A stretch of 64,000 nt of DNA. Source: Rhizobium lentis (GTDB lineage: Bacteria > Pseudomonadota > Alphaproteobacteria > Rhizobiales > Rhizobiaceae). Below, piece after piece: positions 1 to 64,000 of this stretch. Numbering within the stretch: position 1 is the stretch's first letter; every line of letters starts with the position of its first letter. Made by a program: the position numbers and the translations under genes. The stretch lies in contig NZ_CP071456.1 in the NCBI RefSeq assembly GCF_017352135.1, forward strand, positions 1 through 64,000. Reading direction: 5' to 3'. Under the pieces are notes generated by a model, which did not search any database, was not told the DNA's origin, and saw only the letters and a list, made by a program, of their open reading frames with translations.

Positions 1-596
1 ACATAACTTGCCATCTTGTCGCCGGCCCGCATCATCGCGACCGTCATCAGCCGGCGCGGATCAGGCGCCGGCGACACCTTCTCGAACAGCGCCGTATCGA
101 TGAAGGGTTGCAGCCGGGCAAGCCGGGCCGCCGGAAAGACCGCCGAAAGCCCGGCCTGATCGCGCAGAGTGAAGCCGATATTGACCGCCGCCTGCCGGAT
201 CGCTTCGCCGACCCGCTTCTGCTGCGTGGCCCACCCGGTCGCATCGCGCTTTGCCGCATAGGAGGCTTCGGCGGTGACATAGGGAATGGCGAATTCGGCT
301 GAAATCAGAGGCCCGAAGGGGTCGGGCGATTTGTAATAGGGGTGGTAGCAGAACCAGAGCTCGGGGCGCGGCACGGATTGCCATTTCAGACGCAGCCGCT
401 CCAACTCGGCGCGAATGTCAGGCTCGAGCGCGGCTGCCGCTTCCGGTGTGGCGGCATAAGTGCGGAATTCGGAGATGACCTCGACGTCATGCCCGGCAAG
501 CTCCAGCGCCCGGATCAGCAGCCGTGCCATCAGCCGGTCGCCTGACGGCACCGGATGGTTCGGCGATTTCATCGGCGCGTAGAAGGCCACCCGCAT
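1..596 (-). CDS. Glycosyltransferase family 4-like protein, C-terminus cut by window edge
   Basis: The frame is open from the window edge up to an ATG at 596. The visible part is about 198 residues and starts MRVAFYAPMKSPNHPVPSGD, which resembles the nucleotide-sugar-independent N-terminal Rossmann half of GT-B glycosyltransferases (family 4). A second ATG at 602 is in frame, but a GAGGG box lies six bases upstream of the 596 ATG and directly abuts the 602 ATG, so 596 is preferred. The donor-binding C-terminal half lies outside the window, so substrate and linkage cannot be judged. It diverges from the ferredoxin-cyclase gene across about 184 bp. A role in surface glycan synthesis is inference from the family and from the sugar-related genes nearby. 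Confidence 0.75.
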   Translation of the reverse strand, partial: MRVAFYAPMKSPNHPVPSGDRLMARLLIRALELAGHDVEVISEFRTYAATPEAAAALEPDIRAELERLRLKWQSVPRPELWFCYHPYYKSPDPFGPLISAEFAIPYVTAEASYAAKRDATGWATQQKRVGEAIRQAAVNIGFTLRDQAGLSAVFPAARLARLQPFIDTALFEKVSPAPDPRRLMTVAMMRAGDKMASY

Positions 597-780
597 CCGC
601 ATCCCTCACGTAAGACAGACTGTTTCCAAATCGGCGCTCGCTGCCGGGCAAAAAAATCCGCTATGGTCCCTTTCCCAAAAACTTGCGCATAAGCATATGG
701 AATGTGATCGCAATGGAAGCAATTCCGCCTCTTTCGCAATCTCTATGGGCCTGCGGTTACATCGACAAGAACGGGAATGA

Positions 781-2493
781 ATGACGACGGTCTCGGCCAC
801 AGGGATTTTTTCGGAGCGCTCGATCAGAAGGGCAAGGCTTGGTTCCGGCCTCGTCATTTTCATTTTCGTCCTGCTGCATTTGTCGAACCATACGCTCGGG
901 CTAATTTCGCTCGCCGCCGCCGACAAGGCCCGCCACCTTTTCCTCGCCACCTGGCGTAACCCCGTCGGCACTGTGGTGTTCTACTCGTCAGTCGTGATCC
1001 ACATGACGCTGGTGCTGCGCGCTATCTACGTCAGACGCAGCCTGGTCATGCCAAAGGGGGAAACGGCACAGATCGTGCTCGGCCTGCTGATCCCGCTGCT
1101 GCTTATCGATCACGTCATCGGCACGCGCATCGCCCACGAACTCTACGGCTATATCGACGATTACGAAACGGTGGTCGAGCAGTTGTGGATCAAGAACCCG
1201 GCGAATGGTGCGCGCCAGGTGCTCGGCGTCCTCGCCGTCTGGTTCCACGGCTGCATCGGCATCCATTTCTGGCTGCGCTACCGCCCGTGGTATACAGGCG
1301 CCGCGCCGCTGCTGCTGGCGGTGGCGATCCTCGTGCCGGTGCTCTCGATTCTCGGCTTCGTCCAAATGGGCCGCACACTTGCCGATCCCTCCTATCAGCT
1401 GACGACCAATCCCTACGAGATCAACCTCAACGCCCGCTATCTCTCCGACCCCGAGGTCCGCGCCCGCATCGCCACGGTCCGTGCCGGGCTCTATGGCGCT
1501 TTCTCGGTCTCGCTGCTCGCCGTCGTTGCCGCCCGCGCCCGGCGCCGATTGAAGGAGCGCCTCGATCAGGTCGCCGTGCATTATCCGGGAGGCGAGTTGA
1601 TCCGCGTGCCGCGCGGCTTCACGGTGCTCGAAGCAAGCCGGCTCGGCGGCCTGCCTCATTATTCTGTCTGCGGCGGCAAGGGCCAGTGCTCCACCTGCCG
1701 GGTTCAGATCCTCGGCGATTATGAAAGCCTGCCGCCCCCCGACAAGATGGAACAGACGACGCTCAGGCGCATCAACGCCGGCCCGGACGTCCGGCTCGCC
1801 TGCCAGCTTCGTCCGGATCGCGACGTCGCGGTCGCGCCGCTTCTCGTGCCGGCTGTCGAAACCGCCCTTCCGGCCAACAGCCAGGAGACCAGCCCGGGGC
1901 GCGAACGCGATATCGCCGTGCTCTTCGTCGACATCCGCCATTTCACCACGCTGACGGAAACGCGCCTGCCCTTCGACGTCGTCTTCCTGCTGAACCGCTA
2001 TTTCGCCATCATCGGCAAGGCGGTGGAGCAGGCGGGCGGCCGACTCGACAAGTTCATCGGCGACGGCGCCATGGCGCTCTTCGGCCTCAACACCGCGCCC
2101 GAGGAGGCCTGCCGCCAGGCACTCATCGCCGCCGCGACGATCGTCGCCGGGATCGAGAAACTCGCCGCCGAGCTCGCCGAGGAACTGACCCTGCCGCTGC
2201 GGATCGCCATCGGCATCCACACCGGCCCCGCCGTGGTCGGCACGATGGGTTACGGGCGGGTGCGCAGCATGACGGCGATCGGCGATACCGTGAATGTCGC
2301 GAGCCGGCTGGAAAGTGCGGCCAAGGAATTCGAAGCAGCGATCGTTATTTCCGAGCCGGTGGCGAACCTTTCCGGCGCCGATCTTTCCGGCATCGAAAGC
2401 CGTGAAATCAACGTGCGCGGCCGCGCCCTGCCCTTGAAAGTCTATGTCATTCCGAGAGAGAAAGCGGCAGAATCGCTCGAAGGAAAAGACTGA
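781..2493 (+). CDS. Membrane-bound class III adenylate cyclase fused to a 2Fe-2S ferredoxin domain
   Basis: Predicted to make cAMP from ATP at the inner membrane. Residues about 20-260 hold several hydrophobic segments, similar to a cytochrome-b-like or SdhC-like membrane domain, with histidines in or near them. Residues about 265-350 form a plant-type ferredoxin domain with cysteines C297, C303, C306 and C341 (CX5CX2C...C). The cyclase domain follows: metal Asp D384 (FVDIRHFT) and D428 (DKFIGDGAM), Lys K424 and Thr T498 at the base-selecting positions, and N505 and R509 in GDTVNVASR. This K/T pair is typical of bacterial adenylate cyclases. The 570-residue frame starts at an ATG; a weak ATG four bases upstream is in another frame. 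The stop overlaps the next start by one base (TGATG), so the FkbM gene is probably co-translated. The Fe-S domain suggests redox control, which is inference. Confidence 0.9.
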   Translation: MTTVSATGIFSERSIRRARLGSGLVIFIFVLLHLSNHTLGLISLAAADKARHLFLATWRNPVGTVVFYSSVVIHMTLVLRAIYVRRSLVMPKGETAQIVLGLLIPLLLIDHVIGTRIAHELYGYIDDYETVVEQLWIKNPANGARQVLGVLAVWFHGCIGIHFWLRYRPWYTGAAPLLLAVAILVPVLSILGFVQMGRTLADPSYQLTTNPYEINLNARYLSDPEVRARIATVRAGLYGAFSVSLLAVVAARARRRLKERLDQVAVHYPGGELIRVPRGFTVLEASRLGGLPHYSVCGGKGQCSTCRVQILGDYESLPPPDKMEQTTLRRINAGPDVRLACQLRPDRDVAVAPLLVPAVETALPANSQETSPGRERDIAVLFVDIRHFTTLTETRLPFDVVFLLNRYFAIIGKAVEQAGGRLDKFIGDGAMALFGLNTAPEEACRQALIAAATIVAGIEKLAAELAEELTLPLRIAIGIHTGPAVVGTMGYGRVRSMTAIGDTVNVASRLESAAKEFEAAIVISEPVANLSGADLSGIESREINVRGRALPLKVYVIPREKAAESLEGKD

Positions 2494-3371
2494 TGTCCGG
2501 CAGGCCCTGGCTGACCGCCAAATACTGGAAGCGCCGCCTCCGCAAGGCGCGCAATAGAGCCGCCTCGCGCTTCTTCGACACCCGTTTCGGCCGCCGCCTG
2601 CTGATCGAGAATATCGGCCCGCGCGTCATCTCGATGACCGTCGACGCCGGCGACCATCTGATGACCTTCTCACCGGCCGACTATATCGGCCGCAAGGTCT
2701 TCCGGAAGGGCCATTTCGAGCGTGATGCCGTCGACCGGCTGATCGCCATCCTGCGCGAGCGCGGCCTGCTCCGAAAAGATGCGACGCTGCTCGAGATCGG
2801 CGGCAATATCGGCACCCAGACCGTCTATTTCGGCCTCGGCGGCCCCTATGCCAAGATCGTCAGTATCGAGCCCGATCCACGCAATTTCCCGCTGCTTGAA
2901 CTCAACATCCGCCAGAACCGGCTGGAAGAGAAGGTCCGCCTCGTCAATTGCGCCGCCGGCGAGCACGCAGGCGAGATCGACTTCTTCCTCAACCTCAACA
3001 ATCACGGCAAGAGCAGCGCGATCCGCCAGAGCCCGACCGACTGCAAGATCAGCGTGCCGGTGAAGCCGGTCTCCGAGATCCTTGCCGCACTTTCGGTCGA
3101 TCCGGCCGCAATCGGCCTCGTCTGGATGGATATCGAAGGCTACGAGCCGGTCGCCTGCCGCTCGATGCAGCCGCTGCTTGCCCGCCGCGTGCCGCTCTAC
3201 ATGGAGTTCACGCCGCTCTTCTATGGGCGGGAGGGAACGAAGGCCTTTATAGCGATGCTCTCAGGATTCTACGAGGACTGTCTCGTGCTCTTTGAGGACC
3301 GCGAGGAAGAGATGAAGGTTCGGGATCTGCCGGGCGATATCGATCAGTACAACATATTGTTTTTGCCGTAG
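2493..3371 (+). CDS. FkbM family SAM-dependent methyltransferase
   Basis: A 292-residue protein of the FkbM methyltransferase family, which usually O-methylates sugars or other small molecules. The SAM-binding motif is visible as LLEIGGNIGTQT near residue 100, followed by an acidic loop (SIEPDPRNF) and the conserved WMDIEGYE near residue 210, typical of FkbM. The N-terminus is basic and not a signal peptide. The start overlaps the stop of the upstream ferredoxin-cyclase by one base, which indicates one operon. A natural inference is methylation of a surface glycan in a cAMP-linked context; the substrate cannot be read from sequence. Confidence 0.88.
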   Translation: MSGRPWLTAKYWKRRLRKARNRAASRFFDTRFGRRLLIENIGPRVISMTVDAGDHLMTFSPADYIGRKVFRKGHFERDAVDRLIAILRERGLLRKDATLLEIGGNIGTQTVYFGLGGPYAKIVSIEPDPRNFPLLELNIRQNRLEEKVRLVNCAAGEHAGEIDFFLNLNNHGKSSAIRQSPTDCKISVPVKPVSEILAALSVDPAAIGLVWMDIEGYEPVACRSMQPLLARRVPLYMEFTPLFYGREGTKAFIAMLSGFYEDCLVLFEDREEEMKVRDLPGDIDQYNILFLP

Positions 3372-3565
3372 ACTTGCTGCCGGATACGATGACTGGCGCC
3401 GTGCCGCGGACGTGCGTGTTGGCGGCCGGCGCGGTGAGCCCAGGACCGTCTTGTGCAAACCCGAAAAAAGCGGTTAGCTGCATTCTTGGGGGCACTTTTC
3501 AAGCAAAGTCAGACGAGCTCAGGCGTTAGATGCGCTGAGAGGTGTCCGCATTCGAGGGAAGTCTC

Positions 3566-5476
3566 GTGCGCTGGTCCAAACCGCTCAGAGTGCATCTCGG
3601 CGTCCTGGTCGTCGCATCGCTGCTTTGCACGTCGATGCCGATTATCTGGATGGCGTTCAGGCAGGGAAGCAATGCTGCCGTGAGTGCCGGCGCGCAGCAC
3701 ATGCGCGAGATGAGCCTGCGGCTGATCGAGGGATATCGCCACACTCTGGAGGGAGGCTATGAGGCGGTCGCGCTGGCATCCACCCTCCCGCAGCTCGTTT
3801 CGCCGCCGCCTCAGGATATCAAGGCAAAACAGGAACTCTTTCTCGAAGTTCTGCGAAACGTGCCCGAGGCAACGAGCATCTATACCGGATACCCTGACGG
3901 CTCGTACCTGCAGGTCATCAACGCTGGAAGGAGGGATGTCCGCCAGATCCTCGCGGCGCCTGACGAAGCGGCTTTCGCGATCAGAACGATTGCCGGGCGG
4001 CAAAGCGCGAACGTCGTATCGACGCTTGGCTTTCTCGACAGCAAGGCGAGACCGATCGGCGAGCGGGACGTCGACGATGGGTCTTTCGATCCGCGGCAAC
4101 GCCCCTGGTATCAATTGGTCGTTCAGGACGGCGCCCCGGTCTCCGTCGGCCCCTATGTGACCGGAACGCTCAAAGTGCCGACGCTGACGATCGCGGCGCC
4201 GATGAAGGACGATGGGCGGGTGGTCGTCGGCATCAACGTTCACCTGCAGACTATCGGCCGCCTGCTGGATGCACAGGGCATTTCGCCGCATGCCCGAGCC
4301 TATGTCATCGACGGGAGCGGCAGTCTCGTTGCTCATTCCAACCCAGACATCATGCGCAGGATCATCGCAATATGGTCGAGAACCTCAGGCGCCTTCGCCA
4401 TAACGGCAAACGCTTTCGATACCAGTCTCGAAACGATTGCCCGGCTGCGGCAGGATCCTGCCTTCGCAAACGGCGGCCTGGCGCGGATCGAACTTGATGG
4501 TGCAAGCTATCTCGTGCAGATTGCCCCGGTCAGCGTGTCCGGCCTGTTCCGGCGAAGCACGGCCGCAATCGTCGTGCCGCTCGACGACCTCGTCGCCGAG
4601 GCCAACCGGCTGCTCGTGCGCAATCTCCTGATTGCCGGCATCCTGTTGATCGCGGGTGTTGCGGCATCGGTGGTCCTGTCGCGCATGGTCAGCCGCTCTC
4701 TGTACCGCCTCGCCGACGAGGCGCGCATGATTGGCGATCTCGAGGTCAGCGAGAAGGCCCTGTCGCACTCCTGGATAACGGAAATCAACACACTGGCGAA
4801 AGCCCTCTCGGCAAGCCGTCACGCCATCGGCCAGTTTGCCCTCTATGTTCCACGCGAAGTCGTCCGCCGCATCATCAGCCCTGAAGGGCGAGCGGTCGTC
4901 AAGGCGAAGCGGCAGGATGTGACCGCGCTGTTCACCGATATCAGAGACTTCACGACCATATCCGAGCTCAATTCACCCGAGGACGTGGTCGATACGCTGT
5001 CGGCCTATTTCGAGCTGCTGAACACCATCGCCGAGCGCCATGGCGGGACAGTCGTTCAATATCTCGGGGACTCCATTTTCGTCATGTGGAATGCCCCTGT
5101 TCAAGATGGCCGGCATGTCGAACACGGCTGCCGATGCGCGCTGGCGATGAAAGCGGCGATCGACGAACTCAACAGCGAAAACAGAGTCCATGGCCGCCCC
5201 GAACTCTTCACCCGGTTTGGCCTCCATACGGGACCCGCCGTCGTCGGCAGTTTCGGAGCGATCTCGCGCCAGCAATACACAGCCATGGGCGATACGATCA
5301 ACGTCGCTTCCCGGCTGGAAGGATTGAACAGGCAATATGGTACCTCGATCCTTGTGAGCGCCGCCGTCCATAACGCCGTCGGCGATCGCTTCCAGTTTCG
5401 GCCGCTTGGTCTGGTGCAGGTGAAGGGACGGGCTGAAAAGGTTGATCTATGGGAGCTTGTTGGGGAGCGTGTCTAG
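3566..5476 (+). CDS. Membrane class III cyclase with periplasmic dCache-type sensor
   Basis: A two-transmembrane receptor cyclase of about 636 residues. TM1 lies near residues 8-30 and TM2 near 350-370. The region between them is dCache-like and includes the signature FDPRQRPWYQ, typical of ligand-binding Cache sensors. A linker leads to the cyclase domain with metal Asp D458 (FTDIRDFT) and D502 (QYLGDS), and N579 and R583 in GDTINVASR. The base-selecting lysine is replaced by Gln (Q498), with Thr at 572, so nucleotide preference is uncertain. An in-frame GTG at 3542 exists, but the GAGGGA box at 3554-3559 fits GTG 3566 better. The stop lies inside the end of a transposase remnant on the other strand. 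Confidence 0.88.
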   Translation: MRWSKPLRVHLGVLVVASLLCTSMPIIWMAFRQGSNAAVSAGAQHMREMSLRLIEGYRHTLEGGYEAVALASTLPQLVSPPPQDIKAKQELFLEVLRNVPEATSIYTGYPDGSYLQVINAGRRDVRQILAAPDEAAFAIRTIAGRQSANVVSTLGFLDSKARPIGERDVDDGSFDPRQRPWYQLVVQDGAPVSVGPYVTGTLKVPTLTIAAPMKDDGRVVVGINVHLQTIGRLLDAQGISPHARAYVIDGSGSLVAHSNPDIMRRIIAIWSRTSGAFAITANAFDTSLETIARLRQDPAFANGGLARIELDGASYLVQIAPVSVSGLFRRSTAAIVVPLDDLVAEANRLLVRNLLIAGILLIAGVAASVVLSRMVSRSLYRLADEARMIGDLEVSEKALSHSWITEINTLAKALSASRHAIGQFALYVPREVVRRIISPEGRAVVKAKRQDVTALFTDIRDFTTISELNSPEDVVDTLSAYFELLNTIAERHGGTVVQYLGDSIFVMWNAPVQDGRHVEHGCRCALAMKAAIDELNSENRVHGRPELFTRFGLHTGPAVVGSFGAISRQQYTAMGDTINVASRLEGLNRQYGTSILVSAAVHNAVGDRFQFRPLGLVQVKGRAEKVDLWELVGERV

Positions 5477-5617
5477 ATGTTTACGACCGGCATTTGATGG
5501 AGCGGATCGAGGTTGAAGCGTTCGTGGTGTGAAGCCCATGTTTGCAGATGAATTCGTAAGGGGTGATGCCCATGAGCGTTTGAGCCTGCGGCCGAAGTTG
5601 CAGTCGGCGACGAAGTC
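5474..5617 (-). pseudogene. C-terminal remnant of an IS481-like transposase
   Basis: Reading the minus strand with two single-base corrections gives NFGRRLK, then LMGITPYEFICKH, then ERFNLDPLHQMP and a TAG stop. From memory this matches the C-terminal end of IS481/IS3-like rhizobial transposases. One base is missing near 5579 and one near 5538. Only about 48 codons survive, and no intact upstream half or terminal inverted repeat is visible. The transposase stop (5474-5476) shares the palindromic TCTAGA with the stop of the cyclase on the plus strand, so the cyclase terminus and the element end meet exactly here. Family assignment is by recalled motif, not by search. Confidence 0.6.
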
Positions 5618-5649
5618 GGATGCCCCATCAAAGCCCCGGGATCAAACAT

Positions 5650-6093
5650 CTAAGCAAAGGCCACTGCGCTCATTTCCGGACGCAGCGGATCCGCCCCGAA
5701 CTTGTTCGGACCTTCCGTGCCAGGCAACATGGATATAACAATGATCACCGGGAATGTTACCAGAACGACATAGGGAACAAAGCTCAGGATGAACAGTGCG
5801 AGAAACCACCAGCCAGAAATGTTGCGATCATGGAATCGGCGAATCTGCAGAGATATTAGCGGCAAGAGAACTGCGAGTGTGAACACCATCCAGATAACGA
5901 CGGTATAATGAATCGGTGACGCGGCGCCCAAGCCCCCACTGAAAAGGATGGCGAGGGCAAAGGCCAGAATTGCTAGTGGGAACAGCGCCAGCACATAGAA
6001 GAGCGCAAACCACCAATATTCCGACCGGGAAGCCCTTCCGGAAAATGCCACATATTTCTTCAAAACTGTTCGAACGGCTTCAGTAAACCCCAT
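5650..6093 (-). CDS. DUF805 family membrane protein
   Basis: About 147 residues with four predicted transmembrane segments. The N-terminus has the DUF805 hallmark FSGRASRSEYWWF, and the middle has the conserved RRFHDRNISGWW. Function of the family is not established. A TTG two codons upstream (6099) is also in frame; the ATG at 6093 is chosen because it directly gives MGFTEAVRTVLKKY, the usual DUF805 start. The gene converges on the dCache cyclase and lies just beyond the transposase remnant. Codon use is less GC-rich than in the neighbours, which may mean later acquisition. Confidence 0.8.
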   Translation of the reverse strand: MGFTEAVRTVLKKYVAFSGRASRSEYWWFALFYVLALFPLAILAFALAILFSGGLGAASPIHYTVVIWMVFTLAVLLPLISLQIRRFHDRNISGWWFLALFILSFVPYVVLVTFPVIIVISMLPGTEGPNKFGADPLRPEMSAVAFA

Positions 6094-6299
6094 TTGCAAT
6101 GCCCCATCTGCTTACGCTGGGCGTCGTAGGTTCTGACGCCGTCTTGTCGCTGTAGTAGTTCCGATAGAGACAGCTACAATTCAAACGTAAAAATTGCAAT
6201 AAGTCTCCTGCTGGAACCGTGTAGGGTTGCCGTCCTCTCGGACGCTGTCGCAAGCCTCTATCCGGCGGGCGGCATCACCAGCGACTGATGGCAATGCAC

Positions 6300-6610
6300 C
6301 CCGGCGAGCATGCCGGAGGCCGAAGCGAGCACGGCGGCGGCTGGACGCTGGTGCGGCCCTTGTCCGAGATTACGCTGCTCGACGTCTAGAACGCGCTCGG
6401 CGAACCGCATCTCTTCGCCATCGGCCCCGCCGACGATCAGCCGCAATGCCTGGTGGAACAGGCGGTGAATAGCGCGCTGGCAGATGCGATGCAGGAGGCG
6501 GAGGCGCTGCTGCTCAGACGGTTGGGCACCGTGACGCTTAAGCAATTGCGGAGGACTTCGAGGCAAAACTGACAGCGCGCTCGGCTGCGGCTTTTTCCTG
6601 TGCCTCATAA
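6300..6610 (+). pseudogene. Decayed Rrf2 family transcriptional regulator
   Basis: The plus strand reads EHGGGWTLVRPLSEITLLDV, stop, NALGEPHLFAIGPADDQP, then a region rich in acidic helix residues. This is the wing and C-terminal half of an Rrf2 family repressor. A TAG at 6387-6389 replaces a position that is normally Tyr (DVYxALG). Near 6550 one base is missing: the original frame ends in TSRQN-stop, while the shifted frame continues naturally as AEDFEAKLTA to a stop at 6610. The N-terminal helix-turn-helix is not recognisable upstream. With a nonsense codon, a frameshift and a lost start, it should be non-functional. Confidence 0.65.
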
Positions 6611-6690
6611 ATGAGGCATGTTCAGCGATAGCCGCAATAGCCGACCTTTTGAGGGCGCCGCCCATATGATGACAACACCAACAACGCGCC

Positions 6691-7170
6691 TCACACCCTC
6701 CGATACAAAAAATACCGCCCTTCCTTGATCCCCTCCGGCAGCGGCAGTGCCGTGAGCTCCGGATGCTCCAGCGGCAAACCGCTGACGGCGATGCCGTTGT
6801 GGGCCAGCACGCCGGCCATCAGCTGCGGCAGCCAGGTGAGCGTCACGGCGTCGATTTCGTCATGACCGGTGCCGATATCGGCGTGGGCAAGGGCTGCGCC
6901 AATTCCGAGGAAGGCCTGGCCGGAATCGCGGATGTTGCCGGTCACCATGTCGTGCGGCTCCGGAGTCGAGGTCGAGTAGGAGCGGACTTCCCAGTCGAAG
7001 GCTATGATGCGGCGGCCGGGGAATTTTTCGCGCAGGTGATCATAGGTGCGGCCGTTGCCGAGGCCGAATTCCAGCACCGGGCCTTCGATTTCTCCGGCCA
7101 GATCGGTGATCGCGTTCAAAATATCGCGTTGGGCCGTCAACCGGCGAATGAAGCTGTCGAGGCGGCTCAT
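6691..7170 (-). CDS. Small class I SAM-dependent methyltransferase
   Basis: A 159-residue protein with the SAM-binding glycine loop GPVLEFGLGNGRTYDHL at residues about 30-46 and an acidic strand end (IIAFDWEV) after it. Length is short for a class I methyltransferase, with little room for a substrate domain. The start ATG at 7170 has only a weak GGAA box. It is transcribed away from the DUF3095 gene, with about 124 bp between the two likely starts. The substrate is unknown. Confidence 0.8.
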   Translation of the reverse strand: MSRLDSFIRRLTAQRDILNAITDLAGEIEGPVLEFGLGNGRTYDHLREKFPGRRIIAFDWEVRSYSTSTPEPHDMVTGNIRDSGQAFLGIGAALAHADIGTGHDEIDAVTLTWLPQLMAGVLAHNGIAVSGLPLEHPELTALPLPEGIKEGRYFLYRRV

Positions 7171-7294
7171 TGAATTCCGTATCCGTCATGAAAATCGTCC
7201 TGGCGTGCTAACACATGAAACCTTGTCAAGTCGATTGCCGTAAATGGGAATTGCCGTTGCAGCAGCGATATGGGTCTGTGCTAAGGTCGATGAC

Positions 7295-8467
7295 ATGACA
7301 ACTGTGACCGACGACGATTTCTTTGCAACCGTGCCGCTCTTCAGCGCATTCGAGGGCGTAACTGAGGCGGCTAATTACCGGCCGCTGCCGGAGGGATGGG
7401 TGCTGGCGCTCGCCGATATCGTCGGCTCGACGCAGGCGATCGCCGGCGGTCGCTACAAGGATGTCAATATGGCGGGCGCGAGCGTCATATCGGCGGTGCT
7501 GAACGCCGTCGGTAAGGGCGATTATCCCTTCGTCTTCGGCGGCGACGGCGCGCTGATTGCGCTGCCGGGTTCGCTTGAGAAGGCGGCGCGGGATGCGCTT
7601 GCGGCGGTGCAGGTCTGGGTCGAGGAGGATCTCGGCCTGATGCTGCGCATCGCCATCGTGCCGGTCGCCGATACCCGCGCCGAAGGGCTGGACGTGCGCG
7701 TCGCGCGTTACGCCGCAAGCCCGCATGTCACCTATGCAATGTTCTGGGGCGGCGGCACGAGCTGGGCGGAACGACAGATGAAGCTCGGCCGTTACGGCGT
7801 CGAGCGCGCCGCACCGGGCACACGGCCGGATCTCACCGGCCTTTCCTGCCGCTGGAGCCCGATCGCGGCGCAAAACGGCGAGATCGTCTCGATCATCGCT
7901 GTGCCCGGCGAAGGCCGGCCGGGCGAAGAGTTCCGCGACCTCGTCAACGGCATCGTCGCCATCACCTCCGAGCAGAACCGGGGCAGCCATCCGGTGCCGG
8001 CAGACGGCCCGCAATTCGCCTTCTCGATGCGCGGCATCAATCGCGAGGCCAAGGCCACGGCGCCGGCCGGACGGCGGCTGCGCCAGAAGCTCATCATCTT
8101 CCTGCAGCTCGCCATCATACTGGCCTGCTACAAGCTCGGCATTCCGCTCGGACGCTTCGATGCCCGCCGCTACAAGCGCGACGTCGCCGGCAATTCCGAT
8201 TTCCGCAAGTTCGACGACGGGCTGAAGATGACGGTCGACGTCGACGCCGAACATCTGAAGCGGATCGAGGCGCTGCTCGAAGGGGCACGCGCCAGAGGCA
8301 TTGCTCGCTACGGCTTGCATCGGCAGGCTTCGGCCTTGATGACCTGCTTCGTCCCGACGCCGATTTCGCGCGACCACATGCATTTCATCGATGGCGCCGC
8401 CGGCGGTTATGCAGTGGCCGCAAGCCGGATGACCGGCAAGACGTTTTCAACCGCGTCTGTATTATAG
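7295..8467 (+). CDS. DUF3095 family protein with cyclase-like motifs
   Basis: A 390-residue soluble protein that I assign to DUF3095, whose function I do not know. Residues about 30-75 read VLALADIVGSTQAI, then YPFVFGGDGALIALP. These resemble the two metal-binding strands of class III cyclases (LFxDIxxST and GDGxxA), suggesting a related fold. The usual base-selecting Lys and the transition-state Asn/Arg motif are not evident, so activity cannot be claimed. A hydrophobic stretch occurs near residue 270 (FLQLAIILACYKLG). An ATG at 7244 would add 17 residues; 7295 is preferred because an AAGG box precedes it and the protein then begins MTTVTDDDFF. It lies between other cyclase genes. Confidence 0.75.
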   Translation: MTTVTDDDFFATVPLFSAFEGVTEAANYRPLPEGWVLALADIVGSTQAIAGGRYKDVNMAGASVISAVLNAVGKGDYPFVFGGDGALIALPGSLEKAARDALAAVQVWVEEDLGLMLRIAIVPVADTRAEGLDVRVARYAASPHVTYAMFWGGGTSWAERQMKLGRYGVERAAPGTRPDLTGLSCRWSPIAAQNGEIVSIIAVPGEGRPGEEFRDLVNGIVAITSEQNRGSHPVPADGPQFAFSMRGINREAKATAPAGRRLRQKLIIFLQLAIILACYKLGIPLGRFDARRYKRDVAGNSDFRKFDDGLKMTVDVDAEHLKRIEALLEGARARGIARYGLHRQASALMTCFVPTPISRDHMHFIDGAAGGYAVAASRMTGKTFSTASVL

Positions 8468-8499
8468 GCGCAAAAGGCGGCCGCGAGCATCGTCAAACA

Positions 8500-8772
8500 C
8501 TATTTTTCGTAATGAAATCGGCACTGGATAATTTCCAACTGCTGGCTGGCACCCTTGCCTGTCACGCAGTACACGAGCCGATGCTCTCCGAGGATGCGCC
8601 GCGACCAAAATCCGGAAAGATCGCCCTTCAGCGGCTCCGGCTTGCCAAGGCCCTTGAAGGGAGACCTTTTCGTATCCCTGAGCAACTCGTTGATTTTCTC
8701 GACCATCTTCTGGTCGGTTTTCTGCCAGTATACGTATTCTTCCCAGGAGTTTGGCGTCCAGAGCAACTTCAT
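8500..8772 (-). CDS. yoeB: YoeB family mRNA interferase toxin
   Basis: A 90-residue ribosome-dependent endoribonuclease of the Txe/YoeB family. The sequence shows the family start (LLWTPNSWEEYVYWQ), the basic middle segment GKPEPLKGDLSGFWSRRI, the conserved HRLVY, and the C-terminal CRFHYEK that carries the catalytic His-Tyr. Length matches E. coli YoeB (84 residues). Its ATG lies one base after the stop of the antitoxin gene, so the two are translationally coupled. Expression is presumably controlled by the YefM-YoeB complex at the operator upstream of the antitoxin. Confidence 0.92.
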   Translation of the reverse strand: MKLLWTPNSWEEYVYWQKTDQKMVEKINELLRDTKRSPFKGLGKPEPLKGDLSGFWSRRILGEHRLVYCVTGKGASQQLEIIQCRFHYEK

Positions 8773-8773
8773 G

Positions 8774-9025
8774 TCAGAGAGTGGGATCCTTCTCCATCAC
8801 TTGCCCCGTACGAAGCTGCTCAATGCTTTCGCGAAGTCGGGCAGAATTGGCAGGGGTCGAGAGCAGGTGCAAGGTCTCTTGCATGCTTTCGTATTCACTT
8901 TCGGCAATCAACACCATTGCTTCCGAACCCTGGCGAGTGACGAGCAGGGGAGCGCGGGAAGACAGGACCTGATCGAAATAGGTTGCGATGTTCTGCCGGA
9001 ACTCCGTCAAACGAACATGTGCCAT
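8774..9025 (-). CDS. yefM: YefM family antitoxin (Phd/YefM)
   Basis: An 83-residue antitoxin. The N-terminal Phd/YefM DNA-binding fold is seen in FRQNIATYFDQV and PLLVTRQGSEAMVLIAESEYES, followed by a more variable C-terminal helix region that should wrap around YoeB. It is first in the operon, with yoeB one base downstream. A strong promoter with two repeated TGTACG sites lies about 60-90 bases upstream and is probably its own operator, as known for E. coli YefM, which recognises TGTACA cores. Confidence 0.92.
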   Translation of the reverse strand: MAHVRLTEFRQNIATYFDQVLSSRAPLLVTRQGSEAMVLIAESEYESMQETLHLLSTPANSARLRESIEQLRTGQVMEKDPTL

Positions 9026-9081
9026 CGAGCACCCTTTCTTAGAAGCGCCGCGCAGGAATGTGCAGCGGCTTTCGCTATCGA

Positions 9082-9117
9082 ACGTACAGATATACGTACA
9101 GATTTCTTGACAGTCAA
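9082..9117 (-). promoter_or_regulatory. Promoter and operator of the yefM-yoeB operon
   Basis: On the minus strand a TTGACT box (9112-9117) and a TATATC box (9089-9094) are separated by exactly 17 bases. Two copies of ATCTGTACGT (plus-strand 9082-9091 and 9094-9103) overlap the -10 region at a 12-base period. E. coli YefM binds TGTACA cores, so these TGTACG repeats are likely autorepression sites. Confidence 0.75.
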
Positions 9118-9136
9118 ATGCGAGGTTGCGTTCCCG

Positions 9137-10474
9137 TCACGCCTTGATGACGTGATCGGCCGCAAGCCCGAGCCGGTTGAAGACGTTGCGGGTGTCGATG
9201 ATCAGCGCCGCACTTTTTGCCAGCGCCGCATAATCAACTTTGTCATGGTCGGTCGCCACCAGCACCGCATCGTAGCCGGCGACCGCCTCCAGCGTCAGCG
9301 CCACCGACCGGCGGCCCCTCAGCGCCTGGTGTTCGCGCGTCGGCGGGATCTCGGCGACGAAGGGATCGTGGTAATCGGCCCGGCCGCCGCGTTCCTCGAT
9401 GATCTCGATCAGCCGCAGCGACGGGCTCTCTCTTATATCGGCGACGTTCTTCTTGTAGGCGAGGCCGAGCACCAGCACCCGGCTGCGGCTCAGCGCCTTG
9501 CCGGCGCGGATATCAAGCGCCTCGGCAAGCTTGCCGACGACATAGCGCGGCATTGCCGAATTGATCTCGCCGGCAAGCTCGATGAAGCGGGTCGGCAGCT
9601 CGTATTCACGCGATTTCCAGGTGAGGTAGAAGGGATCGATCGGGATGCAGTGGCCGCCGAGGCCGGGGCCCGGATAGAAGGGCATATAGCCGAAGGGCTT
9701 GGTCTTGGCCGCATCGATCACCTCCCAGACGTCGATGCCCATCGCCGCATAGACAGTCTTCAGTTCGTTGACGAGGGCGATGTTGACCGAACGGAAGATG
9801 TTTTCGGTGAGCTTCACCGCCTCGGCAGTTGCGTTCGACGAGACAGGAACGACGGTCGATACCGCCGCGCCATAAAAGGTCTTCATCAGTGCCAGCGCCT
9901 CCGGCCCGTCGCCGGCGACGACCTTCGGAATGGTGGCGGTATTATAGTGCTGGTTGCCGGGATCCTCGCGTTCCGGCGAGAAGCCGACGAAGAAATCCGA
10001 ACCCGATTTCAGGCCGGTGCCTTCGAGAATGACCTTCACGATGTCGTCGGTGGTGCCGGGATAGGTGGTCGATTCCAGCGCGACGAGCTGGCCGGGGCGC
10101 AGATGCTCGGCGATCGAGCGTGAGGTGGCCTCGACGAAGGACAGGTCGGGGTCGCGGTGTTTGGTGAGCGGCGTCGGCACGCAGATGATGATGACGTCGC
10201 ATGCGGCAAGGCCGGCGAAATCGGTGGTTGCCTGGAAGCGGCCGGCTTCGATCTCGGCGGCGAGCGCCTCGTTGCTGACGGCATCGATATAGGAGCGTCG
10301 GGCCTCGAGCGCCACCATCTTGCCGGGATCAATGTCGAAGCCGGTAACCGCAAAGCCGCTGCGCGCCACCGCGATCGCCAGCGGCAGGCCGACATAGCCG
10401 AGCCCGATGATGCCGGCGCGCGCCGCGCGGGTTTCGATCTTCTGCAAAAGCGTATCGAAGGTGGAGGTGGCCAA
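9137..10474 (-). CDS. Nucleotide-sugar 6-dehydrogenase (UDP-glucose/GDP-mannose dehydrogenase family)
   Basis: Oxidises a UDP-hexose or UDP-N-acetylhexosamine to the uronic acid with NAD+. The NAD-binding loop IIGLGYVGLPLAIAVARSG lies near the N-terminus, and the catalytic cysteine is in GPGLGGHCIPIDPFYL. The C-terminal UDP-binding domain begins around VLVLGLAYKKNVADIRESP. The pattern resembles the WbpA/TviB branch, which acts on UDP-GlcNAc-type substrates, but this cannot be proven here. The frame is open upstream to 10732. A TTG at 10474 is chosen because homology-like sequence begins there (ATSTFDTLLQKIETRAARAG) and the upstream residues look non-coding. The product could supply uronic acids to surface polysaccharides made by neighbouring glycosyltransferases. 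Confidence 0.88.
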   Translation of the reverse strand: MATSTFDTLLQKIETRAARAGIIGLGYVGLPLAIAVARSGFAVTGFDIDPGKMVALEARRSYIDAVSNEALAAEIEAGRFQATTDFAGLAACDVIIICVPTPLTKHRDPDLSFVEATSRSIAEHLRPGQLVALESTTYPGTTDDIVKVILEGTGLKSGSDFFVGFSPEREDPGNQHYNTATIPKVVAGDGPEALALMKTFYGAAVSTVVPVSSNATAEAVKLTENIFRSVNIALVNELKTVYAAMGIDVWEVIDAAKTKPFGYMPFYPGPGLGGHCIPIDPFYLTWKSREYELPTRFIELAGEINSAMPRYVVGKLAEALDIRAGKALSRSRVLVLGLAYKKNVADIRESPSLRLIEIIEERGGRADYHDPFVAEIPPTREHQALRGRRSVALTLEAVAGYDAVLVATDHDKVDYAALAKSAALIIDTRNVFNRLGLAADHVIKA

Positions 10475-10922
10475 GGCGGGATCTTTCGAATGAAACAGGA
10501 AAAGCTGATCTAATGCATGATCGCGGGGAATTAAACCCGGCTCCTCTTCTCCCCGGGGTACTGCCCCACCCTCCGTCGTCCTCGGGCTTGACCGAGGACC
10601 CACGCCCGCCTGCACGAGGTGTGGCCGAAATGACTCGCCCGGCTCCTTTGCTGCAACTTCGGCGCACAAAAGAATCCCGCTCCCATTGTCTCGCATCTGC
10701 AGCATCCCTATCTGAGTTTGATATTGAACCATCGAGAAAGGACTTCCCGTCCGATCCCCTTCCGGGGAACTGAAGGGCGCCGCTGCCGGGCTTTCGGCAG
10801 ATCGTTGACACTATTTTACCGCTCGTACATCCTGATTTCCTTGTGACCTGCGCATGAAAATGCGCCGGCCGAGGGATTTTTGGCTCTTGGGGATGGCGTG
10901 CCTTATGAGGATCATACCGAGA
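10475..10922. repeat. Gene-poor stretch with a rhizobial-type palindrome
   Basis: About 450 bases between divergent genes with no convincing gene. At 10578-10599 there is a perfect 8-bp hairpin (GTCCTCGG, 6-base loop, CCGAGGAC) inside a CGTCGTCCTCGGGCTTGAC context. It resembles the hairpins at 26468-26536, so it probably belongs to the same dispersed intergenic repeat family. The promoters of the flanking genes should also lie here, but none could be called. Confidence 0.5.
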
Positions 10923-12266
10923 ATGAGCACGATCGAATCCAGCGTCTCCTCCATTCTTTTGGACCGGGTCGCCGAATGGCTGACGCATTCTTCACTGGCC
11001 GGCGACGACCTCGAAAATATCGTGCGCGGCTTCTGCGAGAGGCTGGCCTCCGCCGGCCTGCCGATTGCCCGCGTGCATCTGACCTTTTCGATGCTGCATC
11101 CGCTCTACGACGCCTTGAGCTTCACCTGGCGGCGGGCCAGCGGCGTCACAATCGAGGGCTTCCGCATGCCGGCCGGGCAGAAGCCGGACCGTTTCCTGCA
11201 GAGCCCCTATTATTACCTGCTCGACAACAACCTGCAGCACATCCGCCGCCGGCTGATGCAGGAAGGCCCGGCCGAATTCCCGATCTTCGAGGATCTGCGC
11301 AAGGACCGGATGACCGATTACCTTGCCTTCGTGCAGCCCTTCGGCGACGATTCGGTGCAGGGCATGATGGGCTCCTGGTCGACCGACCACCATGACGGCT
11401 TTTCCGACGACATGATCGACGCGCTGCTCAGGATGCAGAACCATTTGGCGGTCGCCGCCAAGATGGCGGTGCTCGGCAAGCTCGCCAACAACATGCTGAC
11501 CACCTATCTTGGCGGCGACGCCGGCAAGCGGGTGCTGAACGGCCAGATCCGCCGCGGCGACGGCGAGACGATCCGTGCTGCGCTCGTCATGGGCGACATG
11601 CGCGAATCCACCATGTATGCCGAAAAGGAAGGCCGCCAGGCCTATATCGACACGCTGAACCAGTTCTTCGACGCGATCGCCGCGCCTTTCAACCGCAATG
11701 GCGGCGAGATCCTGAGCTTCCTCGGCGACGGCTTCCTCGCCGTCTACCCCTGCGGACGCCACAAGGATCCGTCGAAAATTGCCTGCGAGGCGGCACTTTC
11801 GGCCGTCCACCAGGCGCAGGCGCGGGTCGCCGAACTCAACCGGGACCGCGAGGAGAAGGGCCTGTCCAGGATCGGCTACGGCATCGGCCTGCATGTCGGC
11901 AACGTCATGTTCGGCAATGTCGGCCTCAAGGACCGGCTGACCTTCTCCGCCTTCGGATCGGCGGTCAACGAGGTGCAGCGGCTGCAAATCCTGACCAAGA
12001 AATACGGCCGCGAGGTCGTCGCCAGCCAGGCCTTCGCCGGCTATTGCGGCGGCGAATGGACGACGCTCGGCGAGGAGAAGCTGCGCGGTATCCGCCAGAA
12101 GGTGACGGTGCTGCAGCCGCGCGCCCCGGCCCCCGATATCCATGTCGACGAACACTTCCGGGAGGCCGTGCAGAACGGGCTTTCCGAAGCCGAACAGGTC
12201 ATTCTCCTGCACCGTGACGCCAAGAAGCAGGTCAAGCGCACCAGCATGGAGAAATTCATCCAGTAA
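10923..12266 (+). CDS. Soluble class III nucleotidyl cyclase with atypical specificity residues
   Basis: About 447 residues without membrane segments. Residues about 20-190 resemble a GAF-like sensor region. The C-terminal cyclase domain has metal Asp D225 (VMGDMRES) and D269 (FLGDGFLAVY), and transition-state N349 and R353 (GSAVNEVQR). The base-selecting pair is S265 and S342 rather than Lys with Asp/Thr, and the usual GD before xVN is GS. Substrate is therefore uncertain: it could be an unusual cyclase or one with low activity. The frame extends to an ATG at 10854; 10923 is chosen because the protein there starts MSTIESSVSS with a GAGG box a little upstream. About 40 residues after the cyclase core form a basic tail. 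Confidence 0.85.
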   Translation: MSTIESSVSSILLDRVAEWLTHSSLAGDDLENIVRGFCERLASAGLPIARVHLTFSMLHPLYDALSFTWRRASGVTIEGFRMPAGQKPDRFLQSPYYYLLDNNLQHIRRRLMQEGPAEFPIFEDLRKDRMTDYLAFVQPFGDDSVQGMMGSWSTDHHDGFSDDMIDALLRMQNHLAVAAKMAVLGKLANNMLTTYLGGDAGKRVLNGQIRRGDGETIRAALVMGDMRESTMYAEKEGRQAYIDTLNQFFDAIAAPFNRNGGEILSFLGDGFLAVYPCGRHKDPSKIACEAALSAVHQAQARVAELNRDREEKGLSRIGYGIGLHVGNVMFGNVGLKDRLTFSAFGSAVNEVQRLQILTKKYGREVVASQAFAGYCGGEWTTLGEEKLRGIRQKVTVLQPRAPAPDIHVDEHFREAVQNGLSEAEQVILLHRDAKKQVKRTSMEKFIQ

Positions 12267-12421
12267 TACGCCAGGTTGCCGGCCCAAAATCTGCGCGTTT
12301 CTTCCTGAGGACGACAGCGAAACGCAGCAATATCCCCTTGATTGTCATCAGCTAGACACCCCGTTTGCGGTACGATAGTGTGCCTTAACGGGAACATAGA
12401 AGACTGGGGAATTTCATTGGT

Positions 12422-14310
<1,889 letters not shown>

Positions 14311-14311
<1 letters not shown>

Positions 14312-16218
14312 TGGTGACGCGTCGCACATTCCTTGGCGGTCTCGTCGGCGCTGCGATCGCGCCGGCGGTGCTTCGCGCCGAACAGGCCGTCGAACCGGAA
14401 TTCCTGAAGGAGCGGCTGGCTGCCGGCAGCCTGCCGCCGATGGCCGAACGCATTCCGCTGCAGCCGCGCATCGTCAACCTGAAGGAGATGGGGCTGCAGC
14501 CCGGCACCTATGGCGGCACTGTGCGCACCATCATCGGCAGCCAGCGCGACATCCGCTTCATGACGATCTACGGCTATGCCCGCCTGGTCGGCTACGACAA
14601 GCACCTGCAGTTCCAGCCGGATATCCTGGCCGCCTTCCACTCCGAGGACGATACGGTCTTCACCTTCACGCTGCGCGATGGCCACAAATGGTCCGACGGG
14701 GCGCCGTTCACCGCCGACGATTTCCGCTACTGGTGGGAAGACGTCATCCTGAACGACAAGCTGACGCCCGGCGGCGGCGCGCTGGAGCTTCGCCCGCACG
14801 GCAGCCTTCCGCGCTTCGAGGTGCTCGATCCGCTAACGGTGCGCTATAGCTGGGAAAAGCCCAACCCGATGTTCCTGCCGACCTTGGCAGGCCCCCTGCC
14901 GCTCGTCATCGTCGGGCCGGCGCACTATCTCAAGCAATTCCACAAGAAGTTCCAGCCCGACGAGGCGAAGATGGAACAGATGATGAAGGCCAACCGCGTC
15001 AAGAAGTGGCAGGACCTGCACATCAAGATGGCGCGTTCCTACCGGCCGGAAAATCCGAACCTGCCGACGCTCGATCCCTGGCGCAACACGACGCCGCTGC
15101 CGGCCGAGCAGTTCGTCTTCGAGCGCAATCCGTTCTTCCACCGCGTCGACGAGACCGGGAGGCAGCTCCCCTATCTCGACCGCTTCGTCCTCAACGTCTC
15201 TTCCTCGTCGATCATCGCCGCCAAGGCCGGAGCCGGCGAAGCCGACCTGCAGGCGACCGGCATCGATTTCAACGATTACACCTTCCTGAAGGAGGCCGAG
15301 AAGCGCTTTCCGGTGAAGGTCGACCTCTGGAAGCTCGCGCGCGGCTCGCGCATCACGCTGCTGCCGAACCTCAACTGCGCCGACGAGGTGTGGCGCGGCC
15401 TGTTCCGCGACGTGCGTCTGCGCCGGGCGCTGTCGCTGGCGATCAACCGGCACGAGATCAACATGGTCGCCTTTTACGGCCTGGGAACGCCAAGCGCCGA
15501 CACCGTTCTGCCCGACAGCCCGCTCTTCAAGCCGGACTATGCCAAGGCCTTCGTCGATTTCGATCCCGACCAGGCCAACCGGCTGCTCGACGAACTCGGC
15601 CTGACCAGACGCGACGACGACGGCGTCCGGCTGCTGCCCGACGGTCGGCGCGCCGAGATCACTGTCGAGACCGCCGGCGAGAGCAATCTCGATACCGACG
15701 TGCTGGAGCTGGTGCACGATCACTGGGCCAATATCGGCCTGGCGCTTTTCACCCGCACCTCGCAGCGCGACGTCTTCCGCAACCGCGCCATGAGCGGTAC
15801 GATCATGATGTCGATATGGTACGGGCTCGACAACGGTGTGCCGACGGCCGACATGTCGCCCTCGGGGCTGGCGCCGACGCTCGACGATCAGCTGCAATGG
15901 CCGCTCTGGGGCATGCATTATCTCTCCGCCGGCCAGGAGGGCGCCGCCCCCGACCTGCCGGAAGCAGCCGAACTGGTCAACCTGCTGGCCCAGTGGGGCT
16001 CGGCGGCGAAGTTCGAGGAGCGCGAGCTGATCTGGCACAAGATGCTGTCGCTCTATACCCAGCAGGTCTTTTCGATCGGCCTCATCAACAGCACACCGCA
16101 GCCGATCCTGCGCGCCGCCAAGCTCCAGAATCTGCCGGAGAGAGCGCTCTACGGTTTCGATCCCACCTCCTATCTCGGCGTCTACATGCCGGATGCATTC
16201 TGGTACAAGGAGGCCTGA
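14311..16218 (+). CDS. ABC importer substrate-binding protein, family 5, Tat-exported
   Basis: 635 residues of the peptide/nickel-binding family 5. The N-terminus is a twin-arginine signal (TRRTFLGGLVGAAIAPAVLRA), so export is probably folded, via Tat. Family features include the early conserved block WSDGAPFTADDFRYWWED and the late TxxxNxxR-like core RRALSLAINRHEIN. The start overlaps the stop of the ATPase gene (TAATG). It is followed four bases later by the permease gene. Ligand cannot be told from sequence; YejA-like proteins bind peptides such as microcin C, but other members bind opines or sugars. Confidence 0.9.
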
Positions 16219-16221
16219 GGC

Positions 16222-17220
16222 GTGCTCAAATACATTCTCTGGCGCATTGCCGCCATGGTGCCGACGCTCTTCGTCATTTCGGCGCTTGTTTTCACCATCA
16301 TCGAGCTGCCGCCGGGCGATTTCTTCGAGAGCCAGATCGCCGAACTGCGTGCCTCCGGCGAAACCGCCAATCTCCAGGAAATCGAGGAGATGCGCCAGCA
16401 ATACGGCTTCGACAAGCCGGCGATCGTGCGCTATTTCTACTGGGTCGGCGGCATGCTGCACGGCGATTTCGGCTATTCCTTCGAATACCAGCTGCCGGTT
16501 TCCGAGGTCGTCGGCGAACGGCTGTGGCTGACGATCCTCGTCTCCTTCACGACCATCCTGCTCACTTGGCTGATCGCCTTTCCGATCGGCATCTATTCGG
16601 CCACCCACCAGTATAGCTGGGGTGACTACGGCCTGACCTTCCTCGGCCTGCTCGGCATCGCCATTCCGAATTTCATGCTGGCGCTGATCCTGATGTATTT
16701 CGCCAATATCTGGTTCGGCATCTCGATCGGCCATCTGATGGACCAGCAATATATCTCGGCGCCGATGAGCTGGGCTAAGGCGCGGTCGATCCTCTCGCAT
16801 CTCTGGATCCCGGTCATCATCGTCGGCACGGCGGGCACGGCCGGCATGATCCGGCGGCTGCGCGCCAACCTGCTCGACGAGATGCAGAAGCAATATGTCG
16901 TCACCGCGCGCGCCAAGGGCCTGCCGCCGCTGAGGGCGCTGGTCAAATATCCGCTGCGGATGGCGCTCAACTTCTTCATCGCCGATATCGGCTCGATCCT
17001 GCCGTCGATCATCTCGGGCGCCGAGATCGTCGCGATTGTGCTGTCGCTCGAGACGACCGGACCGATGTTGATCAAGGCGCTGCAGAGCCAGGATATGTAT
17101 CTGGCCGGCTCGTTCCTGATGTTCCTCGCCTTCTTGAACGTCGTCGGCGTGCTGATCTCCGACATTGCCCTCGGCTTCCTCGATCCCCGCATCCGTCTGC
17201 AAGGCAGGAGCACCAAATAA
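16222..17220 (+). CDS. ABC importer permease, DppB type
   Basis: 332 residues, six predicted membrane segments, GTG start three bases after the binding-protein stop. The N-terminal block ends with the family pattern LPPGDFFESQIAEL; the cytoplasmic EAA loop, where the ATPase docks, is seen near VVTARAKGLPPLRALVKYPL. It pairs with the DppC-type permease that follows, whose ATG overlaps its stop codon (TAATG). Confidence 0.92.
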   Translation: MLKYILWRIAAMVPTLFVISALVFTIIELPPGDFFESQIAELRASGETANLQEIEEMRQQYGFDKPAIVRYFYWVGGMLHGDFGYSFEYQLPVSEVVGERLWLTILVSFTTILLTWLIAFPIGIYSATHQYSWGDYGLTFLGLLGIAIPNFMLALILMYFANIWFGISIGHLMDQQYISAPMSWAKARSILSHLWIPVIIVGTAGTAGMIRRLRANLLDEMQKQYVVTARAKGLPPLRALVKYPLRMALNFFIADIGSILPSIISGAEIVAIVLSLETTGPMLIKALQSQDMYLAGSFLMFLAFLNVVGVLISDIALGFLDPRIRLQGRSTK

Positions 17221-18392
17221 TGTCGCCCCTTCCCGCACCCGGCGCACCGCTGCCCCATTACGTCTCCACCGCGCCCTTCGATCCGCACGCGGCCCAGAGC
17301 ATGACGGCGGCGCAATCGCGCATCCACCTCGCCTCGCAGAAGCGGCTGATGTGGTGGAAGTTCAAGCAGCATAGGCTGGCCCTGGTCTCCGGCATCTTCC
17401 TCGCCGCCATCTACCTGATGATCTTGATCGTCGAGTTCCTGGCGCCTTACGGCCTGCACACGCGCAACGTCGATTTCATCCACGCGCCGCCGCAGCGCGT
17501 CCACTTCTTCGACAAGGGCGAGTTCGTCGGTCCCTTCGTCTACGGCCGCAGCATGACGCTCGATATCGACACGCTGCACCGCGTCTATACCGACAGGCCG
17601 AACGACGTGCAGCCGATCCGCTTCTTCTGCCGCGGCGACGCTTACAAGTTCTGGGGCCTCGTCGCCTCGAACTATCATCTCGTCTGCCCGGCCATCGGCG
17701 GCCAGATGTTCCTTCTCGGCACCGACCGGCTCGGCCGCGACGTGCTGTCGCGCATTCTCTACGGCGCACGGATCTCGCTGACGATCGGCCTGATCGGCAT
17801 CGCCATCAGCTTCGTGCTCGGCATCGTCATCGGCGGCCTCGCCGGTTACTGGGGCGGCATTTTCGATCTCGTCGTCCAGCGCCTCATCGAGGTGCTGCAA
17901 TCGCTGCCGAGCCTGCCCTTGTGGATGGCGCTGGCCGCCATCATGCCGGTGACATGGAGCCCGATCGTCATCTATTTCGGCATTACCGTCATCCTCGGCA
18001 TCATCGACTGGACCGGGCTGGCGCGTGCCGTGCGCTCCAAGCTGCTCGCGTTGCGCGAAGAGGATTACGTGCAGGCCGCACAGTTGATGGGCGCCAGCAC
18101 GCCGCGCATCATCGGCCGCCATCTCGTGCCGGGCTTCATGTCGCACCTCATCGCCTCGGCGACGATTTCGATCCCCGGCATGATCCTCGGCGAGACCGCG
18201 CTCTCCTTCCTCGGCCTCGGCCTGCGTCCGCCGATCACCAGCTGGGGCATTCTGCTGACGGAAGCGAAAAGCGTCAGCGTCATCGCCTTCTATCCTTGGC
18301 TGCTCTTTCCGATCATTCCTGTTGTTCTTGTCATTTTGGCGTTCAACTTTCTGGGAGACGGCTTGCGTGATGCGGCAGATCCCTACAAATAG
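17220..18392 (+). CDS. ABC importer permease, DppC type
   Basis: 390 residues. After a long N-terminal part with one membrane segment (LVSGIFLAAIYLMILIVEF) and a periplasmic stretch of about 120 residues, the core permease contains GTDRLGRDVLSRILYGARIS, typical of DppC/OppC, and an EAA-like loop EEDYVQAAQLMGASTPRI. The periplasmic insert between TM1 and the core is longer than in E. coli DppC, as in YejE-like permeases. It is the last gene of the importer, and about 97 bases separate it from the glycosyltransferase cluster, so readthrough is possible. Confidence 0.92.
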   Translation: MSPLPAPGAPLPHYVSTAPFDPHAAQSMTAAQSRIHLASQKRLMWWKFKQHRLALVSGIFLAAIYLMILIVEFLAPYGLHTRNVDFIHAPPQRVHFFDKGEFVGPFVYGRSMTLDIDTLHRVYTDRPNDVQPIRFFCRGDAYKFWGLVASNYHLVCPAIGGQMFLLGTDRLGRDVLSRILYGARISLTIGLIGIAISFVLGIVIGGLAGYWGGIFDLVVQRLIEVLQSLPSLPLWMALAAIMPVTWSPIVIYFGITVILGIIDWTGLARAVRSKLLALREEDYVQAAQLMGASTPRIIGRHLVPGFMSHLIASATISIPGMILGETALSFLGLGLRPPITSWGILLTEAKSVSVIAFYPWLLFPIIPVVLVILAFNFLGDGLRDAADPYK

Positions 18393-18488
18393 CAGGAAGC
18401 TCGGCGGCGCCTTACGGCACCGCCCCCGCCGCGTGGCCTCCGGACGGTGGGGGTGCTAAATATGTTGCTCACCCCAGAGGGAATGCCC

Positions 18489-19697
18489 ATGTCCAGACGT
18501 CTCGAAGATGCACGCATCCTCATGTACAGTCACGACACCTTCGGCCTCGGCCACCTCAGGCGCTGTCGCGCCATCGCCCATGCGCTGGTCGAGGATTATC
18601 GCGGCCTCAACATCCTGATCATTTCGGGTGCGACGATCGCCGGCGCCTTCGACTACCGCGCCCGCGTCGACTTCGTGAAGATCCCGAGCGTCATCAAGCT
18701 GCGCAACGGGGAATATACGTCGCTCGCCAGCCATATCGACCTGCACGAGACGTTGAAGATGCGCGAATCGAGCATTCGCCACACAGCCGAAACCTTCCAG
18801 CCCGATATCTTCATCGTCGACAAGGAGCCGATGGGGCTGAAGGGCGAGGTCGAGGATACGCTCGCCTATCTCAAGGCCCGCGGCACCGTGCTGGTGCTCG
18901 GCCTGCGCGAGATCATGGATGCACCGCACCTGCTCGAGGCCGAGTGGAAGAAAAACAGCATCATGCAGAAGATCGATCAATATTACGACAGCGTCTGGGT
19001 CTACGGACCGCCTGACTTCTACGATCCGCTGATCGGTCTCGACGTGCCGGCGAGCCTGCGCCGGAAGATGGATTTCGTCGGCTTCCTGCAACGCAGCGTC
19101 TCCAAGGGCAAGAGCTCGATCAACGCCCGCAAGGACAACTACCTGCTCGTCACCACGGGCGGCGGCGGCGACGGCTCCGATCTCGTCCACGACGTGATGA
19201 ACGCCTACGAGGCCGATCCGACCTTGACGCAGAAGGCGCTGGTCGTTCTCGGCCCCTATATGCCGGCGGCCGAACGCGCCAAGCTGGTGCAGAAGGGCGA
19301 AGCCATCCCCTATATCGAAGTGATCGAGTTTGACAACCACATGGAAGAGCTGATCGCCGGCGCCACCGGCGTCGTCGCCATGGGCGGCTACAACACCTAT
19401 TGCGAAATCCTTTCCTTCGACAAGCCGGCGCTCATCGTGCCGCGCGTCAAGCCGCGCGAGGAACAGCTGCTGCGCGCCCAGCGCGCCAGCGAGCTCGGCC
19501 TCGTCGACATGCTGCTGCCGGACCAGTCGGTCGATCCCACTGTTATGGCAGAGGCGCTGAAGCGCCTGCCTTCCCGTCTCCCGCCGTCGAAAAGCGGCAG
19601 CAATATGCATCTCGAAGGGCTGGACCACATCTCGCAGACCATCGGCCGCTGGCTCGACGGCCGCGGCAGCCATCTTTCCCTCGTCGGCGCGGAATAG
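18489..19697 (+). CDS. MurG/GT28-like glycosyltransferase A
   Basis: About 402 residues of GT-B fold. The N-terminal glycine motif DTFGLGHLRRCRAIAHAL replaces the GGTGGH loop of MurG, and the C-terminal half carries VVAMGGYNTYCEILSFDKPA, like the GGxxT/xE donor-binding part of GT28 proteins. No signal peptide; it should act at the cytosolic membrane face. The frame opens at 18447, but AGAGGGA sits six bases before ATG 18489, which gives MSRRLEDARI. It is a paralogue of the protein at 20951-22096, and the GT4 gene between them starts nine bases downstream. Acceptor and donor are unknown. Confidence 0.85.
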   Translation: MSRRLEDARILMYSHDTFGLGHLRRCRAIAHALVEDYRGLNILIISGATIAGAFDYRARVDFVKIPSVIKLRNGEYTSLASHIDLHETLKMRESSIRHTAETFQPDIFIVDKEPMGLKGEVEDTLAYLKARGTVLVLGLREIMDAPHLLEAEWKKNSIMQKIDQYYDSVWVYGPPDFYDPLIGLDVPASLRRKMDFVGFLQRSVSKGKSSINARKDNYLLVTTGGGGDGSDLVHDVMNAYEADPTLTQKALVVLGPYMPAAERAKLVQKGEAIPYIEVIEFDNHMEELIAGATGVVAMGGYNTYCEILSFDKPALIVPRVKPREEQLLRAQRASELGLVDMLLPDQSVDPTVMAEALKRLPSRLPPSKSGSNMHLEGLDHISQTIGRWLDGRGSHLSLVGAE

Positions 19698-19706
19698 GGC
19701 ACAGCC

Positions 19707-20954
19707 TTGCCGCCACGCCGCAAGATCCTCGTCGTGCTGAAAGGCTATCCCCGCCTTTCGGAGACCTTCATCGCCCAGGAGCTGCTCGGCCTCGAAAGGG
19801 CCGGCTTCGATTTGACCCTGATTTCGATGCGCCGGCCGACCGACAAGAAGCGCCATCCCGTGCATGACGAGATCAAGGCGCGGGTCGTCTACCTGCCGGA
19901 ATATCTGCACGAGGAGCCGATCCGCGTGCTGAAGGGCCTGGTCGCTGGCTTTTCGAAACCCGGCTTCAAGCCGCTGATCAAACGCTTCCTCGCCGACCTG
20001 CCACGCGACCTCTCCCGCAACCGTTTCCGTCGCCTCGGCCAGGCGCTGGTGCTGGCGCGCGAATGGCCTGATGGCGGTGAATGGCTGCATGCCCATTTCA
20101 TCCATACACCGGCCTCGGTGACGGAATATACAAGCATCCTGACGGGCACGCCCTGGACCTGTTCGGCGCATGCCAAGGACATATGGACCTCGCCCGACTG
20201 GGAATTGAAAGAGAAGCTGAAGAGCGCCCGCTGGACCGTCACCTGTACAAGGACCGGCTACGAGCACATGCGGACGCTGACATCCCGCAAGGAGGCCGTG
20301 CATCTCAGCTATCACGGTCTCGATCTCGCCCGTTTCGGCCATTTTTCCGGCGAGCGGTCGAGCCGCACCGGCAGCGACCCGGCTGATCCGGTTTTCATCC
20401 TCAGCGTCGGCCGCGCGGTGGAGAAGAAGGGCTACGACGTCCTGCTGCGGGCGCTGGCGCTGCTGCCCGCCGACCTCCACTGGCGCATGGAACATATCGG
20501 CGGCGGCAATGGGCTGGCGAAGCTGAAGGCGCTCGCCGTCGAGCTCGGCCTCACCTCCCGCATCGTCTGGAAGGGCGCCATGGCGCAGGAAGAGGTGCTC
20601 GACCATTACCGACGCGCCGATCTCTTTGCGCTGGCTTGCCGCATCGCCGCCAACGGCGACCGGGACGGCCTGCCGAACGTGTTGGTCGAGGCCTCGAGCC
20701 AGCGGCTCGTCTGCGTCTCGACCGCCGTCTCCGGGGTACCGGAACTCTTGGAGAACGGTGAAAACGGCCTCGTCGTACCGCCGGAAGAACCGGCGCAGCT
20801 CGCCCGGGCGCTGGAAGCGGCGATCCGCGATCCGGCGCTGCGCAAGCGGCTCGGCGATGCCGCCGAAGGCCAAGTGCGCGAGAATTTCGATTATCACTCC
20901 AGCATCAGACAGCTCACAGGCCTGTTCGAGGCCGAATGGCAGAAGGTCTCATGA
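19707..20954 (+). CDS. Family 4 glycosyltransferase (WcaL/ExoL-like)
   Basis: 415 residues, TTG start nine bases after the previous gene. The N-terminus ILVVLKGYPRLSETFIAQEL is the hallmark of retaining GT4 enzymes such as WcaL/AmsK. The C-terminal donor domain includes LSVGRAVEKKGYDVLLRAL and the acidic nucleotide-sugar motif around GLPNVLVEASSQ (EX7E region). The stop overlaps the next start by four bases (ATGA). It is the middle gene of a three-glycosyltransferase unit, presumably adding one sugar of a surface oligosaccharide. Confidence 0.9.
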   Translation: MPPRRKILVVLKGYPRLSETFIAQELLGLERAGFDLTLISMRRPTDKKRHPVHDEIKARVVYLPEYLHEEPIRVLKGLVAGFSKPGFKPLIKRFLADLPRDLSRNRFRRLGQALVLAREWPDGGEWLHAHFIHTPASVTEYTSILTGTPWTCSAHAKDIWTSPDWELKEKLKSARWTVTCTRTGYEHMRTLTSRKEAVHLSYHGLDLARFGHFSGERSSRTGSDPADPVFILSVGRAVEKKGYDVLLRALALLPADLHWRMEHIGGGNGLAKLKALAVELGLTSRIVWKGAMAQEEVLDHYRRADLFALACRIAANGDRDGLPNVLVEASSQRLVCVSTAVSGVPELLENGENGLVVPPEEPAQLARALEAAIRDPALRKRLGDAAEGQVRENFDYHSSIRQLTGLFEAEWQKVS

Positions 20955-22096
20955 CGGCACCGCGCATCTTCTTCTACGTCCAGCACCTGCTCGGCATCGG
21001 CCACATCGCCCGCGCCAGCCGCATCGCCAATGCCCTGGTCCAGGACGGTTTCGACGTCACCGTCGTCACCGGCGGCCTGCCGGTGCCGGGCTTTCCCGGC
21101 GAAGGCGTCAGGACCGTGGTCTTGCCGGCGGTCGTCGCCAGCAATGCCGGTTTCTCCGGCCTTGCCGATGCCGATGGCCGGCCGGCCGGCGCGGATTTTC
21201 TCGCTGCCCGCCGCGACCTGCTGCTCGACGCCTTCCATGCCTCAAGGCCCGATGTCGTCATCATCGAGGCCTTCCCCTTCGGCCGGCGGCAGATGCGCTT
21301 CGAACTCCTGCCCCTGCTTGCGGCGATCGAAGAGGCCGACCCGCGGCCAAAACTCCTAAGCTCGGTGCGCGACATCCTGCAGGAAAACCGCAAGGCTGGC
21401 CGCGACGCGGAGACGGTCAAGCTTGTCAGGGATCATTTCGACGCCGTGCTCGTTCATGGCGATCCCGACTTCGTCAGGCTCGAGGACACTTTTCCGCTGA
21501 CCCCTGAGATCGCCGACAGGATGCGTTATACCGGCCTCGTCGCGCCGCCGCCGGCGCCGGAACCTGCCGAGATCTTCGACATTATCGCATCGGCCGGTGG
21601 CGGCGCGGTCGGCGCCGAACTGATCGGCGCGGCGAAAGAGGCGGCAGCGTTGCTGCCGGATCATCTGCGCTGGCTGCTAATTGCAGGCCCCAACCTGCCG
21701 GAAGCCGATTTCGTCAAGCTGTCGCAGGACGCCGTCGCCAATGTGACGCTGGTGCGCTTCCGTAAGGATTTTCCGTCGCTGCTACGCCGCGCCAAAGTCT
21801 CGATCTCGCAGGCGGGCTACAACACGGTCGGCGACCTCTTGCGCAGCGAATGCCGGGCGATCCTCATCCCCTTCGTCGCCGGCGGCGAGACTGAGCAGAC
21901 GGTGCGGGCCGAACGGCTGCAGGCGCTTGATCTTGCCGAGATCCTGCCGGAGCAGGGGCTGACGGCGGACCATGTAAAAGAGGCCGTCGAAAGGGCGCTT
22001 GCGGTGCCCAGGCAGAGGCCGGTTTCGCTCGATCTCGAGGGGGCGGAGAAAACGGCCGCCATCATTCGCTCGATGATTGCCGAATCGCTCGCCTAA
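20951..22096 (+). CDS. MurG/GT28-like glycosyltransferase B
   Basis: About 381 residues, paralogous to the product of 18489-19697. It begins APRIFFYVQHLLGIGHIARA, the same GxGHxxR loop, and ends with the donor motif KVSISQAGYNTVGDLLRSE. The upstream ATG at 20936 lies inside the preceding gene; 20951 is chosen because ATGA overlaps the preceding stop and AGAAGG sits just upstream. Two GT28-like enzymes flanking a GT4 enzyme, all translationally coupled, suggest a fixed short oligosaccharide. Last of the coupled set; a 180-base gap follows. Confidence 0.85.
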   Translation: MTAPRIFFYVQHLLGIGHIARASRIANALVQDGFDVTVVTGGLPVPGFPGEGVRTVVLPAVVASNAGFSGLADADGRPAGADFLAARRDLLLDAFHASRPDVVIIEAFPFGRRQMRFELLPLLAAIEEADPRPKLLSSVRDILQENRKAGRDAETVKLVRDHFDAVLVHGDPDFVRLEDTFPLTPEIADRMRYTGLVAPPPAPEPAEIFDIIASAGGGAVGAELIGAAKEAAALLPDHLRWLLIAGPNLPEADFVKLSQDAVANVTLVRFRKDFPSLLRRAKVSISQAGYNTVGDLLRSECRAILIPFVAGGETEQTVRAERLQALDLAEILPEQGLTADHVKEAVERALAVPRQRPVSLDLEGAEKTAAIIRSMIAESLA

Positions 22097-22276
22097 TTCA
22101 AAATTCCTGTGATATAAGCAAAGTTCCGGCGAGAATCGGCTTTCTGCAGCCAGTCCCTTCGCCTTGTTTTCATTGCGATATCGGTGGTCGGGCTGCATGG
22201 TTCTGTTCTCAAGCATTCCTCCCATCCCAGCACTCGGATCGCGACCCGGAATTTCCCAGCACGCTGACGGTTAGCC

Positions 22277-24991
22277 ATGGAAAAGAGCCTCGCCCGCTAC
22301 ATCTGGAAAAACACGCGGCTGCAGCAGCTGTGGATCCTGGCTGTCGTTGCTGCCTCGATGGTGCCCTATTTCCTGTCCTTCGATCTGCCGAAGCAGATCG
22401 TCAACGGACCGATCCAGGGCGGCGGGTTCGAAGGCCCCGGCGCAACCCAGACGTTCATGCACATCGCCTACGACATTCCGCTGATCGGCCATGTCGAATT
22501 CTTCAAGGGCGTGCAGCTCGACCGCTTCCAGATGCTGATGGCTCTCAGCCTGGTGTTCCTGGCGCTGGTGGTGCTGAACGGCCTCTTCAAATTCTACATC
22601 AACACCTATAAGGGCCGGCTCGGCGAGCGCATGCTGCGGCGCATCCGCTTCGAGCTGATCGACCGGGTGCTGCGGTTTCCGCCCGCCCATTTCAAGCGGG
22701 TGAAATCGGCCGAAATCGCCACCATGATCAAGGACGAGGTGGAGCCGATGGGCGGCTTCACCGGCGACGCCTTCGTCTCGCCTGCCCTTCTCGGAGGCCA
22801 GGCGATCACCGCGCTCGCCTTCATTATCGTCCAGAATTTCTGGCTCGGCATGATCGCCGCCGCCATTGTCGGGGTGCAGGCGGTCGTCATTCCCCGCATG
22901 CGCAAGCGCCTTCTAGAGCTCGGCCGCCAGCGGCAGCTGACGGCGCGCGAGCTTTCCGGCCGCGTCGGCGAAATCGTCGAGGGCATCGGCACGATCCACG
23001 GCAACGATACCTCCAACCTCGAACGCGCCGACATCGCCTGGCGGCTCGGCCGGATCTTCTCGATCCGCTACGACCTCTACCAGTGGAAGTTCCTGGTGAA
23101 GTTCATCAACAACTTCCTTGCCCAGGTCACGCCCTTCCTGTTCTATGCGATCGGCGGCTATCTCGCCTTGCAGGGCCGGCTCGACATCGGCCAGCTCGTC
23201 GCCGTCATTTCAGCCTACAAGGATCTTCCCGGGCCGCTGAAGGAGCTGATCGACTGGGACCAGATGCGCCAGGACGTGCAGGTGAAATACCAGCAGGTTT
23301 ACGAACAGTTCAATGTCGAGCCGCTGATCGACAGCCGCATCCAGGAGCTGGCGACCGCTCCTGTGGGCGCACTGACGAGCGCGCTCGTCGTCAGCAATCT
23401 CTCGCTTTCCGACGACAGCGGCGCCCGTCTCGTCGACCACGTCTCGGTCGAAATCAAGCCGAACGAGACGGTGGCGATCGTCGGCCCGAACGGCAGCGGC
23501 GCGGAAGCCTTTGCCGAGGCGCTCGGCCGCATGATCTGGCCGGACTCCGGCCGCATCACCATCGACGGCCGCGATCTCCTGGAGCTGCCGGAATCGATCA
23601 CCGGCCGGCGGATCTCCTATGCCTCGGCCGACACCTTCTTCTTCCACGGCTCGCTCGCCGGCAACCTGCTCTACGGGCTCAAGCATGCGCCGATGATCGA
23701 CGCCGTCTATGACGAGAAGGAGGCGCAGGAATATAAGTGGCATTCCGCCGAGGCGGTGAAGGCCGGCAATCCGACGCTCGACCTCAACAGCGACTGGGTC
23801 GATTATCAGGCGGCGGGCGCCAACGGGCCTGAAGATCTCCTGAAAGCCATCCGGCCGGTGCTCGACGCCGTACTGATCTCGCAGGACATCCTCGATCTGG
23901 CGCTGCGCTCGACCGTCAATACCAGCGTGCATGTCGCGGTCAGCGACCATGTCGTGGCGCTGCGCGCCTCACTGAGAGACCGGCTGCGCGAGGAGGGGCT
24001 CGACGGCATCGTCGTGCCGTTCGATTTCGACGCCTACAACGCCCAGGCGACGGTCGGCGAGAACCTGCTCTTCGGCACGATGAAGCGGCCGCTGATGACA
24101 AACCGCAGGTTGGCCGCGCATCCATATTTCCAGCAGCTCTTCCGCGAGACCGGCCTGAGCACCGATCTCTATGCCATGGGCCTTGAGATCGCCGAAAACG
24201 CTGTGGAACTCTTCCACGACCTGCCGCCGGACCATCCCTTCTTCCTGCAGCTGACCTTCATGACAGCGGACGACATTCCGACCTATCAGGCACTGCTGCA
24301 GAAGCTGCAAAGCCGTCGCTTCGAGGACGCGACGCCCGAGGAACGGTCGGCCATCATCCGCTTAAGCTTCGCCTATATCGAGCCACGCCACCGTTTCGGC
24401 CTGCTGAGCGACGAGCTGATGGCCAAGATCGTCAGCGCCCGCAAGCAGTTCCATGCACATATTCCCGCCGATCTCGCCGAACTGATCGAGCGTTACGACG
24501 CCGAGCGCTTCACGCCGTCAGCCAGCCTCATGGACAATGTGCTCTTCGGCCGTATCGCCTATCAGCAGGCCGACGCCTCCGACCGCATCCGCGCCATCAT
24601 GGGCGAACTCTTCGATGCGCTCGACCTTTATGACGACGTCCTGTCGATCGGCCTCGAATTCGACGTCGGCTCCGGCGGCAAGCGGCTGACCATGGTGCAG
24701 CGCCAGAAGCTGAACCTTGCTCGCGCGCTCCTGAAGCGCTCGGACTATTTCATCTTCAACCGGCCGCTGTCGGCGCTCGATCAGCGCGTCCAGGACCAGA
24801 TCACCCGCAACATCATCGAAGACCTGCATAAGGAGGGCGAGCGCCCGGCGATCATCTGGGTGCTTTCGAATGCCAGGCTTGCCGAGATGTTCGACCGAAT
24901 CCTGCTTTTCGATCGAGGCGGATTGGCGGAAGCCGGAAACTATCCGGAACTTTCGGAGAAAAACGGTATGTTCAAGGAACTGTTATCGTAA
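22277..24991 (+). CDS. Pseudo-ABC exporter: ABC membrane domain with degenerate, expanded ATPase domain
   Basis: 904 residues. Residues 1-330 are an ABC-exporter membrane domain with six predicted helices. The ATPase domain, from about residue 370, lacks every catalytic residue: Walker A is GPNGSGAEA (403-411; K replaced by A409), the Q-loop Gln is A451 (ISYASAD), Walker B reads YFIFNRPLSALD with N828/R829 in place of Asp-Glu, the switch His is S864 (WVLSNA), and the signature is GSGGKRLT at 798-805. Walker A and signature lie about 390 residues apart instead of about 100. The insert repeats an xxNLLFG-type motif three times (459-467, 592-600, 750-758). ATP hydrolysis is very unlikely. It may be a scaffold, channel or regulator; the frame is intact, so it is maintained. 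It lies between glycosyltransferases and a cNMP-binding gene. Confidence 0.85.
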   Translation: MEKSLARYIWKNTRLQQLWILAVVAASMVPYFLSFDLPKQIVNGPIQGGGFEGPGATQTFMHIAYDIPLIGHVEFFKGVQLDRFQMLMALSLVFLALVVLNGLFKFYINTYKGRLGERMLRRIRFELIDRVLRFPPAHFKRVKSAEIATMIKDEVEPMGGFTGDAFVSPALLGGQAITALAFIIVQNFWLGMIAAAIVGVQAVVIPRMRKRLLELGRQRQLTARELSGRVGEIVEGIGTIHGNDTSNLERADIAWRLGRIFSIRYDLYQWKFLVKFINNFLAQVTPFLFYAIGGYLALQGRLDIGQLVAVISAYKDLPGPLKELIDWDQMRQDVQVKYQQVYEQFNVEPLIDSRIQELATAPVGALTSALVVSNLSLSDDSGARLVDHVSVEIKPNETVAIVGPNGSGAEAFAEALGRMIWPDSGRITIDGRDLLELPESITGRRISYASADTFFFHGSLAGNLLYGLKHAPMIDAVYDEKEAQEYKWHSAEAVKAGNPTLDLNSDWVDYQAAGANGPEDLLKAIRPVLDAVLISQDILDLALRSTVNTSVHVAVSDHVVALRASLRDRLREEGLDGIVVPFDFDAYNAQATVGENLLFGTMKRPLMTNRRLAAHPYFQQLFRETGLSTDLYAMGLEIAENAVELFHDLPPDHPFFLQLTFMTADDIPTYQALLQKLQSRRFEDATPEERSAIIRLSFAYIEPRHRFGLLSDELMAKIVSARKQFHAHIPADLAELIERYDAERFTPSASLMDNVLFGRIAYQQADASDRIRAIMGELFDALDLYDDVLSIGLEFDVGSGGKRLTMVQRQKLNLARALLKRSDYFIFNRPLSALDQRVQDQITRNIIEDLHKEGERPAIIWVLSNARLAEMFDRILLFDRGGLAEAGNYPELSEKNGMFKELLS

Positions 24992-25015
24992 TATTCTATT
25001 GGGGCGGCGATGGTA

Positions 25016-25035
25016 GGCGTTCCCTGGGGAACGCC
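25016..25035. other. Hairpin between pseudo-ABC and cNMP-binding genes
   Basis: A perfect 8-bp stem GGCGTTCC / GGAACGCC with a 4-base loop. No T-tract follows, so it is not a classical terminator. It could stabilise or separate the two mRNA parts. Confidence 0.5.
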
Positions 25036-25090
25036 CGGAAGTTGAAGGCGCCTGGTTCCAAGAACCCTGCGTCAGGGGATTGAAACGCTC

Positions 25091-25558
25091 ATGCTGTTGA
25101 GAGACGAAGTCGAAATGCTGCGCCGGGTGCCGATCTTTTCGAGGATTGCACCAGCGAAACTCAAGCTTTTGGCCTTCACCTCTGATCGCATGACCTACAA
25201 ACCCGGCCAGGATCTCTTCCATCAGGGCGATGTCGGCGACGCCGCCTATGTCATTCTTTCCGGCAGCGCCGATATCATCGTCTCCTCGCCGGCAGGCGAG
25301 ATCAAGGTGGCCGACGTCGAGCTCAATTCCATCGTCGGCGAAATCGCCATCCTTTGCGACGTCTCACGCACGGCGACGGTGCGCGCCACCTCCCCGCTCG
25401 AAGTGTTGCGCATCAGCAAGGAGCACTTTTTAAAGCTGCTCAGCGACTTCCCCGAAATGGCCGTGGAAATCATGCGCGTGCTCGCCGATCGCCTGAACCA
25501 CACGACAGCGGAGCTGACGGCAGCGCGGGCGGCAAAGCAGCCGCAGATGGCGCAGTAG
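25091..25558 (+). CDS. Single-domain cyclic-nucleotide-binding protein (Crp-like N-domain, no DNA-binding domain)
   Basis: 155 residues. The first 130 form a cNMP-binding fold: start LRRVPIFSRIAPAKLKLLAF, then KPGQDLFHQGDVGDAAYVIL, and the phosphate-binding cassette region around SIVGEIAILCDVSRTATVRA with the conserved Glu (GE) and Arg (RTATV). The C-terminus is a short helix; there is no helix-turn-helix, so it is a cNMP sensor rather than a transcription factor. It follows the pseudo-ABC gene after a 99-base gap with a hairpin. It is a plausible receiver of cAMP made by the cyclases at 781-12266, and a plausible regulator of the pseudo-ABC protein; both are inference. Confidence 0.88.
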   Translation: MLLRDEVEMLRRVPIFSRIAPAKLKLLAFTSDRMTYKPGQDLFHQGDVGDAAYVILSGSADIIVSSPAGEIKVADVELNSIVGEIAILCDVSRTATVRATSPLEVLRISKEHFLKLLSDFPEMAVEIMRVLADRLNHTTAELTAARAAKQPQMAQ

Positions 25559-25567
25559 GCATTCTCT

Positions 25568-25858
25568 TCAGGATTGCGGCGGCCATTTCTGCGCGCCATG
25601 GAGAAGGCGCAGTATTTCCACCTTCTTTGCCTTTCTGTCGATGCGATAGATCAGCAGAAACGGGGTGCGTGGAATGACCAGTTCCCGCGTTCCCTTGCGA
25701 CGGCCGCCTCGTCCTGCTTCGGGATGATCGGCGAGCATTTTGGCCTGATGTCGAATGACATCATCCAATGCGATTGCGGCTTTCGGATTTTGAGCAAAGA
25801 TATGCCGGATCTGAGCTTCCCGATCCAGAAGCGCCTGCTGCAGCCATTTGACGATCAA
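25568..25858 (-). CDS. RelE/ParE family toxin
   Basis: A 96-residue toxin-like protein. It contains the ParE-like basic segment HPEAGRGGRRKGTRELVIP and the C-terminal core FLLIYRIDRKAKKVEILRLLHGAQ. ParE proteins poison gyrase and RelE proteins cut mRNA; the arrangement LHGAQxWP fits the ParE/RelE-fold group found beside PaaA-like antitoxins. Its start overlaps the stop of the upstream antitoxin by four bases, so the pair is coupled. It converges on the cNMP-binding gene, nine bases apart. Confidence 0.85.
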   Translation of the reverse strand: MIVKWLQQALLDREAQIRHIFAQNPKAAIALDDVIRHQAKMLADHPEAGRGGRRKGTRELVIPRTPFLLIYRIDRKAKKVEILRLLHGAQKWPPQS

Positions 25859-26316
25859 GCCTTATCCTCGGATTCCAGCCGCGCGAGCAGTTCGGCTCGA
25901 AGCTTATCCATTTGCTCTTCGGCATCCTCCGCACTGATCCAGACTGCATTCGGATCATCGGCTTCCCGGATCGCTTCCTCGACCTGTTCGCGGAACCATT
26001 TGTCGTATTCCGCCGCCTCATGGGTGCGACGCAGAGCTGCAGCCCGATCCGGCCGCGATACCGTCTCCGGCGCGTAATCGGCCGCATCAACATCGAATTG
26101 CGAGATGCCGACATCCTTGAGATAAGAAACCAAGGTATCCATGCGCTTGAACACACGCACCTGCCGGCTGCGTTGAGCAGCAAGCGGGCGCTCCGCCTTG
26201 CCGTAGCGGATAACGACGGACCAGCCGCCGGTTTTACCGACGACATGAGCAGCATCGACCGCCCCGGCTTCGACAAGGCGGGACAGGGTCGAATGATCGA
26301 TGGTTTCTGCGGTCAT
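25855..26316 (-). CDS. Antitoxin with putative DNA-binding N-domain and PaaA-like C-domain
   Basis: A 153-residue protein, longer than typical antitoxins. The N-terminal half (GGWSVVIRYGKAERPLAAQ, RSRQVRVFKRMDTLVSYL) is basic and is probably the DNA-binding part. The C-terminal half (AALRRTHEAAEYDKWFREQV, then EAEEQ-like acidic helices) resembles PaaA-type toxin-binding sequences. It is first in the operon and overlaps the toxin gene by four bases. Two near-identical 16-bp repeats upstream suggest autorepression. Confidence 0.78.
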   Translation of the reverse strand: MTAETIDHSTLSRLVEAGAVDAAHVVGKTGGWSVVIRYGKAERPLAAQRSRQVRVFKRMDTLVSYLKDVGISQFDVDAADYAPETVSRPDRAAALRRTHEAAEYDKWFREQVEEAIREADDPNAVWISAEDAEEQMDKLRAELLARLESEDKA

Positions 26317-26340
26317 GGCATATCCTCGCTGATCGCGAAG

Positions 26341-26383
26341 ATAATATGCATTTAATTATTGATTGCAATGCATTCAATAATTG
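26341..26383 (-). promoter_or_regulatory. Promoter/operator of the RelE/ParE-type operon
   Basis: Two near-identical direct repeats, ATGCATTTAATTATTG (26346-26361) and ATGCATTCAATAATTG (26368-26383), are spaced 22 bp apart, that is two helical turns. On the minus strand, TTGCAA (26363-26368) and TATTAT (26341-26346) form -35 and -10 boxes with a 16-base spacer, so the repeats cover the promoter. Confidence 0.65.
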
Positions 26384-26463
26384 GAATTGCGTGGTTCAAA
26401 ATGAAAGCCTGCAAGGTTCCTATTGCAGCCTCCGACTGCTGACAAAGCCGGCGACCCCTCTTT

Positions 26464-26540
26464 CGTCATGCTCGGGCTTGTCCCGAGCATCTGCGACGGT
26501 CGACATGTAGCAGATCCTCGGCACAAGGCCGAGGATGACG
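26464..26540. repeat. Inverted pair of palindromic units (RIME-like intergenic element)
   Basis: Hairpin one (26468-26490) has a 9-bp perfect stem ATGCTCGGG/CCCGAGCAT; hairpin two (26514-26536) has an 8-bp stem ATCCTCGG/CCGAGGAT. The two units are inverted copies of each other (CGTCATGCTCGGGCTTGTC and, on the other strand, CGTCATCCTCGGCCTTGTG). This is the layout of rhizobial mosaic intergenic elements. It sits between a toxin-antitoxin promoter and the end of an MFS gene. Confidence 0.7.
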
Positions 26541-26608
26541 CGAATAATCAACGAGGTTTGTCAATAAACTGAGCCTGCATGGTTTCCCATGCAGGCCTGT
26601 GTTCAGGT

Positions 26609-27940
26609 CTATTCGCGCTGTTCCAGCGCCTTGCTGAAGGCGAGTGCTGCCAGCGTGCAGATGGCGCCGGAGAGCAGGTAGTAGCCGACGAAGGTCAGGC
26701 CGAAGCGGCTGGAGAGGCTGAGCGCCACCAGCGGCGCAAAACCGGCGCCGACCAGCCAGGCGAGGTCCGAGGTGAAGGCTGCGCCGGTATAACGATAGCC
26801 GCGGCCGAAGCGCGACGAGATCGAGCCTGTCGCCTGGCCGAAGGACAGGCCGAGCACGCCAAAGCCGATGATAACGAAGGCGTCATGGCCGTTATTGCCG
26901 GATGCGATCAGGATCGGCCCGATAAAGCTGAACACCGCGATGATGACGGCGCAGATGGCAAGCTGGGCGCGGCGCCCGATGCGGTCGGCGATCAGGCCCG
27001 AGGCGATGATGGCGACGACGCCGACCATGGCGCCGATCACCTGCACCACCATGAAGGTGCCGATCGGCTGGTCGCCGTAAAGGCTCATCCAGCCGAGCGG
27101 GAAGATCGTGACCAGGTGGAACATCGCGAAACTGGCGAGCGGCACAAAGGCGCCGATCAGGATGTCGCGGCCATGCACGCGCAGCACCTCGAGGATCGGG
27201 GCGGCTTCCAGCTCGTGTTGTTCGAGGAGCGTGCCGAATTCCTTGGTCATGACCAGGCGCAGACGCGCAAACAGCGCCACGACGTTGATCGCGAAGGCGA
27301 CGAAGAAGGGATAGCGCCAGCCCCAGGAGAGGAAATCCTCACTGGAAAGATTGGCCACGAAGTAACCGAACAGCGTGCTGGCCAGCGCAAAACCGATCGG
27401 CGCGCCGAGCTGCGGGATCATCGCGTACCAGCCGCGGTGATTGGGCGGCGCGTTGAGCGCCAGCAGCGAGGCAAGGCCGTCCCAGGCGCCGCCGAGCGCG
27501 AAGCCCTGGCCGAGACGGAAGAGCGCGAGCAACGCGATCGACCACACACCGATCTCGGCATAGCCCGGCAGGAAGGCGATCGAGGCCGTCGAGCCGCCGA
27601 GCAGGAAGAGCGCGATCGTCAGCTTCGTGCCGCGTCCGTACATCCGGTCGATCGTCATGAAAACGACGGAGCCGACGGGGCGGGCAAGGAAAGCGAGCGA
27701 GAAGATGGCAAAGGAATAGAGGGTCGCCGTCAGCCTGTCAGGCGCGAAGGGGAAGACCAGCTGCGGAAAGACCAGGACCGAGGCGAGGCCGTAGACGAAG
27801 AAATCGAAAAATTCCGACATGCGGCCGATCACCACGCCGATGGCGATGCTGCCCGGCGAAACCGGTTTGTCGTCGTGAATACGCCGCGCGTCGCGTTCCA
27901 GCGACGATGACGACGGTCCGTAGTGCGATGCTGTGGCCAT
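26609..27940 (-). CDS. MFS transporter, metabolite:H+ symporter (MHS) type
   Basis: 443 residues with about 12 membrane helices. The MHS-type start is seen (IAIGVVIGRMSEFFDFFVYG), followed by FLARPVGSVVFMTIDRMYGR, the loop 2-3 signature, and ALFRLGQGFALGGAWDG, a variant of the MHS GxxxGGE region. Members import organic acids or betaines with protons. The start at 27940 has a GGGAGG box. No metabolic neighbour points to a substrate. Confidence 0.85.
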   Translation of the reverse strand: MATASHYGPSSSSLERDARRIHDDKPVSPGSIAIGVVIGRMSEFFDFFVYGLASVLVFPQLVFPFAPDRLTATLYSFAIFSLAFLARPVGSVVFMTIDRMYGRGTKLTIALFLLGGSTASIAFLPGYAEIGVWSIALLALFRLGQGFALGGAWDGLASLLALNAPPNHRGWYAMIPQLGAPIGFALASTLFGYFVANLSSEDFLSWGWRYPFFVAFAINVVALFARLRLVMTKEFGTLLEQHELEAAPILEVLRVHGRDILIGAFVPLASFAMFHLVTIFPLGWMSLYGDQPIGTFMVVQVIGAMVGVVAIIASGLIADRIGRRAQLAICAVIIAVFSFIGPILIASGNNGHDAFVIIGFGVLGLSFGQATGSISSRFGRGYRYTGAAFTSDLAWLVGAGFAPLVALSLSSRFGLTFVGYYLLSGAICTLAALAFSKALEQRE

Positions 27941-28316
27941 ATAACGCCTCCCTCGTTAAGGCGCTTTCCGCAAGGCGCCTCAGCCTGATCTTGATCAAAC
28001 CCGCAGGCTTATCAAGTCCGTAAGATCGAAATAGTTCATCATCGCGGCGCAAATTGAGCCTGGAAGGGCAAAATTGCGTGATCCCGACCGTGATTTTGCC
28101 GTCTAAAAAGCTGGCCTGCCCGGTTCTTGCGGATATATTGAGGGAAACACGCGCGCGCAAAAATGCTTTCCAGTTCATCAGGATTTCAAAGCAGCAGCGC
28201 AACATGATTTCTGCCGCACTGCGGCATGTTTGCTGCACTGCGACCTTCCGCCTCATGTCGCTATCGGGTTCAGTGCTTTAGTCGCGGATCAAACGAAACA
28301 ACAAGAGCTTAGAGAC
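27941..28316. other. Divergent intergenic region between MFS gene and cyo operon
   Basis: 376 bases holding the promoters of both neighbours. A small hairpin AGGCGC/GCGCCT occurs at 27959-27980. No Fnr/FixK box with the full TTGAT-N4-ATCAA spacing was found, though TTGATCAA-like pieces occur near 27992. No gene is supported here. Confidence 0.5.
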
Positions 28317-29471
28317 GTGCCAAAACTCGTGAAGTTTTCCCGCCTTCTATCCGTCTTGCCGCTGCTTTTCCTGGCAGGATGCAACATGGTGGTCATGGCG
28401 CCTTCCGGCGACATCGCCGTGCAACAGCGCGATCTCATCGTCGTCTCGACGGTGCTGATGCTGCTGATCATCGTTCCGGTGATCTTCCTGACGCTGCTTT
28501 TCGCCTGGCGCTACCGCCGCTCCAACACGGCTGCGACTTACGACCCGGAATGGCATCATTCGACCCGCCTCGAAATCGTAATCTGGGCGGCGCCGCTCGC
28601 AATCATCATCGCGCTCGGCGCGGTGACCTGGATTTCCACGCATAAGCTCGATCCCTACCGCCCGCTCGACCGTCTCGATGCCGAGCGCGCCATCCCGGCC
28701 GACACCAAGCCGCTGACGGTCGAGGTCGTGGCGCTCGACTGGAAATGGCTGTTCTTCTATCCCGAACTCGGCATCGCCTCGGTCAACGAGATGGCCGCGC
28801 CTGTCGACACGCCGATCAATTTCAAGATCACCGCGTCCTCGGTGATGAATTCCTTCTACATCCCGGCCCTTGCCGGCCAGATCTACGCCATGCCCGGCAT
28901 GGAGACGAAGCTGCACGCCGTCATCAATCGGGAAGGCGAGTATGAGGGCTTCTCGGCCAATTACAGCGGCGCCGGCTTCTCGCATATGCGCTTCAAGTTC
29001 CATGGCCTTAGCAAAGAGGGCTTCGACGGCTGGGTGGGACAGGTGAAGCAGCAGGGCACGATGCTCAACCGGGACGCCTATCTGAAGCTCGAGAAGCCGA
29101 GTGAGAAGGAGCCGGTGCGCTACTATGCCGGCGCCGACGCCGATCTCTACAATGCCATCCTCAACATGTGCGCCACGCCCGGCAAGATGTGCATGAACGA
29201 GATGATGCACATCGACATGATGGGCGGCGGCGGCAAGGAAAGCGCTGAGAATCGCGAGAAGCTGCAATATGACAACCGCCATGCCGGCGAAGGCATCGTG
29301 GCGCCCGCCGCCACCGTACCGGCAACCGGGGCTCCGGCAAGGAGCGAACCGGATCGTCCCGGCAGCAGCATGCAGCACGACATGCCCGGCATGCAGCATC
29401 AAGGCCATTCCATGCCCGGCATGGGCAACGGCGCCGATCCGGCGCCGGCGCAGCTCAACACCAACAATTAA
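28317..29471 (+). CDS. cyoA: Ubiquinol oxidase subunit II (CyoA)
   Basis: 384 residues. It is a lipoprotein by its lipobox (LPLLFLAGC), followed by two membrane helices and a periplasmic cupredoxin domain. The CuA ligands of cytochrome c oxidases are absent, which fits a quinol oxidase. The frame opens at 28230, but the GTG at 28317 is chosen: it is near a GAGCTTAGAG box and gives a compact signal sequence. The C-terminus is about 70 residues longer than in E. coli and contains Met/His-rich repeats (MQHDMPGMQHQGHSMPGMG), a possible copper-binding tail. First gene of cyoABCD. Confidence 0.95.
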   Translation: MPKLVKFSRLLSVLPLLFLAGCNMVVMAPSGDIAVQQRDLIVVSTVLMLLIIVPVIFLTLLFAWRYRRSNTAATYDPEWHHSTRLEIVIWAAPLAIIIALGAVTWISTHKLDPYRPLDRLDAERAIPADTKPLTVEVVALDWKWLFFYPELGIASVNEMAAPVDTPINFKITASSVMNSFYIPALAGQIYAMPGMETKLHAVINREGEYEGFSANYSGAGFSHMRFKFHGLSKEGFDGWVGQVKQQGTMLNRDAYLKLEKPSEKEPVRYYAGADADLYNAILNMCATPGKMCMNEMMHIDMMGGGGKESAENREKLQYDNRHAGEGIVAPAATVPATGAPARSEPDRPGSSMQHDMPGMQHQGHSMPGMGNGADPAPAQLNTNN

Positions 29472-29513
29472 CCTGGCGCTTTGCGTCGCAAGACATAATG
29501 AACGGGTTGTTCC

Positions 29514-31517
29514 ATGTTTTCCAATCCTGACCTCCTGAAGTTGATCTTCGGCCGGTTGACCCTCGATGCCATTCCCTATCACGACCCGATCCTGGTCGTG
29601 ACCTTCATCGGCGTCGTCATCGGCGGTCTCGCCGTGCTCGGCGCCATCACCTATTTCAAGTTCTGGGGTTCGCTCTGGCACGACTGGATCTGCAGCGTCG
29701 ATCACAAGAAGATCGGCATCATGTATGTGATCCTCGCCGTCATCATGCTGCTGCGCGGCTTCTCCGATGCCATCCTGATGCGCATCCAGCAGGCGATCGC
29801 CTTCAACGGTTCGGAAGGCTATCTGCCGCCGCACCATTATGACCAGATCTTCACCGCCCACGGCGTCATCATGATCTTCTTCGTGGCGATGCCCTTCGTC
29901 ACCGGCCTGATGAACTTCGTGGTGCCGCTGCAGATCGGCGCGCGCGACGTCTCCTTCCCCTTCCTCAACAACTTCTCCTTCTGGATGACGACGGCCGGCG
30001 CGATCATCATCATGCTGTCGCTGTTCATCGGCGAATTCGCCCAGACCGGCTGGCTCGCCTACCCGCCGCTGTCTGGGGCCGCCTACAGTCCGGGCGTCGG
30101 CGTCGACTACTATATCTGGGGCCTGCAGGTGGCGGGTGTGGGAACGACGCTCTCCGGCATCAACCTGATCGCCACCATCGTCAAGATGCGCGCGCCCGGC
30201 ATGACCTTCATGAAGATGCCGGTCTTCACCTGGACGGCGCTCTGCACCAACGTGCTGATCGTCGCCTCCTTCCCGATCCTGACGGCAACGCTGGCGCTGC
30301 TGTCGCTCGACCGTTATGCCGGGACGAACTTCTTCACCAACGACCTCGGCGGCAATCCGATGATGTACATCAACCTCATCTGGATATGGGGCCATCCGGA
30401 GGTCTACATCCTGGTGCTGCCGGCCTTCGGCATCTTTTCGGAAGTCGTCGCCACCTTCTCGGGAAAACGCCTCTTCGGTTACGCTTCCATGGTCTACGCG
30501 ACCTGCGTGATCATGATCCTGTCCTACATCGTCTGGCTGCACCACTTCTTCACGATGGGCTCGGGCGCTTCCGTCAACTCCTTCTTCGGCATCACCACGA
30601 TGATCATCTCGATCCCGACGGGGGCGAAGATCTTCAACTGGCTCTTCACCATGTATCGCGGCCGCATCCGCTACGAGGTGCCGATGCTATGGACGGTCGG
30701 CTTCATGGTGACCTTCGTCATCGGCGGCATGACCGGCGTCATGCTCGCCGTGCCGCCGGCCGACTTCGTGCTGCACAATTCGCTGTTCCTCATCGCCCAT
30801 TTCCACAATGTCATCATCGGCGGTGTTCTCTTCGGCATGTTCGCCGGCGTGAATTACTGGTTCCCGAAGGCCTTCGGCTTCAAGCTCGACCCCTTCTGGG
30901 GCAAGATGAGCTTCTGGTTCTGGCAGATCGGCTTCTGGTTCGCCTTCATGCCGCTCTATGTGCTCGGCCTGATGGGTGTCACCCGCCGCATGAGCCAGTT
31001 CGAGGACCCGTCGCTGCAGATCTGGTTCATCATTGCCGCCTTCGGCGTCGGCCTGATCGCGCTCGGCATCGCCGCCTTCCTGATCCAGATCGTCGTCAGC
31101 TTCATGAAGCGCGAGGAATTGCGCGACGACAGCGGCGATCCCTGGGACGGCCGCACGCTGGAATGGTCGACCGCCTCGCCGCCGCCGGAGTATAACTTTG
31201 CCTTCACGCCTGTCGTTCACGACCATGACAGCTGGTACGACATGAAGAGGCGCGGCTACGAGCGCCCGCTCGGCGGCTTCAAACCAATCCACATGCCGAA
31301 GAATACCGGCACCGGCGCGATCCTGTCGGCGATCAGCGTCGCGCTTGCCTTCGGCCTGATCTGGTACATGTGGTGGCTGGTGATCGCCTCCGCCGTCGCA
31401 CTGCTCGTGGTGGCGATCGGCCATACGTTCAACTACAGACGCGACTTCTATATTCCCGCCGACAAGGTGACCGAAACGGAAGGCAAGCGCACGGTGCTGC
31501 TTGCCGAGCAGGTATAA
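29514..31517 (+). CDS. cyoB: Ubiquinol oxidase subunit I (CyoB)
   Basis: 667 residues; the catalytic subunit that reduces O2 to water while pumping protons. Heme and copper ligands are visible: low-spin heme His in [15 protein letters not shown], the CuB His with cross-linked Tyr in [26 protein letters not shown], and the heme o3/b pair in [12 protein letters not shown]. Length equals E. coli CyoB (663). Its stop overlaps the cyoC start (TAATG). Confidence 0.96.
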
Positions 31518-32143
31518 TGACCATGAGCGATCAAACCATCGACACGGCCGAAAAGCCTGAATTCTACCTGACGGAAGACCATCATCCGGAGAACAGCACC
31601 AATCTCGGTTTCTGGCTCTACCTGATGAGCGACTGCCTGATCTTCGCCGTGCTGTTTGCCACGCACGGCGTCGTCGGCCGCAACTATGCCGCCGGCCCGT
31701 CGCCGGCCGATCTCTTCGATCTGCCGATCGTCGCCCTTAACACTTCGATGCTGCTCTTCTCCTCGATCACCTATGGCTTCGCCATGCTGCAGATGGAGCG
31801 GAACGCCAAGGCCGAAACGCTGTTCTGGCTCGCCGTCACCGGCCTGTTCGGCGCGGCCTTCATCGGGCTCGAGCTCTACGAGTTCGTCCACCTGATCCAT
31901 GAAGGCGCCGGGCCGACGCGCAGCGCCTTCCTCTCCTCCTTCTTCACGCTGGTCGGCACCCACGGCCTGCACGTCACCTTCGGCATCATCTGGCTGATCA
32001 CGCTGATGGTGCAGGTATCGATGCACGGGCTGATCGAGGCCAACCGCCGCCGCCTGATGTGCCTTTCAATGTTCTGGCACTTCCTCGATGTCGTCTGGAT
32101 CGGCGTCTTTTCCTTCGTCTATCTGCTCGGAGTTCTCGGATGA
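31517..32143 (+). CDS. cyoC: Ubiquinol oxidase subunit III (CyoC)
   Basis: 208 residues with five helices, of the heme-copper oxidase subunit III family. Typical motifs are NLGFWLYLMSDCLIFAVLFA, the EFxHLIHEG stretch in helix 3, and the terminal LSMFWHFLDVVWIGVFSFVY. A longer frame opens at 31370, but the ATG at 31517 overlaps the cyoB stop and gives the family length. Overlaps cyoD by four bases. Confidence 0.95.
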   Translation: MTMSDQTIDTAEKPEFYLTEDHHPENSTNLGFWLYLMSDCLIFAVLFATHGVVGRNYAAGPSPADLFDLPIVALNTSMLLFSSITYGFAMLQMERNAKAETLFWLAVTGLFGAAFIGLELYEFVHLIHEGAGPTRSAFLSSFFTLVGTHGLHVTFGIIWLITLMVQVSMHGLIEANRRRLMCLSMFWHFLDVVWIGVFSFVYLLGVLG

Positions 32144-32541
32144 GTTCGCAAGCACCCGCCCATGAGGATGCCCACGAGGCCCATCACGGTCACAGCCACG
32201 GCCATCAGGCCGGACACGGCACGTTCCGCAGCTATATGGTGGGCTTCGCGCTCTCCGTCGTTTTGACTGCCATTCCCTTCTGGCTGGTCATGGCAGGCGT
32301 GTTCGACAGTCCGGCGCTGACGGCGGTGCTGGTGATGGGCATCGGCGCGATCCAGATCGTCGTCCATATGGTCTTCTTCCTGCACATGAACCCCAGGAGC
32401 GAGGGCGGGTGGACGATGATGGCGCTGATCTTCACCCTCATCATCGTCGCCATCGCGCTCTCCGGTTCGCTGTGGGTCATGCATCATCTCAACACCAACA
32501 TGATGCCGATGAGCCCCGAGATGATGAAGAATATGCCGTGA
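32140..32541 (+). CDS. cyoD: Ubiquinol oxidase subunit IV (CyoD)
   Basis: 133 residues, three helices, with the family core VHMVFFLHMNPRSEGGWTMM. The start is the ATG within ATGA that overlaps the cyoC stop. The N-terminus is unusually His-rich (HEAHHGHSHGHQAGHG), unlike the shorter E. coli tail, and may bind metal. No cyoE (heme o synthase) follows; a SURF1 gene does, so heme o synthesis must be encoded elsewhere. Confidence 0.93.
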   Translation: MSSQAPAHEDAHEAHHGHSHGHQAGHGTFRSYMVGFALSVVLTAIPFWLVMAGVFDSPALTAVLVMGIGAIQIVVHMVFFLHMNPRSEGGWTMMALIFTLIIVAIALSGSLWVMHHLNTNMMPMSPEMMKNMP

Positions 32542-32578
32542 CGGCAATAAAGGGCGGCCGCAGCGCCGCCCGAAGCCC

Positions 32579-33334
32579 ATGAGCAACGTCCCCGATGAAC
32601 CGGAAAGACGGGATTTTCAGGTGAAACGCGCGCTCTTCGCCGTCTGCCTGGCGCTCCTGGCCGCCACCCTCATCGCCCTCGGTACCTGGCAGGTCGAGCG
32701 CCTCGCCTGGAAGCGCGACCTGATAGCCCGCGTCGAGGAGCGCGTGCACGCGTCCCCCGTGCCGGCACCGGCGCGCGCCGACTGGGCCAAGGTCAACGCC
32801 GTCGACGACGAATATCGCCGGGTGACCGTGGCCGGGACGCTGGCAAACGACAAGGAGACGCTGGTCTACGCCTCGACCGCTCTCGGTCCGGGTTATTGGG
32901 TGATAACGCCGCTGATGCTGGCCGACGGCACTGCTGTCCTCGTCAATCGCGGCTTCGTGCCAACAGACAGGCGCGATCCGGCCTCGCGCCGTGAAGGACA
33001 GCTGCCGGGCCCGATCGCGATCACCGGGCTCATGCGCATGACGGAGCCGGAAGGATCGCTGCTCCAATCCAACGACGTCGCCGCCGACCGCTGGTATTCG
33101 CGCGATGTCGCGGCGATTGCGCAAAAGCGCGGCCTGAGCGCGGTCGCGCCCTATTTCATCGACGCGGACGCCGCTGTCAACCCGGGAGGCCTGCCCGTCG
33201 GCGGCCTGACGGTCATCCATTTTCCCAACAATCATCTCGTCTATGCGATCACCTGGTACGGGCTGGCGGCGATGGTGCTGGCATTGCTGGTGTTCATTCT
33301 TCGCGGCAAGATCGGAACAGGCGGCCGCGAGTAG
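32579..33334 (+). CDS. SURF1 family oxidase assembly protein
   Basis: 251 residues, with one helix near each end. SURF1 motifs: LGTWQVERLAWKRDLIARV at the start, YRRVTVAGTL, GPGYWVITPL with VNRGFVP, and HFPNNHLVYAITWYGLA at the end. SURF1 proteins help insert heme into heme-copper oxidases; here the partner is most likely CyoB just upstream. A 7-bp hairpin (GGGCGGC/GCCGCCC, 32552-32571) lies between cyoD and this gene and may reduce its expression relative to the oxidase subunits. Confidence 0.92.
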   Translation: MSNVPDEPERRDFQVKRALFAVCLALLAATLIALGTWQVERLAWKRDLIARVEERVHASPVPAPARADWAKVNAVDDEYRRVTVAGTLANDKETLVYASTALGPGYWVITPLMLADGTAVLVNRGFVPTDRRDPASRREGQLPGPIAITGLMRMTEPEGSLLQSNDVAADRWYSRDVAAIAQKRGLSAVAPYFIDADAAVNPGGLPVGGLTVIHFPNNHLVYAITWYGLAAMVLALLVFILRGKIGTGGRE

Positions 33335-33439
33335 CCCGGCAAGCGGCAGTTGCGCAACGGTCCGTTGCGGGCACCGGATTAATATCTTGTAAAGTGATGT
33401 CCGGTACTGCTGCTTGAACAGAGTCTCTCAAAGCTGCAC

Positions 33440-34612
33440 ATGAACCGGTCGGATTACATCCCCAGTCTCGATGGTCTGCGCGGTATCGCCGCGCTTCTGG
33501 TCGTTCAAGCGCATATCGGACTGATCTTTCCGAATACAGGCCTGCATTTCATGACGATGGGCAGCGAAGCCGTCGGCCTGTTCTTTGCCCTCAGCGGTTT
33601 TCTGATGGCCCACCTCTATGGCTCACGGCCGGTGACGAGGGAAAACGTCCTGGATTTTCTCGTCAGCCGCTTTGCCCGCATTTATCCGGTCTATCTGGTT
33701 GCCGTCCTGCTCGTGGCAGCGCTGTCCAGTGCGCAAAATCTGGACTTCGTTCAGCCGATCACCGGCGCCACGGACTTTGTGCGCCATATCCTTCTTCTGG
33801 GGTCGAGTGGCGTTTTCTGGTCAATTCCACCCGAAGTTCAATTCTATCTGCTCTTCCCAATCCTATGGCTCTGCCTGGCACGCCCACAGCGCTACAGCGG
33901 CGTGATCGTCGGCTTCGCCGTGCTTGTCGTGGTGGATGGTCTGCTCGGATTGCCGGGGCCCGGAATAGTGCTTGTCTCCAAGCTCCCCTACTTTCTGTTC
34001 GGCGCAGTTGCCGGGGCGATGCATTCCCGCTGGGGCAAATGGACGCCATCCGCCCTCACGGGCGCTCTCACGCTCTTCCTCCTCGCGGTGTTCTTCAGTT
34101 ACAGGCATGCCTCGCCGGGTTTCTCGCCTGAATTCTGGAGCCTGCAAAGCGCCGTCGCCGCAGCCGTCATTGTGGCGCTCGTCGCCCGGCAGCCTCCCAT
34201 CGCAGCCCATGTCCTGGCAGCCGCGCCCGTCAGGTTTTTAGGGACGATCAGCTTCTCGCTCTATCTTTTCCACGTCCCCATAATGTTCCTCGTGCGCCGG
34301 GCTTTCGATACTCTGATGCCGGAACCGGCGCTCATCGTGGTGACGCTTGTCGTCGCGGCAGCAGGAGCATGGTTCATCCATGAGACGATAGAAGTCCCAA
34401 GCCGACGCCTGCTCGTCGGCTTGTGGCGGTACCATCGCTGGCGCGTCGCCTCGCGCGAAACTCCGGCTGAGGGAATCGAACAGGCGATCTTCGAGCTGCA
34501 AGAGGCCGAAAGGCGCCTGCTGAGCGGTGCAACGTCGGACACCACGGGCGAACCGGATGAATCCGGCCGCTCGGTCATCGACGATAAAGGCGACGAGAAA
34601 CTTCGCGCTTAG
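33440..34612 (+). CDS. Membrane O-acyltransferase, acyltransferase-3 (OafA/NodX) type
   Basis: 390 residues with about ten helices. The family start is clear: YIPSLDGLRGIAALLVVQAH with the conserved Arg-Gly and the catalytic-type His, followed by GLFFALSGFLMAHLY and SRFARIYPVYL. Such proteins O-acetylate or otherwise acylate surface polysaccharides, LPS or Nod factors. The C-terminal 60 residues are hydrophilic. The neighbours do not identify a substrate. The gene converges on the histidine kinase gene. Confidence 0.88.
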   Translation: MNRSDYIPSLDGLRGIAALLVVQAHIGLIFPNTGLHFMTMGSEAVGLFFALSGFLMAHLYGSRPVTRENVLDFLVSRFARIYPVYLVAVLLVAALSSAQNLDFVQPITGATDFVRHILLLGSSGVFWSIPPEVQFYLLFPILWLCLARPQRYSGVIVGFAVLVVVDGLLGLPGPGIVLVSKLPYFLFGAVAGAMHSRWGKWTPSALTGALTLFLLAVFFSYRHASPGFSPEFWSLQSAVAAAVIVALVARQPPIAAHVLAAAPVRFLGTISFSLYLFHVPIMFLVRRAFDTLMPEPALIVVTLVVAAAGAWFIHETIEVPSRRLLVGLWRYHRWRVASRETPAEGIEQAIFELQEAERRLLSGATSDTTGEPDESGRSVIDDKGDEKLRA

Positions 34613-34672
34613 AGCATGATGCGAGTGTAGGCGGTTTCCGGGCGATTCATGCTCGACCCGCCGGTCTTGTCG

Positions 34673-36601
34673 TTAACAGGCGATCCGACTGATCGCCTCG
34701 GCAAGCTGCGCCTGCGAGAACGGTTTGCCGAGGCGGGGCAGATTGGCGGCTCCGGCGCCATCGGGAAGATCGGCATAACCCGTGGCAAGAATGATCGGCA
34801 TCTCCGGCCACTCGCTGCGGATCGCCTCGGCGAGCTGGGCTCCCGTCATCCGCGGCATCGCGTGATCGCAGATGACCAGATCGACCGGCTCCTTGCGCAG
34901 AATGTCGAGCGCCTCGGGACCGGCCATCGCCTCAAAAACCGTGTGGCCGAGATCCTCCAGCATCAGCGTCGTATTCATCAGCACCAGGCCGTCGTCATCG
35001 ACGGCGACGATACGCAGCCCCTGATGGGCATTAACCGGCCGTTGCGGCATGTCGGCCGATGCCTCGGCGGTCTGTTCGGCAATGACGACAGGAAACCATA
35101 GCTCGGCCGTCGTGCCTTCGCCAAGCGTGCTCTTCAGGATGAGCCGGCCGCCAGACTGGCTTGCAAGACCCTGCACCATGGAAAGGCCGAGGCCGGTGCC
35201 CTTGCCGACACCTTTGGTGGTGAAGAACGGCGTGACCGCCTGCTCCAGCGTCTTTGCGTCCATGCCTTCGCCTTCATCGACAACCGCGATACGGACGTAG
35301 CGGCCAGCCGACAGCGGACCCTTGCCGGCAGTTATCGATTCCTCGGACGCGCGAAGCACGATGCGGCCGCCGGAAGGCATGGCGTCTCGCGCGTTGACGA
35401 CGAGATTGAGGATCGCCATCTCCAGCTGGTTGGGGTCGGTGAGGATTGTCGGCAGCCTGACGGGGAAGGAAGTCTCGATCGTGGTGAGGGGGCCGAGCGA
35501 TCGGCTCAGAATTTCCATCATGCCGCGCACCAGGCCCGAGACGTCGATCGGCTCCATGTGCAACTCCTGCCGGCGGGAAAAGGCAAGCATGCGCTGCGTC
35601 AAGGCAGCGCCCCGCTGGGCGCCCTGCATCGCGTTGTCGACCAGCGACGTCAGCGAGCGGTCCTGCGGCATGCGCTTCTTCAGGAGTTCGAGACTGCCGA
35701 GCACGGCCATCAGCAGATTGTTGAAATCATGGGCGATACCGCCGGTCAATTGACCGATCGCCTCCATCTTCTGCGATTGGAAAAGCTCCTCGCGCGCCTG
35801 CTCCAAAGCCCGCTGCGTTTCCATCTTTTCGGTAATGTCGCGGGTGATCTTGGCGAAACCGAGCACTTCACCTTCTTCGTCGCGGATAGCATCGACGACG
35901 ACGCTCGCCCAGAAACGGCTGCCATCCTTGCGGACACGCCAGCCCTCCCTTTCGAACCGGCCTTCGGCGCGCGCGACCCGGAGCGCCTTCTCCGGCAGGC
36001 CAGCCGCGCGATCCTCGGGCGTATAGAAGGTCGAGAAATGCCGGCCGATGATTTCATCAGGCCGATAACCCTTGATGCGCTCGGCGCCGAAATTCCAACT
36101 GCTGACATTGCCGTCGGGATCGAGCATGTAGATCGCATAGTCCGAAACGCCCTGAACCAGACGGCGAAATTGCTCCTCGCTCTGGCGGATCGCCTGTTCG
36201 GCTGCCCTGCGTTCGGTCAGATCGCGGGTGATCTTGGCAAAGCCAATCAGTTCGCCGGAGGGATGGCGGATGGGATCGATGACCACATGCGCCCAGAAGC
36301 GGCTGCCGTCCTTGCGCCGGCGCCAGCCCTCGCCCTCGTACCGGCCCTCTTCCACCGCCGTGGCGAGCGCACGCTCGGGCACGCCCGCGGCCCGGTCCTC
36401 TTCAACGTAGAAACGGGAAAAATGTTCGCCGAGAATTTCCGAGGGCTGGTAACCTTTGAAGCGTTGAGCGCCGGTATTCCAGCTGGTGACGATGCCGTCG
36501 GGGCTCAGCATATAGATCGCATAGTCGGTGATGGCATCGACCAGAAGACGAAAGCGCCCCTCTTCGTCAAGAGACGTATCATGTCGATCCAGCACTTCCA
36601 T
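34673..36601 (-). CDS. Soluble hybrid histidine kinase, PAS-PAS-HisKA-HATPase-REC
   Basis: About 642 residues, no membrane segments. Two tandem PAS domains are near copies of each other: both contain a GWRxRKDGSRFWA block and end in GFAKITRD with similar spacing. The phospho-acceptor is H291 in GGIAHDFNNLL. ATP-binding boxes follow (NLVVNARDAMP; DEGEGMD; GKGTGLGLSM). A receiver domain with phospho-Asp D579 (VICDHAMP) forms the C-terminus. A GTG at 36664 would add 21 residues; ATG 36601 is preferred for its GAGAGGGG box. It lies 69 bases downstream of the FAD-protein gene on the same strand, suggesting redox or light-type sensing by PAS, which is inference. No separate response-regulator gene is adjacent. 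Confidence 0.9.
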   Translation of the reverse strand: MEVLDRHDTSLDEEGRFRLLVDAITDYAIYMLSPDGIVTSWNTGAQRFKGYQPSEILGEHFSRFYVEEDRAAGVPERALATAVEEGRYEGEGWRRRKDGSRFWAHVVIDPIRHPSGELIGFAKITRDLTERRAAEQAIRQSEEQFRRLVQGVSDYAIYMLDPDGNVSSWNFGAERIKGYRPDEIIGRHFSTFYTPEDRAAGLPEKALRVARAEGRFEREGWRVRKDGSRFWASVVVDAIRDEEGEVLGFAKITRDITEKMETQRALEQAREELFQSQKMEAIGQLTGGIAHDFNNLLMAVLGSLELLKKRMPQDRSLTSLVDNAMQGAQRGAALTQRMLAFSRRQELHMEPIDVSGLVRGMMEILSRSLGPLTTIETSFPVRLPTILTDPNQLEMAILNLVVNARDAMPSGGRIVLRASEESITAGKGPLSAGRYVRIAVVDEGEGMDAKTLEQAVTPFFTTKGVGKGTGLGLSMVQGLASQSGGRLILKSTLGEGTTAELWFPVVIAEQTAEASADMPQRPVNAHQGLRIVAVDDDGLVLMNTTLMLEDLGHTVFEAMAGPEALDILRKEPVDLVICDHAMPRMTGAQLAEAIRSEWPEMPIILATGYADLPDGAGAANLPRLGKPFSQAQLAEAISRIAC

Positions 36602-36670
36602 CTGCCCCTCTCGGTCACCAGCGCCGTTAACGCGGCGGCGGGCAGTTGGTTCCGAAAAGATCACACTTTT

Positions 36671-38077
36671 TCACACCGCCCTGACCTGCGGATGGAATCG
36701 CTCACCGATACGCTCGGCAGCAGCATAGGCTTGCGAGACGATCTCCGGCACAAGATCGATATCGGGCAGGCTACCGAGACCGAGCGGGCCGACGGCAAAA
36801 AGTCCGGCGACCGTCGAACCGTCCTCCAGGAAAGGCTCGCCGCGCGCATTGACCGCCAGCCCGAGCGAAAGTTCGTCCGGCATGGCGAGGCCGGCGGAAA
36901 ACAGGCTTTGCATCAGCGGCGCTGAAAGATCCGGCGCCTGGCAGCGGCAGTCGATGATGCGCTCGGCATGGATGACCTCTTCGACAGAGGAACCGGCTGG
37001 CGTGAAGAACAGGCCGCTCAGGCCCTGGCGGCCGGCGCGACCCCGGCGCAACACCGTACGGCCTTCGGCAAGCTCGCGTTTCAGGCGCAGGTGCATCGCC
37101 TCCGGCAGGCGATTGCGGTGGCTGTCGTAGATCGCCCGCAAATGCCGGTTGAACTGATGTTTGTCGCGGGCCGGCAGCGAGCGCCAGAGGGAGCGGGCGT
37201 GTTTTCTCAGGCCGTTCATCACCGATTGCCAGCTTCGCCCCTGCTCTTCCGCCTCGCGACAAGCCTGGCGGATGAAACGGACGATGTCCGGCAGGCTCTC
37301 AGGCAGCGCTTCGGCCGGAAACAGCGGATCGGCGGAGTTCGGCGTGTGGCTCTGGGGCAGGAAGCCACGCCGGGAAATGATCGTCACTTGGCCGGCATAG
37401 CCGGAATCGCGCAGCTGCAGCAGCTGGTCGACGACGCGGATGCCGCTGCCGAGCAGCACCGCATGCGGCCGCGCGACGAGGCGCCGAGCCCTGACCGGCG
37501 AAGCCTCCGGCTCGCCGGCATCCGGCGCAATCAGCCCGTAACCGGTGGCAAGCATCACCGTATCGAACAGCGGATTGGCGGGATTGGCACTTTCGAGCAG
37601 GAAGCGGTTGCCATGGCTCCGGCGGATCGCCACCACTGGATCGTTGCAGACCTGAACGGTGATGTCCCGGCGGGCCGCCAGCGCTTCCGAAAAGCGCTGG
37701 TAGACGTAATCGCTGAAGATCTCCTTCGGTACGAAGATCTGCCGGAAACCAGGAATGGCGGCCGGCACTGCGGCGCGGAACGCGGCGTTGCTACAGAGCC
37801 AATCGTTGAAATCATCGCTGTCGCCGACCGAAACCGAGAGATCACGCACACGGGTGTTGAGGATCGTCGAGGTTCGGGCAGAGGCCAGCGCCTGACCGCC
37901 GCTGACCGACGAATGCGGATCGAACAGCTGCAGGTGGAAGGGCGCGCGCACCGTCTTCATCAGTGCAATGGCCGCCATCATCCCCGAAAAGCCGCGCCCG
38001 ACTATGGCAATGCGCGGAACGGCTGAGATCTGGGCCGCGGCATTGGCTTTCGCCGAAAAGAGTCCTTGAACCGTCAT
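36671..38077 (-). CDS. FAD/NAD(P)-binding oxidoreductase-like protein
   Basis: About 468 residues. The FAD-binding Rossmann loop lies near the N-terminus (RIAIVGRGFSGMMAAIALM), followed by HSSVSGGQALAS and LNTRVRDLSVS, typical of the FAD-NAD(P)-binding family related to HcbD-type and lysine/ornithine monooxygenase-like proteins. A C-terminal GLFAVGPLGLGSLPDIDLVP stretch closes the flavin site. ATG 38077 is chosen for the GAGGAG box six bases upstream; the frame extends to 38125. It precedes the PAS hybrid kinase and is probably co-transcribed, so the kinase may sense or control this flavoprotein. Substrate unknown. Confidence 0.85.
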   Translation of the reverse strand: MTVQGLFSAKANAAAQISAVPRIAIVGRGFSGMMAAIALMKTVRAPFHLQLFDPHSSVSGGQALASARTSTILNTRVRDLSVSVGDSDDFNDWLCSNAAFRAAVPAAIPGFRQIFVPKEIFSDYVYQRFSEALAARRDITVQVCNDPVVAIRRSHGNRFLLESANPANPLFDTVMLATGYGLIAPDAGEPEASPVRARRLVARPHAVLLGSGIRVVDQLLQLRDSGYAGQVTIISRRGFLPQSHTPNSADPLFPAEALPESLPDIVRFIRQACREAEEQGRSWQSVMNGLRKHARSLWRSLPARDKHQFNRHLRAIYDSHRNRLPEAMHLRLKRELAEGRTVLRRGRAGRQGLSGLFFTPAGSSVEEVIHAERIIDCRCQAPDLSAPLMQSLFSAGLAMPDELSLGLAVNARGEPFLEDGSTVAGLFAVGPLGLGSLPDIDLVPEIVSQAYAAAERIGERFHPQVRAV

Positions 38078-38250
38078 CGCAACTCCTCTGCGGCTCGGGC
38101 CGCACCTGTGCAGATTGAGGTTCAACGCATGAACAGCGGATCATGCGTTGATGAGGTCCATGCGGCAATCACAATATCTGCCGCAGGATCGGGCCCATAC
38201 AAGCAGCCCACAAGCGAACTCGGCGGGCAAATTAGCTCGCCCATAGTCTA

Positions 38251-38520
38251 TCAAACTGGTCGTGTAAGAAAGCGCCAAAAAAGCCAGGTGGCAAGAGGTT
38301 TATTGTGCACGAACCTTAAGCTCTTGAATGGAGTGAATATTTTCCACCTGAACAGCCTCACGCTCGGCACGTCGCGCCAGCTGCCTTTGCCCGCCTTCAA
38401 GAGAGCCGCCAGATGCTCTACGTAGATATGTCGAGGGGCTATGGTCACCCGCTTCGGTCCTGCTACGTCACGTACCTTCAACGTGACCAGCGTTTGAGCG
38501 CGTCCTAAACCTATCCTCAT
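38251..38520 (-). CDS. Possible small hypothetical protein in a 455-base gap
   Basis: An 89-codon frame with an AAAGG box before its ATG, twelve bases after the LysR stop on the same strand. The product is basic, with no motif I recognise. The rest of the gap 38078-38532 holds no other candidate. Base composition is less GC-rich than in genuine genes nearby, so this may be non-coding or a gene remnant. Confidence 0.22.
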   Translation of the reverse strand: MRIGLGRAQTLVTLKVRDVAGPKRVTIAPRHIYVEHLAALLKAGKGSWRDVPSVRLFRWKIFTPFKSLRFVHNKPLATWLFWRFLTRPV

Positions 38521-38532
38521 AGCGCCTTTCGA

Positions 38533-39429
38533 TCACGCTCCCCACTCACCTATCAGCATCTTGAGAAACCGCTCTGCCGCCGGCGACAAGGTGCCGCCGC
38601 GCCGGCGGACCACGCCGATTGTGCGAGATATCTCGGGATTTCGGATGGGACGAGTGATCAGGAACGGATGATCCTCTCGCGGGGTTGCCATTTGTGGCAG
38701 CACTGAAATCCCAAGGCCCGCCTCTACCAAGCCGAGGGAGGTGGACAGATGAGTTACCTCATAGAACCAGCGAAGCTTGATGTTAGATTTTGCCAATGCC
38801 GCGTCGAGCAGCGTTCTGTTACCGCTCGATCGATGAACCGTAATCAAATGGTAGGGTTCTAGTTCCGCCCATTCGACCCACTGTTTTGCCGCAAGAGGAT
38901 GATCCTTGCGCGCTGCAAGTACGAAGGGGTCTTCCGCAAGCCGCTCGAAGGTGAGGTCCGGGTCCGAGGTGCCCATGATGTTTATGCCGAACTCCACCTC
39001 GCCACTTGCCACGGCTTGAAGACCATCGGTGGCAGGCAGATCGAGGATACGAAAGCGGATGTTCGGATACTCTTCATTGAATTGGCGAATGACGGTAGGC
39101 AAGAAGTAGAATGCGGCGGTTGGAAGGCATGCAATCGTCACCAAGCCGCCTCGATTGGGTCCAACGTCACGGACAGCAAAGAGAGAGCCATCAAATTCCT
39201 CCAGCATGCGTCGGACGAGTGGCACGAGCTCCGTGCCGAGAGCGGTCGCGGACACATGCCTGGTCGTCCGTTCCAGGAGCGGCGCCCCAATAACCTGCTC
39301 CAATTTTTGAATGCGGCGGCTCAACGCAGGCTGTGACATGTGCAGCGTGTCCGCAGCGCGATTGAAGCTCTCCAGCTCCACGACGCTAAGGAAGGCTCGA
39401 AGGTCAAGAATTTCGCAATTAATGCTCAT
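38533..39429 (-). CDS. LysR family transcriptional regulator
   Basis: 298 residues. N-terminal winged HTH: DLRAFLSVVELESFNRAADT then LHMSQPALSRRIQKLEQVIG. A LysR effector domain follows (FYFLPTVIRQFNEEYPNIRF; VEAGLGISVLPQMA). It is divergent from the PrpF-like gene, with 114 bases between starts, the classical arrangement for a LysR regulator activating the neighbouring operon. GalR of Pseudomonas putida controls the PrpF-like tautomerase GalD in a comparable layout, which hints at an aromatic or tricarboxylate inducer. Confidence 0.93.
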   Translation of the reverse strand: MSINCEILDLRAFLSVVELESFNRAADTLHMSQPALSRRIQKLEQVIGAPLLERTTRHVSATALGTELVPLVRRMLEEFDGSLFAVRDVGPNRGGLVTIACLPTAAFYFLPTVIRQFNEEYPNIRFRILDLPATDGLQAVASGEVEFGINIMGTSDPDLTFERLAEDPFVLAARKDHPLAAKQWVEWAELEPYHLITVHRSSGNRTLLDAALAKSNIKLRWFYEVTHLSTSLGLVEAGLGISVLPQMATPREDHPFLITRPIRNPEISRTIGVVRRRGGTLSPAAERFLKMLIGEWGA

Positions 39430-39543
39430 GTTGCATCAATCCTGTGATTCTTAGCATTTCACAAATAAACGCTTTTTCCGATAATTGGATCAAAGAACGC
39501 CGATTGATACGGCGATGACATAATTCCGACGGAAGCACAAGCA

Positions 39544-40626
39544 ATGAACGACCTGACGGCTATCCCTTGCGTTCTGATGAGAGGCGGCACATCAAAAGGC
39601 CCGTTCTTCTTGGCGAGCGATCTTCCCGCGGCTGCCGATCAGCGTGACAAAATCCTGCTTTCCGTCATGGGCTCGGGTCATCCTTTGCAGATCGACGGAA
39701 TTGGTGGCGGCAACCCGGTCACGAGCAAGGTGGCCATCATCGGGCCTGCCAGCGTTCCTGGTGCGGACGTGGATTATCTGTTTGCTCAGGTACGGGTCGA
39801 TCAACAGATTGTCGATACCTCGCCGAACTGTGGCAACATGCTCGCGGCAGTCGGACCGTTTGCCATCGAAGCTGGACTTGTCCCGGTTCGTGGAGAAACC
39901 ACGCTCGTTCGGATCTACAACGTTAACACCAGCAAGCTGATCGAGGCCGAAGTTCCCACGCCAAATGGCAGCGTCTCCTATCTTGGGGAAGCTGCAATTG
40001 ACGGCGTGCCCGGCCGTGCAGCGCCGATCGCGCTGACTTTCATGGACGCGGCTGGGGCTCGTACCGGACAGCTCTTTCCCACCGGCAAACCCATCGACCT
40101 GATCGATGGCGTCGCTGTCACCTGCATCGACTGCGCAATGCCGATGATTTTGATCGAGGCGGTTTCGATCGGCGCAACCGGATTGGAATCAGCGGCGGAC
40201 CTCAACGCTGATAGGGAATTGCTTGGACGGCTGGAAAAGTTGCGCATTGCCGCCGGCGAACGAATGGGCCTTGGAGACGTGCGCAATCAGGTAACGCCAA
40301 AGCCGGTGCTCATCTCCCGGCCAAAGACCGGAGGCGACATCAGCGTGCGGTATTTCATGCCGCATCAATGTCATCCGTCCCTCGCGACCACGGGCGCCGT
40401 TGGAATCGCCACAGCCTGTATCAGCCAGGATACGGTCGCTTCGCTTCTGATCGGCAGACAAGCCCCCCCGGTGGTTCTTTCCATCGAACACCCCAGCGGC
40501 CACCTGGATGTCAAATTGTATGAGCGGGACGGCAAGGTCGTCGCCGGAATTCTTCGCACTGCCCGCCGGCTGTTCGAAGGACATGTGTTAGCAAAACCTG
40601 TCACGCAACTGGGTTGCGCGGCATAA
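39544..40626 (+). CDS. PrpF/GalD-type isomerase (4-oxalomesaconate tautomerase-like)
   Basis: 360 residues of the PrpF family, which has a diaminopimelate-epimerase fold. Visible motifs are CVLMRGGTSKGPFF at the start, GIGGGNPVTSKVAI, and the paired active-site Cys loop TSPNCGNMLAAVGPFAIE. Members isomerise aconitate-type acids (PrpF) or 4-oxalomesaconate in gallate breakdown (GalD). It is first in an operon with an ABC importer and is divergent from a LysR gene, so it probably acts on the acid that the importer brings in. Which reaction it catalyses is not decided by sequence. Confidence 0.85.
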   Translation: MNDLTAIPCVLMRGGTSKGPFFLASDLPAAADQRDKILLSVMGSGHPLQIDGIGGGNPVTSKVAIIGPASVPGADVDYLFAQVRVDQQIVDTSPNCGNMLAAVGPFAIEAGLVPVRGETTLVRIYNVNTSKLIEAEVPTPNGSVSYLGEAAIDGVPGRAAPIALTFMDAAGARTGQLFPTGKPIDLIDGVAVTCIDCAMPMILIEAVSIGATGLESAADLNADRELLGRLEKLRIAAGERMGLGDVRNQVTPKPVLISRPKTGGDISVRYFMPHQCHPSLATTGAVGIATACISQDTVASLLIGRQAPPVVLSIEHPSGHLDVKLYERDGKVVAGILRTARRLFEGHVLAKPVTQLGCAA

Positions 40627-40674
40627 TAACTCTGGCCGCCGGGAGGGCGCCAGCAACAGGAGGAGAATGTCATT

Positions 40675-41676
40675 ATGCGCAAGCTCATGCTCGCCCTCGC
40701 GGCAACCGTCGCCTTTACCGGCTCCGCATTGGCCGATCCCGTCCGCATCAGCGTCGGATCCTACAACCTCAACAACCTTCCCTTCCCCGTCGCTCAAGGG
40801 CTCGGACTTTATGAAAAGGAGGGGCTGGAGGTGACCGTAGAAAACTTTGCGTCGGGTGGCTCAAAGACGCTTCAGGCGCTTGTTGCAGGCTCAACGGACA
40901 TTGCCGTCGGCTTCTACGACCATACGATCCAGATGCAATCGCAGAAGAAGGCCGTCGTGGCCTTCGTGCAGCTCGCCCGCAATTCAGGGCTCGTGCTGGC
41001 TGGGGGCAAAGAAAGCACATTCGATCCGGCAAAGCCCGAAACCATCAAAGGTGCAAAAGTCGGGATCACCTCACCGGGTTCGTCTTCCGACTTCTTCGTC
41101 CGCTACTACCTGCAACGCAACGGCTTGTCCCCAAACGACGTGTCGCTGATCGGTGTCGGCTCCGGGTCGGCCGCTGTCGCAGCGCTCGAACAGGGCAAAG
41201 TCGACCTACTCGTCAATTACGACCCGGCTGCGACCTTCATCGAGGCCAAGGGCGTCGGCAAGATCCTGATCGACGGGCGCAGCGACGACGGCGCCAGAGC
41301 GATCTATGGCGGGATTTACCCAACGTCCGTCCTCTACGCCACACAGGACTACATCGAAGAAAACCCCGAGACCATTCAGAAGGTCACCAATGCGACCGTC
41401 AAAGCGCTCGAATGGATGAATAGTCATTCCGCCGAAGAGATCGTAAAGAAACTGCCGAAGGAATTCATTTCCGGCGACCGCGACACCTACGTCAAGGCGG
41501 TCAACAACGCAAAGGCGATCTTCTCGAACGACGGGCGGATAAACGAGGAAGATATCAAAATTCCGCTCGCCGTCCTGAAGAGCTTCAACGAAAAAGTCGC
41601 AGCGGCTGAAATCGATCTCACCAAAACCTACACGAACGAGTTCGTAGGTAAGGTCCCGAACGCCGCTGCCAACTGA
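40675..41676 (+). CDS. ABC importer substrate-binding protein, NitT/TauT type
   Basis: 333 residues with a Sec signal peptide (MRKLMLALAATVAFTGSALA). The mature protein shows the NMT1/SsuA fold: LPFPVAQGLGLYEKEGLEVT, then SGGSKTLQALVAGSTDIAVG, and GITSPGSSSDFFVRYYL. An excellent AGGAGGAGA box lies upstream. Ligands of this family include taurine, alkanesulfonates, nitrate, phthalate and pyrimidine precursors. The PrpF-like gene upstream points to an organic acid rather than a sulfonate, an inference. Confidence 0.9.
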   Translation: MRKLMLALAATVAFTGSALADPVRISVGSYNLNNLPFPVAQGLGLYEKEGLEVTVENFASGGSKTLQALVAGSTDIAVGFYDHTIQMQSQKKAVVAFVQLARNSGLVLAGGKESTFDPAKPETIKGAKVGITSPGSSSDFFVRYYLQRNGLSPNDVSLIGVGSGSAAVAALEQGKVDLLVNYDPAATFIEAKGVGKILIDGRSDDGARAIYGGIYPTSVLYATQDYIEENPETIQKVTNATVKALEWMNSHSAEEIVKKLPKEFISGDRDTYVKAVNNAKAIFSNDGRINEEDIKIPLAVLKSFNEKVAAAEIDLTKTYTNEFVGKVPNAAAN

Positions 41677-41688
41677 CAGGAGGAGGTC

Positions 41689-42519
41689 ATGGAATTGGCC
41701 CTAGTGAAAACCGCACCGCCGACGAACAGCCAGAACCTTGCAAAGCCCATGGTTTCCATCGACGCGGTCACCATGTCCTTCGGTGCTTATGTGGCTGTAC
41801 AGGACGTCAATCTAAGTGTTTCCGATGGCGAGTTCTTGGCCATCGTTGGACCTACTGGATGCGGCAAAAGCACCATACTTAATGCGATTGCCGGCTTGCT
41901 GAAGCCTGCGAGTGGCACTGTTTCCATCGATAGTCAGCCGGTGCGAGGGGTCCGGAATGACATCGGTTATCTGTTTCAACAGGACGCATTGCTTCCTTGG
42001 AAAACCGCAATCGAGAATGTGGAACTCGGCCCCATGTTCAAGGGTGTCGGCGCCGCCGACCGGCGCGAGCAGTCGATGAGATGGCTGGCGAAGGTCGGAC
42101 TAAAGGGGTTCGAGAATCGTTATCCGCATCAGCTTTCCGGCGGTCAGCGCAAGCGTGTGCAGATGGCACAGGCCCTGATCAGCGGCCCTAAGGTCATCCT
42201 TATGGACGAGCCCTTCTCCGCGCTCGATATCCACACCCGCCACCTGATGCAGAACGAGCTGTTGCGGCTTTGGCAGGAGGAACGGCGCGCAGTGGTGATG
42301 ATAACGCACGACCTCGAGGAGGCGATTGCTCTCGGAGATCGCGTCGTCGTGCTTGCCGCCGGACCGCGCTCGCGCGTGATCGACAGCTTCCCCGTCGACC
42401 TCGAACGTCCGCGTGACGCCGCTGAAATCAAGCTCGATCCGCGTTTCATGGATCTTTATCGCAACATCTGGTCATCGCTGCGCGGCGAAGTGGAGAAAAG
42501 CTATGAACGTCATGACTGA
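41689..42519 (+). CDS. ABC importer ATPase, NitT/TauT type
   Basis: 276 residues. Walker A GPTGCGKST, Q-loop LFQQDALLPWKT (the W after LLP is typical of this family), signature LSGGQRKR and Walker B VILMDEPFSALD, followed by ITHDLEEAIALGDRV. Start ATG with an AGGAGG box 5-10 bases upstream. Overlaps the permease gene by 17 bases. Confidence 0.93.
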   Translation: MELALVKTAPPTNSQNLAKPMVSIDAVTMSFGAYVAVQDVNLSVSDGEFLAIVGPTGCGKSTILNAIAGLLKPASGTVSIDSQPVRGVRNDIGYLFQQDALLPWKTAIENVELGPMFKGVGAADRREQSMRWLAKVGLKGFENRYPHQLSGGQRKRVQMAQALISGPKVILMDEPFSALDIHTRHLMQNELLRLWQEERRAVVMITHDLEEAIALGDRVVVLAAGPRSRVIDSFPVDLERPRDAAEIKLDPRFMDLYRNIWSSLRGEVEKSYERHD

Positions 42520-43276
42520 ACGCCTTATCCAGATCGCGCTGCTTGTGGTAATCATCGGCGGCTGGCAGCTCGGTGTCGCGGCAGGCGTCATTGACGTCTT
42601 CTTTTTTCCGGCTCCGGTCGACATCTTCTACCAGGTCGTAACCTGGGTGGCGGACGTCGACTTCTATAGCCATGTCGCCATTACCCTGACGGAAACCGTG
42701 CTCGGTTATCTCGTTGGAACGGCACTCGGCGTGGCAGCAGGCGTGTGGCTCGGCCTCAGCCGTTCGGCCGCACGCATCCTGGACCCTTTCATCAAGGGGC
42801 TGAACGCAATTCCTCGCGTCGTGCTCGCGCCGATCTTCGTGCTGTGGCTCGGCCTCGGGCTGTGGTCCAAGGTGGCGCTCGCCGTGACGTTGGTATTCTT
42901 CGTGACGTTCTTCAACGCCATGCAAGGCGTGCGCGAAGTCAACCCGGTGGTACTGTCGAACGCCCGCATTCTGGGAGGCTCGCGGTCGGACCTGCTTCGC
43001 CATGTCTATTTCCCGGCAGCGGCAAGCTGGATCCTGTCGTCGTTGCGTACTTCCGTGGGCTTCGCCGTTGTAGGGGCCATCATCGGCGAGTATCTCGGTT
43101 CTTCCGCCGGGCTCGGCTATCTGATCGCTCAGGCCGAAGGCAATTTTGATGCGGTCGGCGTCTTCGCGGGCATTCTGATCCTCGCGATCTTTGTCTTGAT
43201 CATCGACAGCATTCTGGACATCGCCGAGAAGCGTCTCATCAAGTGGCGAACAAGCGCTACCGAACGGCCGGCGTGA
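42503..43276 (+). CDS. ABC importer permease, NitT/TauT type
   Basis: 257 residues, six helices. The core reads LDPFIKGLNAIPRVVLAPIF followed by WLGLGLWSKVALAV, the conserved EAA-like loop of SsuC/TauC permeases. ATG 42503 is chosen because GGAGAAAAGCT lies just upstream; it overlaps the ATPase gene, implying coupling. Last gene of the operon, before a hairpin at 43313. Confidence 0.92.
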   Translation: MNVMTERLIQIALLVVIIGGWQLGVAAGVIDVFFFPAPVDIFYQVVTWVADVDFYSHVAITLTETVLGYLVGTALGVAAGVWLGLSRSAARILDPFIKGLNAIPRVVLAPIFVLWLGLGLWSKVALAVTLVFFVTFFNAMQGVREVNPVVLSNARILGGSRSDLLRHVYFPAAASWILSSLRTSVGFAVVGAIIGEYLGSSAGLGYLIAQAEGNFDAVGVFAGILILAIFVLIIDSILDIAEKRLIKWRTSATERPA

Positions 43277-43312
43277 CGATCGTCGCGGCAACCGAAAGAA
43301 TTACCAGCACAC

Positions 43313-43341
43313 GTTCTCCCTTTACCCAAGGAAGGGAGAAC
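43313..43341. terminator. Bidirectional hairpin between convergent genes
   Basis: A perfect 10-bp stem GTTCTCCCTT/AAGGGAGAAC with a 9-base loop lies between the end of the permease gene and the end of the flavodoxin-like gene. It lacks a clear T-tract on either side, so its terminator role is likely but not certain. Confidence 0.6.
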
Positions 43342-43389
43342 GCAAGCGTTCTGAGCGAGGGGACTTCGAACGAAACGTCGCGATTGGCC

Positions 43390-44007
43390 TCAGCCGCCCT
43401 CGCCCGGATATTGCTTCGCCTTCAACAGACCTGCCAAATGCGCCGTGTTGCGGGCCAGCATGTCGACGGCTTTGGTCACGACCTTCGGCACCTTGTCGAG
43501 ATCGACGAAATTGGTTGAACCCATCGCTTCTCCGACCCAATAGGCGACGGCATTGGCCGGAATGGTGAAACCGACATCATTGAGCGCCTGGTAGAGTTCG
43601 GCCGAGATATGATGGGCGCCGTCCTCGTTGCCGACGACGGCGACGGCTGCCACCCTGCCGTAAGACACCATACGGCCCTCATCGTCCGTCTCGTCGAGGA
43701 AGGCGTCCATGCGCTCGAGCGCCCGCTTGCAGACGCTGGAAGGCTGGCCGAGCCAGATCGGCGTCGCCATCAGGAGGATATCGGCCTCGAGCAGCTTTGC
43801 GCGAATATCCGGCCAATCGTCGCCGGCGCCCTCGTCCGACGTCACGCCCGGCTTGACGTTGAAATCCGCAAGGCGGAGCACTTCGGTCACGACGCCGTAT
43901 TCGGACATCGCCTTGTCGATCAGCGTGACCATCCGTTCGGTCGATGACGGATCCTTGGCGTCGCTGTTCTTCAGCGTCGCGTTGAGAGCAAGGGCTTTCA
44001 GCGGCAT
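43390..44007 (-). CDS. Flavodoxin/NAD(P)H-dependent FMN reductase-like protein
   Basis: About 205 residues with a flavodoxin fold. Start KALALNATLKNSDAKDPSST forms the phosphate-binding loop for FMN; ADILLMATPIWLGQPSSVCK is the second flavin contact. Members reduce FMN, quinones or nitro compounds. ATG 44007 follows a GGAGAG box; the frame opens at 44055 without one. Monocistronic, convergent with the ABC operon. Confidence 0.85.
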   Translation of the reverse strand: MPLKALALNATLKNSDAKDPSSTERMVTLIDKAMSEYGVVTEVLRLADFNVKPGVTSDEGAGDDWPDIRAKLLEADILLMATPIWLGQPSSVCKRALERMDAFLDETDDEGRMVSYGRVAAVAVVGNEDGAHHISAELYQALNDVGFTIPANAVAYWVGEAMGSTNFVDLDKVPKVVTKAVDMLARNTAHLAGLLKAKQYPGEGG

Positions 44008-44237
44008 GGGTCTCTCCGTAACCGGCGCCTCTCGGGCCTTGCTGCTGCAACCCACCCGCGCGCCGATAGTTCCCGAGAGGGATGCGAGAGGGCCTCACGT
44101 AAAAATAACCAGTTGGTGAATTCTTTACTTGAACCCCTAGTTGGAATCGGCAAAAGTGACGGTGCTATCAATCCCTTCATGGATTTGCCGTCTTTTCGGG
44201 CCAGCGTCCGAGCACCACATCTATTGGAAAAAATACC

Positions 44238-46091
44238 GTGAGCAGCGATGCGTTAACACGCGCGACGAAGCCATCGGCTTCGATGGCACTTGCAACTGCG
44301 GCAGGCTGGGGCCGAGGCCTCTATACACTGGTGCGCATCACCGTGATGGCCTTCCGCCACCCCTGGCAGGCGGGCTTTGCGATCGGCGCCACCCTCATCG
44401 CCTCCACGTTCCAGCTGATGATCCCCCGCCTTCTCGGCCAGGCCGTCGACCACACCCAGATGGCGATGGGCGGCGGCGCGGCCGGCCAGGCGGCGCAGGA
44501 CGCGCTTCTGACCACGGCGCTGCTCTTGCTCGGCGCCAGCGTGCTGCGCGGTCTCTTCACCATGGTGCAGAACTATTACAGCGAGTCCGTCGGCCACCAC
44601 ATGGGCTACGAGCTGCGTCTGGCCTGCTACGAGAAGATCCAGCGCCTGTCCTTCAGCTTTCACGACACGGTCCATTCCGGTGATCTGATCACCGTCGGCC
44701 TGCTCGATCTCGAAGGCGTGCGCATGTATTTTTCCACCGCGCTCGTCCGCATGATCCTGCTGACGATCCTGATCGGCATCGGCGCCTATATGCTGCTGTC
44801 GACCGATGTCGTGCTCGGCCTGCTGGCGCTCTCCTTCGTGCCTTTCGTCGGCTGGCGCTCCTCGGTGACGCAGCTCAGGCTGCGCGCCACCTGGCTCGAC
44901 CTGCAGGAGCGGCTTTCTGTGCTGACCCGCATCATGGAGGAGAATCTCGGCGGCATCCGCGTCGTGCGCGCCTTTGCCGCACAGGAGCATGAACTGTCGA
45001 AATTCGAGGCGGCCTCGAAAAACGCGCTGGCGCTCGCGCATCAGCGCGTCGGGATCCGCGTCGCCAACACCAGCGCCATGACCTTCTCCTTCTTCGCGGC
45101 GATGGGCCTCGTGCTCTGGGTCGGCGGCGGCAAGGTGATGTCGGGCGAGATCACCGTCGGCACGCTCGCCTCCTTCCTGACCTTCATGACCATCCTGCAG
45201 ATGCCGGTGCGCCAGCTCGGCCTGATGGTCAATGCCTTTGCCCGCGCCTCCACTTGCGGCACGCGGCTCTTCAACCTGCTCGACCTCGATATATCAATCA
45301 GGGACGCGCCGGATGCCAGAGAACTGGCGGTGACGGAGGGCGTGCTGCGCTTCGAAAATGTCAGCTTCGCCTATCCCGGCTCGGAAAAGCACACCGTGCT
45401 GCACGATGTCTCCTTCGAAGCCAGGCGCGGCCAGACAATCGGCATCGTCGGCCCTCCCGGCAGCGGCAAGTCGACGATCGCTCATCTCATCCCACGCTTC
45501 TACGACGTCACCGGCGGCCGGATCACGATCGACGGCCAGGACATCCGCAAGGCGACGCTGCAGTCGCTGCGCCGGGCCGTCGCCGTCGTGCAGCAGGATT
45601 CCTTCCTGTTCACGACGACGATCGAGAACAATATCGCCTATGGCGATCCGTGGGCGAAGGAAAGCCGCATCGAACGCGCCAGCGAAAGCGCCCAGCTGCA
45701 CAATTACGTGCTCGGCCTGCCCACCGGCTACGGCACCGTCGTCGGCGAGCGCGGCGTTTCGCTTTCCGGCGGCCAGCGGCAGCGCCTTTCGATCGCCAGG
45801 GCGCTGATGCTGAAGCCGGCGGTGATGGTGTTCGACGATTCGACGGCGGCAATCGACGCGGCGACCGAACAGCGCATCCGCAGCGCCATGCGCCGCTACG
45901 CCGCCGACCGCGTGACCATCATCGTCGCCCATCGCCTGAGCTCGCTGATGCATGCCGATCTGATCCTGTTCGTCGAAGACGGCAGAATCGTCGAGCGCGG
46001 CACGCATCAGGCGCTGCTTGCCCTCGGCGGCCGCTACAAGGCGCTCTACGATCTGCAGGTGCGGCCGGGCGACGAGGTGCTGAGCGCTTGA
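44238..46091 (+). CDS. ABC exporter half-transporter, degenerate-site subunit
   Basis: 617 residues: six-helix exporter domain (residues about 30-330) and an ATPase domain. Walker A GPPGSGKST (405-413) and signature LSGGQRQR are canonical, but Walker B reads VMVFDDSTAAID, with Asp D534 instead of the catalytic Glu. This is the pattern of one subunit of asymmetric heterodimeric exporters such as TM287/288 or BmrCD. The second subunit is encoded at 46363-48261. GTG start at 44238. Substrate unknown; such pairs export drugs, lipids or peptides. Confidence 0.9.
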   Translation: MSSDALTRATKPSASMALATAAGWGRGLYTLVRITVMAFRHPWQAGFAIGATLIASTFQLMIPRLLGQAVDHTQMAMGGGAAGQAAQDALLTTALLLLGASVLRGLFTMVQNYYSESVGHHMGYELRLACYEKIQRLSFSFHDTVHSGDLITVGLLDLEGVRMYFSTALVRMILLTILIGIGAYMLLSTDVVLGLLALSFVPFVGWRSSVTQLRLRATWLDLQERLSVLTRIMEENLGGIRVVRAFAAQEHELSKFEAASKNALALAHQRVGIRVANTSAMTFSFFAAMGLVLWVGGGKVMSGEITVGTLASFLTFMTILQMPVRQLGLMVNAFARASTCGTRLFNLLDLDISIRDAPDARELAVTEGVLRFENVSFAYPGSEKHTVLHDVSFEARRGQTIGIVGPPGSGKSTIAHLIPRFYDVTGGRITIDGQDIRKATLQSLRRAVAVVQQDSFLFTTTIENNIAYGDPWAKESRIERASESAQLHNYVLGLPTGYGTVVGERGVSLSGGQRQRLSIARALMLKPAVMVFDDSTAAIDAATEQRIRSAMRRYAADRVTIIVAHRLSSLMHADLILFVEDGRIVERGTHQALLALGGRYKALYDLQVRPGDEVLSA

Positions 46092-46119
46092 TGATTAGGC
46101 GGCGGCGATTCCTCTTGCT

Positions 46120-46258
46120 CCCTCATTCCTGTGCTCGTCACAGGAATCCAGTGCGCCCAAGTCCTTGGGCGCGGGAGACTTTTTCAACCGCCGCATTGAG
46201 TCATTCACCGCGCCGACGCGCGGTGGCTGGATTCCTGTGACGAGCACAGGAATGAGGG
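46120..46258. repeat. RIME1-like intergenic mosaic element
   Basis: Two perfect 32-bp inverted arms (46120-46151 and 46227-46258) each contain an internal palindrome ATTCCTGTG-5-CACAGGAAT. Between them lie two more hairpins: GCGCCCAA/TTGGGCGC (46153-46172) and ACCGCGC/GCGCGGT (46207-46224). Such nested palindromes fit the rhizobial RIME elements. It lies between two genes that should be one transporter operon. Confidence 0.75.
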
Positions 46259-46362
46259 GAGGAGAGGTTATTCCTCGACAACCACTTCGCTGCGGATCGA
46301 GGCTATCCGCGGCAAACAGTCGGCTAAATTAGAACAAAAGCCTTGGAATTAGGGAGACGACG

Positions 46363-48261
46363 ATGGCCGAGGAACTGGAAACCGAGCGTCCCGACGTGCG
46401 CGAGGACGGTCGCCGCCCGCCGCGGGCGGTGGTCGGTTCGCACCGCGTCGAGGAGGAGATGTTCGGCAAGGCCTTCGACGGCAACATCGTCAAGCGCATC
46501 TGGGCCTTCGTTCACCCCTACCGCACCCAAGTCCTCTGGGCTGTCGGCGCGGTGCTGACCTTCACGATGATGCAATTGCTGATCCCGCTGATCATCCGTT
46601 ACGCCATCGACCACGGCATGTCGCCGGGCGGCAGTTCTTCGGCGCTGATCTGGGCGATCGTCGCCTTCACCATCGCCATCCTGATCAACTATGCGGCAAG
46701 CTACGCCCAGGAGACGCTGGTCGGCAACGTCGCGGAAGAGGTGCTCTTCGACATCCGCAAGGCGATGTTTTCGCATCTCCAGCGCGTCTCGCTTTCCTTC
46801 ATGGACAAGACCGAGGTGGGACGGCTGATGTCGCGCCTGCAGGGCGACGTCAACTCGATGCAGGAATTCCTCGAAACCTCGGTGCTGTCAGTCGGCGACA
46901 TCGTGCTGCTCTTCGGCATCGTCTTCGTGATGCTCTATCTCGATTTCAAGCTGGGCCTGCTGACGCTTTCGGTGCTGCCGGTGCTCTTCGTCGTTCGGCT
47001 GTTCTGGCTGCCGCTCGCCCGCAAATCCTTCATGGCCGCGCACGAGACCAATTCGGTCGCCAACGGCGCGCTCGCCGAGGCGATCCACGGCGTGCGCGCC
47101 GTTCAGAGCATGGATCGGCAGGGCGTCAACTTCACCCTCTACGACGACAAGGCGCATGCCAACCTCAAGACCCATCTGACGGCGGCGCGTTATGCCCAGG
47201 TGATGGTGCCGATCGTCGACAGCCTGACCGGCGTGGCGATGGCGCTCGTCATCGTCGTCGGCGGCGCCCGTGTTCTCAACCAGGCGCTCGACGTCGGCGT
47301 GCTCGTCGCCTTCCTGTTCTATATCCAGCGCTTCTTCGACCCGATCCGTTCGCTCACCCTGCAATATTCGGTGATGCAGCGCGCCATGGCGTCGGGCCAG
47401 CGGTTGACCGAAGTGCTCGACGTGCCGATCGACATCAAGGACGCGCCCGATGCCACGGCGCTGTCGCGCGACATGGACGGCTCGGTGGAATTCAGGGATG
47501 TCGTCTTCGGCTACAATCCGATGCATCCGGTGCTGAAACATGTGAGCTTCAAGGTCAATCCCGGCGAGACGGTCGCCTTGGTCGGGCCAACGGGCTCGGG
47601 CAAATCGAGCTGCATGTCGCTGATCCATCGCTTCTACGATGTGCAGCAGGGCCAGGTGTTGGTCGGCGGCCACGATGTGCGCGCGCTGACGCAGGATTCG
47701 CTCGGGGCGCAAATCGCCATGGTGCTGCAGGAGCCCTTCCTCTTTACTGGCACCGTCTTCGAAAACATCCGCTACCACAAGGTGGAGGCGACGCGTGAGC
47801 AGGTGATCGAGGCGGCCAAAGCCGTCGGCGCGCATGATTTCATCATGCGCCTGCCCAATGGCTACGACAGCGTTCTGGGCGAGCGCGGCGGCAATCTCTC
47901 GCTCGGCCAGCGCCAGCTTTTGAGCTTTGCCCGCGCATTGGTGGCGGATGCAAAGATCCTGGTGCTCGACGAGGCGACGGCCAATATCGACAGCTATACC
48001 GAAATGCTGATCCAGAAGGCGCTGGTGAAGCTGCTCGAAAACCGCACCGGCCTCGTCATCGCCCATCGCCTGGCGACGATCCGCGAAGCCGACCGCATCA
48101 TCGTGCTGCAGAACGGCGAGATCATCGAAAGCGGCGACCACCGTCAGCTGATGAAGAATGACAAGCTTTATTCCAAACTCTATAGCCTCAACTACGCCTC
48201 CTTCGACGATATTCCCGAAGACGTTCTGGAAGAGACGACAGCGCCGGAGCAGGCGACCTGA
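46363..48261 (+). CDS. ABC exporter half-transporter, canonical-site subunit
   Basis: 632 residues: an N-terminal extension of about 35 residues, six-helix exporter domain, then ATPase with Walker A GPTGSGKSS (408-416), Q-loop MVLQEPFLF, signature LSLGQ (512-516, normally LSGGQ), and Walker B ILVLDEATANID with catalytic E537. The odd signature in this subunit and the Glu-to-Asp change in the other would both fall in one composite ATP site, as in known heterodimers. AGGGAGA box before the ATG. It is separated from its partner gene by a RIME-like element. Confidence 0.9.
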   Translation: MAEELETERPDVREDGRRPPRAVVGSHRVEEEMFGKAFDGNIVKRIWAFVHPYRTQVLWAVGAVLTFTMMQLLIPLIIRYAIDHGMSPGGSSSALIWAIVAFTIAILINYAASYAQETLVGNVAEEVLFDIRKAMFSHLQRVSLSFMDKTEVGRLMSRLQGDVNSMQEFLETSVLSVGDIVLLFGIVFVMLYLDFKLGLLTLSVLPVLFVVRLFWLPLARKSFMAAHETNSVANGALAEAIHGVRAVQSMDRQGVNFTLYDDKAHANLKTHLTAARYAQVMVPIVDSLTGVAMALVIVVGGARVLNQALDVGVLVAFLFYIQRFFDPIRSLTLQYSVMQRAMASGQRLTEVLDVPIDIKDAPDATALSRDMDGSVEFRDVVFGYNPMHPVLKHVSFKVNPGETVALVGPTGSGKSSCMSLIHRFYDVQQGQVLVGGHDVRALTQDSLGAQIAMVLQEPFLFTGTVFENIRYHKVEATREQVIEAAKAVGAHDFIMRLPNGYDSVLGERGGNLSLGQRQLLSFARALVADAKILVLDEATANIDSYTEMLIQKALVKLLENRTGLVIAHRLATIREADRIIVLQNGEIIESGDHRQLMKNDKLYSKLYSLNYASFDDIPEDVLEETTAPEQAT

Positions 48262-48365
48262 CGCGGGATGACATGCATTAACGCCTGTCGCAAAGTTTGA
48301 ACGAACAAACGCCTTGCTGCCGTATTTCCCTTTTATCCGGGGCGAGTGCCACTGAGGAGAATGTT

Positions 48366-48665
48366 ATGAAAAGAATTATTAGCAGCCTGCTGATCGCGAC
48401 GGCCCTTGTTGGATCGGCTATTCAGCCTGCTGCCGCACGTGATCGTCATCACCACGATAATACCGGCCGCATCATCGCCGGCGGCGTTGCCGCAGGTGTT
48501 GTCGGCGGGCTGATCGGCGGCGCTATCGCCAATGGCGGCGGCCCTCGCTACGTCGAAGAGCCCCGCTATATCGAACCGGAGCCGAGATGCTGGTATGAGG
48601 ACCGCGATGTGCGCAACCGCTATGACGGGGGCTATCATGCCGAAACCGTGCGGGTCTGCGAGTAG
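48366..48665 (+). CDS. Small exported glycine-zipper protein
   Basis: 99 residues with a Sec signal (KRIISSLLIATALVGSAIQPAAA), a His-rich patch (RDRHHHD), then a glycine-zipper helix GRIIAGGVAAGVVGGLIGGA that may insert in or lie on a membrane, and a Tyr/Arg/Glu-rich tail with two cysteines. ATG 48366 follows GAGGAG. Similar small proteins are common in Rhizobiaceae; function unknown. A strong terminator follows. Confidence 0.8.
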   Translation: MKRIISSLLIATALVGSAIQPAAARDRHHHDNTGRIIAGGVAAGVVGGLIGGAIANGGGPRYVEEPRYIEPEPRCWYEDRDVRNRYDGGYHAETVRVCE

Positions 48666-48691
48666 TCCCTGATTTGTTGCAGTGATCCTTG

Positions 48692-48726
48692 ACCGAGGTT
48701 GCGTCCCGCAGCCTCGGTATTTTTTT
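48692..48726 (+). terminator. Intrinsic terminator after the glycine-zipper gene
   Basis: Stem ACCGAGG/CCTCGGT, extended by an inner TGC/GCA, followed by TATTTTTTT. It begins 27 bases after the stop codon. Confidence 0.9.
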
Positions 48727-48926
48727 CTATATCAGCGACGCCAGGAGATCAGCCTCTCATCCGGCTGAGCCACGTGTCTCGACCCAGGCAAGGGTTAGGG
48801 TGAGGGCAGCCTTTGAGTCCGAACCGGTCGGTCCCGCCGACGACCTGCACCACCATCGCCAAAGATTCTCACTGCCATACGCTTCCTGTCATCCAGCTGT
48901 CAGAGACCCGCTCTAGCTGAGAGCCG

Positions 48927-49967
48927 ATGAATGATGATCCCGTGAATGGCGGCAGGATGCCGAAGAAGGAACGCATGCGCTTCGTCAGCGCCGAGCAGGT
49001 GGCGCAACTGGCGGGCGTTTCGCGCTCGGCCGTCTCACGCACCTTCACGCCGGGCGCAAGCGTTGCGCCGGCAACGCGCGAAAGGGTGCTGCGGGCCGCT
49101 GAAGAACTCGGCTATCACGTCAATGATCTCGCACGCGGCGTGCTCGCCAATCAGAGCCGCCTCGTCGGCATCGTCGCTACCCGGCCGGAGGTAGGTTTTC
49201 GCGCGCATCTGGCGGCGGCGCTGGCCAAATCGCTGATCCGGCGCGGCAGCATTCCGATCCTGATCAACACAGGCCAGACGGAAGACGAGCTGCTCGCCGC
49301 CCAGAAAATGCTGATCGGTCACCGGGCAGAGGCGATCATCATCCTGTCAGGTTCACCGCCGACGAGTTTCGTCGAACTCGCCCAGCGAAACGGCCAGCCG
49401 CTCGTCGTCATCGGACGTTCGGAGTCAGACGTCGACCATGTGCGCGCCGGAAACTCCGGGGCCTCGCGCAAGGCGGCAACGGTCTTCTACGAAAGCGGCA
49501 GGCGGCGGCTGGCGGTCATCGGCTCCAACTCGAAAACGCCTGCCATCGTCGAGCGCGAAAACGCCTTCCTTTCGGCGGCCGCCTCACTTGGCGCATCCGT
49601 CAGCGTCGCACGTGGCGGCGATTCCGATTATGAGGGCGGCCTTGCCGCCGGACGCGCGCTCTTCTCCGAGAAGGCAAAGCCCGACTCCGTCTTCTGCGCC
49701 AACGACCTGATTGCCTTCGGACTGATGGATGTCGTGCGCCAGGAAGCACGACTGCGCATCCCCGAGGATGTCGCCGTCATCGGCTTCGACGACGTGCCGG
49801 AATCCTCCTGGCTGAGCTACCGGCTGACCACCTTCCGCCAGGATCCGCTGATCATGGCGCAACGCGCCGTCGAGCTAATGGAGCGCAGGCTTGAAGACCC
49901 GGATTCGCCGCCCGGTTACGAACGCGTCATTCCGGAACTCGTGATCCGCCAGAGTTTCAGGCCCTAA
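48927..49967 (+). CDS. LacI family transcriptional regulator A
   Basis: 346 residues. LacI-type HTH and hinge helix: AEQVAQLAGVSRSAVSRTFT and RERVLRAAEELGYHVN, then a periplasmic-binding-protein fold with FCANDLIAFGLMD and VIGFDDVPESSWLSYRLTTF. A short hydrophilic extension precedes the HTH; ATG 48957 would shorten it. Its effector and target are unknown. Another LacI gene follows 81 bases later in the same direction, but the two proteins are not close copies. Confidence 0.92.
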   Translation: MNDDPVNGGRMPKKERMRFVSAEQVAQLAGVSRSAVSRTFTPGASVAPATRERVLRAAEELGYHVNDLARGVLANQSRLVGIVATRPEVGFRAHLAAALAKSLIRRGSIPILINTGQTEDELLAAQKMLIGHRAEAIIILSGSPPTSFVELAQRNGQPLVVIGRSESDVDHVRAGNSGASRKAATVFYESGRRRLAVIGSNSKTPAIVERENAFLSAAASLGASVSVARGGDSDYEGGLAAGRALFSEKAKPDSVFCANDLIAFGLMDVVRQEARLRIPEDVAVIGFDDVPESSWLSYRLTTFRQDPLIMAQRAVELMERRLEDPDSPPGYERVIPELVIRQSFRP

Positions 49968-50048
49968 TCCCTCCCCCGGCTTTTCGCAGGCTCCATCCTG
50001 TGGCAAGAGAGGGTAAACGCGCTCCGACCGGGAGGAAGATCGCTGCAG

Positions 50049-51086
50049 ATGAAGGGAATCCGCCAGCTCGCCGAGCATCTCGACATTTCGATTGGGACCG
50101 TGTCCCGGGCGCTGAACGGCAAGCCGGATGTCAATGAAGAAACGCGCCGGCGCGTGCTCGCCGCCGCGGAGGAACTCGGTTACGTCGCCAACCAGTCGGG
50201 CCGCAGCCTCCGCCAGGGGATGACCAATGTCATCGGGCTGATGCTCGAGGTCAGCCGCGAGACGGTCGAAAACAGCGACGACTTCTTCCTCGGTGTCACC
50301 GACGGACTGCAGAGCGTCTTTTCCCGCCACAAGCTCGATCTGGTCATGCTGCCCTGCCCCGACGACGAGGATCCGCATGAATATCTGAAGCGCATGGTGG
50401 CGCGCCGCCTCGTCGATGCGCTGATCATCTCGGCGACACGACGCACCGACCGGCGCATCGAGCTTCTGGAAAAGGCCCGCATCCCTTTCGTGGCGCTCGG
50501 CCGCAGCGCGTCCGGCGGCAGCTACACCTGGATGGACCTCGATTTCGAGGGCGTGGCGGCGCGCGGCGTCGACCGGCTGGTGGCAAAGGGCCACCGGCGG
50601 ATCGCGGTGGCGGCCCCCTCCTCCGACATCAATCTCGGCTATATCTTCCTCGACAGTTACCGTGAGGCGCTAAAACGCCACGGCATCGCCTTCGATCCGG
50701 CGCTCGTCATCCGTGTCAAGTCGAGCGAACAGGGCGGCTATCAGGCCGGCCACGAGCTGCTGATGATTGAAGACCGGCCGACCGCGATCATCCTGATCCA
50801 CGAGCTGATGGCGATAGGGCTCTACCGGAGGCTGGCGGAGGCCGGCATCGTGCCCGGGCGCGATCTTGCCGTCGTCGGCTTCCGCGAGGAGCCGCGCACG
50901 CATTTCCTGCAGCCGTCGCTGACTTCCTTCCGCATGTCGCTGCGCGATCTCGGCGCCCAGCTCGGCGAAACCCTGCTCGCCACCATGCCGGCCTATGCCG
51001 AGCATTATCCGCAGGGCGCCCGCAACAGGATCTGGCCGATGGAGCTCGTTCCAGGTGAAAGTGACGCTTTCACGCTGACGGCCTGA
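50049..51086 (+). CDS. LacI family transcriptional regulator B
   Basis: 345 residues. HTH at the extreme N-terminus: GIRQLAEHLDISIGTVSRAL, then NGKPDVNEETRRRVLAAAEE. Effector domain includes YTWMDLDFEGVAARGVDRLV, a sugar-binding-like stretch, and VVGFREEPRTHFLQPSLTSF in place of the usual GFDD. The gene is convergent with the ACS-type MFS gene (six bases between stops), which may or may not be its target. Confidence 0.92.
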   Translation: MKGIRQLAEHLDISIGTVSRALNGKPDVNEETRRRVLAAAEELGYVANQSGRSLRQGMTNVIGLMLEVSRETVENSDDFFLGVTDGLQSVFSRHKLDLVMLPCPDDEDPHEYLKRMVARRLVDALIISATRRTDRRIELLEKARIPFVALGRSASGGSYTWMDLDFEGVAARGVDRLVAKGHRRIAVAAPSSDINLGYIFLDSYREALKRHGIAFDPALVIRVKSSEQGGYQAGHELLMIEDRPTAIILIHELMAIGLYRRLAEAGIVPGRDLAVVGFREEPRTHFLQPSLTSFRMSLRDLGAQLGETLLATMPAYAEHYPQGARNRIWPMELVPGESDAFTLTA

Positions 51087-51092
51087 CGCGCA

Positions 51093-52382
51093 TCAGGCCC
51101 GGCCCGGCGCCGGCTGCTCGCGGCTCGACAGCTGATGGGCGACGACGAAGACCAGCAGTGCGCCGGCAGCCAGGCAGGCGGCCAGGAAGAACATCGGCGC
51201 GATCGTGCTGCCGCTCTCATCCTTGATCCAGGGCACGACGTTCTGGGCGACGAAACCGCCGAGGTTTCCGACCGAATTGATGGCGGCAAGGCCGGCCGCC
51301 GCGCCCGCCCCTTTGAGGAAGCGCGAGGGCAGGCTCCAGAATACCGGCTGGGGCGCGAAGATGCCGGCAGCGGCGACGCAGAGGAAGGCGAACTGCACCG
51401 TATGGTTCGGGACCAACGCCGACAGCAGCAGGCAGGCTGCACCGATGAAAGCGGGAACGACGATATAGGGCGTCTTCGATCTTGCCTTGTCGGCCATGGC
51501 CGGAACGACATAAAGCGCGACCGCCACCAGGAGCCAGGGAATGATGTTGAGGAAGCCATTGGCCGTATTGCTGACGCCGAAGGCCTTGACGATGGTCGGC
51601 AGCCAGTAGCTCAGGCCGTAGGCCGAAAGCGGAAAAGCGATATAGCAGAGCGCCATCAGCAGGACGCGTGGATCGACGAGCGCCTTGAAGCCGTTTCCGG
51701 CATCTTCGCCCATGCCGGCATTTTCCGAAGCGAGCCGCCGTTTCAGCCAATCCTTCTCGGCGCCGCTGAGGAAACTTGCGCTCTCCGGCCGGCAGGGAAG
51801 ATAGAAGAAGGTGACGACGCCGGCGATGACGGCCGGCAGACCGGTCGCCAGGAAGACCCATTCCCAGCCGGCAAAGCCGTAGAAGCCATCCAGATCGAGC
51901 AGCACGCCGCCGAGCGGTGCGCCGACGGAGTTGGCGATCGCGCTGAAGATCATGAACAGCCCGACCATCCGGCCACGATAGTCCGACGGAAACCAGAGCG
52001 TCAACAGGTAGAGAACGCCGGGAAAGAAGCCGGCTTCGCAGACGCCGAGCAGGAAGCGCAGGATATAGAACATCGTCGCGTTCTGGGTGAAGGCGAGCGC
52101 GACGGTGACAAGTCCCCAGGAGACCAGGATGCGGGCGAACCAGACCCGGGCGCCGAGCCTGTCGAGGAAGAGGTTGCTCGGGACCTCGAAGAGAAAATAG
52201 CCGATGAAGAATAGCGAAGCGCCAAGGCCATAGGCATATTCGCTCATCCCGAGGGCATCGACCATCTGCAGCTTGGCGAAGCTGACATTTTGCCGGTCGA
52301 TATAGGCGATGAGATAAAGGATGCCGAGAAACGGCATCAGCTTCCAGGTGACTTTCGAGATCAGCCGCTTCTCGTCGACCAT
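51093..52382 (-). CDS. MFS transporter, anion:cation symporter (ACS) type
   Basis: About 429 residues, 12 helices. ACS-family signature: LIAYIDRQNVSFAKLQM near the start, then GYFLFEVPSNLFLDRLGARV and RFLLGVCEAGFFPGVLYLL. Members carry tartrate, phthalate, galactonate or hexuronates with protons. ATG 52382 is preferred over 52403 because GGAGGATAAGC precedes it. Neighbouring LacI regulators would suit a sugar-acid substrate, an inference. Confidence 0.9.
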   Translation of the reverse strand: MVDEKRLISKVTWKLMPFLGILYLIAYIDRQNVSFAKLQMVDALGMSEYAYGLGASLFFIGYFLFEVPSNLFLDRLGARVWFARILVSWGLVTVALAFTQNATMFYILRFLLGVCEAGFFPGVLYLLTLWFPSDYRGRMVGLFMIFSAIANSVGAPLGGVLLDLDGFYGFAGWEWVFLATGLPAVIAGVVTFFYLPCRPESASFLSGAEKDWLKRRLASENAGMGEDAGNGFKALVDPRVLLMALCYIAFPLSAYGLSYWLPTIVKAFGVSNTANGFLNIIPWLLVAVALYVVPAMADKARSKTPYIVVPAFIGAACLLLSALVPNHTVQFAFLCVAAAGIFAPQPVFWSLPSRFLKGAGAAAGLAAINSVGNLGGFVAQNVVPWIKDESGSTIAPMFFLAACLAAGALLVFVVAHQLSSREQPAPGRA

Positions 52383-52615
52383 GCTTATCCTCCGGAATGA
52401 CAATGTTTCGTCAGGCCTAACGCGCGTCGCGATCTTTCAGATTCGCTCCTTGCGCTTTGGCTCTTTGTTTTTCCGCATGTCGTTACCGCAAAACCACCAA
52501 CCCCTTTTGCGCGACATGCTTTAGATAGCGCGGCCCACCGATAATCAATTGCACGTTGTACTTTCTAAAAGGCGGCACATGGCCGCACCCGCTGCCGGGC
52601 GCGGCCTGTTTCCAA

Positions 52616-53815
52616 TCATTCGGCTGCGGCGACGGCGGCGCGGCGGCCGATCGTTGCCTGCGTCAGCACGAAGGCCGAGAACGCGCAAAGCGCGATGCCG
52701 GCCGCCATCGGAACGGCGGTTCCGTCGAAGAACAGGCTCGATATGAGCATGGCAACGGCGGCGATCACGAAATGCAGCGTGCCCATCAGCGACGAGGCGG
52801 TGCCGGCGATCGCGCCGTGATCCTCGAGCGCCAGCACGGCGCTCGTCGGGATGACGAGACCGAGGAAGCCGTAGCCGACGAACAGGAAGCCCGCCATGAC
52901 AGGCAGCTGGTTGAAGCCCGCGGCCATCACCACCGCCATGACGACCATTGCGAGGGCAAAGGCGCTGACTGCGATCCGCATGACGCGCACCAGGCCGAAA
53001 CGCTCGCCGAGCCAGCCCGTCGCTTGCGATACTGCGAAGAAGGAGACGGCATTGATCGAAAAGGCGAAGCTGTACTCGGTCGGCGTCAGCCCATAATGCT
53101 GGATCAGCACGAAGGGCGAGTTGGCGAGATAGACGAGGAAACTCGAAATACCCAGACCGCCGATGAAGGTCAGCGTCAGGAAATTGCGGTCGGCAAGCAG
53201 CAGGCGGTAGGCCGTCATGGCGCTGCCAAGACCGCTGCCATGGCGGTCTTTGGCCGGACGGGTTTCCTCGAGCTGGGTGGAAAGCAGGACGAGGCCGATC
53301 GCGGCGGCGATCGTCACCGCCCAGAAGACGCCGCGCCAACCGTAAAACTCGATGACGGCGCTGCCCGTCAGCGGCGCCAGGATCGGCGAGATCGAGAAGA
53401 CCAGCATGAGGAGCGACATCAGGCGGGCGGCCTGCACGCCGGTATGCATGTCGCGGACGATGGCGCGCGGAATGACCATTCCGGCCGCACCGCCGATGCC
53501 CTGGACGAAGCGGAAGGCGATCAGCGTTTCGATATCGGTCGAAAGCGCGCAGCCGATCGAGGCGAGCGCGAAGAGGCCGATCCCGAGATAGAGCGGCAGC
53601 TTGCGGCCCCACATGTCCGAGAGCGGCCCGTAAACGAGCTGGGCGAGCGCAAAGGAGATGAAGAAGGCAAGAAGAGTAAGCTGAGTGACGCTGTTATCGG
53701 CATGCAGGTCCTGGCCGATGGTGGGCAGCGCGGGAAGATACATGTCGATGGCGAAAGGCCCGATGGCCGACAGAAGCCCGAGAATGAGGGCAATTCGAAA
53801 GAAGGAAGCCGTCAT
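52616..53815 (-). CDS. Bcr/CflA family multidrug efflux MFS transporter
   Basis: 399 residues, 12 helices. It begins ILGLLSAIGPFAIDMYLPAL, the Bcr/CflA signature, with LVYGPLSDMWGRKLPLYLG as the loop 2-3 motif and GAAGMVIPRAIVRDM as drug/H+ antiporter motif C-like. These pumps export chloramphenicol, sulfonamides or bicyclomycin-like compounds. It is divergent from a TetR gene, with two inverted repeats between them, so TetR repression is likely. Confidence 0.92.
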   Translation of the reverse strand: MTASFFRIALILGLLSAIGPFAIDMYLPALPTIGQDLHADNSVTQLTLLAFFISFALAQLVYGPLSDMWGRKLPLYLGIGLFALASIGCALSTDIETLIAFRFVQGIGGAAGMVIPRAIVRDMHTGVQAARLMSLLMLVFSISPILAPLTGSAVIEFYGWRGVFWAVTIAAAIGLVLLSTQLEETRPAKDRHGSGLGSAMTAYRLLLADRNFLTLTFIGGLGISSFLVYLANSPFVLIQHYGLTPTEYSFAFSINAVSFFAVSQATGWLGERFGLVRVMRIAVSAFALAMVVMAVVMAAGFNQLPVMAGFLFVGYGFLGLVIPTSAVLALEDHGAIAGTASSLMGTLHFVIAAVAMLISSLFFDGTAVPMAAGIALCAFSAFVLTQATIGRRAAVAAAE

Positions 53816-53946
53816 AATGGTGATCTTTCATCAAAGCGCAGCGGTAGCACTGGTCGTCGCTCCGCCAAATTGTTCTTAGGGTTGAATGATGATCGTTCGC
53901 GCGAAGACGAAGTTGGGAGCTCATAGCCTCAGCAGCGGAACCAGGA

Positions 53947-53994
53947 GTGTCAATAATTTTGGACACGCCTGTAAAATTAGACGCCATTGTCTAA
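53947..53994. promoter_or_regulatory. Putative TetR operator sites
   Basis: Two inverted repeats in the intergenic region of the TetR gene and the efflux gene: GTGTC-10-GACAC (53947-53966) and TTAGAC-6-GTCTAA (53977-53994). Their centres are about 29 bases apart and close to the tetR start at 54022. Confidence 0.5.
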
Positions 53995-54021
53995 ACCGTC
54001 AAGACGTCTTATCTTCGCGTC

Positions 54022-54726
54022 ATGAAAGATCGCATGACACCGGCAGTCCGGATGGCAGGGCATACACAACGCGGGCAATGCGCCAAGCGCATGTCGATCC
54101 TTGATGCCGCCGCCGACGTCTTTTGCCGCCAGGGTTTTGCCGGCGCCAGCATCGACGAGATCGCCGCTGTGGCCTGTGTCTCCCGCCAGACGATCTACAA
54201 TCACTACCGCGAGAAGGAAACGCTGTTCGTCGCCGTCATCGAGGATGTCATGAACCGCGCCAATGCCATGCTCTTCTCCGTTCTGTCGACCTTTCCCGAG
54301 AGTGCCGGCAATCTGGAAGATGACCTAACGGCCTTCGTCATGCGCCTCAACAAGAACTGCATCTGCAATCACGACGGAAAATTCCTCCGCAAGCTCGTGC
54401 AGACGGAGGGCGAGCGATATCCGCATCTCTTCGAAAGCTGGCGTCAGCAGGGGCCGGGCAAGCTGACCACCGCGCTTTCGGCGCTTTTCGCGCGCCTTGC
54501 CCACCGACAAGCGCTTGCCATCGACGATTTCGACGTCGCCGCCAGGCAGTTCGTGGCGCTCGCCAATGCCGACCTGCAGATGATGACGCTGTTCGGCGGC
54601 ACACCCACCGATGCGGAACTGGAAAAGGCGGCACGCAATGCCGTGCGGACCTTTCTCAAGGCCTATGGCGGCCCGAAAGCCGAAAAACCCGACGCTCTGC
54701 CGCAGCTTGCCGCTCTCCCCGGCTGA
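54022..54726 (+). CDS. TetR/AcrR family transcriptional regulator
   Basis: 234 residues. The TetR HTH is clear: ILDAAADVFCRQGFAGASID followed by EIAAVACVSRQTIYNHYREKE. The C-terminal ligand domain resembles the AefR/TetR_C-type region (FLRKLVQTEGERYPHLFESW). Probably represses the divergent Bcr/CflA pump gene. Several internal ATGs exist (54034, 54052); the first is used because no better box distinguishes them. Confidence 0.92.
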   Translation: MKDRMTPAVRMAGHTQRGQCAKRMSILDAAADVFCRQGFAGASIDEIAAVACVSRQTIYNHYREKETLFVAVIEDVMNRANAMLFSVLSTFPESAGNLEDDLTAFVMRLNKNCICNHDGKFLRKLVQTEGERYPHLFESWRQQGPGKLTTALSALFARLAHRQALAIDDFDVAARQFVALANADLQMMTLFGGTPTDAELEKAARNAVRTFLKAYGGPKAEKPDALPQLAALPG

Positions 54727-54740
54727 CCAGACCCACCCGA

Positions 54741-55181
54741 TCAGACAAAGACCGTCATCTCAGGGGGCACGATCGCGAACATGCCGACGCGGCGCGCGGC
54801 AAGATACTTCACCAGCCGTTCGACCAGTGACGGCATGACCGGCTTCTGCACCACCCCGACCGCGCCCTTGACACCATCGGCGACCGCCTCGGGATTGCCG
54901 GTCATGAAGACCACCGCAATGCCGTGCTCCTGCGCCAGCCGTCTGCCGATCTCAGGGCCGGTCGGGCCGTCGGCGAGATTGATGTCGACGAAGGCGATAT
55001 CGGCGGACGGCGCCAGCCGGAGCGCCTGTTCGCCATCGTTGGCAAGGCCTACCACCTGCATGCCCATGCCCTCCACCGTCGCGCCGAGATCCAGCGCGAT
55101 GAGGAATTCATCCTCCACGATCAATACTCGCTGCTTCATGAGATCATCTCGTTGCCAGCGCCGCACGACATTGGTGGCCAT
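54741..55181 (-). CDS. Stand-alone response-regulator receiver protein
   Basis: About 146 residues holding only a receiver domain: acidic pair in VLIVEDEFLIALDL, phospho-acceptor Asp in IAFVDINLADG, Thr in VFMTGNPE and Lys in VQKPV. No output domain, as in CheY- or DivK-like and Rhizobium HWE-kinase-linked regulators. ATG 55181 follows GAGGA; an in-frame ATG at 55139 gives a receiver-only form. No adjacent kinase gene. Confidence 0.88.
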   Translation of the reverse strand: MATNVVRRWQRDDLMKQRVLIVEDEFLIALDLGATVEGMGMQVVGLANDGEQALRLAPSADIAFVDINLADGPTGPEIGRRLAQEHGIAVVFMTGNPEAVADGVKGAVGVVQKPVMPSLVERLVKYLAARRVGMFAIVPPEMTVFV

Positions 55182-55456
55182 GATCCGTCCTCTTGCTACG
55201 CACATACTTCGAAAGAAGGAGCCGCTCCCGCAGTCTGATCCTGCCGAAACTCATTGTCGTAACGGGGAACTTGAAAATATGTTCCGCCGTGAAACGCAAT
55301 TTTTTCCTTTTAAGATATTGTTAACGTTGATAAATTATTAACGAGGATGCCGGCAAGCCAAGACCGCCCGATCAAGTTTGGTCTCACCTGCACCTCCTGG
55401 ACAAGGGCGCGCGATAATACGATATGATTATTCCATCGGCTCGACGATTGAGGGTT

Positions 55457-55997
55457 ATGTTGAAAACCATTATTATCCTCAGCCTCGTCGCCGTCAGCCT
55501 TTTCGCCTATACCAAGGTGATGGGCCAGGATCGGCGCGGGCTCGCCGCCCCCGGACGCGCCGCCGGAGCAACAGGCCGACCTCATTCGCGTTTATAAATC
55601 CGAACGCCGCATGGTCCTTTTCAGGGGCAACGCTCCCATTTCGACATATCAGATTTCGCTTGGATGGGCCGCCGATGCGGGTCCCAAGCAACGCGAAGGC
55701 GACGAGAAAACACCGGAAGGGCGCTATGAAATCGACTGGCGCAATCCGAAATCCGTGGCACATCTGAGCCTGCACATTTCCTACCCGAACCCGAAGGAGC
55801 GGCGTGAGGCTGAAGTCAGTGGCTTTGCGCCCGGTGGCAGCATCATGATCCATGGGCTGCCCAATGGCTGGGGCCTGCTCGGAGAGATGCATCGACTGTG
55901 GGATTGGACGGATGGCTGTATTGCGGTCACCAACGCCGAGATGCGCGATATCTGGGCCCGCGTTCCCAACCATACGCCAATCGACATCATGCCTTGA
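55457..55997 (+). pseudogene. L,D-transpeptidase (YkuD) gene with frameshift in a C-tract
   Basis: An ATG at 55457 behind GAGGG starts a signal-anchor (MLKTIIILSLVAVSLFAYTK), but this frame ends at a TAA near 55595. The YkuD catalytic part lies in another frame: DAPPEQQADLIRVYKSERR, then SIMIHGLPNG and the Cys site WTDGCIAVTN to a stop at 55997. Removing one C from the CCCCC run at 55548-55552 joins both into one protein of about 179 residues. The protein would form peptidoglycan or lipoprotein cross-links in the periplasm. Without correction, only an internal ATG at 55611 would give an unexported fragment. It may be a true mutation, a slippage tract or a sequencing error. Confidence 0.75.
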
Positions 55998-56048
55998 GCG
56001 GGTGCGATCATTTCGTACCGGATCAACCCAGAGACCGACAGGCTTGAA

Positions 56049-56753
56049 TCAGCCCTTGGTCTTCCCGACGAGCACCGGCTGACTGCGGTAGTCGGCGGGA
56101 AACAGCAACTTGAGGTTCTCGATCTTCGGCAGGTCGTTGTAGACGATATAGGGATAGGTCGGATTGCGCGTCAGGAAATCCTGGTGATAGGCCTCGGCGG
56201 GATAGAATCCGGCGGAATCCGACACCTCGGTGACGATCGGCTGCGGAAAGACATGCGCCTTGTCGAGCTGGTCGATATAGCGCTCAGCCACCTCTCGCTG
56301 CTCGGAAGCGGTGACGAACAGCGCCGAGCGATATTGGGTGCCGCGATCCGGTCCCTGGAAATTCAGCTGCGTCGGGTTGTGCGCCACGGAGAAGAAGATC
56401 TGCAGCAACCTGCCGTAGCTCACCTTTCTCGGATCGAACCTGACCTCGACGGCTTCGGCGTGGCCTGTCGAACCGGTGCTGACGGTTTCGTATTGCGCCG
56501 TTCTTGCCTCGCCGCCGGCATAGCCGGAGACGGCGCTCTCGACCCCCTTCACGTGCTGGAAGACGCCCTGGACGCCCCAGAAACAGCCACCGGCAAAAAT
56601 GGCCGTCTCAGTGCCGGATCTGGCGGCTTCGTCCATGGCCGGCGGCGGTATGACGACCGCTTCCTCGGCTGCGCATGCCATGCTGACGCCGACTAGGACA
56701 GCAACTGCGGCAAGGAACGGCGCACGGCTCCCGCGGGTAAAAGACATGGACAT
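56049..56753 (-). CDS. msrA: Exported peptide methionine-S-sulfoxide reductase MsrA
   Basis: About 234 residues. Catalytic motif AGGCFWGVQGVFQHV with the nucleophilic Cys; later YGRLLQIFFSVAHNPTQ and RGTQYRSALF are typical MsrA. The N-terminus has a signal peptide (FLAAVAVLVGVSMACA), so the enzyme should repair methionine sulfoxides in the periplasm, unusual for MsrA in most bacteria. ATG 56753 is chosen because AGGAGG lies upstream; the frame extends to 56894. Confidence 0.92.
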   Translation of the reverse strand: MSMSFTRGSRAPFLAAVAVLVGVSMACAAEEAVVIPPPAMDEAARSGTETAIFAGGCFWGVQGVFQHVKGVESAVSGYAGGEARTAQYETVSTGSTGHAEAVEVRFDPRKVSYGRLLQIFFSVAHNPTQLNFQGPDRGTQYRSALFVTASEQREVAERYIDQLDKAHVFPQPIVTEVSDSAGFYPAEAYHQDFLTRNPTYPYIVYNDLPKIENLKLLFPADYRSQPVLVGKTKG

Positions 56754-56951
56754 GGCGCTACCTCCTGGCAATCGCTCAAATCCTTGCTCATCCTGGCAAA
56801 AGCGGCAAATCACAAGGCGGTCACTCACGCCGATGTGACGTCTAAAGGAAAGCGTGTGTTTGAAGATGAAACATCGCTCAAGTTGAGTTGACAATCTCGT
56901 GAGGAGTGAGGAGAGTGCGCCCGGTCAGAGCCAGCATTCCGGGGGGAACCT

Positions 56952-59900
56952 ATGTCCGTGCGCTCGTTCTTTGCTTTTGCCACCATCGCATTTTTTTCCG
57001 CGATCGCGATCGGTCTTCCGGCCGCCGCCGCGGAGACCAAGCGCGACATCCAGACGATCAAGGACGCCGATTTCTTCGGCTTCGATCTTCGCACCGAGCA
57101 GAACGTCTCGCTCGACCAGTGCAAGACCTCCTGCATCGGCGACAAGAGCTGCAAGGCCTTCACCTATAATCCGAAGGTGAAATGGTGCTTCCTGAAATCC
57201 GATTTCAAGACGATGAACGCCTTCCCCGGCGCCGTTGCCGGCAAGATCGTCGAGACAGCAGCCCAGAAGGAGCCGGATATCGGCGCGGCACCGCGCCTGA
57301 CCTTCCTGAGCAACGACCTCATCCAGCAGGCCCATGACTATAAGGACAATCTTGCCCTTGCCGATGGCCAGCAGGGCCAGGGCATCGACAGCCTGACGGC
57401 CAACGCCCGCCTCGACATGACCGAAAACAATCTGACCGACGCGCTGATCGCCTTCCACGGTGCGCTGTCGATTACGCCCGACGACGCCGATCTCTGGCTC
57501 GAAACCGCCCGCGCTGCAATTTCTTTCGGCAGCACGGAGAGCAGCGTCACCGGCCAGGCCGTGGTCGACGCGCTGAACGGCTACGAGCTGACGCGCACCA
57601 AGGCCAAGCGCGCCGAGGCGCTCGCCGTGCTCGCCACCGCTCTCGAACGAAACGCCAATTACCGCCCGGCGCTCGGCGCCTACAAGGCAAGCCTGGCGCT
57701 GATTGCCTCCGACGAAGTGCAGACCGCCTATCTGCAGCTCAAATCGACACAGGGCTTCCGCATCACCGAGCACACGGTCGACGCCGACAGCGTCACGCCG
57801 CGGGCCTGCGCAACCTTCTCCGAGGCGCTCGTCAAGACCACAGACTATACGCCCTTCGTGACGCTGAACGGCGCCGCGCCGAAGGCGGTGGAAACCAAGG
57901 ACAAGCAGATCTGCGTCGAGGGCCTCACGCATGGCGAGACCTATAAGATCACCTTCCGGCCAGGCCTGCCGTCCTCCGTCGACGAGTCGCTCGACGCCCC
58001 CGTCAGCATCGACGTCTATATCAAGGATCGCAGCCAGATCGTGCGTTTCACCGGCGACAGCTTCGTGCTGCCCTCGACGGCGCGCCGCGGCATCCCGATC
58101 GTCTCGGTCAACCTGGCCACGGCCAACCTCAAACTCTACCGCATCGGCGATCGCGCCATCGCGCCGCTTTTGACGAACTCCCAGTTCCTGAGCCAGCTCG
58201 ACGGCTACAGCGCCCAGAATATTCAGGACCAGAGCGGCGAGCTCGTCTGGCAGGGCTCGATCGACATCGCCAACGAGCTCAACAAGGACATCGTCACCAG
58301 CTTCCCCGTCGACGAGGCGCTGCCCGAACGCAAGCCCGGCATCTATGTGCTGACCGCAACGGCGCCGAACGCGCCGGCGCAGGAGTGGGATTCGCAGGCG
58401 ACGCAATGGTTCCTGGTATCCGATATCGGCATCACCACCTATGCCGGCACCGACGGGCTCAACGTCTTTGCCCGCTCGCTCGCCTCGGCAAAACCGATCG
58501 CGGGCGTCGAATTGCAGCTGCTCGCAAAGAACAATGAGGTGCTCGGCACCGCGACGACCGACGAAAACGGCCGCGCCACCTTCACCGCCGGCCTGATCCG
58601 CGGCACGGCGGCGCTGACGCCCGCCGTCATCGCCGCCAGGAACGGTACGTCGGACTATGTCTTCCTCGACATGACGCGCGCCGGCTTCGACCTTTCCGAC
58701 CGGGGTGTCACCGGCCGCGTCGCACCCGGCGCGATCGACGTGCTGACCTTCACCGAGCGCGGCATCTACCGCGCCGGCGAAACCGTGCATACCCAGGCGC
58801 TCGCCCGCGACACCGACGGCAACGCCATCGAGAACCTGCCGCTCACCTTTATCTTCAGCCGCCCGGATGGGGTCGAAGACCGCCGGATCGTCAGCCAGAC
58901 CAGCAATCTCGGCGGTTATTCCGTCGATTTCGCCACGCAGGCAAACGCGATGCGCGGCACCTGGACGATGAACATCTATACCGATCCCAAGGGCAGCGCG
59001 ATTGCCAGCAAGAGCTTCCTCATCGACGATTTCGTGCCCGATCGCACCGACATGGAAATCAAGACCGAGGCGAAGGAAATCGGTCCGGACACGCCGGCAA
59101 ACATCACCATCTCCGGCAAGTATCTCTACGGTGCCCCGGCCGCGGGCCTGACGCTCGAAGGCGACGTCGTCGTCAAGCCGACGCGCGAGAATGAAGCCTA
59201 TAAGGGCTTCCTGTTCGGGCTGGCCGACGAAGAGGCGAGCGAGGATTCGCGCCTGCCGATCGACGACCTGCCGGAACTCGACGAGAATGGCGAAGCCTCG
59301 ACCGACCTCACCGTCGTCGACCTGCCGGCCACCACCCAGCTGCTCAACGCCACCGTCTATATCAGAATGCAGGAAGCGGGCGGGCGCGCCATTGAGCGCT
59401 CGCTTGTCATCCCGGTGAAGAGCGAGCGGGCGTCGGTCGGCATCAAGCCGGAATTCTCCGGCGATCTGCCCGAGAACTCGATCGCCAACTTCACGGTGAT
59501 CGGCGTCGATGCAGACGGAAAGAAGCAGGAGATGAAGGGCCTGCGCTGGAAGTTCTACAGCCTCAACCGCGAATACCAGTGGTATCGCGAGGGAACGGCC
59601 TGGAAATACGAGCCTGTCTACACCGCCGAGCAGATTTCCAACGGCAGTGTCGACGCGACGATGGGCGGCGGCAAGGTCTCCGTGCCGGTGACCTGGGGCC
59701 GCTATCGCCTCGAAGTTGAAAGCCCGGATGCCGACGGCCCGACCTCCAGCGTCGAATTCGACGCCGGCTGGTTCGTGACCTCGACCTCGACCGAAACGCC
59801 CGACGGGCTGGAGATCGCCCTCGACAAGGACAGCTACAAGGTCGGCGAGACGGCCAAGCTGAAAGTCACCTCGCGTTACGGCGGCGAGCTGATGGTCACG

Positions 59901-62420
59901 GCCGGAAGCGAAAAGCTGATTGCCGTGCAGAATGCGGCGATCGGCGAGACCGGCGGCGAGGTCGACATTCCCGTCACCGCGGACTGGGGCGCCGGCGCTT
60001 ATGTCACCGCAACGCTCTTCCGTCCCGGCGATGCCCAGGACAGCCACATGCCGATGCGCTCGATCGGCATCAAATGGCTGAAGGTCGATCCCGAACAGCG
60101 GGCGCTGCAGGTCAAGCTCGACACGCCGGAAAAGATGCTGCCGCGCGGACCGCTCGATATCGGCCTGCAGGTGGCCGGCGCCGGCGCCAACGAGGATGCC
60201 TATGTCACCGTTGCCGCCGTCGACGTCGGCATCCTCAACCTGACGCGCTACGAACCGCCGAATCCGGAGGACTGGTATTTCGGCCAGCGTCAGCTCGGCC
60301 TTGAAATCCGCGACCTCTACGGCCGCCTGATCGACGGCTCGCTGGGTGCGACCGGCAAGCTTAGGACCGGCGGCGACGGCGGTGCGGTGGCGCTGCAGGC
60401 CAGCCCGCCGACGCAGAAGCTCGTCGCCTTCTTCTCGGGCCCGGTAAAACTCGATGCCGAAGGCAAGGCCCATATCTCCTTCGATATTCCGCAGTTCAAT
60501 GGCACGGCGCGCGTCATGGCGGTCGCCTGGACGAAGACGGGTGTCGGCCATGGCGTCAAGGATGTCATTATCCGCGATCCCGTGGTCGTGACCGCCAGCC
60601 TGCCGAAATTCCTCACCCCCGGCGACAAGGCCGATCTGCGCCTCGACATCGCCAATACCGATGCCCCGGCCGGCGATTACAAGCTGCAGCTGACCGGCAA
60701 CGACGCCATCGGCATCGAGCAGGCTTCCGCCGCGCAGACCATTCGCCTGGAGGCCGGCGCAAAATCCGAGCTGACGCTTTCGCTCGTCGGCAAACAGCCG
60801 GGCGCCGGCAGCGTGTCGATCAACCTCTCCGACGCCTCCGGCCTGTCGCTCGACCAGACGATCGACGTGCCGGTGCGCCCGGCATCCCTGCCGATCACCC
60901 AACGCAGGGTGCTGGCGCTGAAGCCGGGCGCGAAGCTCACCGTCGACAAGAACCTGCTTGCCGACAGCGTGCTGCCCGGCGCCTCGATCAGCGTCAACGT
61001 CACGCGTTCGGCCGCCTTCGACATTCCGGCCCTGCTGATGACGCTCGACCGCTACCCGTTCGGCTGCGCCGAGCAGACCACCAGCCGGGCGCTGCCGCTG
61101 CTCTACCTGGCCGAGGTGGCAAAGCAGGCGGGCATCGAAAACGACGATGACGTGCGCAGCCGCGTGCAGGATGCGATCTACCGCGTGCTCTCCTACCAGG
61201 CCTCGGCCGGCAGCTTCGGTCTCTGGGGCCCGGATTCGGGCGACGTCTGGCTGGATTCCTACGTCACCGATTTCCTGACGCGCGCCCGCGAAATGAAATA
61301 TGACGTGCCGGAAAAGGCCTTCGTGCAGGCGCTCGAAAACCTGCAGAACACGCTGTCCTACACCACCGACATCAAGGGTCAGGGCGACCAGATCGCCTAT
61401 GCCGTCTACGTCCTTGCCCGCAACAAGAAGGCGGCGATCAGCGATCTGCGCTATTATGCCGATACGATGATCAACGACTTCCCGACGCCGCTTGCCAAGG
61501 CGCATATCGCCGCCGCACTGGCGCTCTACGGCGATGCGCAGCGCTCGAAGAACATCTTCGTCGACGCGCTGCAGATGTCGCAGCAGTCGATGGTCTCGCG
61601 GGTGAACCTGTCGCGCACCGACTACGGCACGATCCTGCGCGACGGCGCGGCGATCCTCGCACTTGCCGCCGAAAGCCGGCCGGTGCCGCCTGTCGTCCCC
61701 GACCTCGCCAAGGCCGTCGCCAAGGAATGGGGGCGCAGCAAATACAAGAGCACCCAGGAAGAAGCCTGGATGCTGCTTGCCGCGCGCGCCATCCAGGGCG
61801 GAGATGACAGCCTGAAGGTCGACGTCAACGGTGCTGCGCATACCGGCGCCTATATGGCCCGCATGACCGGTGATGCGCTCGCCGACCATCCGCTGACGCT
61901 GACCAATCAGACAAACGACACGGTGTCGGCCGTCGTCACCACCGTTGCCGCTCCCACCGTGCCGCTGCCGGCCGGCGGCGATGGCTTCCTCATCGAGCGC
62001 AGCTATTACACGCTCGACGGCGAGCAGGCCAATGTAAGCGAGGCGAAGCAGAACGAGCGCTACGTCGTCGTCATCCACGTGCGCGAGACCAATGATTGGC
62101 CGTCGCGCATCGTCATCACCGACCTTCTGCCGGCGGGCTTCGAGATCGACAATCCGAATCTCGTCGACAGCGCCCAGATGACGAATTTCGACTGGATCGG
62201 CGAAATCTCGGCTGCCCACACCGAATTCCGCTATGACCGCTTCGTTGCCGCCTTCAACCGCGCGGCAGGCGACAATCGCGAATTCAACGTCGCCTATGTC
62301 GTGCGCGCCGTCACCCCCGGCACCTACGACCATCCGGCCGCCAGCGTCGAGGATATGTACCGTCCCGAGCTTTCGGCCCGCACGGCGACCGGCAAGATGG
62401 AGGTCGTGGCAGCGCAATAA
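56952..62420 (+). CDS. Bacterial alpha-2-macroglobulin with PAN domain and thioester motif
   Basis: 1822 residues. Sec signal (FFSAIAIGLPAAAA), then a PAN/apple domain around residues 35-95 (QCKTSCIGDKSCKAFTYNP, paired cysteines), a repeat-like helical region, MG domains and the bait region. The thioester motif CAEQ is at 1372-1375 in YPFGCAEQTTSRALPLLYLA, so the trap should form a covalent bond with proteases. It belongs to the periplasmic macroglobulin family; no lipobox is seen. Its stop overlaps the pbpC start (TAATG), the known partnership with PBP1c that repairs the wall after attack. Confidence 0.93.
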   Translation: MSVRSFFAFATIAFFSAIAIGLPAAAAETKRDIQTIKDADFFGFDLRTEQNVSLDQCKTSCIGDKSCKAFTYNPKVKWCFLKSDFKTMNAFPGAVAGKIVETAAQKEPDIGAAPRLTFLSNDLIQQAHDYKDNLALADGQQGQGIDSLTANARLDMTENNLTDALIAFHGALSITPDDADLWLETARAAISFGSTESSVTGQAVVDALNGYELTRTKAKRAEALAVLATALERNANYRPALGAYKASLALIASDEVQTAYLQLKSTQGFRITEHTVDADSVTPRACATFSEALVKTTDYTPFVTLNGAAPKAVETKDKQICVEGLTHGETYKITFRPGLPSSVDESLDAPVSIDVYIKDRSQIVRFTGDSFVLPSTARRGIPIVSVNLATANLKLYRIGDRAIAPLLTNSQFLSQLDGYSAQNIQDQSGELVWQGSIDIANELNKDIVTSFPVDEALPERKPGIYVLTATAPNAPAQEWDSQATQWFLVSDIGITTYAGTDGLNVFARSLASAKPIAGVELQLLAKNNEVLGTATTDENGRATFTAGLIRGTAALTPAVIAARNGTSDYVFLDMTRAGFDLSDRGVTGRVAPGAIDVLTFTERGIYRAGETVHTQALARDTDGNAIENLPLTFIFSRPDGVEDRRIVSQTSNLGGYSVDFATQANAMRGTWTMNIYTDPKGSAIASKSFLIDDFVPDRTDMEIKTEAKEIGPDTPANITISGKYLYGAPAAGLTLEGDVVVKPTRENEAYKGFLFGLADEEASEDSRLPIDDLPELDENGEASTDLTVVDLPATTQLLNATVYIRMQEAGGRAIERSLVIPVKSERASVGIKPEFSGDLPENSIANFTVIGVDADGKKQEMKGLRWKFYSLNREYQWYREGTAWKYEPVYTAEQISNGSVDATMGGGKVSVPVTWGRYRLEVESPDADGPTSSVEFDAGWFVTSTSTETPDGLEIALDKDSYKVGETAKLKVTSRYGGELMVTAGSEKLIAVQNAAIGETGGEVDIPVTADWGAGAYVTATLFRPGDAQDSHMPMRSIGIKWLKVDPEQRALQVKLDTPEKMLPRGPLDIGLQVAGAGANEDAYVTVAAVDVGILNLTRYEPPNPEDWYFGQRQLGLEIRDLYGRLIDGSLGATGKLRTGGDGGAVALQASPPTQKLVAFFSGPVKLDAEGKAHISFDIPQFNGTARVMAVAWTKTGVGHGVKDVIIRDPVVVTASLPKFLTPGDKADLRLDIANTDAPAGDYKLQLTGNDAIGIEQASAAQTIRLEAGAKSELTLSLVGKQPGAGSVSINLSDASGLSLDQTIDVPVRPASLPITQRRVLALKPGAKLTVDKNLLADSVLPGASISVNVTRSAAFDIPALLMTLDRYPFGCAEQTTSRALPLLYLAEVAKQAGIENDDDVRSRVQDAIYRVLSYQASAGSFGLWGPDSGDVWLDSYVTDFLTRAREMKYDVPEKAFVQALENLQNTLSYTTDIKGQGDQIAYAVYVLARNKKAAISDLRYYADTMINDFPTPLAKAHIAAALALYGDAQRSKNIFVDALQMSQQSMVSRVNLSRTDYGTILRDGAAILALAAESRPVPPVVPDLAKAVAKEWGRSKYKSTQEEAWMLLAARAIQGGDDSLKVDVNGAAHTGAYMARMTGDALADHPLTLTNQTNDTVSAVVTTVAAPTVPLPAGGDGFLIERSYYTLDGEQANVSEAKQNERYVVVIHVRETNDWPSRIVITDLLPAGFEIDNPNLVDSAQMTNFDWIGEISAAHTEFRYDRFVAAFNRAAGDNREFNVAYVVRAVTPGTYDHPAASVEDMYRPELSARTATGKMEVVAAQ

Positions 62421-64000
62421 TGAAGCGGTGGCACAAGTTTGCGATCGGATCCGCCGCCGGCATCGTTCTTGCCGGCGCGGCCCTATTCGCGCTCGACGCC
62501 GCCGACAAGGCCTATCCGCCGCCACTCGACAAGGCGAATGCCGTCTCCGCCGAGGTGCTGGATGCCGATAGGCAATTGCTGCGCGCCTTTGCGACCCCGC
62601 AAGGCCGCTGGCGGCTGAAGACTGTGGTCACCGACGTCGATCCGCAATTCCTGCGCATGCTGATCGCCTATGAGGACCAGCGTTTTTACGATCACGGCGG
62701 CGTCGACGTCTGGGCGCTCGGGCGCGCCGCCATGCAATTGGTCAGCAATGGCCGCATCGTCTCCGGCGCCTCGACGCTGTCGATGCAGGTGGCGCGGCTG
62801 ATCGAGCCGCGCGAAGGACGCTCGCTCTCGGCAAAGCTCCTGCAATTGGTGCGCGCCGTGCAGATCGAGCGGCGGCTGTCAAAAGAACAGATTCTCGATC
62901 TCTACCTCACCCATGCGCCCTATGGCGGCAATCTCGAAGGCGTGCGTGCAGCAAGCCTTGCCTATTTCGGGAAGGAGCCGCGCCGCCTGACGGTGGCCGA
63001 GGCGGCCCTGCTCGTCGCCTTGCCGCAATTGCCGGAACGGCGCCGGCCGGACCGCAATCTCAAGGCTGCCGAGGCGGCGCGCCAGCGTGTGCTCGACCGC
63101 GTGGCGGTGGCTGAGGCTGTCGGCGACGGCGAAGCGGAGCGGGCCGAGGGTGTCGCCGTCCCGCCGCGGCGCATGCAATTGCCGGCACTGGCCGCTCATG
63201 TCGCCGAAGCCGCACTGCGCAAGGAGCCTGATGTCCTCAAGCACCAGACGACCTTGAAGAAACAGGTGCAGCAGGGGCTGGAATCCGTCGCGCGGGCAGC
63301 GGCGATGAAGCTCGGGCCTAAGCTCTCGCTTGCCATGGTGATGGCCGATGCACAAACCGGCGCGATCGTCGGCGAGGTCGGCTCGGCCGATTATTTCGAC
63401 GCCAGCCGCTCCGGCTGGATCGACATGACGCGCGTCAAGCGCTCGCCCGGCTCGACGCTGAAGCCGTTCATTTACGGGCTGGCCTTCGAGCAGGGGCTGG
63501 TGTCGCAGGAGACAATCATCGAGGACCGGCCAGCCGATTTCTTCGGCTACCGGCCGCGCAATTTCGACATGAGCTATCAGGGCGACGTGACCGTGCGCGA
63601 GGCCCTGCAGCTCTCCTTGAACGTGCCGGCCGTCAAGCTGCTCGACGCCGTCGGACCGTCGCGGCTGATGGTGCGCTTCCGCCGTGCCGAGGTGCGCCCG
63701 GTGCTGCCGCCGAACGAGACGCCGGGGCTGGCGATCGGTCTCGGCGGCGTCGGCATCACGCTGAAGGATCTGGTGCAGCTCTATACGGCGCTCGCCAATC
63801 GCGGCCAGCCGGTAAGGCTCGGCGATGGCGTCACCGGCGCACCAGCCAAACTCGACGGCGAGCCGCTGCTGGAGCCGGTCGCGGTCTGGAACGTTGCCGA
63901 TATTCTCTCCGGCGTCATCCCTCCGGCCGGCGCGCCGCAGCGCGGCATCGCCTACAAGACCGGCACGAGCTACGGCTACCGCGACGCCTGGTCGGTCGGT
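62420..64000 (+). CDS. pbpC: Penicillin-binding protein 1C (PbpC), C-terminus cut by window edge
   Basis: About 527 residues are visible. N-terminal membrane anchor (FAIGSAAGIVLAGAALFAL), GT51 transglycosylase with catalytic Glu in AYEDQRFYDHGGVD and SGASTLSMQVARLIEPREGR, then the transpeptidase: nucleophile Ser in SPGSTLKPFIYGLAF, SLN in LQLSLNVPAVK, and KTGTSYGYRDAW. The C-terminal PBP1C-specific domain lies outside. Translationally coupled to the alpha-2-macroglobulin gene. Confidence 0.95.
   Translation, partial: MKRWHKFAIGSAAGIVLAGAALFALDAADKAYPPPLDKANAVSAEVLDADRQLLRAFATPQGRWRLKTVVTDVDPQFLRMLIAYEDQRFYDHGGVDVWALGRAAMQLVSNGRIVSGASTLSMQVARLIEPREGRSLSAKLLQLVRAVQIERRLSKEQILDLYLTHAPYGGNLEGVRAASLAYFGKEPRRLTVAEAALLVALPQLPERRRPDRNLKAAEAARQRVLDRVAVAEAVGDGEAERAEGVAVPPRRMQLPALAAHVAEAALRKEPDVLKHQTTLKKQVQQGLESVARAAAMKLGPKLSLAMVMADAQTGAIVGEVGSADYFDASRSGWIDMTRVKRSPGSTLKPFIYGLAFEQGLVSQETIIEDRPADFFGYRPRNFDMSYQGDVTVREALQLSLNVPAVKLLDAVGPSRLMVRFRRAEVRPVLPPNETPGLAIGLGGVGITLKDLVQLYTALANRGQPVRLGDGVTGAPAKLDGEPLLEPVAVWNVADILSGVIPPAGAPQRGIAYKTGTSYGYRDAWSVG

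Follow-up and report, generated by a model that had tools for sequence, protein, structure and literature searches.

A class-wide family of pseudo-ABC exporters with degenerate ATP motifs and a cyclic-nucleotide-binding partner in Rhizobium lentis and other Alphaproteobacteria

Organisation of the locus

The window analysed here comprises the first 64,000 nucleotides of contig NZ_CP071456.1 of Rhizobium lentis, and its main genes and features are collected in Table 1. The reading frame of central interest, termed pABC, is open from its ATG at 22277 to its stop at 24991 and has the layout of a type I exporter, namely an ABC_membrane domain (Pfam, 60.9 bits, residues 87-312) followed by an ABC-type nucleotide-binding domain (NBD) fold, of which only the first part is matched by ABC_tran (51 bits, residues 387-480, profile positions 2-80 of 137). 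The codirectional run to which it belongs begins with a putative class III cyclase, whose catalytic domain scores above the Pfam cut-off of 21.9 bits and whose orthologues are annotated as cyclases in R. johnstonii 3841 and R. etli CIAT 652; the genes of an oligopeptide-type importer sit between this gene and the glycosyltransferases. In R. etli CIAT 652 the orthologues of GT_A and GT_B are named redA and redB, names whose origin could not be traced in the open-access PMC literature. Promoter and terminator scans returned hits at chance level only.

Table 1. Genes and features of the pABC locus (nucleotide positions in the window; aa, residues of pABC)
Feature	Position	Strand	Basis
Fourth glycosyltransferase, GT_D-type, cut by contig start	3..605	-	phmmer E 2.4e-40 to GT_D of L181
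Adenylate/guanylate cyclase-type protein, first gene of codirectional run	10854..12266	+	Pfam Guanylate_cyc 27.8 bits
Oligopeptide-type ABC importer (ATPase, binding protein, two permeases)	12422..18392	+	Pfam; orthologous-locus annotation
GT_A, glycosyltransferase, GT28-type C-terminal domain	18447..19697	+	Pfam Glyco_tran_28_C 38.2 bits
GT_B, GT4-type glycosyltransferase	19707..20954	+	Pfam Glycos_transf_1 110.9 bits
GT_C, glycosyltransferase, GT28-type C-terminal domain, 19-nt overlap with GT_B	20936..22096	+	Pfam Glyco_tran_28_C 51 bits
pABC, pseudo-ABC exporter, 904 aa	22277..24991	+	Intact ORF; Pfam ABC_membrane + ABC_tran; 190 homologues aligned
ABC-exporter transmembrane domain, aa 1-345	22277..23311	+	Pfam 87-312; block conservation
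Degenerate Walker A, aa 403-410, GPNGSGAE; Lys to Ala, Ser/Thr to Glu	23483..23506	+	
Helical segment copy A, aa 440-550 (SLAGNLLYG ... helix), interrupted	23594..23926	+	hhalign
Q-loop position, Ala451	23627..23629	+	
Extra region, aa 481-740, Q-loop to signature	23717..24496	+	Gap fraction <0.2 in every block of family alignment
Helical segment copy B, aa 553-637 (FDFDAYNAQATVGENLLFG ...)	23933..24187	+	hhalign; model
Helical segment copy C, aa 712-794 (YDAERFTPSASLMDNVLFG ...), runs into signature	24410..24658	+	hhalign; model
Degenerate signature, aa 804-808, LTMVQ instead of LSGGQ	24686..24700	+	
Degenerate Walker B, aa 824-829, YFIFNR; Asp-Glu to Asn-Arg	24746..24763	+	
Switch position, Ser864	24866..24868	+	
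CNB, single-domain cyclic-nucleotide-binding protein, 155 aa, 99 nt downstream of pABC	25091..25558	+	Pfam cNMP_binding 70 bits

Loss of the ATP-hydrolysis motifs

A preliminary description of this frame had named five lost residues, with A409 for the Walker A lysine, A451 for the Q-loop glutamine, N828-R829 for the Walker B aspartate and catalytic glutamate, and S864 for the switch histidine, and both the ORF translation and the family alignment agree with it at every position. Two further losses are present: the Walker A Ser/Thr is Glu410, giving GAE at the place of GK[ST], and the signature is altered at T805, M806 and V807. A D-loop-like SALD is retained.

The comparison with homologues that the same description had proposed shows the losses to be family-wide, and a full motif set occurs in none of the 190 aligned sequences. 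This alignment was derived from 214 matching ORFs by dropping three short pieces and removing near-duplicates, and reaches down to about 28% identity; a few genes were fetched twice with different flanks and are perhaps double-counted, closely related rows are numerous (effective number 72 at 62% identity), L092 is frameshifted ahead of its C-terminal motifs, and L121 is without the last motif columns. All five named residues occur together in 0/190 homologues, and 116 have none of them. Exact LSGGQ is found in 0/190, while GK[ST] and the Walker B Asp-Glu pair are each found in 8/190; taken singly, Lys is present at 409 in 49, Glu at 829 in 44, His at the switch position in 23 and Gln at the Q-loop position in 17 of the 190. 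The change at position 410 is fairly uniform, with an acidic residue in 163/190, and the family tree shows at least 18 changes of Lys409, which indicates that this position drifts.

Misaligned motifs are an unlikely cause of these losses, given that exporter controls appear canonical. Among six exporter ORFs of the R. lentis genome (L003-L008), simple patterns recovered Walker A and the signature in all, the Walker B pattern being missing in L006 and the His pattern in L008. In a second set, loose patterns for GK[ST], an SGG-type signature, DE and His were present in 30/30 control exporters (Q-loop unscored); L003 served as the query with which these were picked in 30 of the 36 other genomes, and a set chosen for likeness to that canonical exporter is canonical by design. 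Judged by its motifs, the pABC family appears to lack a usable ATP site, with Walker A, Q-loop, Walker B, switch His and its own signature all degenerate. A few members that keep part of the site could still bind nucleotide, such as L204, in which three of the five motifs are kept, or those with K409.

Distribution, selection and conservation gradient

Family members were found in 37/37 sampled genomes of the genus and in 129/385 of the class, and the R. lentis ORF is the Rhizobium member of a class-wide alphaproteobacterial family of pseudo-ABC exporters. The match is full-length and uninterrupted in 36 of the 37 genus genomes, being split over two contigs in G003. Within the Rhizobiaceae the protein is not universal, since outside the genus eight genomes of the phylum sample match and at least five do not. 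A reading as phage cargo was rejected, since a search of 50,697 phage records gave no match at E 1e-20.

Close pairs gave a dN/dS of 0.051 overall, 0.042 for the membrane domain and 0.030 for the C-terminal ATPase-like part; because the strongest close-pair constraint falls on the latter, the ATPase-like part matters too. Together with the family-wide losses and the absence of a fully canonical homologue among the 190, the overall value upholds the initial view of a maintained pseudo-ABC protein rather than a decaying gene.

At long distance, conservation is higher in the membrane domain than in the ATPase-like part: in 75 distant homologues the median identity is 51.1% for the former (aa 84-345) and 38.5% for the latter. 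This order holds in 75/75 of them and is reversed in 30/30 canonical exporters, although the latter are of mixed orthology, which exaggerates the divergence of their membrane domains. Block conservation in the family alignment is likewise 0.53 for the Walker A block and up to 0.72 for membrane-domain blocks.

A multiplied helical segment

The roughly 260 residues added between Q-loop and signature, for which aa 481-740 gave no Pfam match at E 1, carry additional copies of the helical segment of the ATPase domain. In hhalign comparisons, whose pairwise E-values are relative only, copies B and C matched over 83 columns at E 2.5e-18, and copy A matched copy B at 6.5e-7 and copy C at 1.2e-6, as against 0.0076 (T1/T2) and 0.07 or worse in non-overlapping control pairs. 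The strong scores of B2/C and C/N2 are self-matches of overlapping windows and carry no meaning; the pairs R2/X1, R3/X1 and X1/X2 also score (E 2e-5 to 3e-4), and we read X1 as the helix part of copy A plus the start of copy B.

A model of the ATPase-plus-extra fragment, better than the full-length one yet modest (pLDDT 67, pTM 0.48), has the helices and strands of copies B and C in the same order, whereas the model of the full-length protein, based on 52 near relatives, is of poor quality (pLDDT 57, pTM 0.34). Among the Foldseek matches listed for these weak models all were ABC proteins with low TM-scores, and in VIA-align the ATPase-like part fitted many NBDs, with no family singled out for the extra region.

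Partner genes

CNB adjoins pABC within 500 nt in all 78 of the named rhizobial loci that exceed 8 kb. Of 48 distant loci picked by hand, 36 have it beside pABC, at no more than 500 nt in 35 and at 559 nt in one, and eight have a fusion of the two, no CNB being found in the stretch examined of the remaining four (L207, L209, L211, L212). Altogether, fusions occur at 13 distinct distant loci in 11 genomes, one being visible only in part. CNB contains a Crp-type phosphate-binding cassette (GE...SRTA) with Glu84 in 191/201 and Arg93 in 199/201 aligned sequences, the conserved Glu and Arg of the cyclic-nucleotide (cNMP) pocket; Glu84 is replaced by Asp in 7/201 and by another residue or a gap in 3/201. 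The cyclase-type gene lies upstream of pABC in Rhizobium and within the stretch examined in 6/48 distant loci. Neither the CNB partner with its fusions nor the upstream cyclase-type gene had featured in the preliminary description, which also made no mention of the helical copies or of the reversed gradient of conservation.

An association with the neighbouring glycosyltransferases, suggested at the outset, is borne out by neighbourhood and by co-occurrence: GT_A and GT_C are each shared with pABC in 123/385 class genomes, with 6 and 4 discordant genomes respectively (phi 0.94, Fisher p 2e-87, a statistic that ignores shared ancestry). Both are present in 121 of the 129 class genomes with pABC, GT_A falling below threshold in six, and the co-occurrence extends to genomes in which the genes are widely separated or sit on different contigs (e.g., G101, G327, G361). 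Searches of GT_A and GT_C against PDB sequences gave nothing at E 0.001. A recurrent neighbour, present in 20/48 distant loci, has no Pfam or NCBIfam match at 0.001 and is, as we presume from its motifs, deacetylase-like.

Relation to known systems

The nearest systems are MsbA-type and ChvA/NdvA-type type I exporters (TIGR02203, TIGR01192; PDB 7znu for NdvA, 8gk7 for MsbA), from which pABC differs in its wholly degenerate ATP motifs, its additional residues and a membrane domain that outdoes the ATPase part in long-distance conservation. Identity with the MsbA lipid A flippase can be rejected, the score of 181.5 bits lying far under the curated TIGR02203 cut-off of 602. S. meliloti SMb20813, which is called an msbA homologue in PMC10945364, may or may not be a pABC gene. 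A search of the open-access PMC literature by title and start of abstract, which covers few subscription papers, yielded no description of the family.

Exporters with one degenerate nucleotide site, such as TM287/288, TmrAB, CFTR and the MRPs, keep one canonical composite site. The pABC protein resembles them in having lost catalytic residues in an otherwise kept exporter NBD, and differs in being a half-size exporter in which both halves of every possible site are degenerate; to our knowledge, the pseudo-enzymes described among ABC exporters have mostly lost only one of their two sites. CFTR and SUR are ABC proteins that have turned channel or regulator and still bind ATP and gate with it. 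They offer a possible analogy, though no membership, as cases in which the ABC fold is no longer an ATP-driven pump; unlike in these ATP-gated proteins, the candidate gate of pABC would be its CNB partner.

Crp-like CNB proteins without a DNA-binding domain share the CNB domain with the protein encoded downstream of pABC. The model TIGR03896, for a bacteriocin-type transport-associated CNB protein, matches it weakly (39.5 bits against a cut-off of 161). That family is associated with an active peptide exporter.

Interpretation and alternative explanations

Our preferred reading, held tentatively and with somewhat less than even confidence, is that pABC is an ATP-independent pseudo-exporter whose conformation is set by CNB within a pathway for a surface glycan or glycolipid. 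Its ancestor, an ABC exporter of type I, would have lost ATP hydrolysis, gained extra copies of the ATPase-domain helical segment, and recruited a CNB domain as a separate partner or fused tail. The protein, probably a homodimer, would form the membrane part of this pathway, which GT_A, GT_B and GT_C would operate, joined in many genomes by GT_D, by a histidine phosphatase and by one more conserved protein. Its conformation would follow the cNMP-bound state of CNB rather than ATP, with cNMP possibly supplied by the nearby cyclase in Rhizobium, and a glycan or lipid-linked glycan may be passed or flipped through it; CNB could also act elsewhere than on pABC. The boldest form, in which a class-wide family of exporters has swapped ATP for a cyclic nucleotide and serves, gated by cNMP and free of ATP, as conduit or scramblase for a (lipid-linked) glycan, such that cyclase, sensor, membrane part and glycosyltransferases are encoded together in Rhizobium, is on present evidence rather doubtful.

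Nearly as plausible as that form, and still on the unlikely side, is a regulator or scaffold without transport, by analogy with the sulfonylurea receptor, in which pABC would anchor the glycosyltransferases at the membrane and relay the cNMP state of CNB. The dead ATPase, the strong constraint on the C-terminal part, the extra conserved helical copies as a docking surface, and the co-occurrence of GT_A and GT_C even when unlinked would all suit such a role; however, conservation at long distance is highest in the membrane domain, beyond what would be expected of an anchor, and five loci (L091, L105-L108) have pABC and CNB without glycosyltransferases in the stretch examined.

A pump that still depends on ATP, either through pairing of pABC with a canonical half-exporter or through nucleotide bound but not hydrolysed, appears improbable. 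Degenerate-site heterodimers are well known (review: PMC7756269), and K409 and E829 persist in a minority of homologues, but each composite site would hold one degenerate half, the pABC Walker A/B or the pABC signature, with neither side intact. Moreover, no canonical half-exporter gene is conspicuous among the recurrent neighbours found by clustering, and the drift of Lys409 counts against this reading. An unusual yet active ATPase using other residues is far less probable still, for while the acid at the Walker A Ser/Thr position is widespread, no replacement set is conspicuous around the former site and the Walker A block is less conserved than membrane-domain blocks. Finally, a decaying gene or frameshift or sequencing artefact, as might be suggested by the broken frame of L092 and an in-frame TAG in one relative (G270, L216), is refuted by the intact frames and dN/dS values given above.

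Implications

If the cyclic-nucleotide gating proposed in the preferred reading is true, the family would represent a natural experiment in swapping the control ligand of a transporter fold. It would also supply a defined target for cyclic-nucleotide signals in rhizobia and in further Alphaproteobacteria, and could lead to a surface glycan or glycolipid that has so far gone unrecognised. Should pABC serve as a scaffold only, about one third of the sampled class genomes would still carry a protein of this family, which seemingly lacks a usable ATP site but persists across long distances in the company of an almost constant set of partners. In plasmid records, these proteins are often labelled "ABC transporter ATP-binding protein".

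Features of the window considered in this analysis
Feature	Position	Strand	Remark
Cyclase-like ORF (putative)	781-2490	+	start of contig
Cyclase-like ORF (putative)	3539-5473	+	start of contig
Putative cyclase-type gene	10854-12266	+	first gene of the Rhizobium codirectional run
Glycosyltransferase GT_A	18447-19697	+	
Glycosyltransferase GT_B	19707-20954	+	
Glycosyltransferase GT_C	20936-22096	+	
Pseudo-ABC exporter pABC	22277-24991	+	intact ORF, 904 aa
Cyclic-nucleotide-binding protein CNB	25091-25558	+	
Conserved hypothetical	25855-26316	-	between CNB and an MFS gene
Tandem pair of full-length ABC exporter ORFs	44160-48258		Walker A and signature patterns present

Loss of the ATP site

Residues 87-312 of pABC match the Pfam family ABC_membrane, and residues 387-480 match only the first part of ABC_tran. 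The substitutions listed in the preliminary description (Lys409 to Ala, Gln451 to Ala, Asp828-Glu829 to Asn-Arg and His864 to Ser) were borne out, and two further losses were found, namely Glu at the Walker A Ser/Thr410 position and LTMVQ in place of the signature. Because the Walker half and the signature half are both missing, the subunit should not form a complete ATP site, whether as a homodimer or alongside another protein.

The same loss extends to homologues. Among 190 long rows aligned out of 214 matching ORFs, none retains all five residues: 116 rows keep none, 24 one, 23 two, 21 three and 6 four, while at the level of whole motifs (five in all) 149 rows keep none, 27 one, 13 two and a single row three. 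The motif patterns were present in 30/30 canonical exporters from other genomes, as expected from the way in which these controls were chosen. ATP-site loss is thus a trait of the whole family.

In a quick membrane-domain tree of 101 family and 7 canonical rows, in which 35 of 105 inner branches are weakly supported and some canonical rows sit on long branches, a branch with SH-aLRT 100 sets the canonical rows on one side. Since this tree requires at least 18 changes at Lys409 and at least 21 at Glu829, the leftover ATP residues are drifting while the protein persists. Its ABC-exporter ancestry is clear, and its membership as an ATP-driven exporter fails.

Distribution and selective constraint

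At E 1e-60, pABC was matched in 45 of 61 genomes (60 sampled relatives plus the window's own), including all 37 genomes of the genus, own included. Wider sampling gave 129/385 genomes at class level, own included, and 27/398 at phylum level, every matching genome of the latter belonging to the same class; within the same family outside the genus, 8 genomes of the phylum sample had a match and at least 5 had none. Named species genomes yielded 316 relatives, of which the best 80 were kept. Among 72,556 plasmid records, 261 match, mostly from Rhizobium (143) and Sinorhizobium (80), with further hosts in Ruegeria, Azospirillum, Sulfitobacter and Tritonibacter. More than one copy occurs in G102, G214 and G391 of the class sample and in G035, where one copy is a fragment. 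Single relatives have a broken frame, L092 (R. aethiopicum SEMIA 4074) and L216 (an in-frame TAG in G270), both of which could be sequencing errors.

The earlier proposal of a maintained protein is upheld by a median dN/dS of 0.051 among 19 pairs of close relatives, whose median dS is 0.40, with medians by part of 0.042 for the membrane domain (1-345), 0.102 for the N-terminal ATPase part (366-480), 0.059 for the extra region (481-740) and 0.030 for the C-terminal ATPase part (741-904). In 75/75 distant homologues, the membrane domain is conserved above both ATPase parts combined (medians 51.1 vs 38.5%; extra region 34.9%). Canonical controls showed the opposite in 30/30 (membrane domain 22.1%, ATPase 58.3%), the low membrane-domain figure being partly due to the mixing of paralogues. 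Strongest conservation thus falls on the membrane domain only at long distance, whereas the dN/dS of close pairs disagrees.

Genomic partners

Of the 80 named loci kept, which come from Rhizobium, Neorhizobium, Phyllobacterium and unassigned Rhizobiales, 78 exceed 8 kb, and in 78/78 of these a CNB reading frame is found no more than 500 nt from pABC. Across 48 distant loci, hand-picked from the relative and class samples, CNB adjoins pABC in 36 (up to 500 nt away in 35 and 559 nt away in the other), is fused to it in 8, and is neither adjacent nor fused within the fetched stretch in 4. Fusions total 13 distinct loci in 11 genomes, one of them (L175) only partly in view. The CNB phosphate-binding cassette retains Glu in 191 and Arg in 199 of 201 aligned copies, many of them rhizobial and some genomes being counted more than once. 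Three cyclase-like ORFs, all on the forward strand, occupy the first ~12 kb of the contig.

GT_A, GT_B and GT_C all occur in the stretch of 72/78 named loci. In the 48 distant loci, counts, which are lower bounds given flanks of ~6 kb and contig ends, were 28 for GT_B-like genes, 27 for GT_A, 24 for GT_C and 23 for all three, followed by histidine phosphatase and the recurrent neighbour protein X (20 each), a fourth glycosyltransferase (12), an oligopeptide-type ATPase (11) and a cyclase-type gene (6). In Rhizobium the genes all run in one direction, and in other groups they are often arranged divergently; linkage has therefore been kept or rebuilt through rearrangement.

Genome-wide co-occurrence, covering pABC, GT_A and GT_C, gave 129, 127 and 127 of 385 genomes respectively, with 123 common pairwise and 121 to all three (Fisher p 2e-87 and phi 0.94 for pABC with either glycosyltransferase, figures that ignore shared ancestry), and holds also where the genes lie far apart.

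In two distant loci (L208, L214), pABC, CNB, four glycosyltransferases and the phosphatase are accompanied by an oligopeptide-type importer, with Rhizobium partly alike; the importer is suggested to be part of the pABC system in some lineages. The conserved hypothetical downstream of CNB was not found in many relatives, and its R. johnstonii 3841 orthologue adjoins a RelE/ParE-type toxin gene.

Functional interpretation

Altogether, three features suggest a pseudo-exporter that would serve a glycan or glycolipid pathway and be set by a cyclic nucleotide: the conservation of the membrane domain, the CNB protein as partner or fused tail, and the accompanying glycosyltransferases. Alternatively, pABC may be a regulator or scaffold without transport, a reading with which the strong constraint on the C-terminal ATPase-like part in close pairs agrees. 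Among the open-access papers that literature searches listed, none describes the family, judged by title and abstract opening. In plasmid records the protein is annotated as either ABC transporter ATP-binding protein or ABC transporter transmembrane domain-containing protein.

A match to the membrane domain of pABC was also observed at L228:5805-6782 (G000 contig C2:501804-502781), as a 326-aa open frame (E 1.6e-28) without an ATPase domain. It was the only ORF in the 13 kb fetched there to match pABC, and a CBS-like protein, judged by eye, stands before it.
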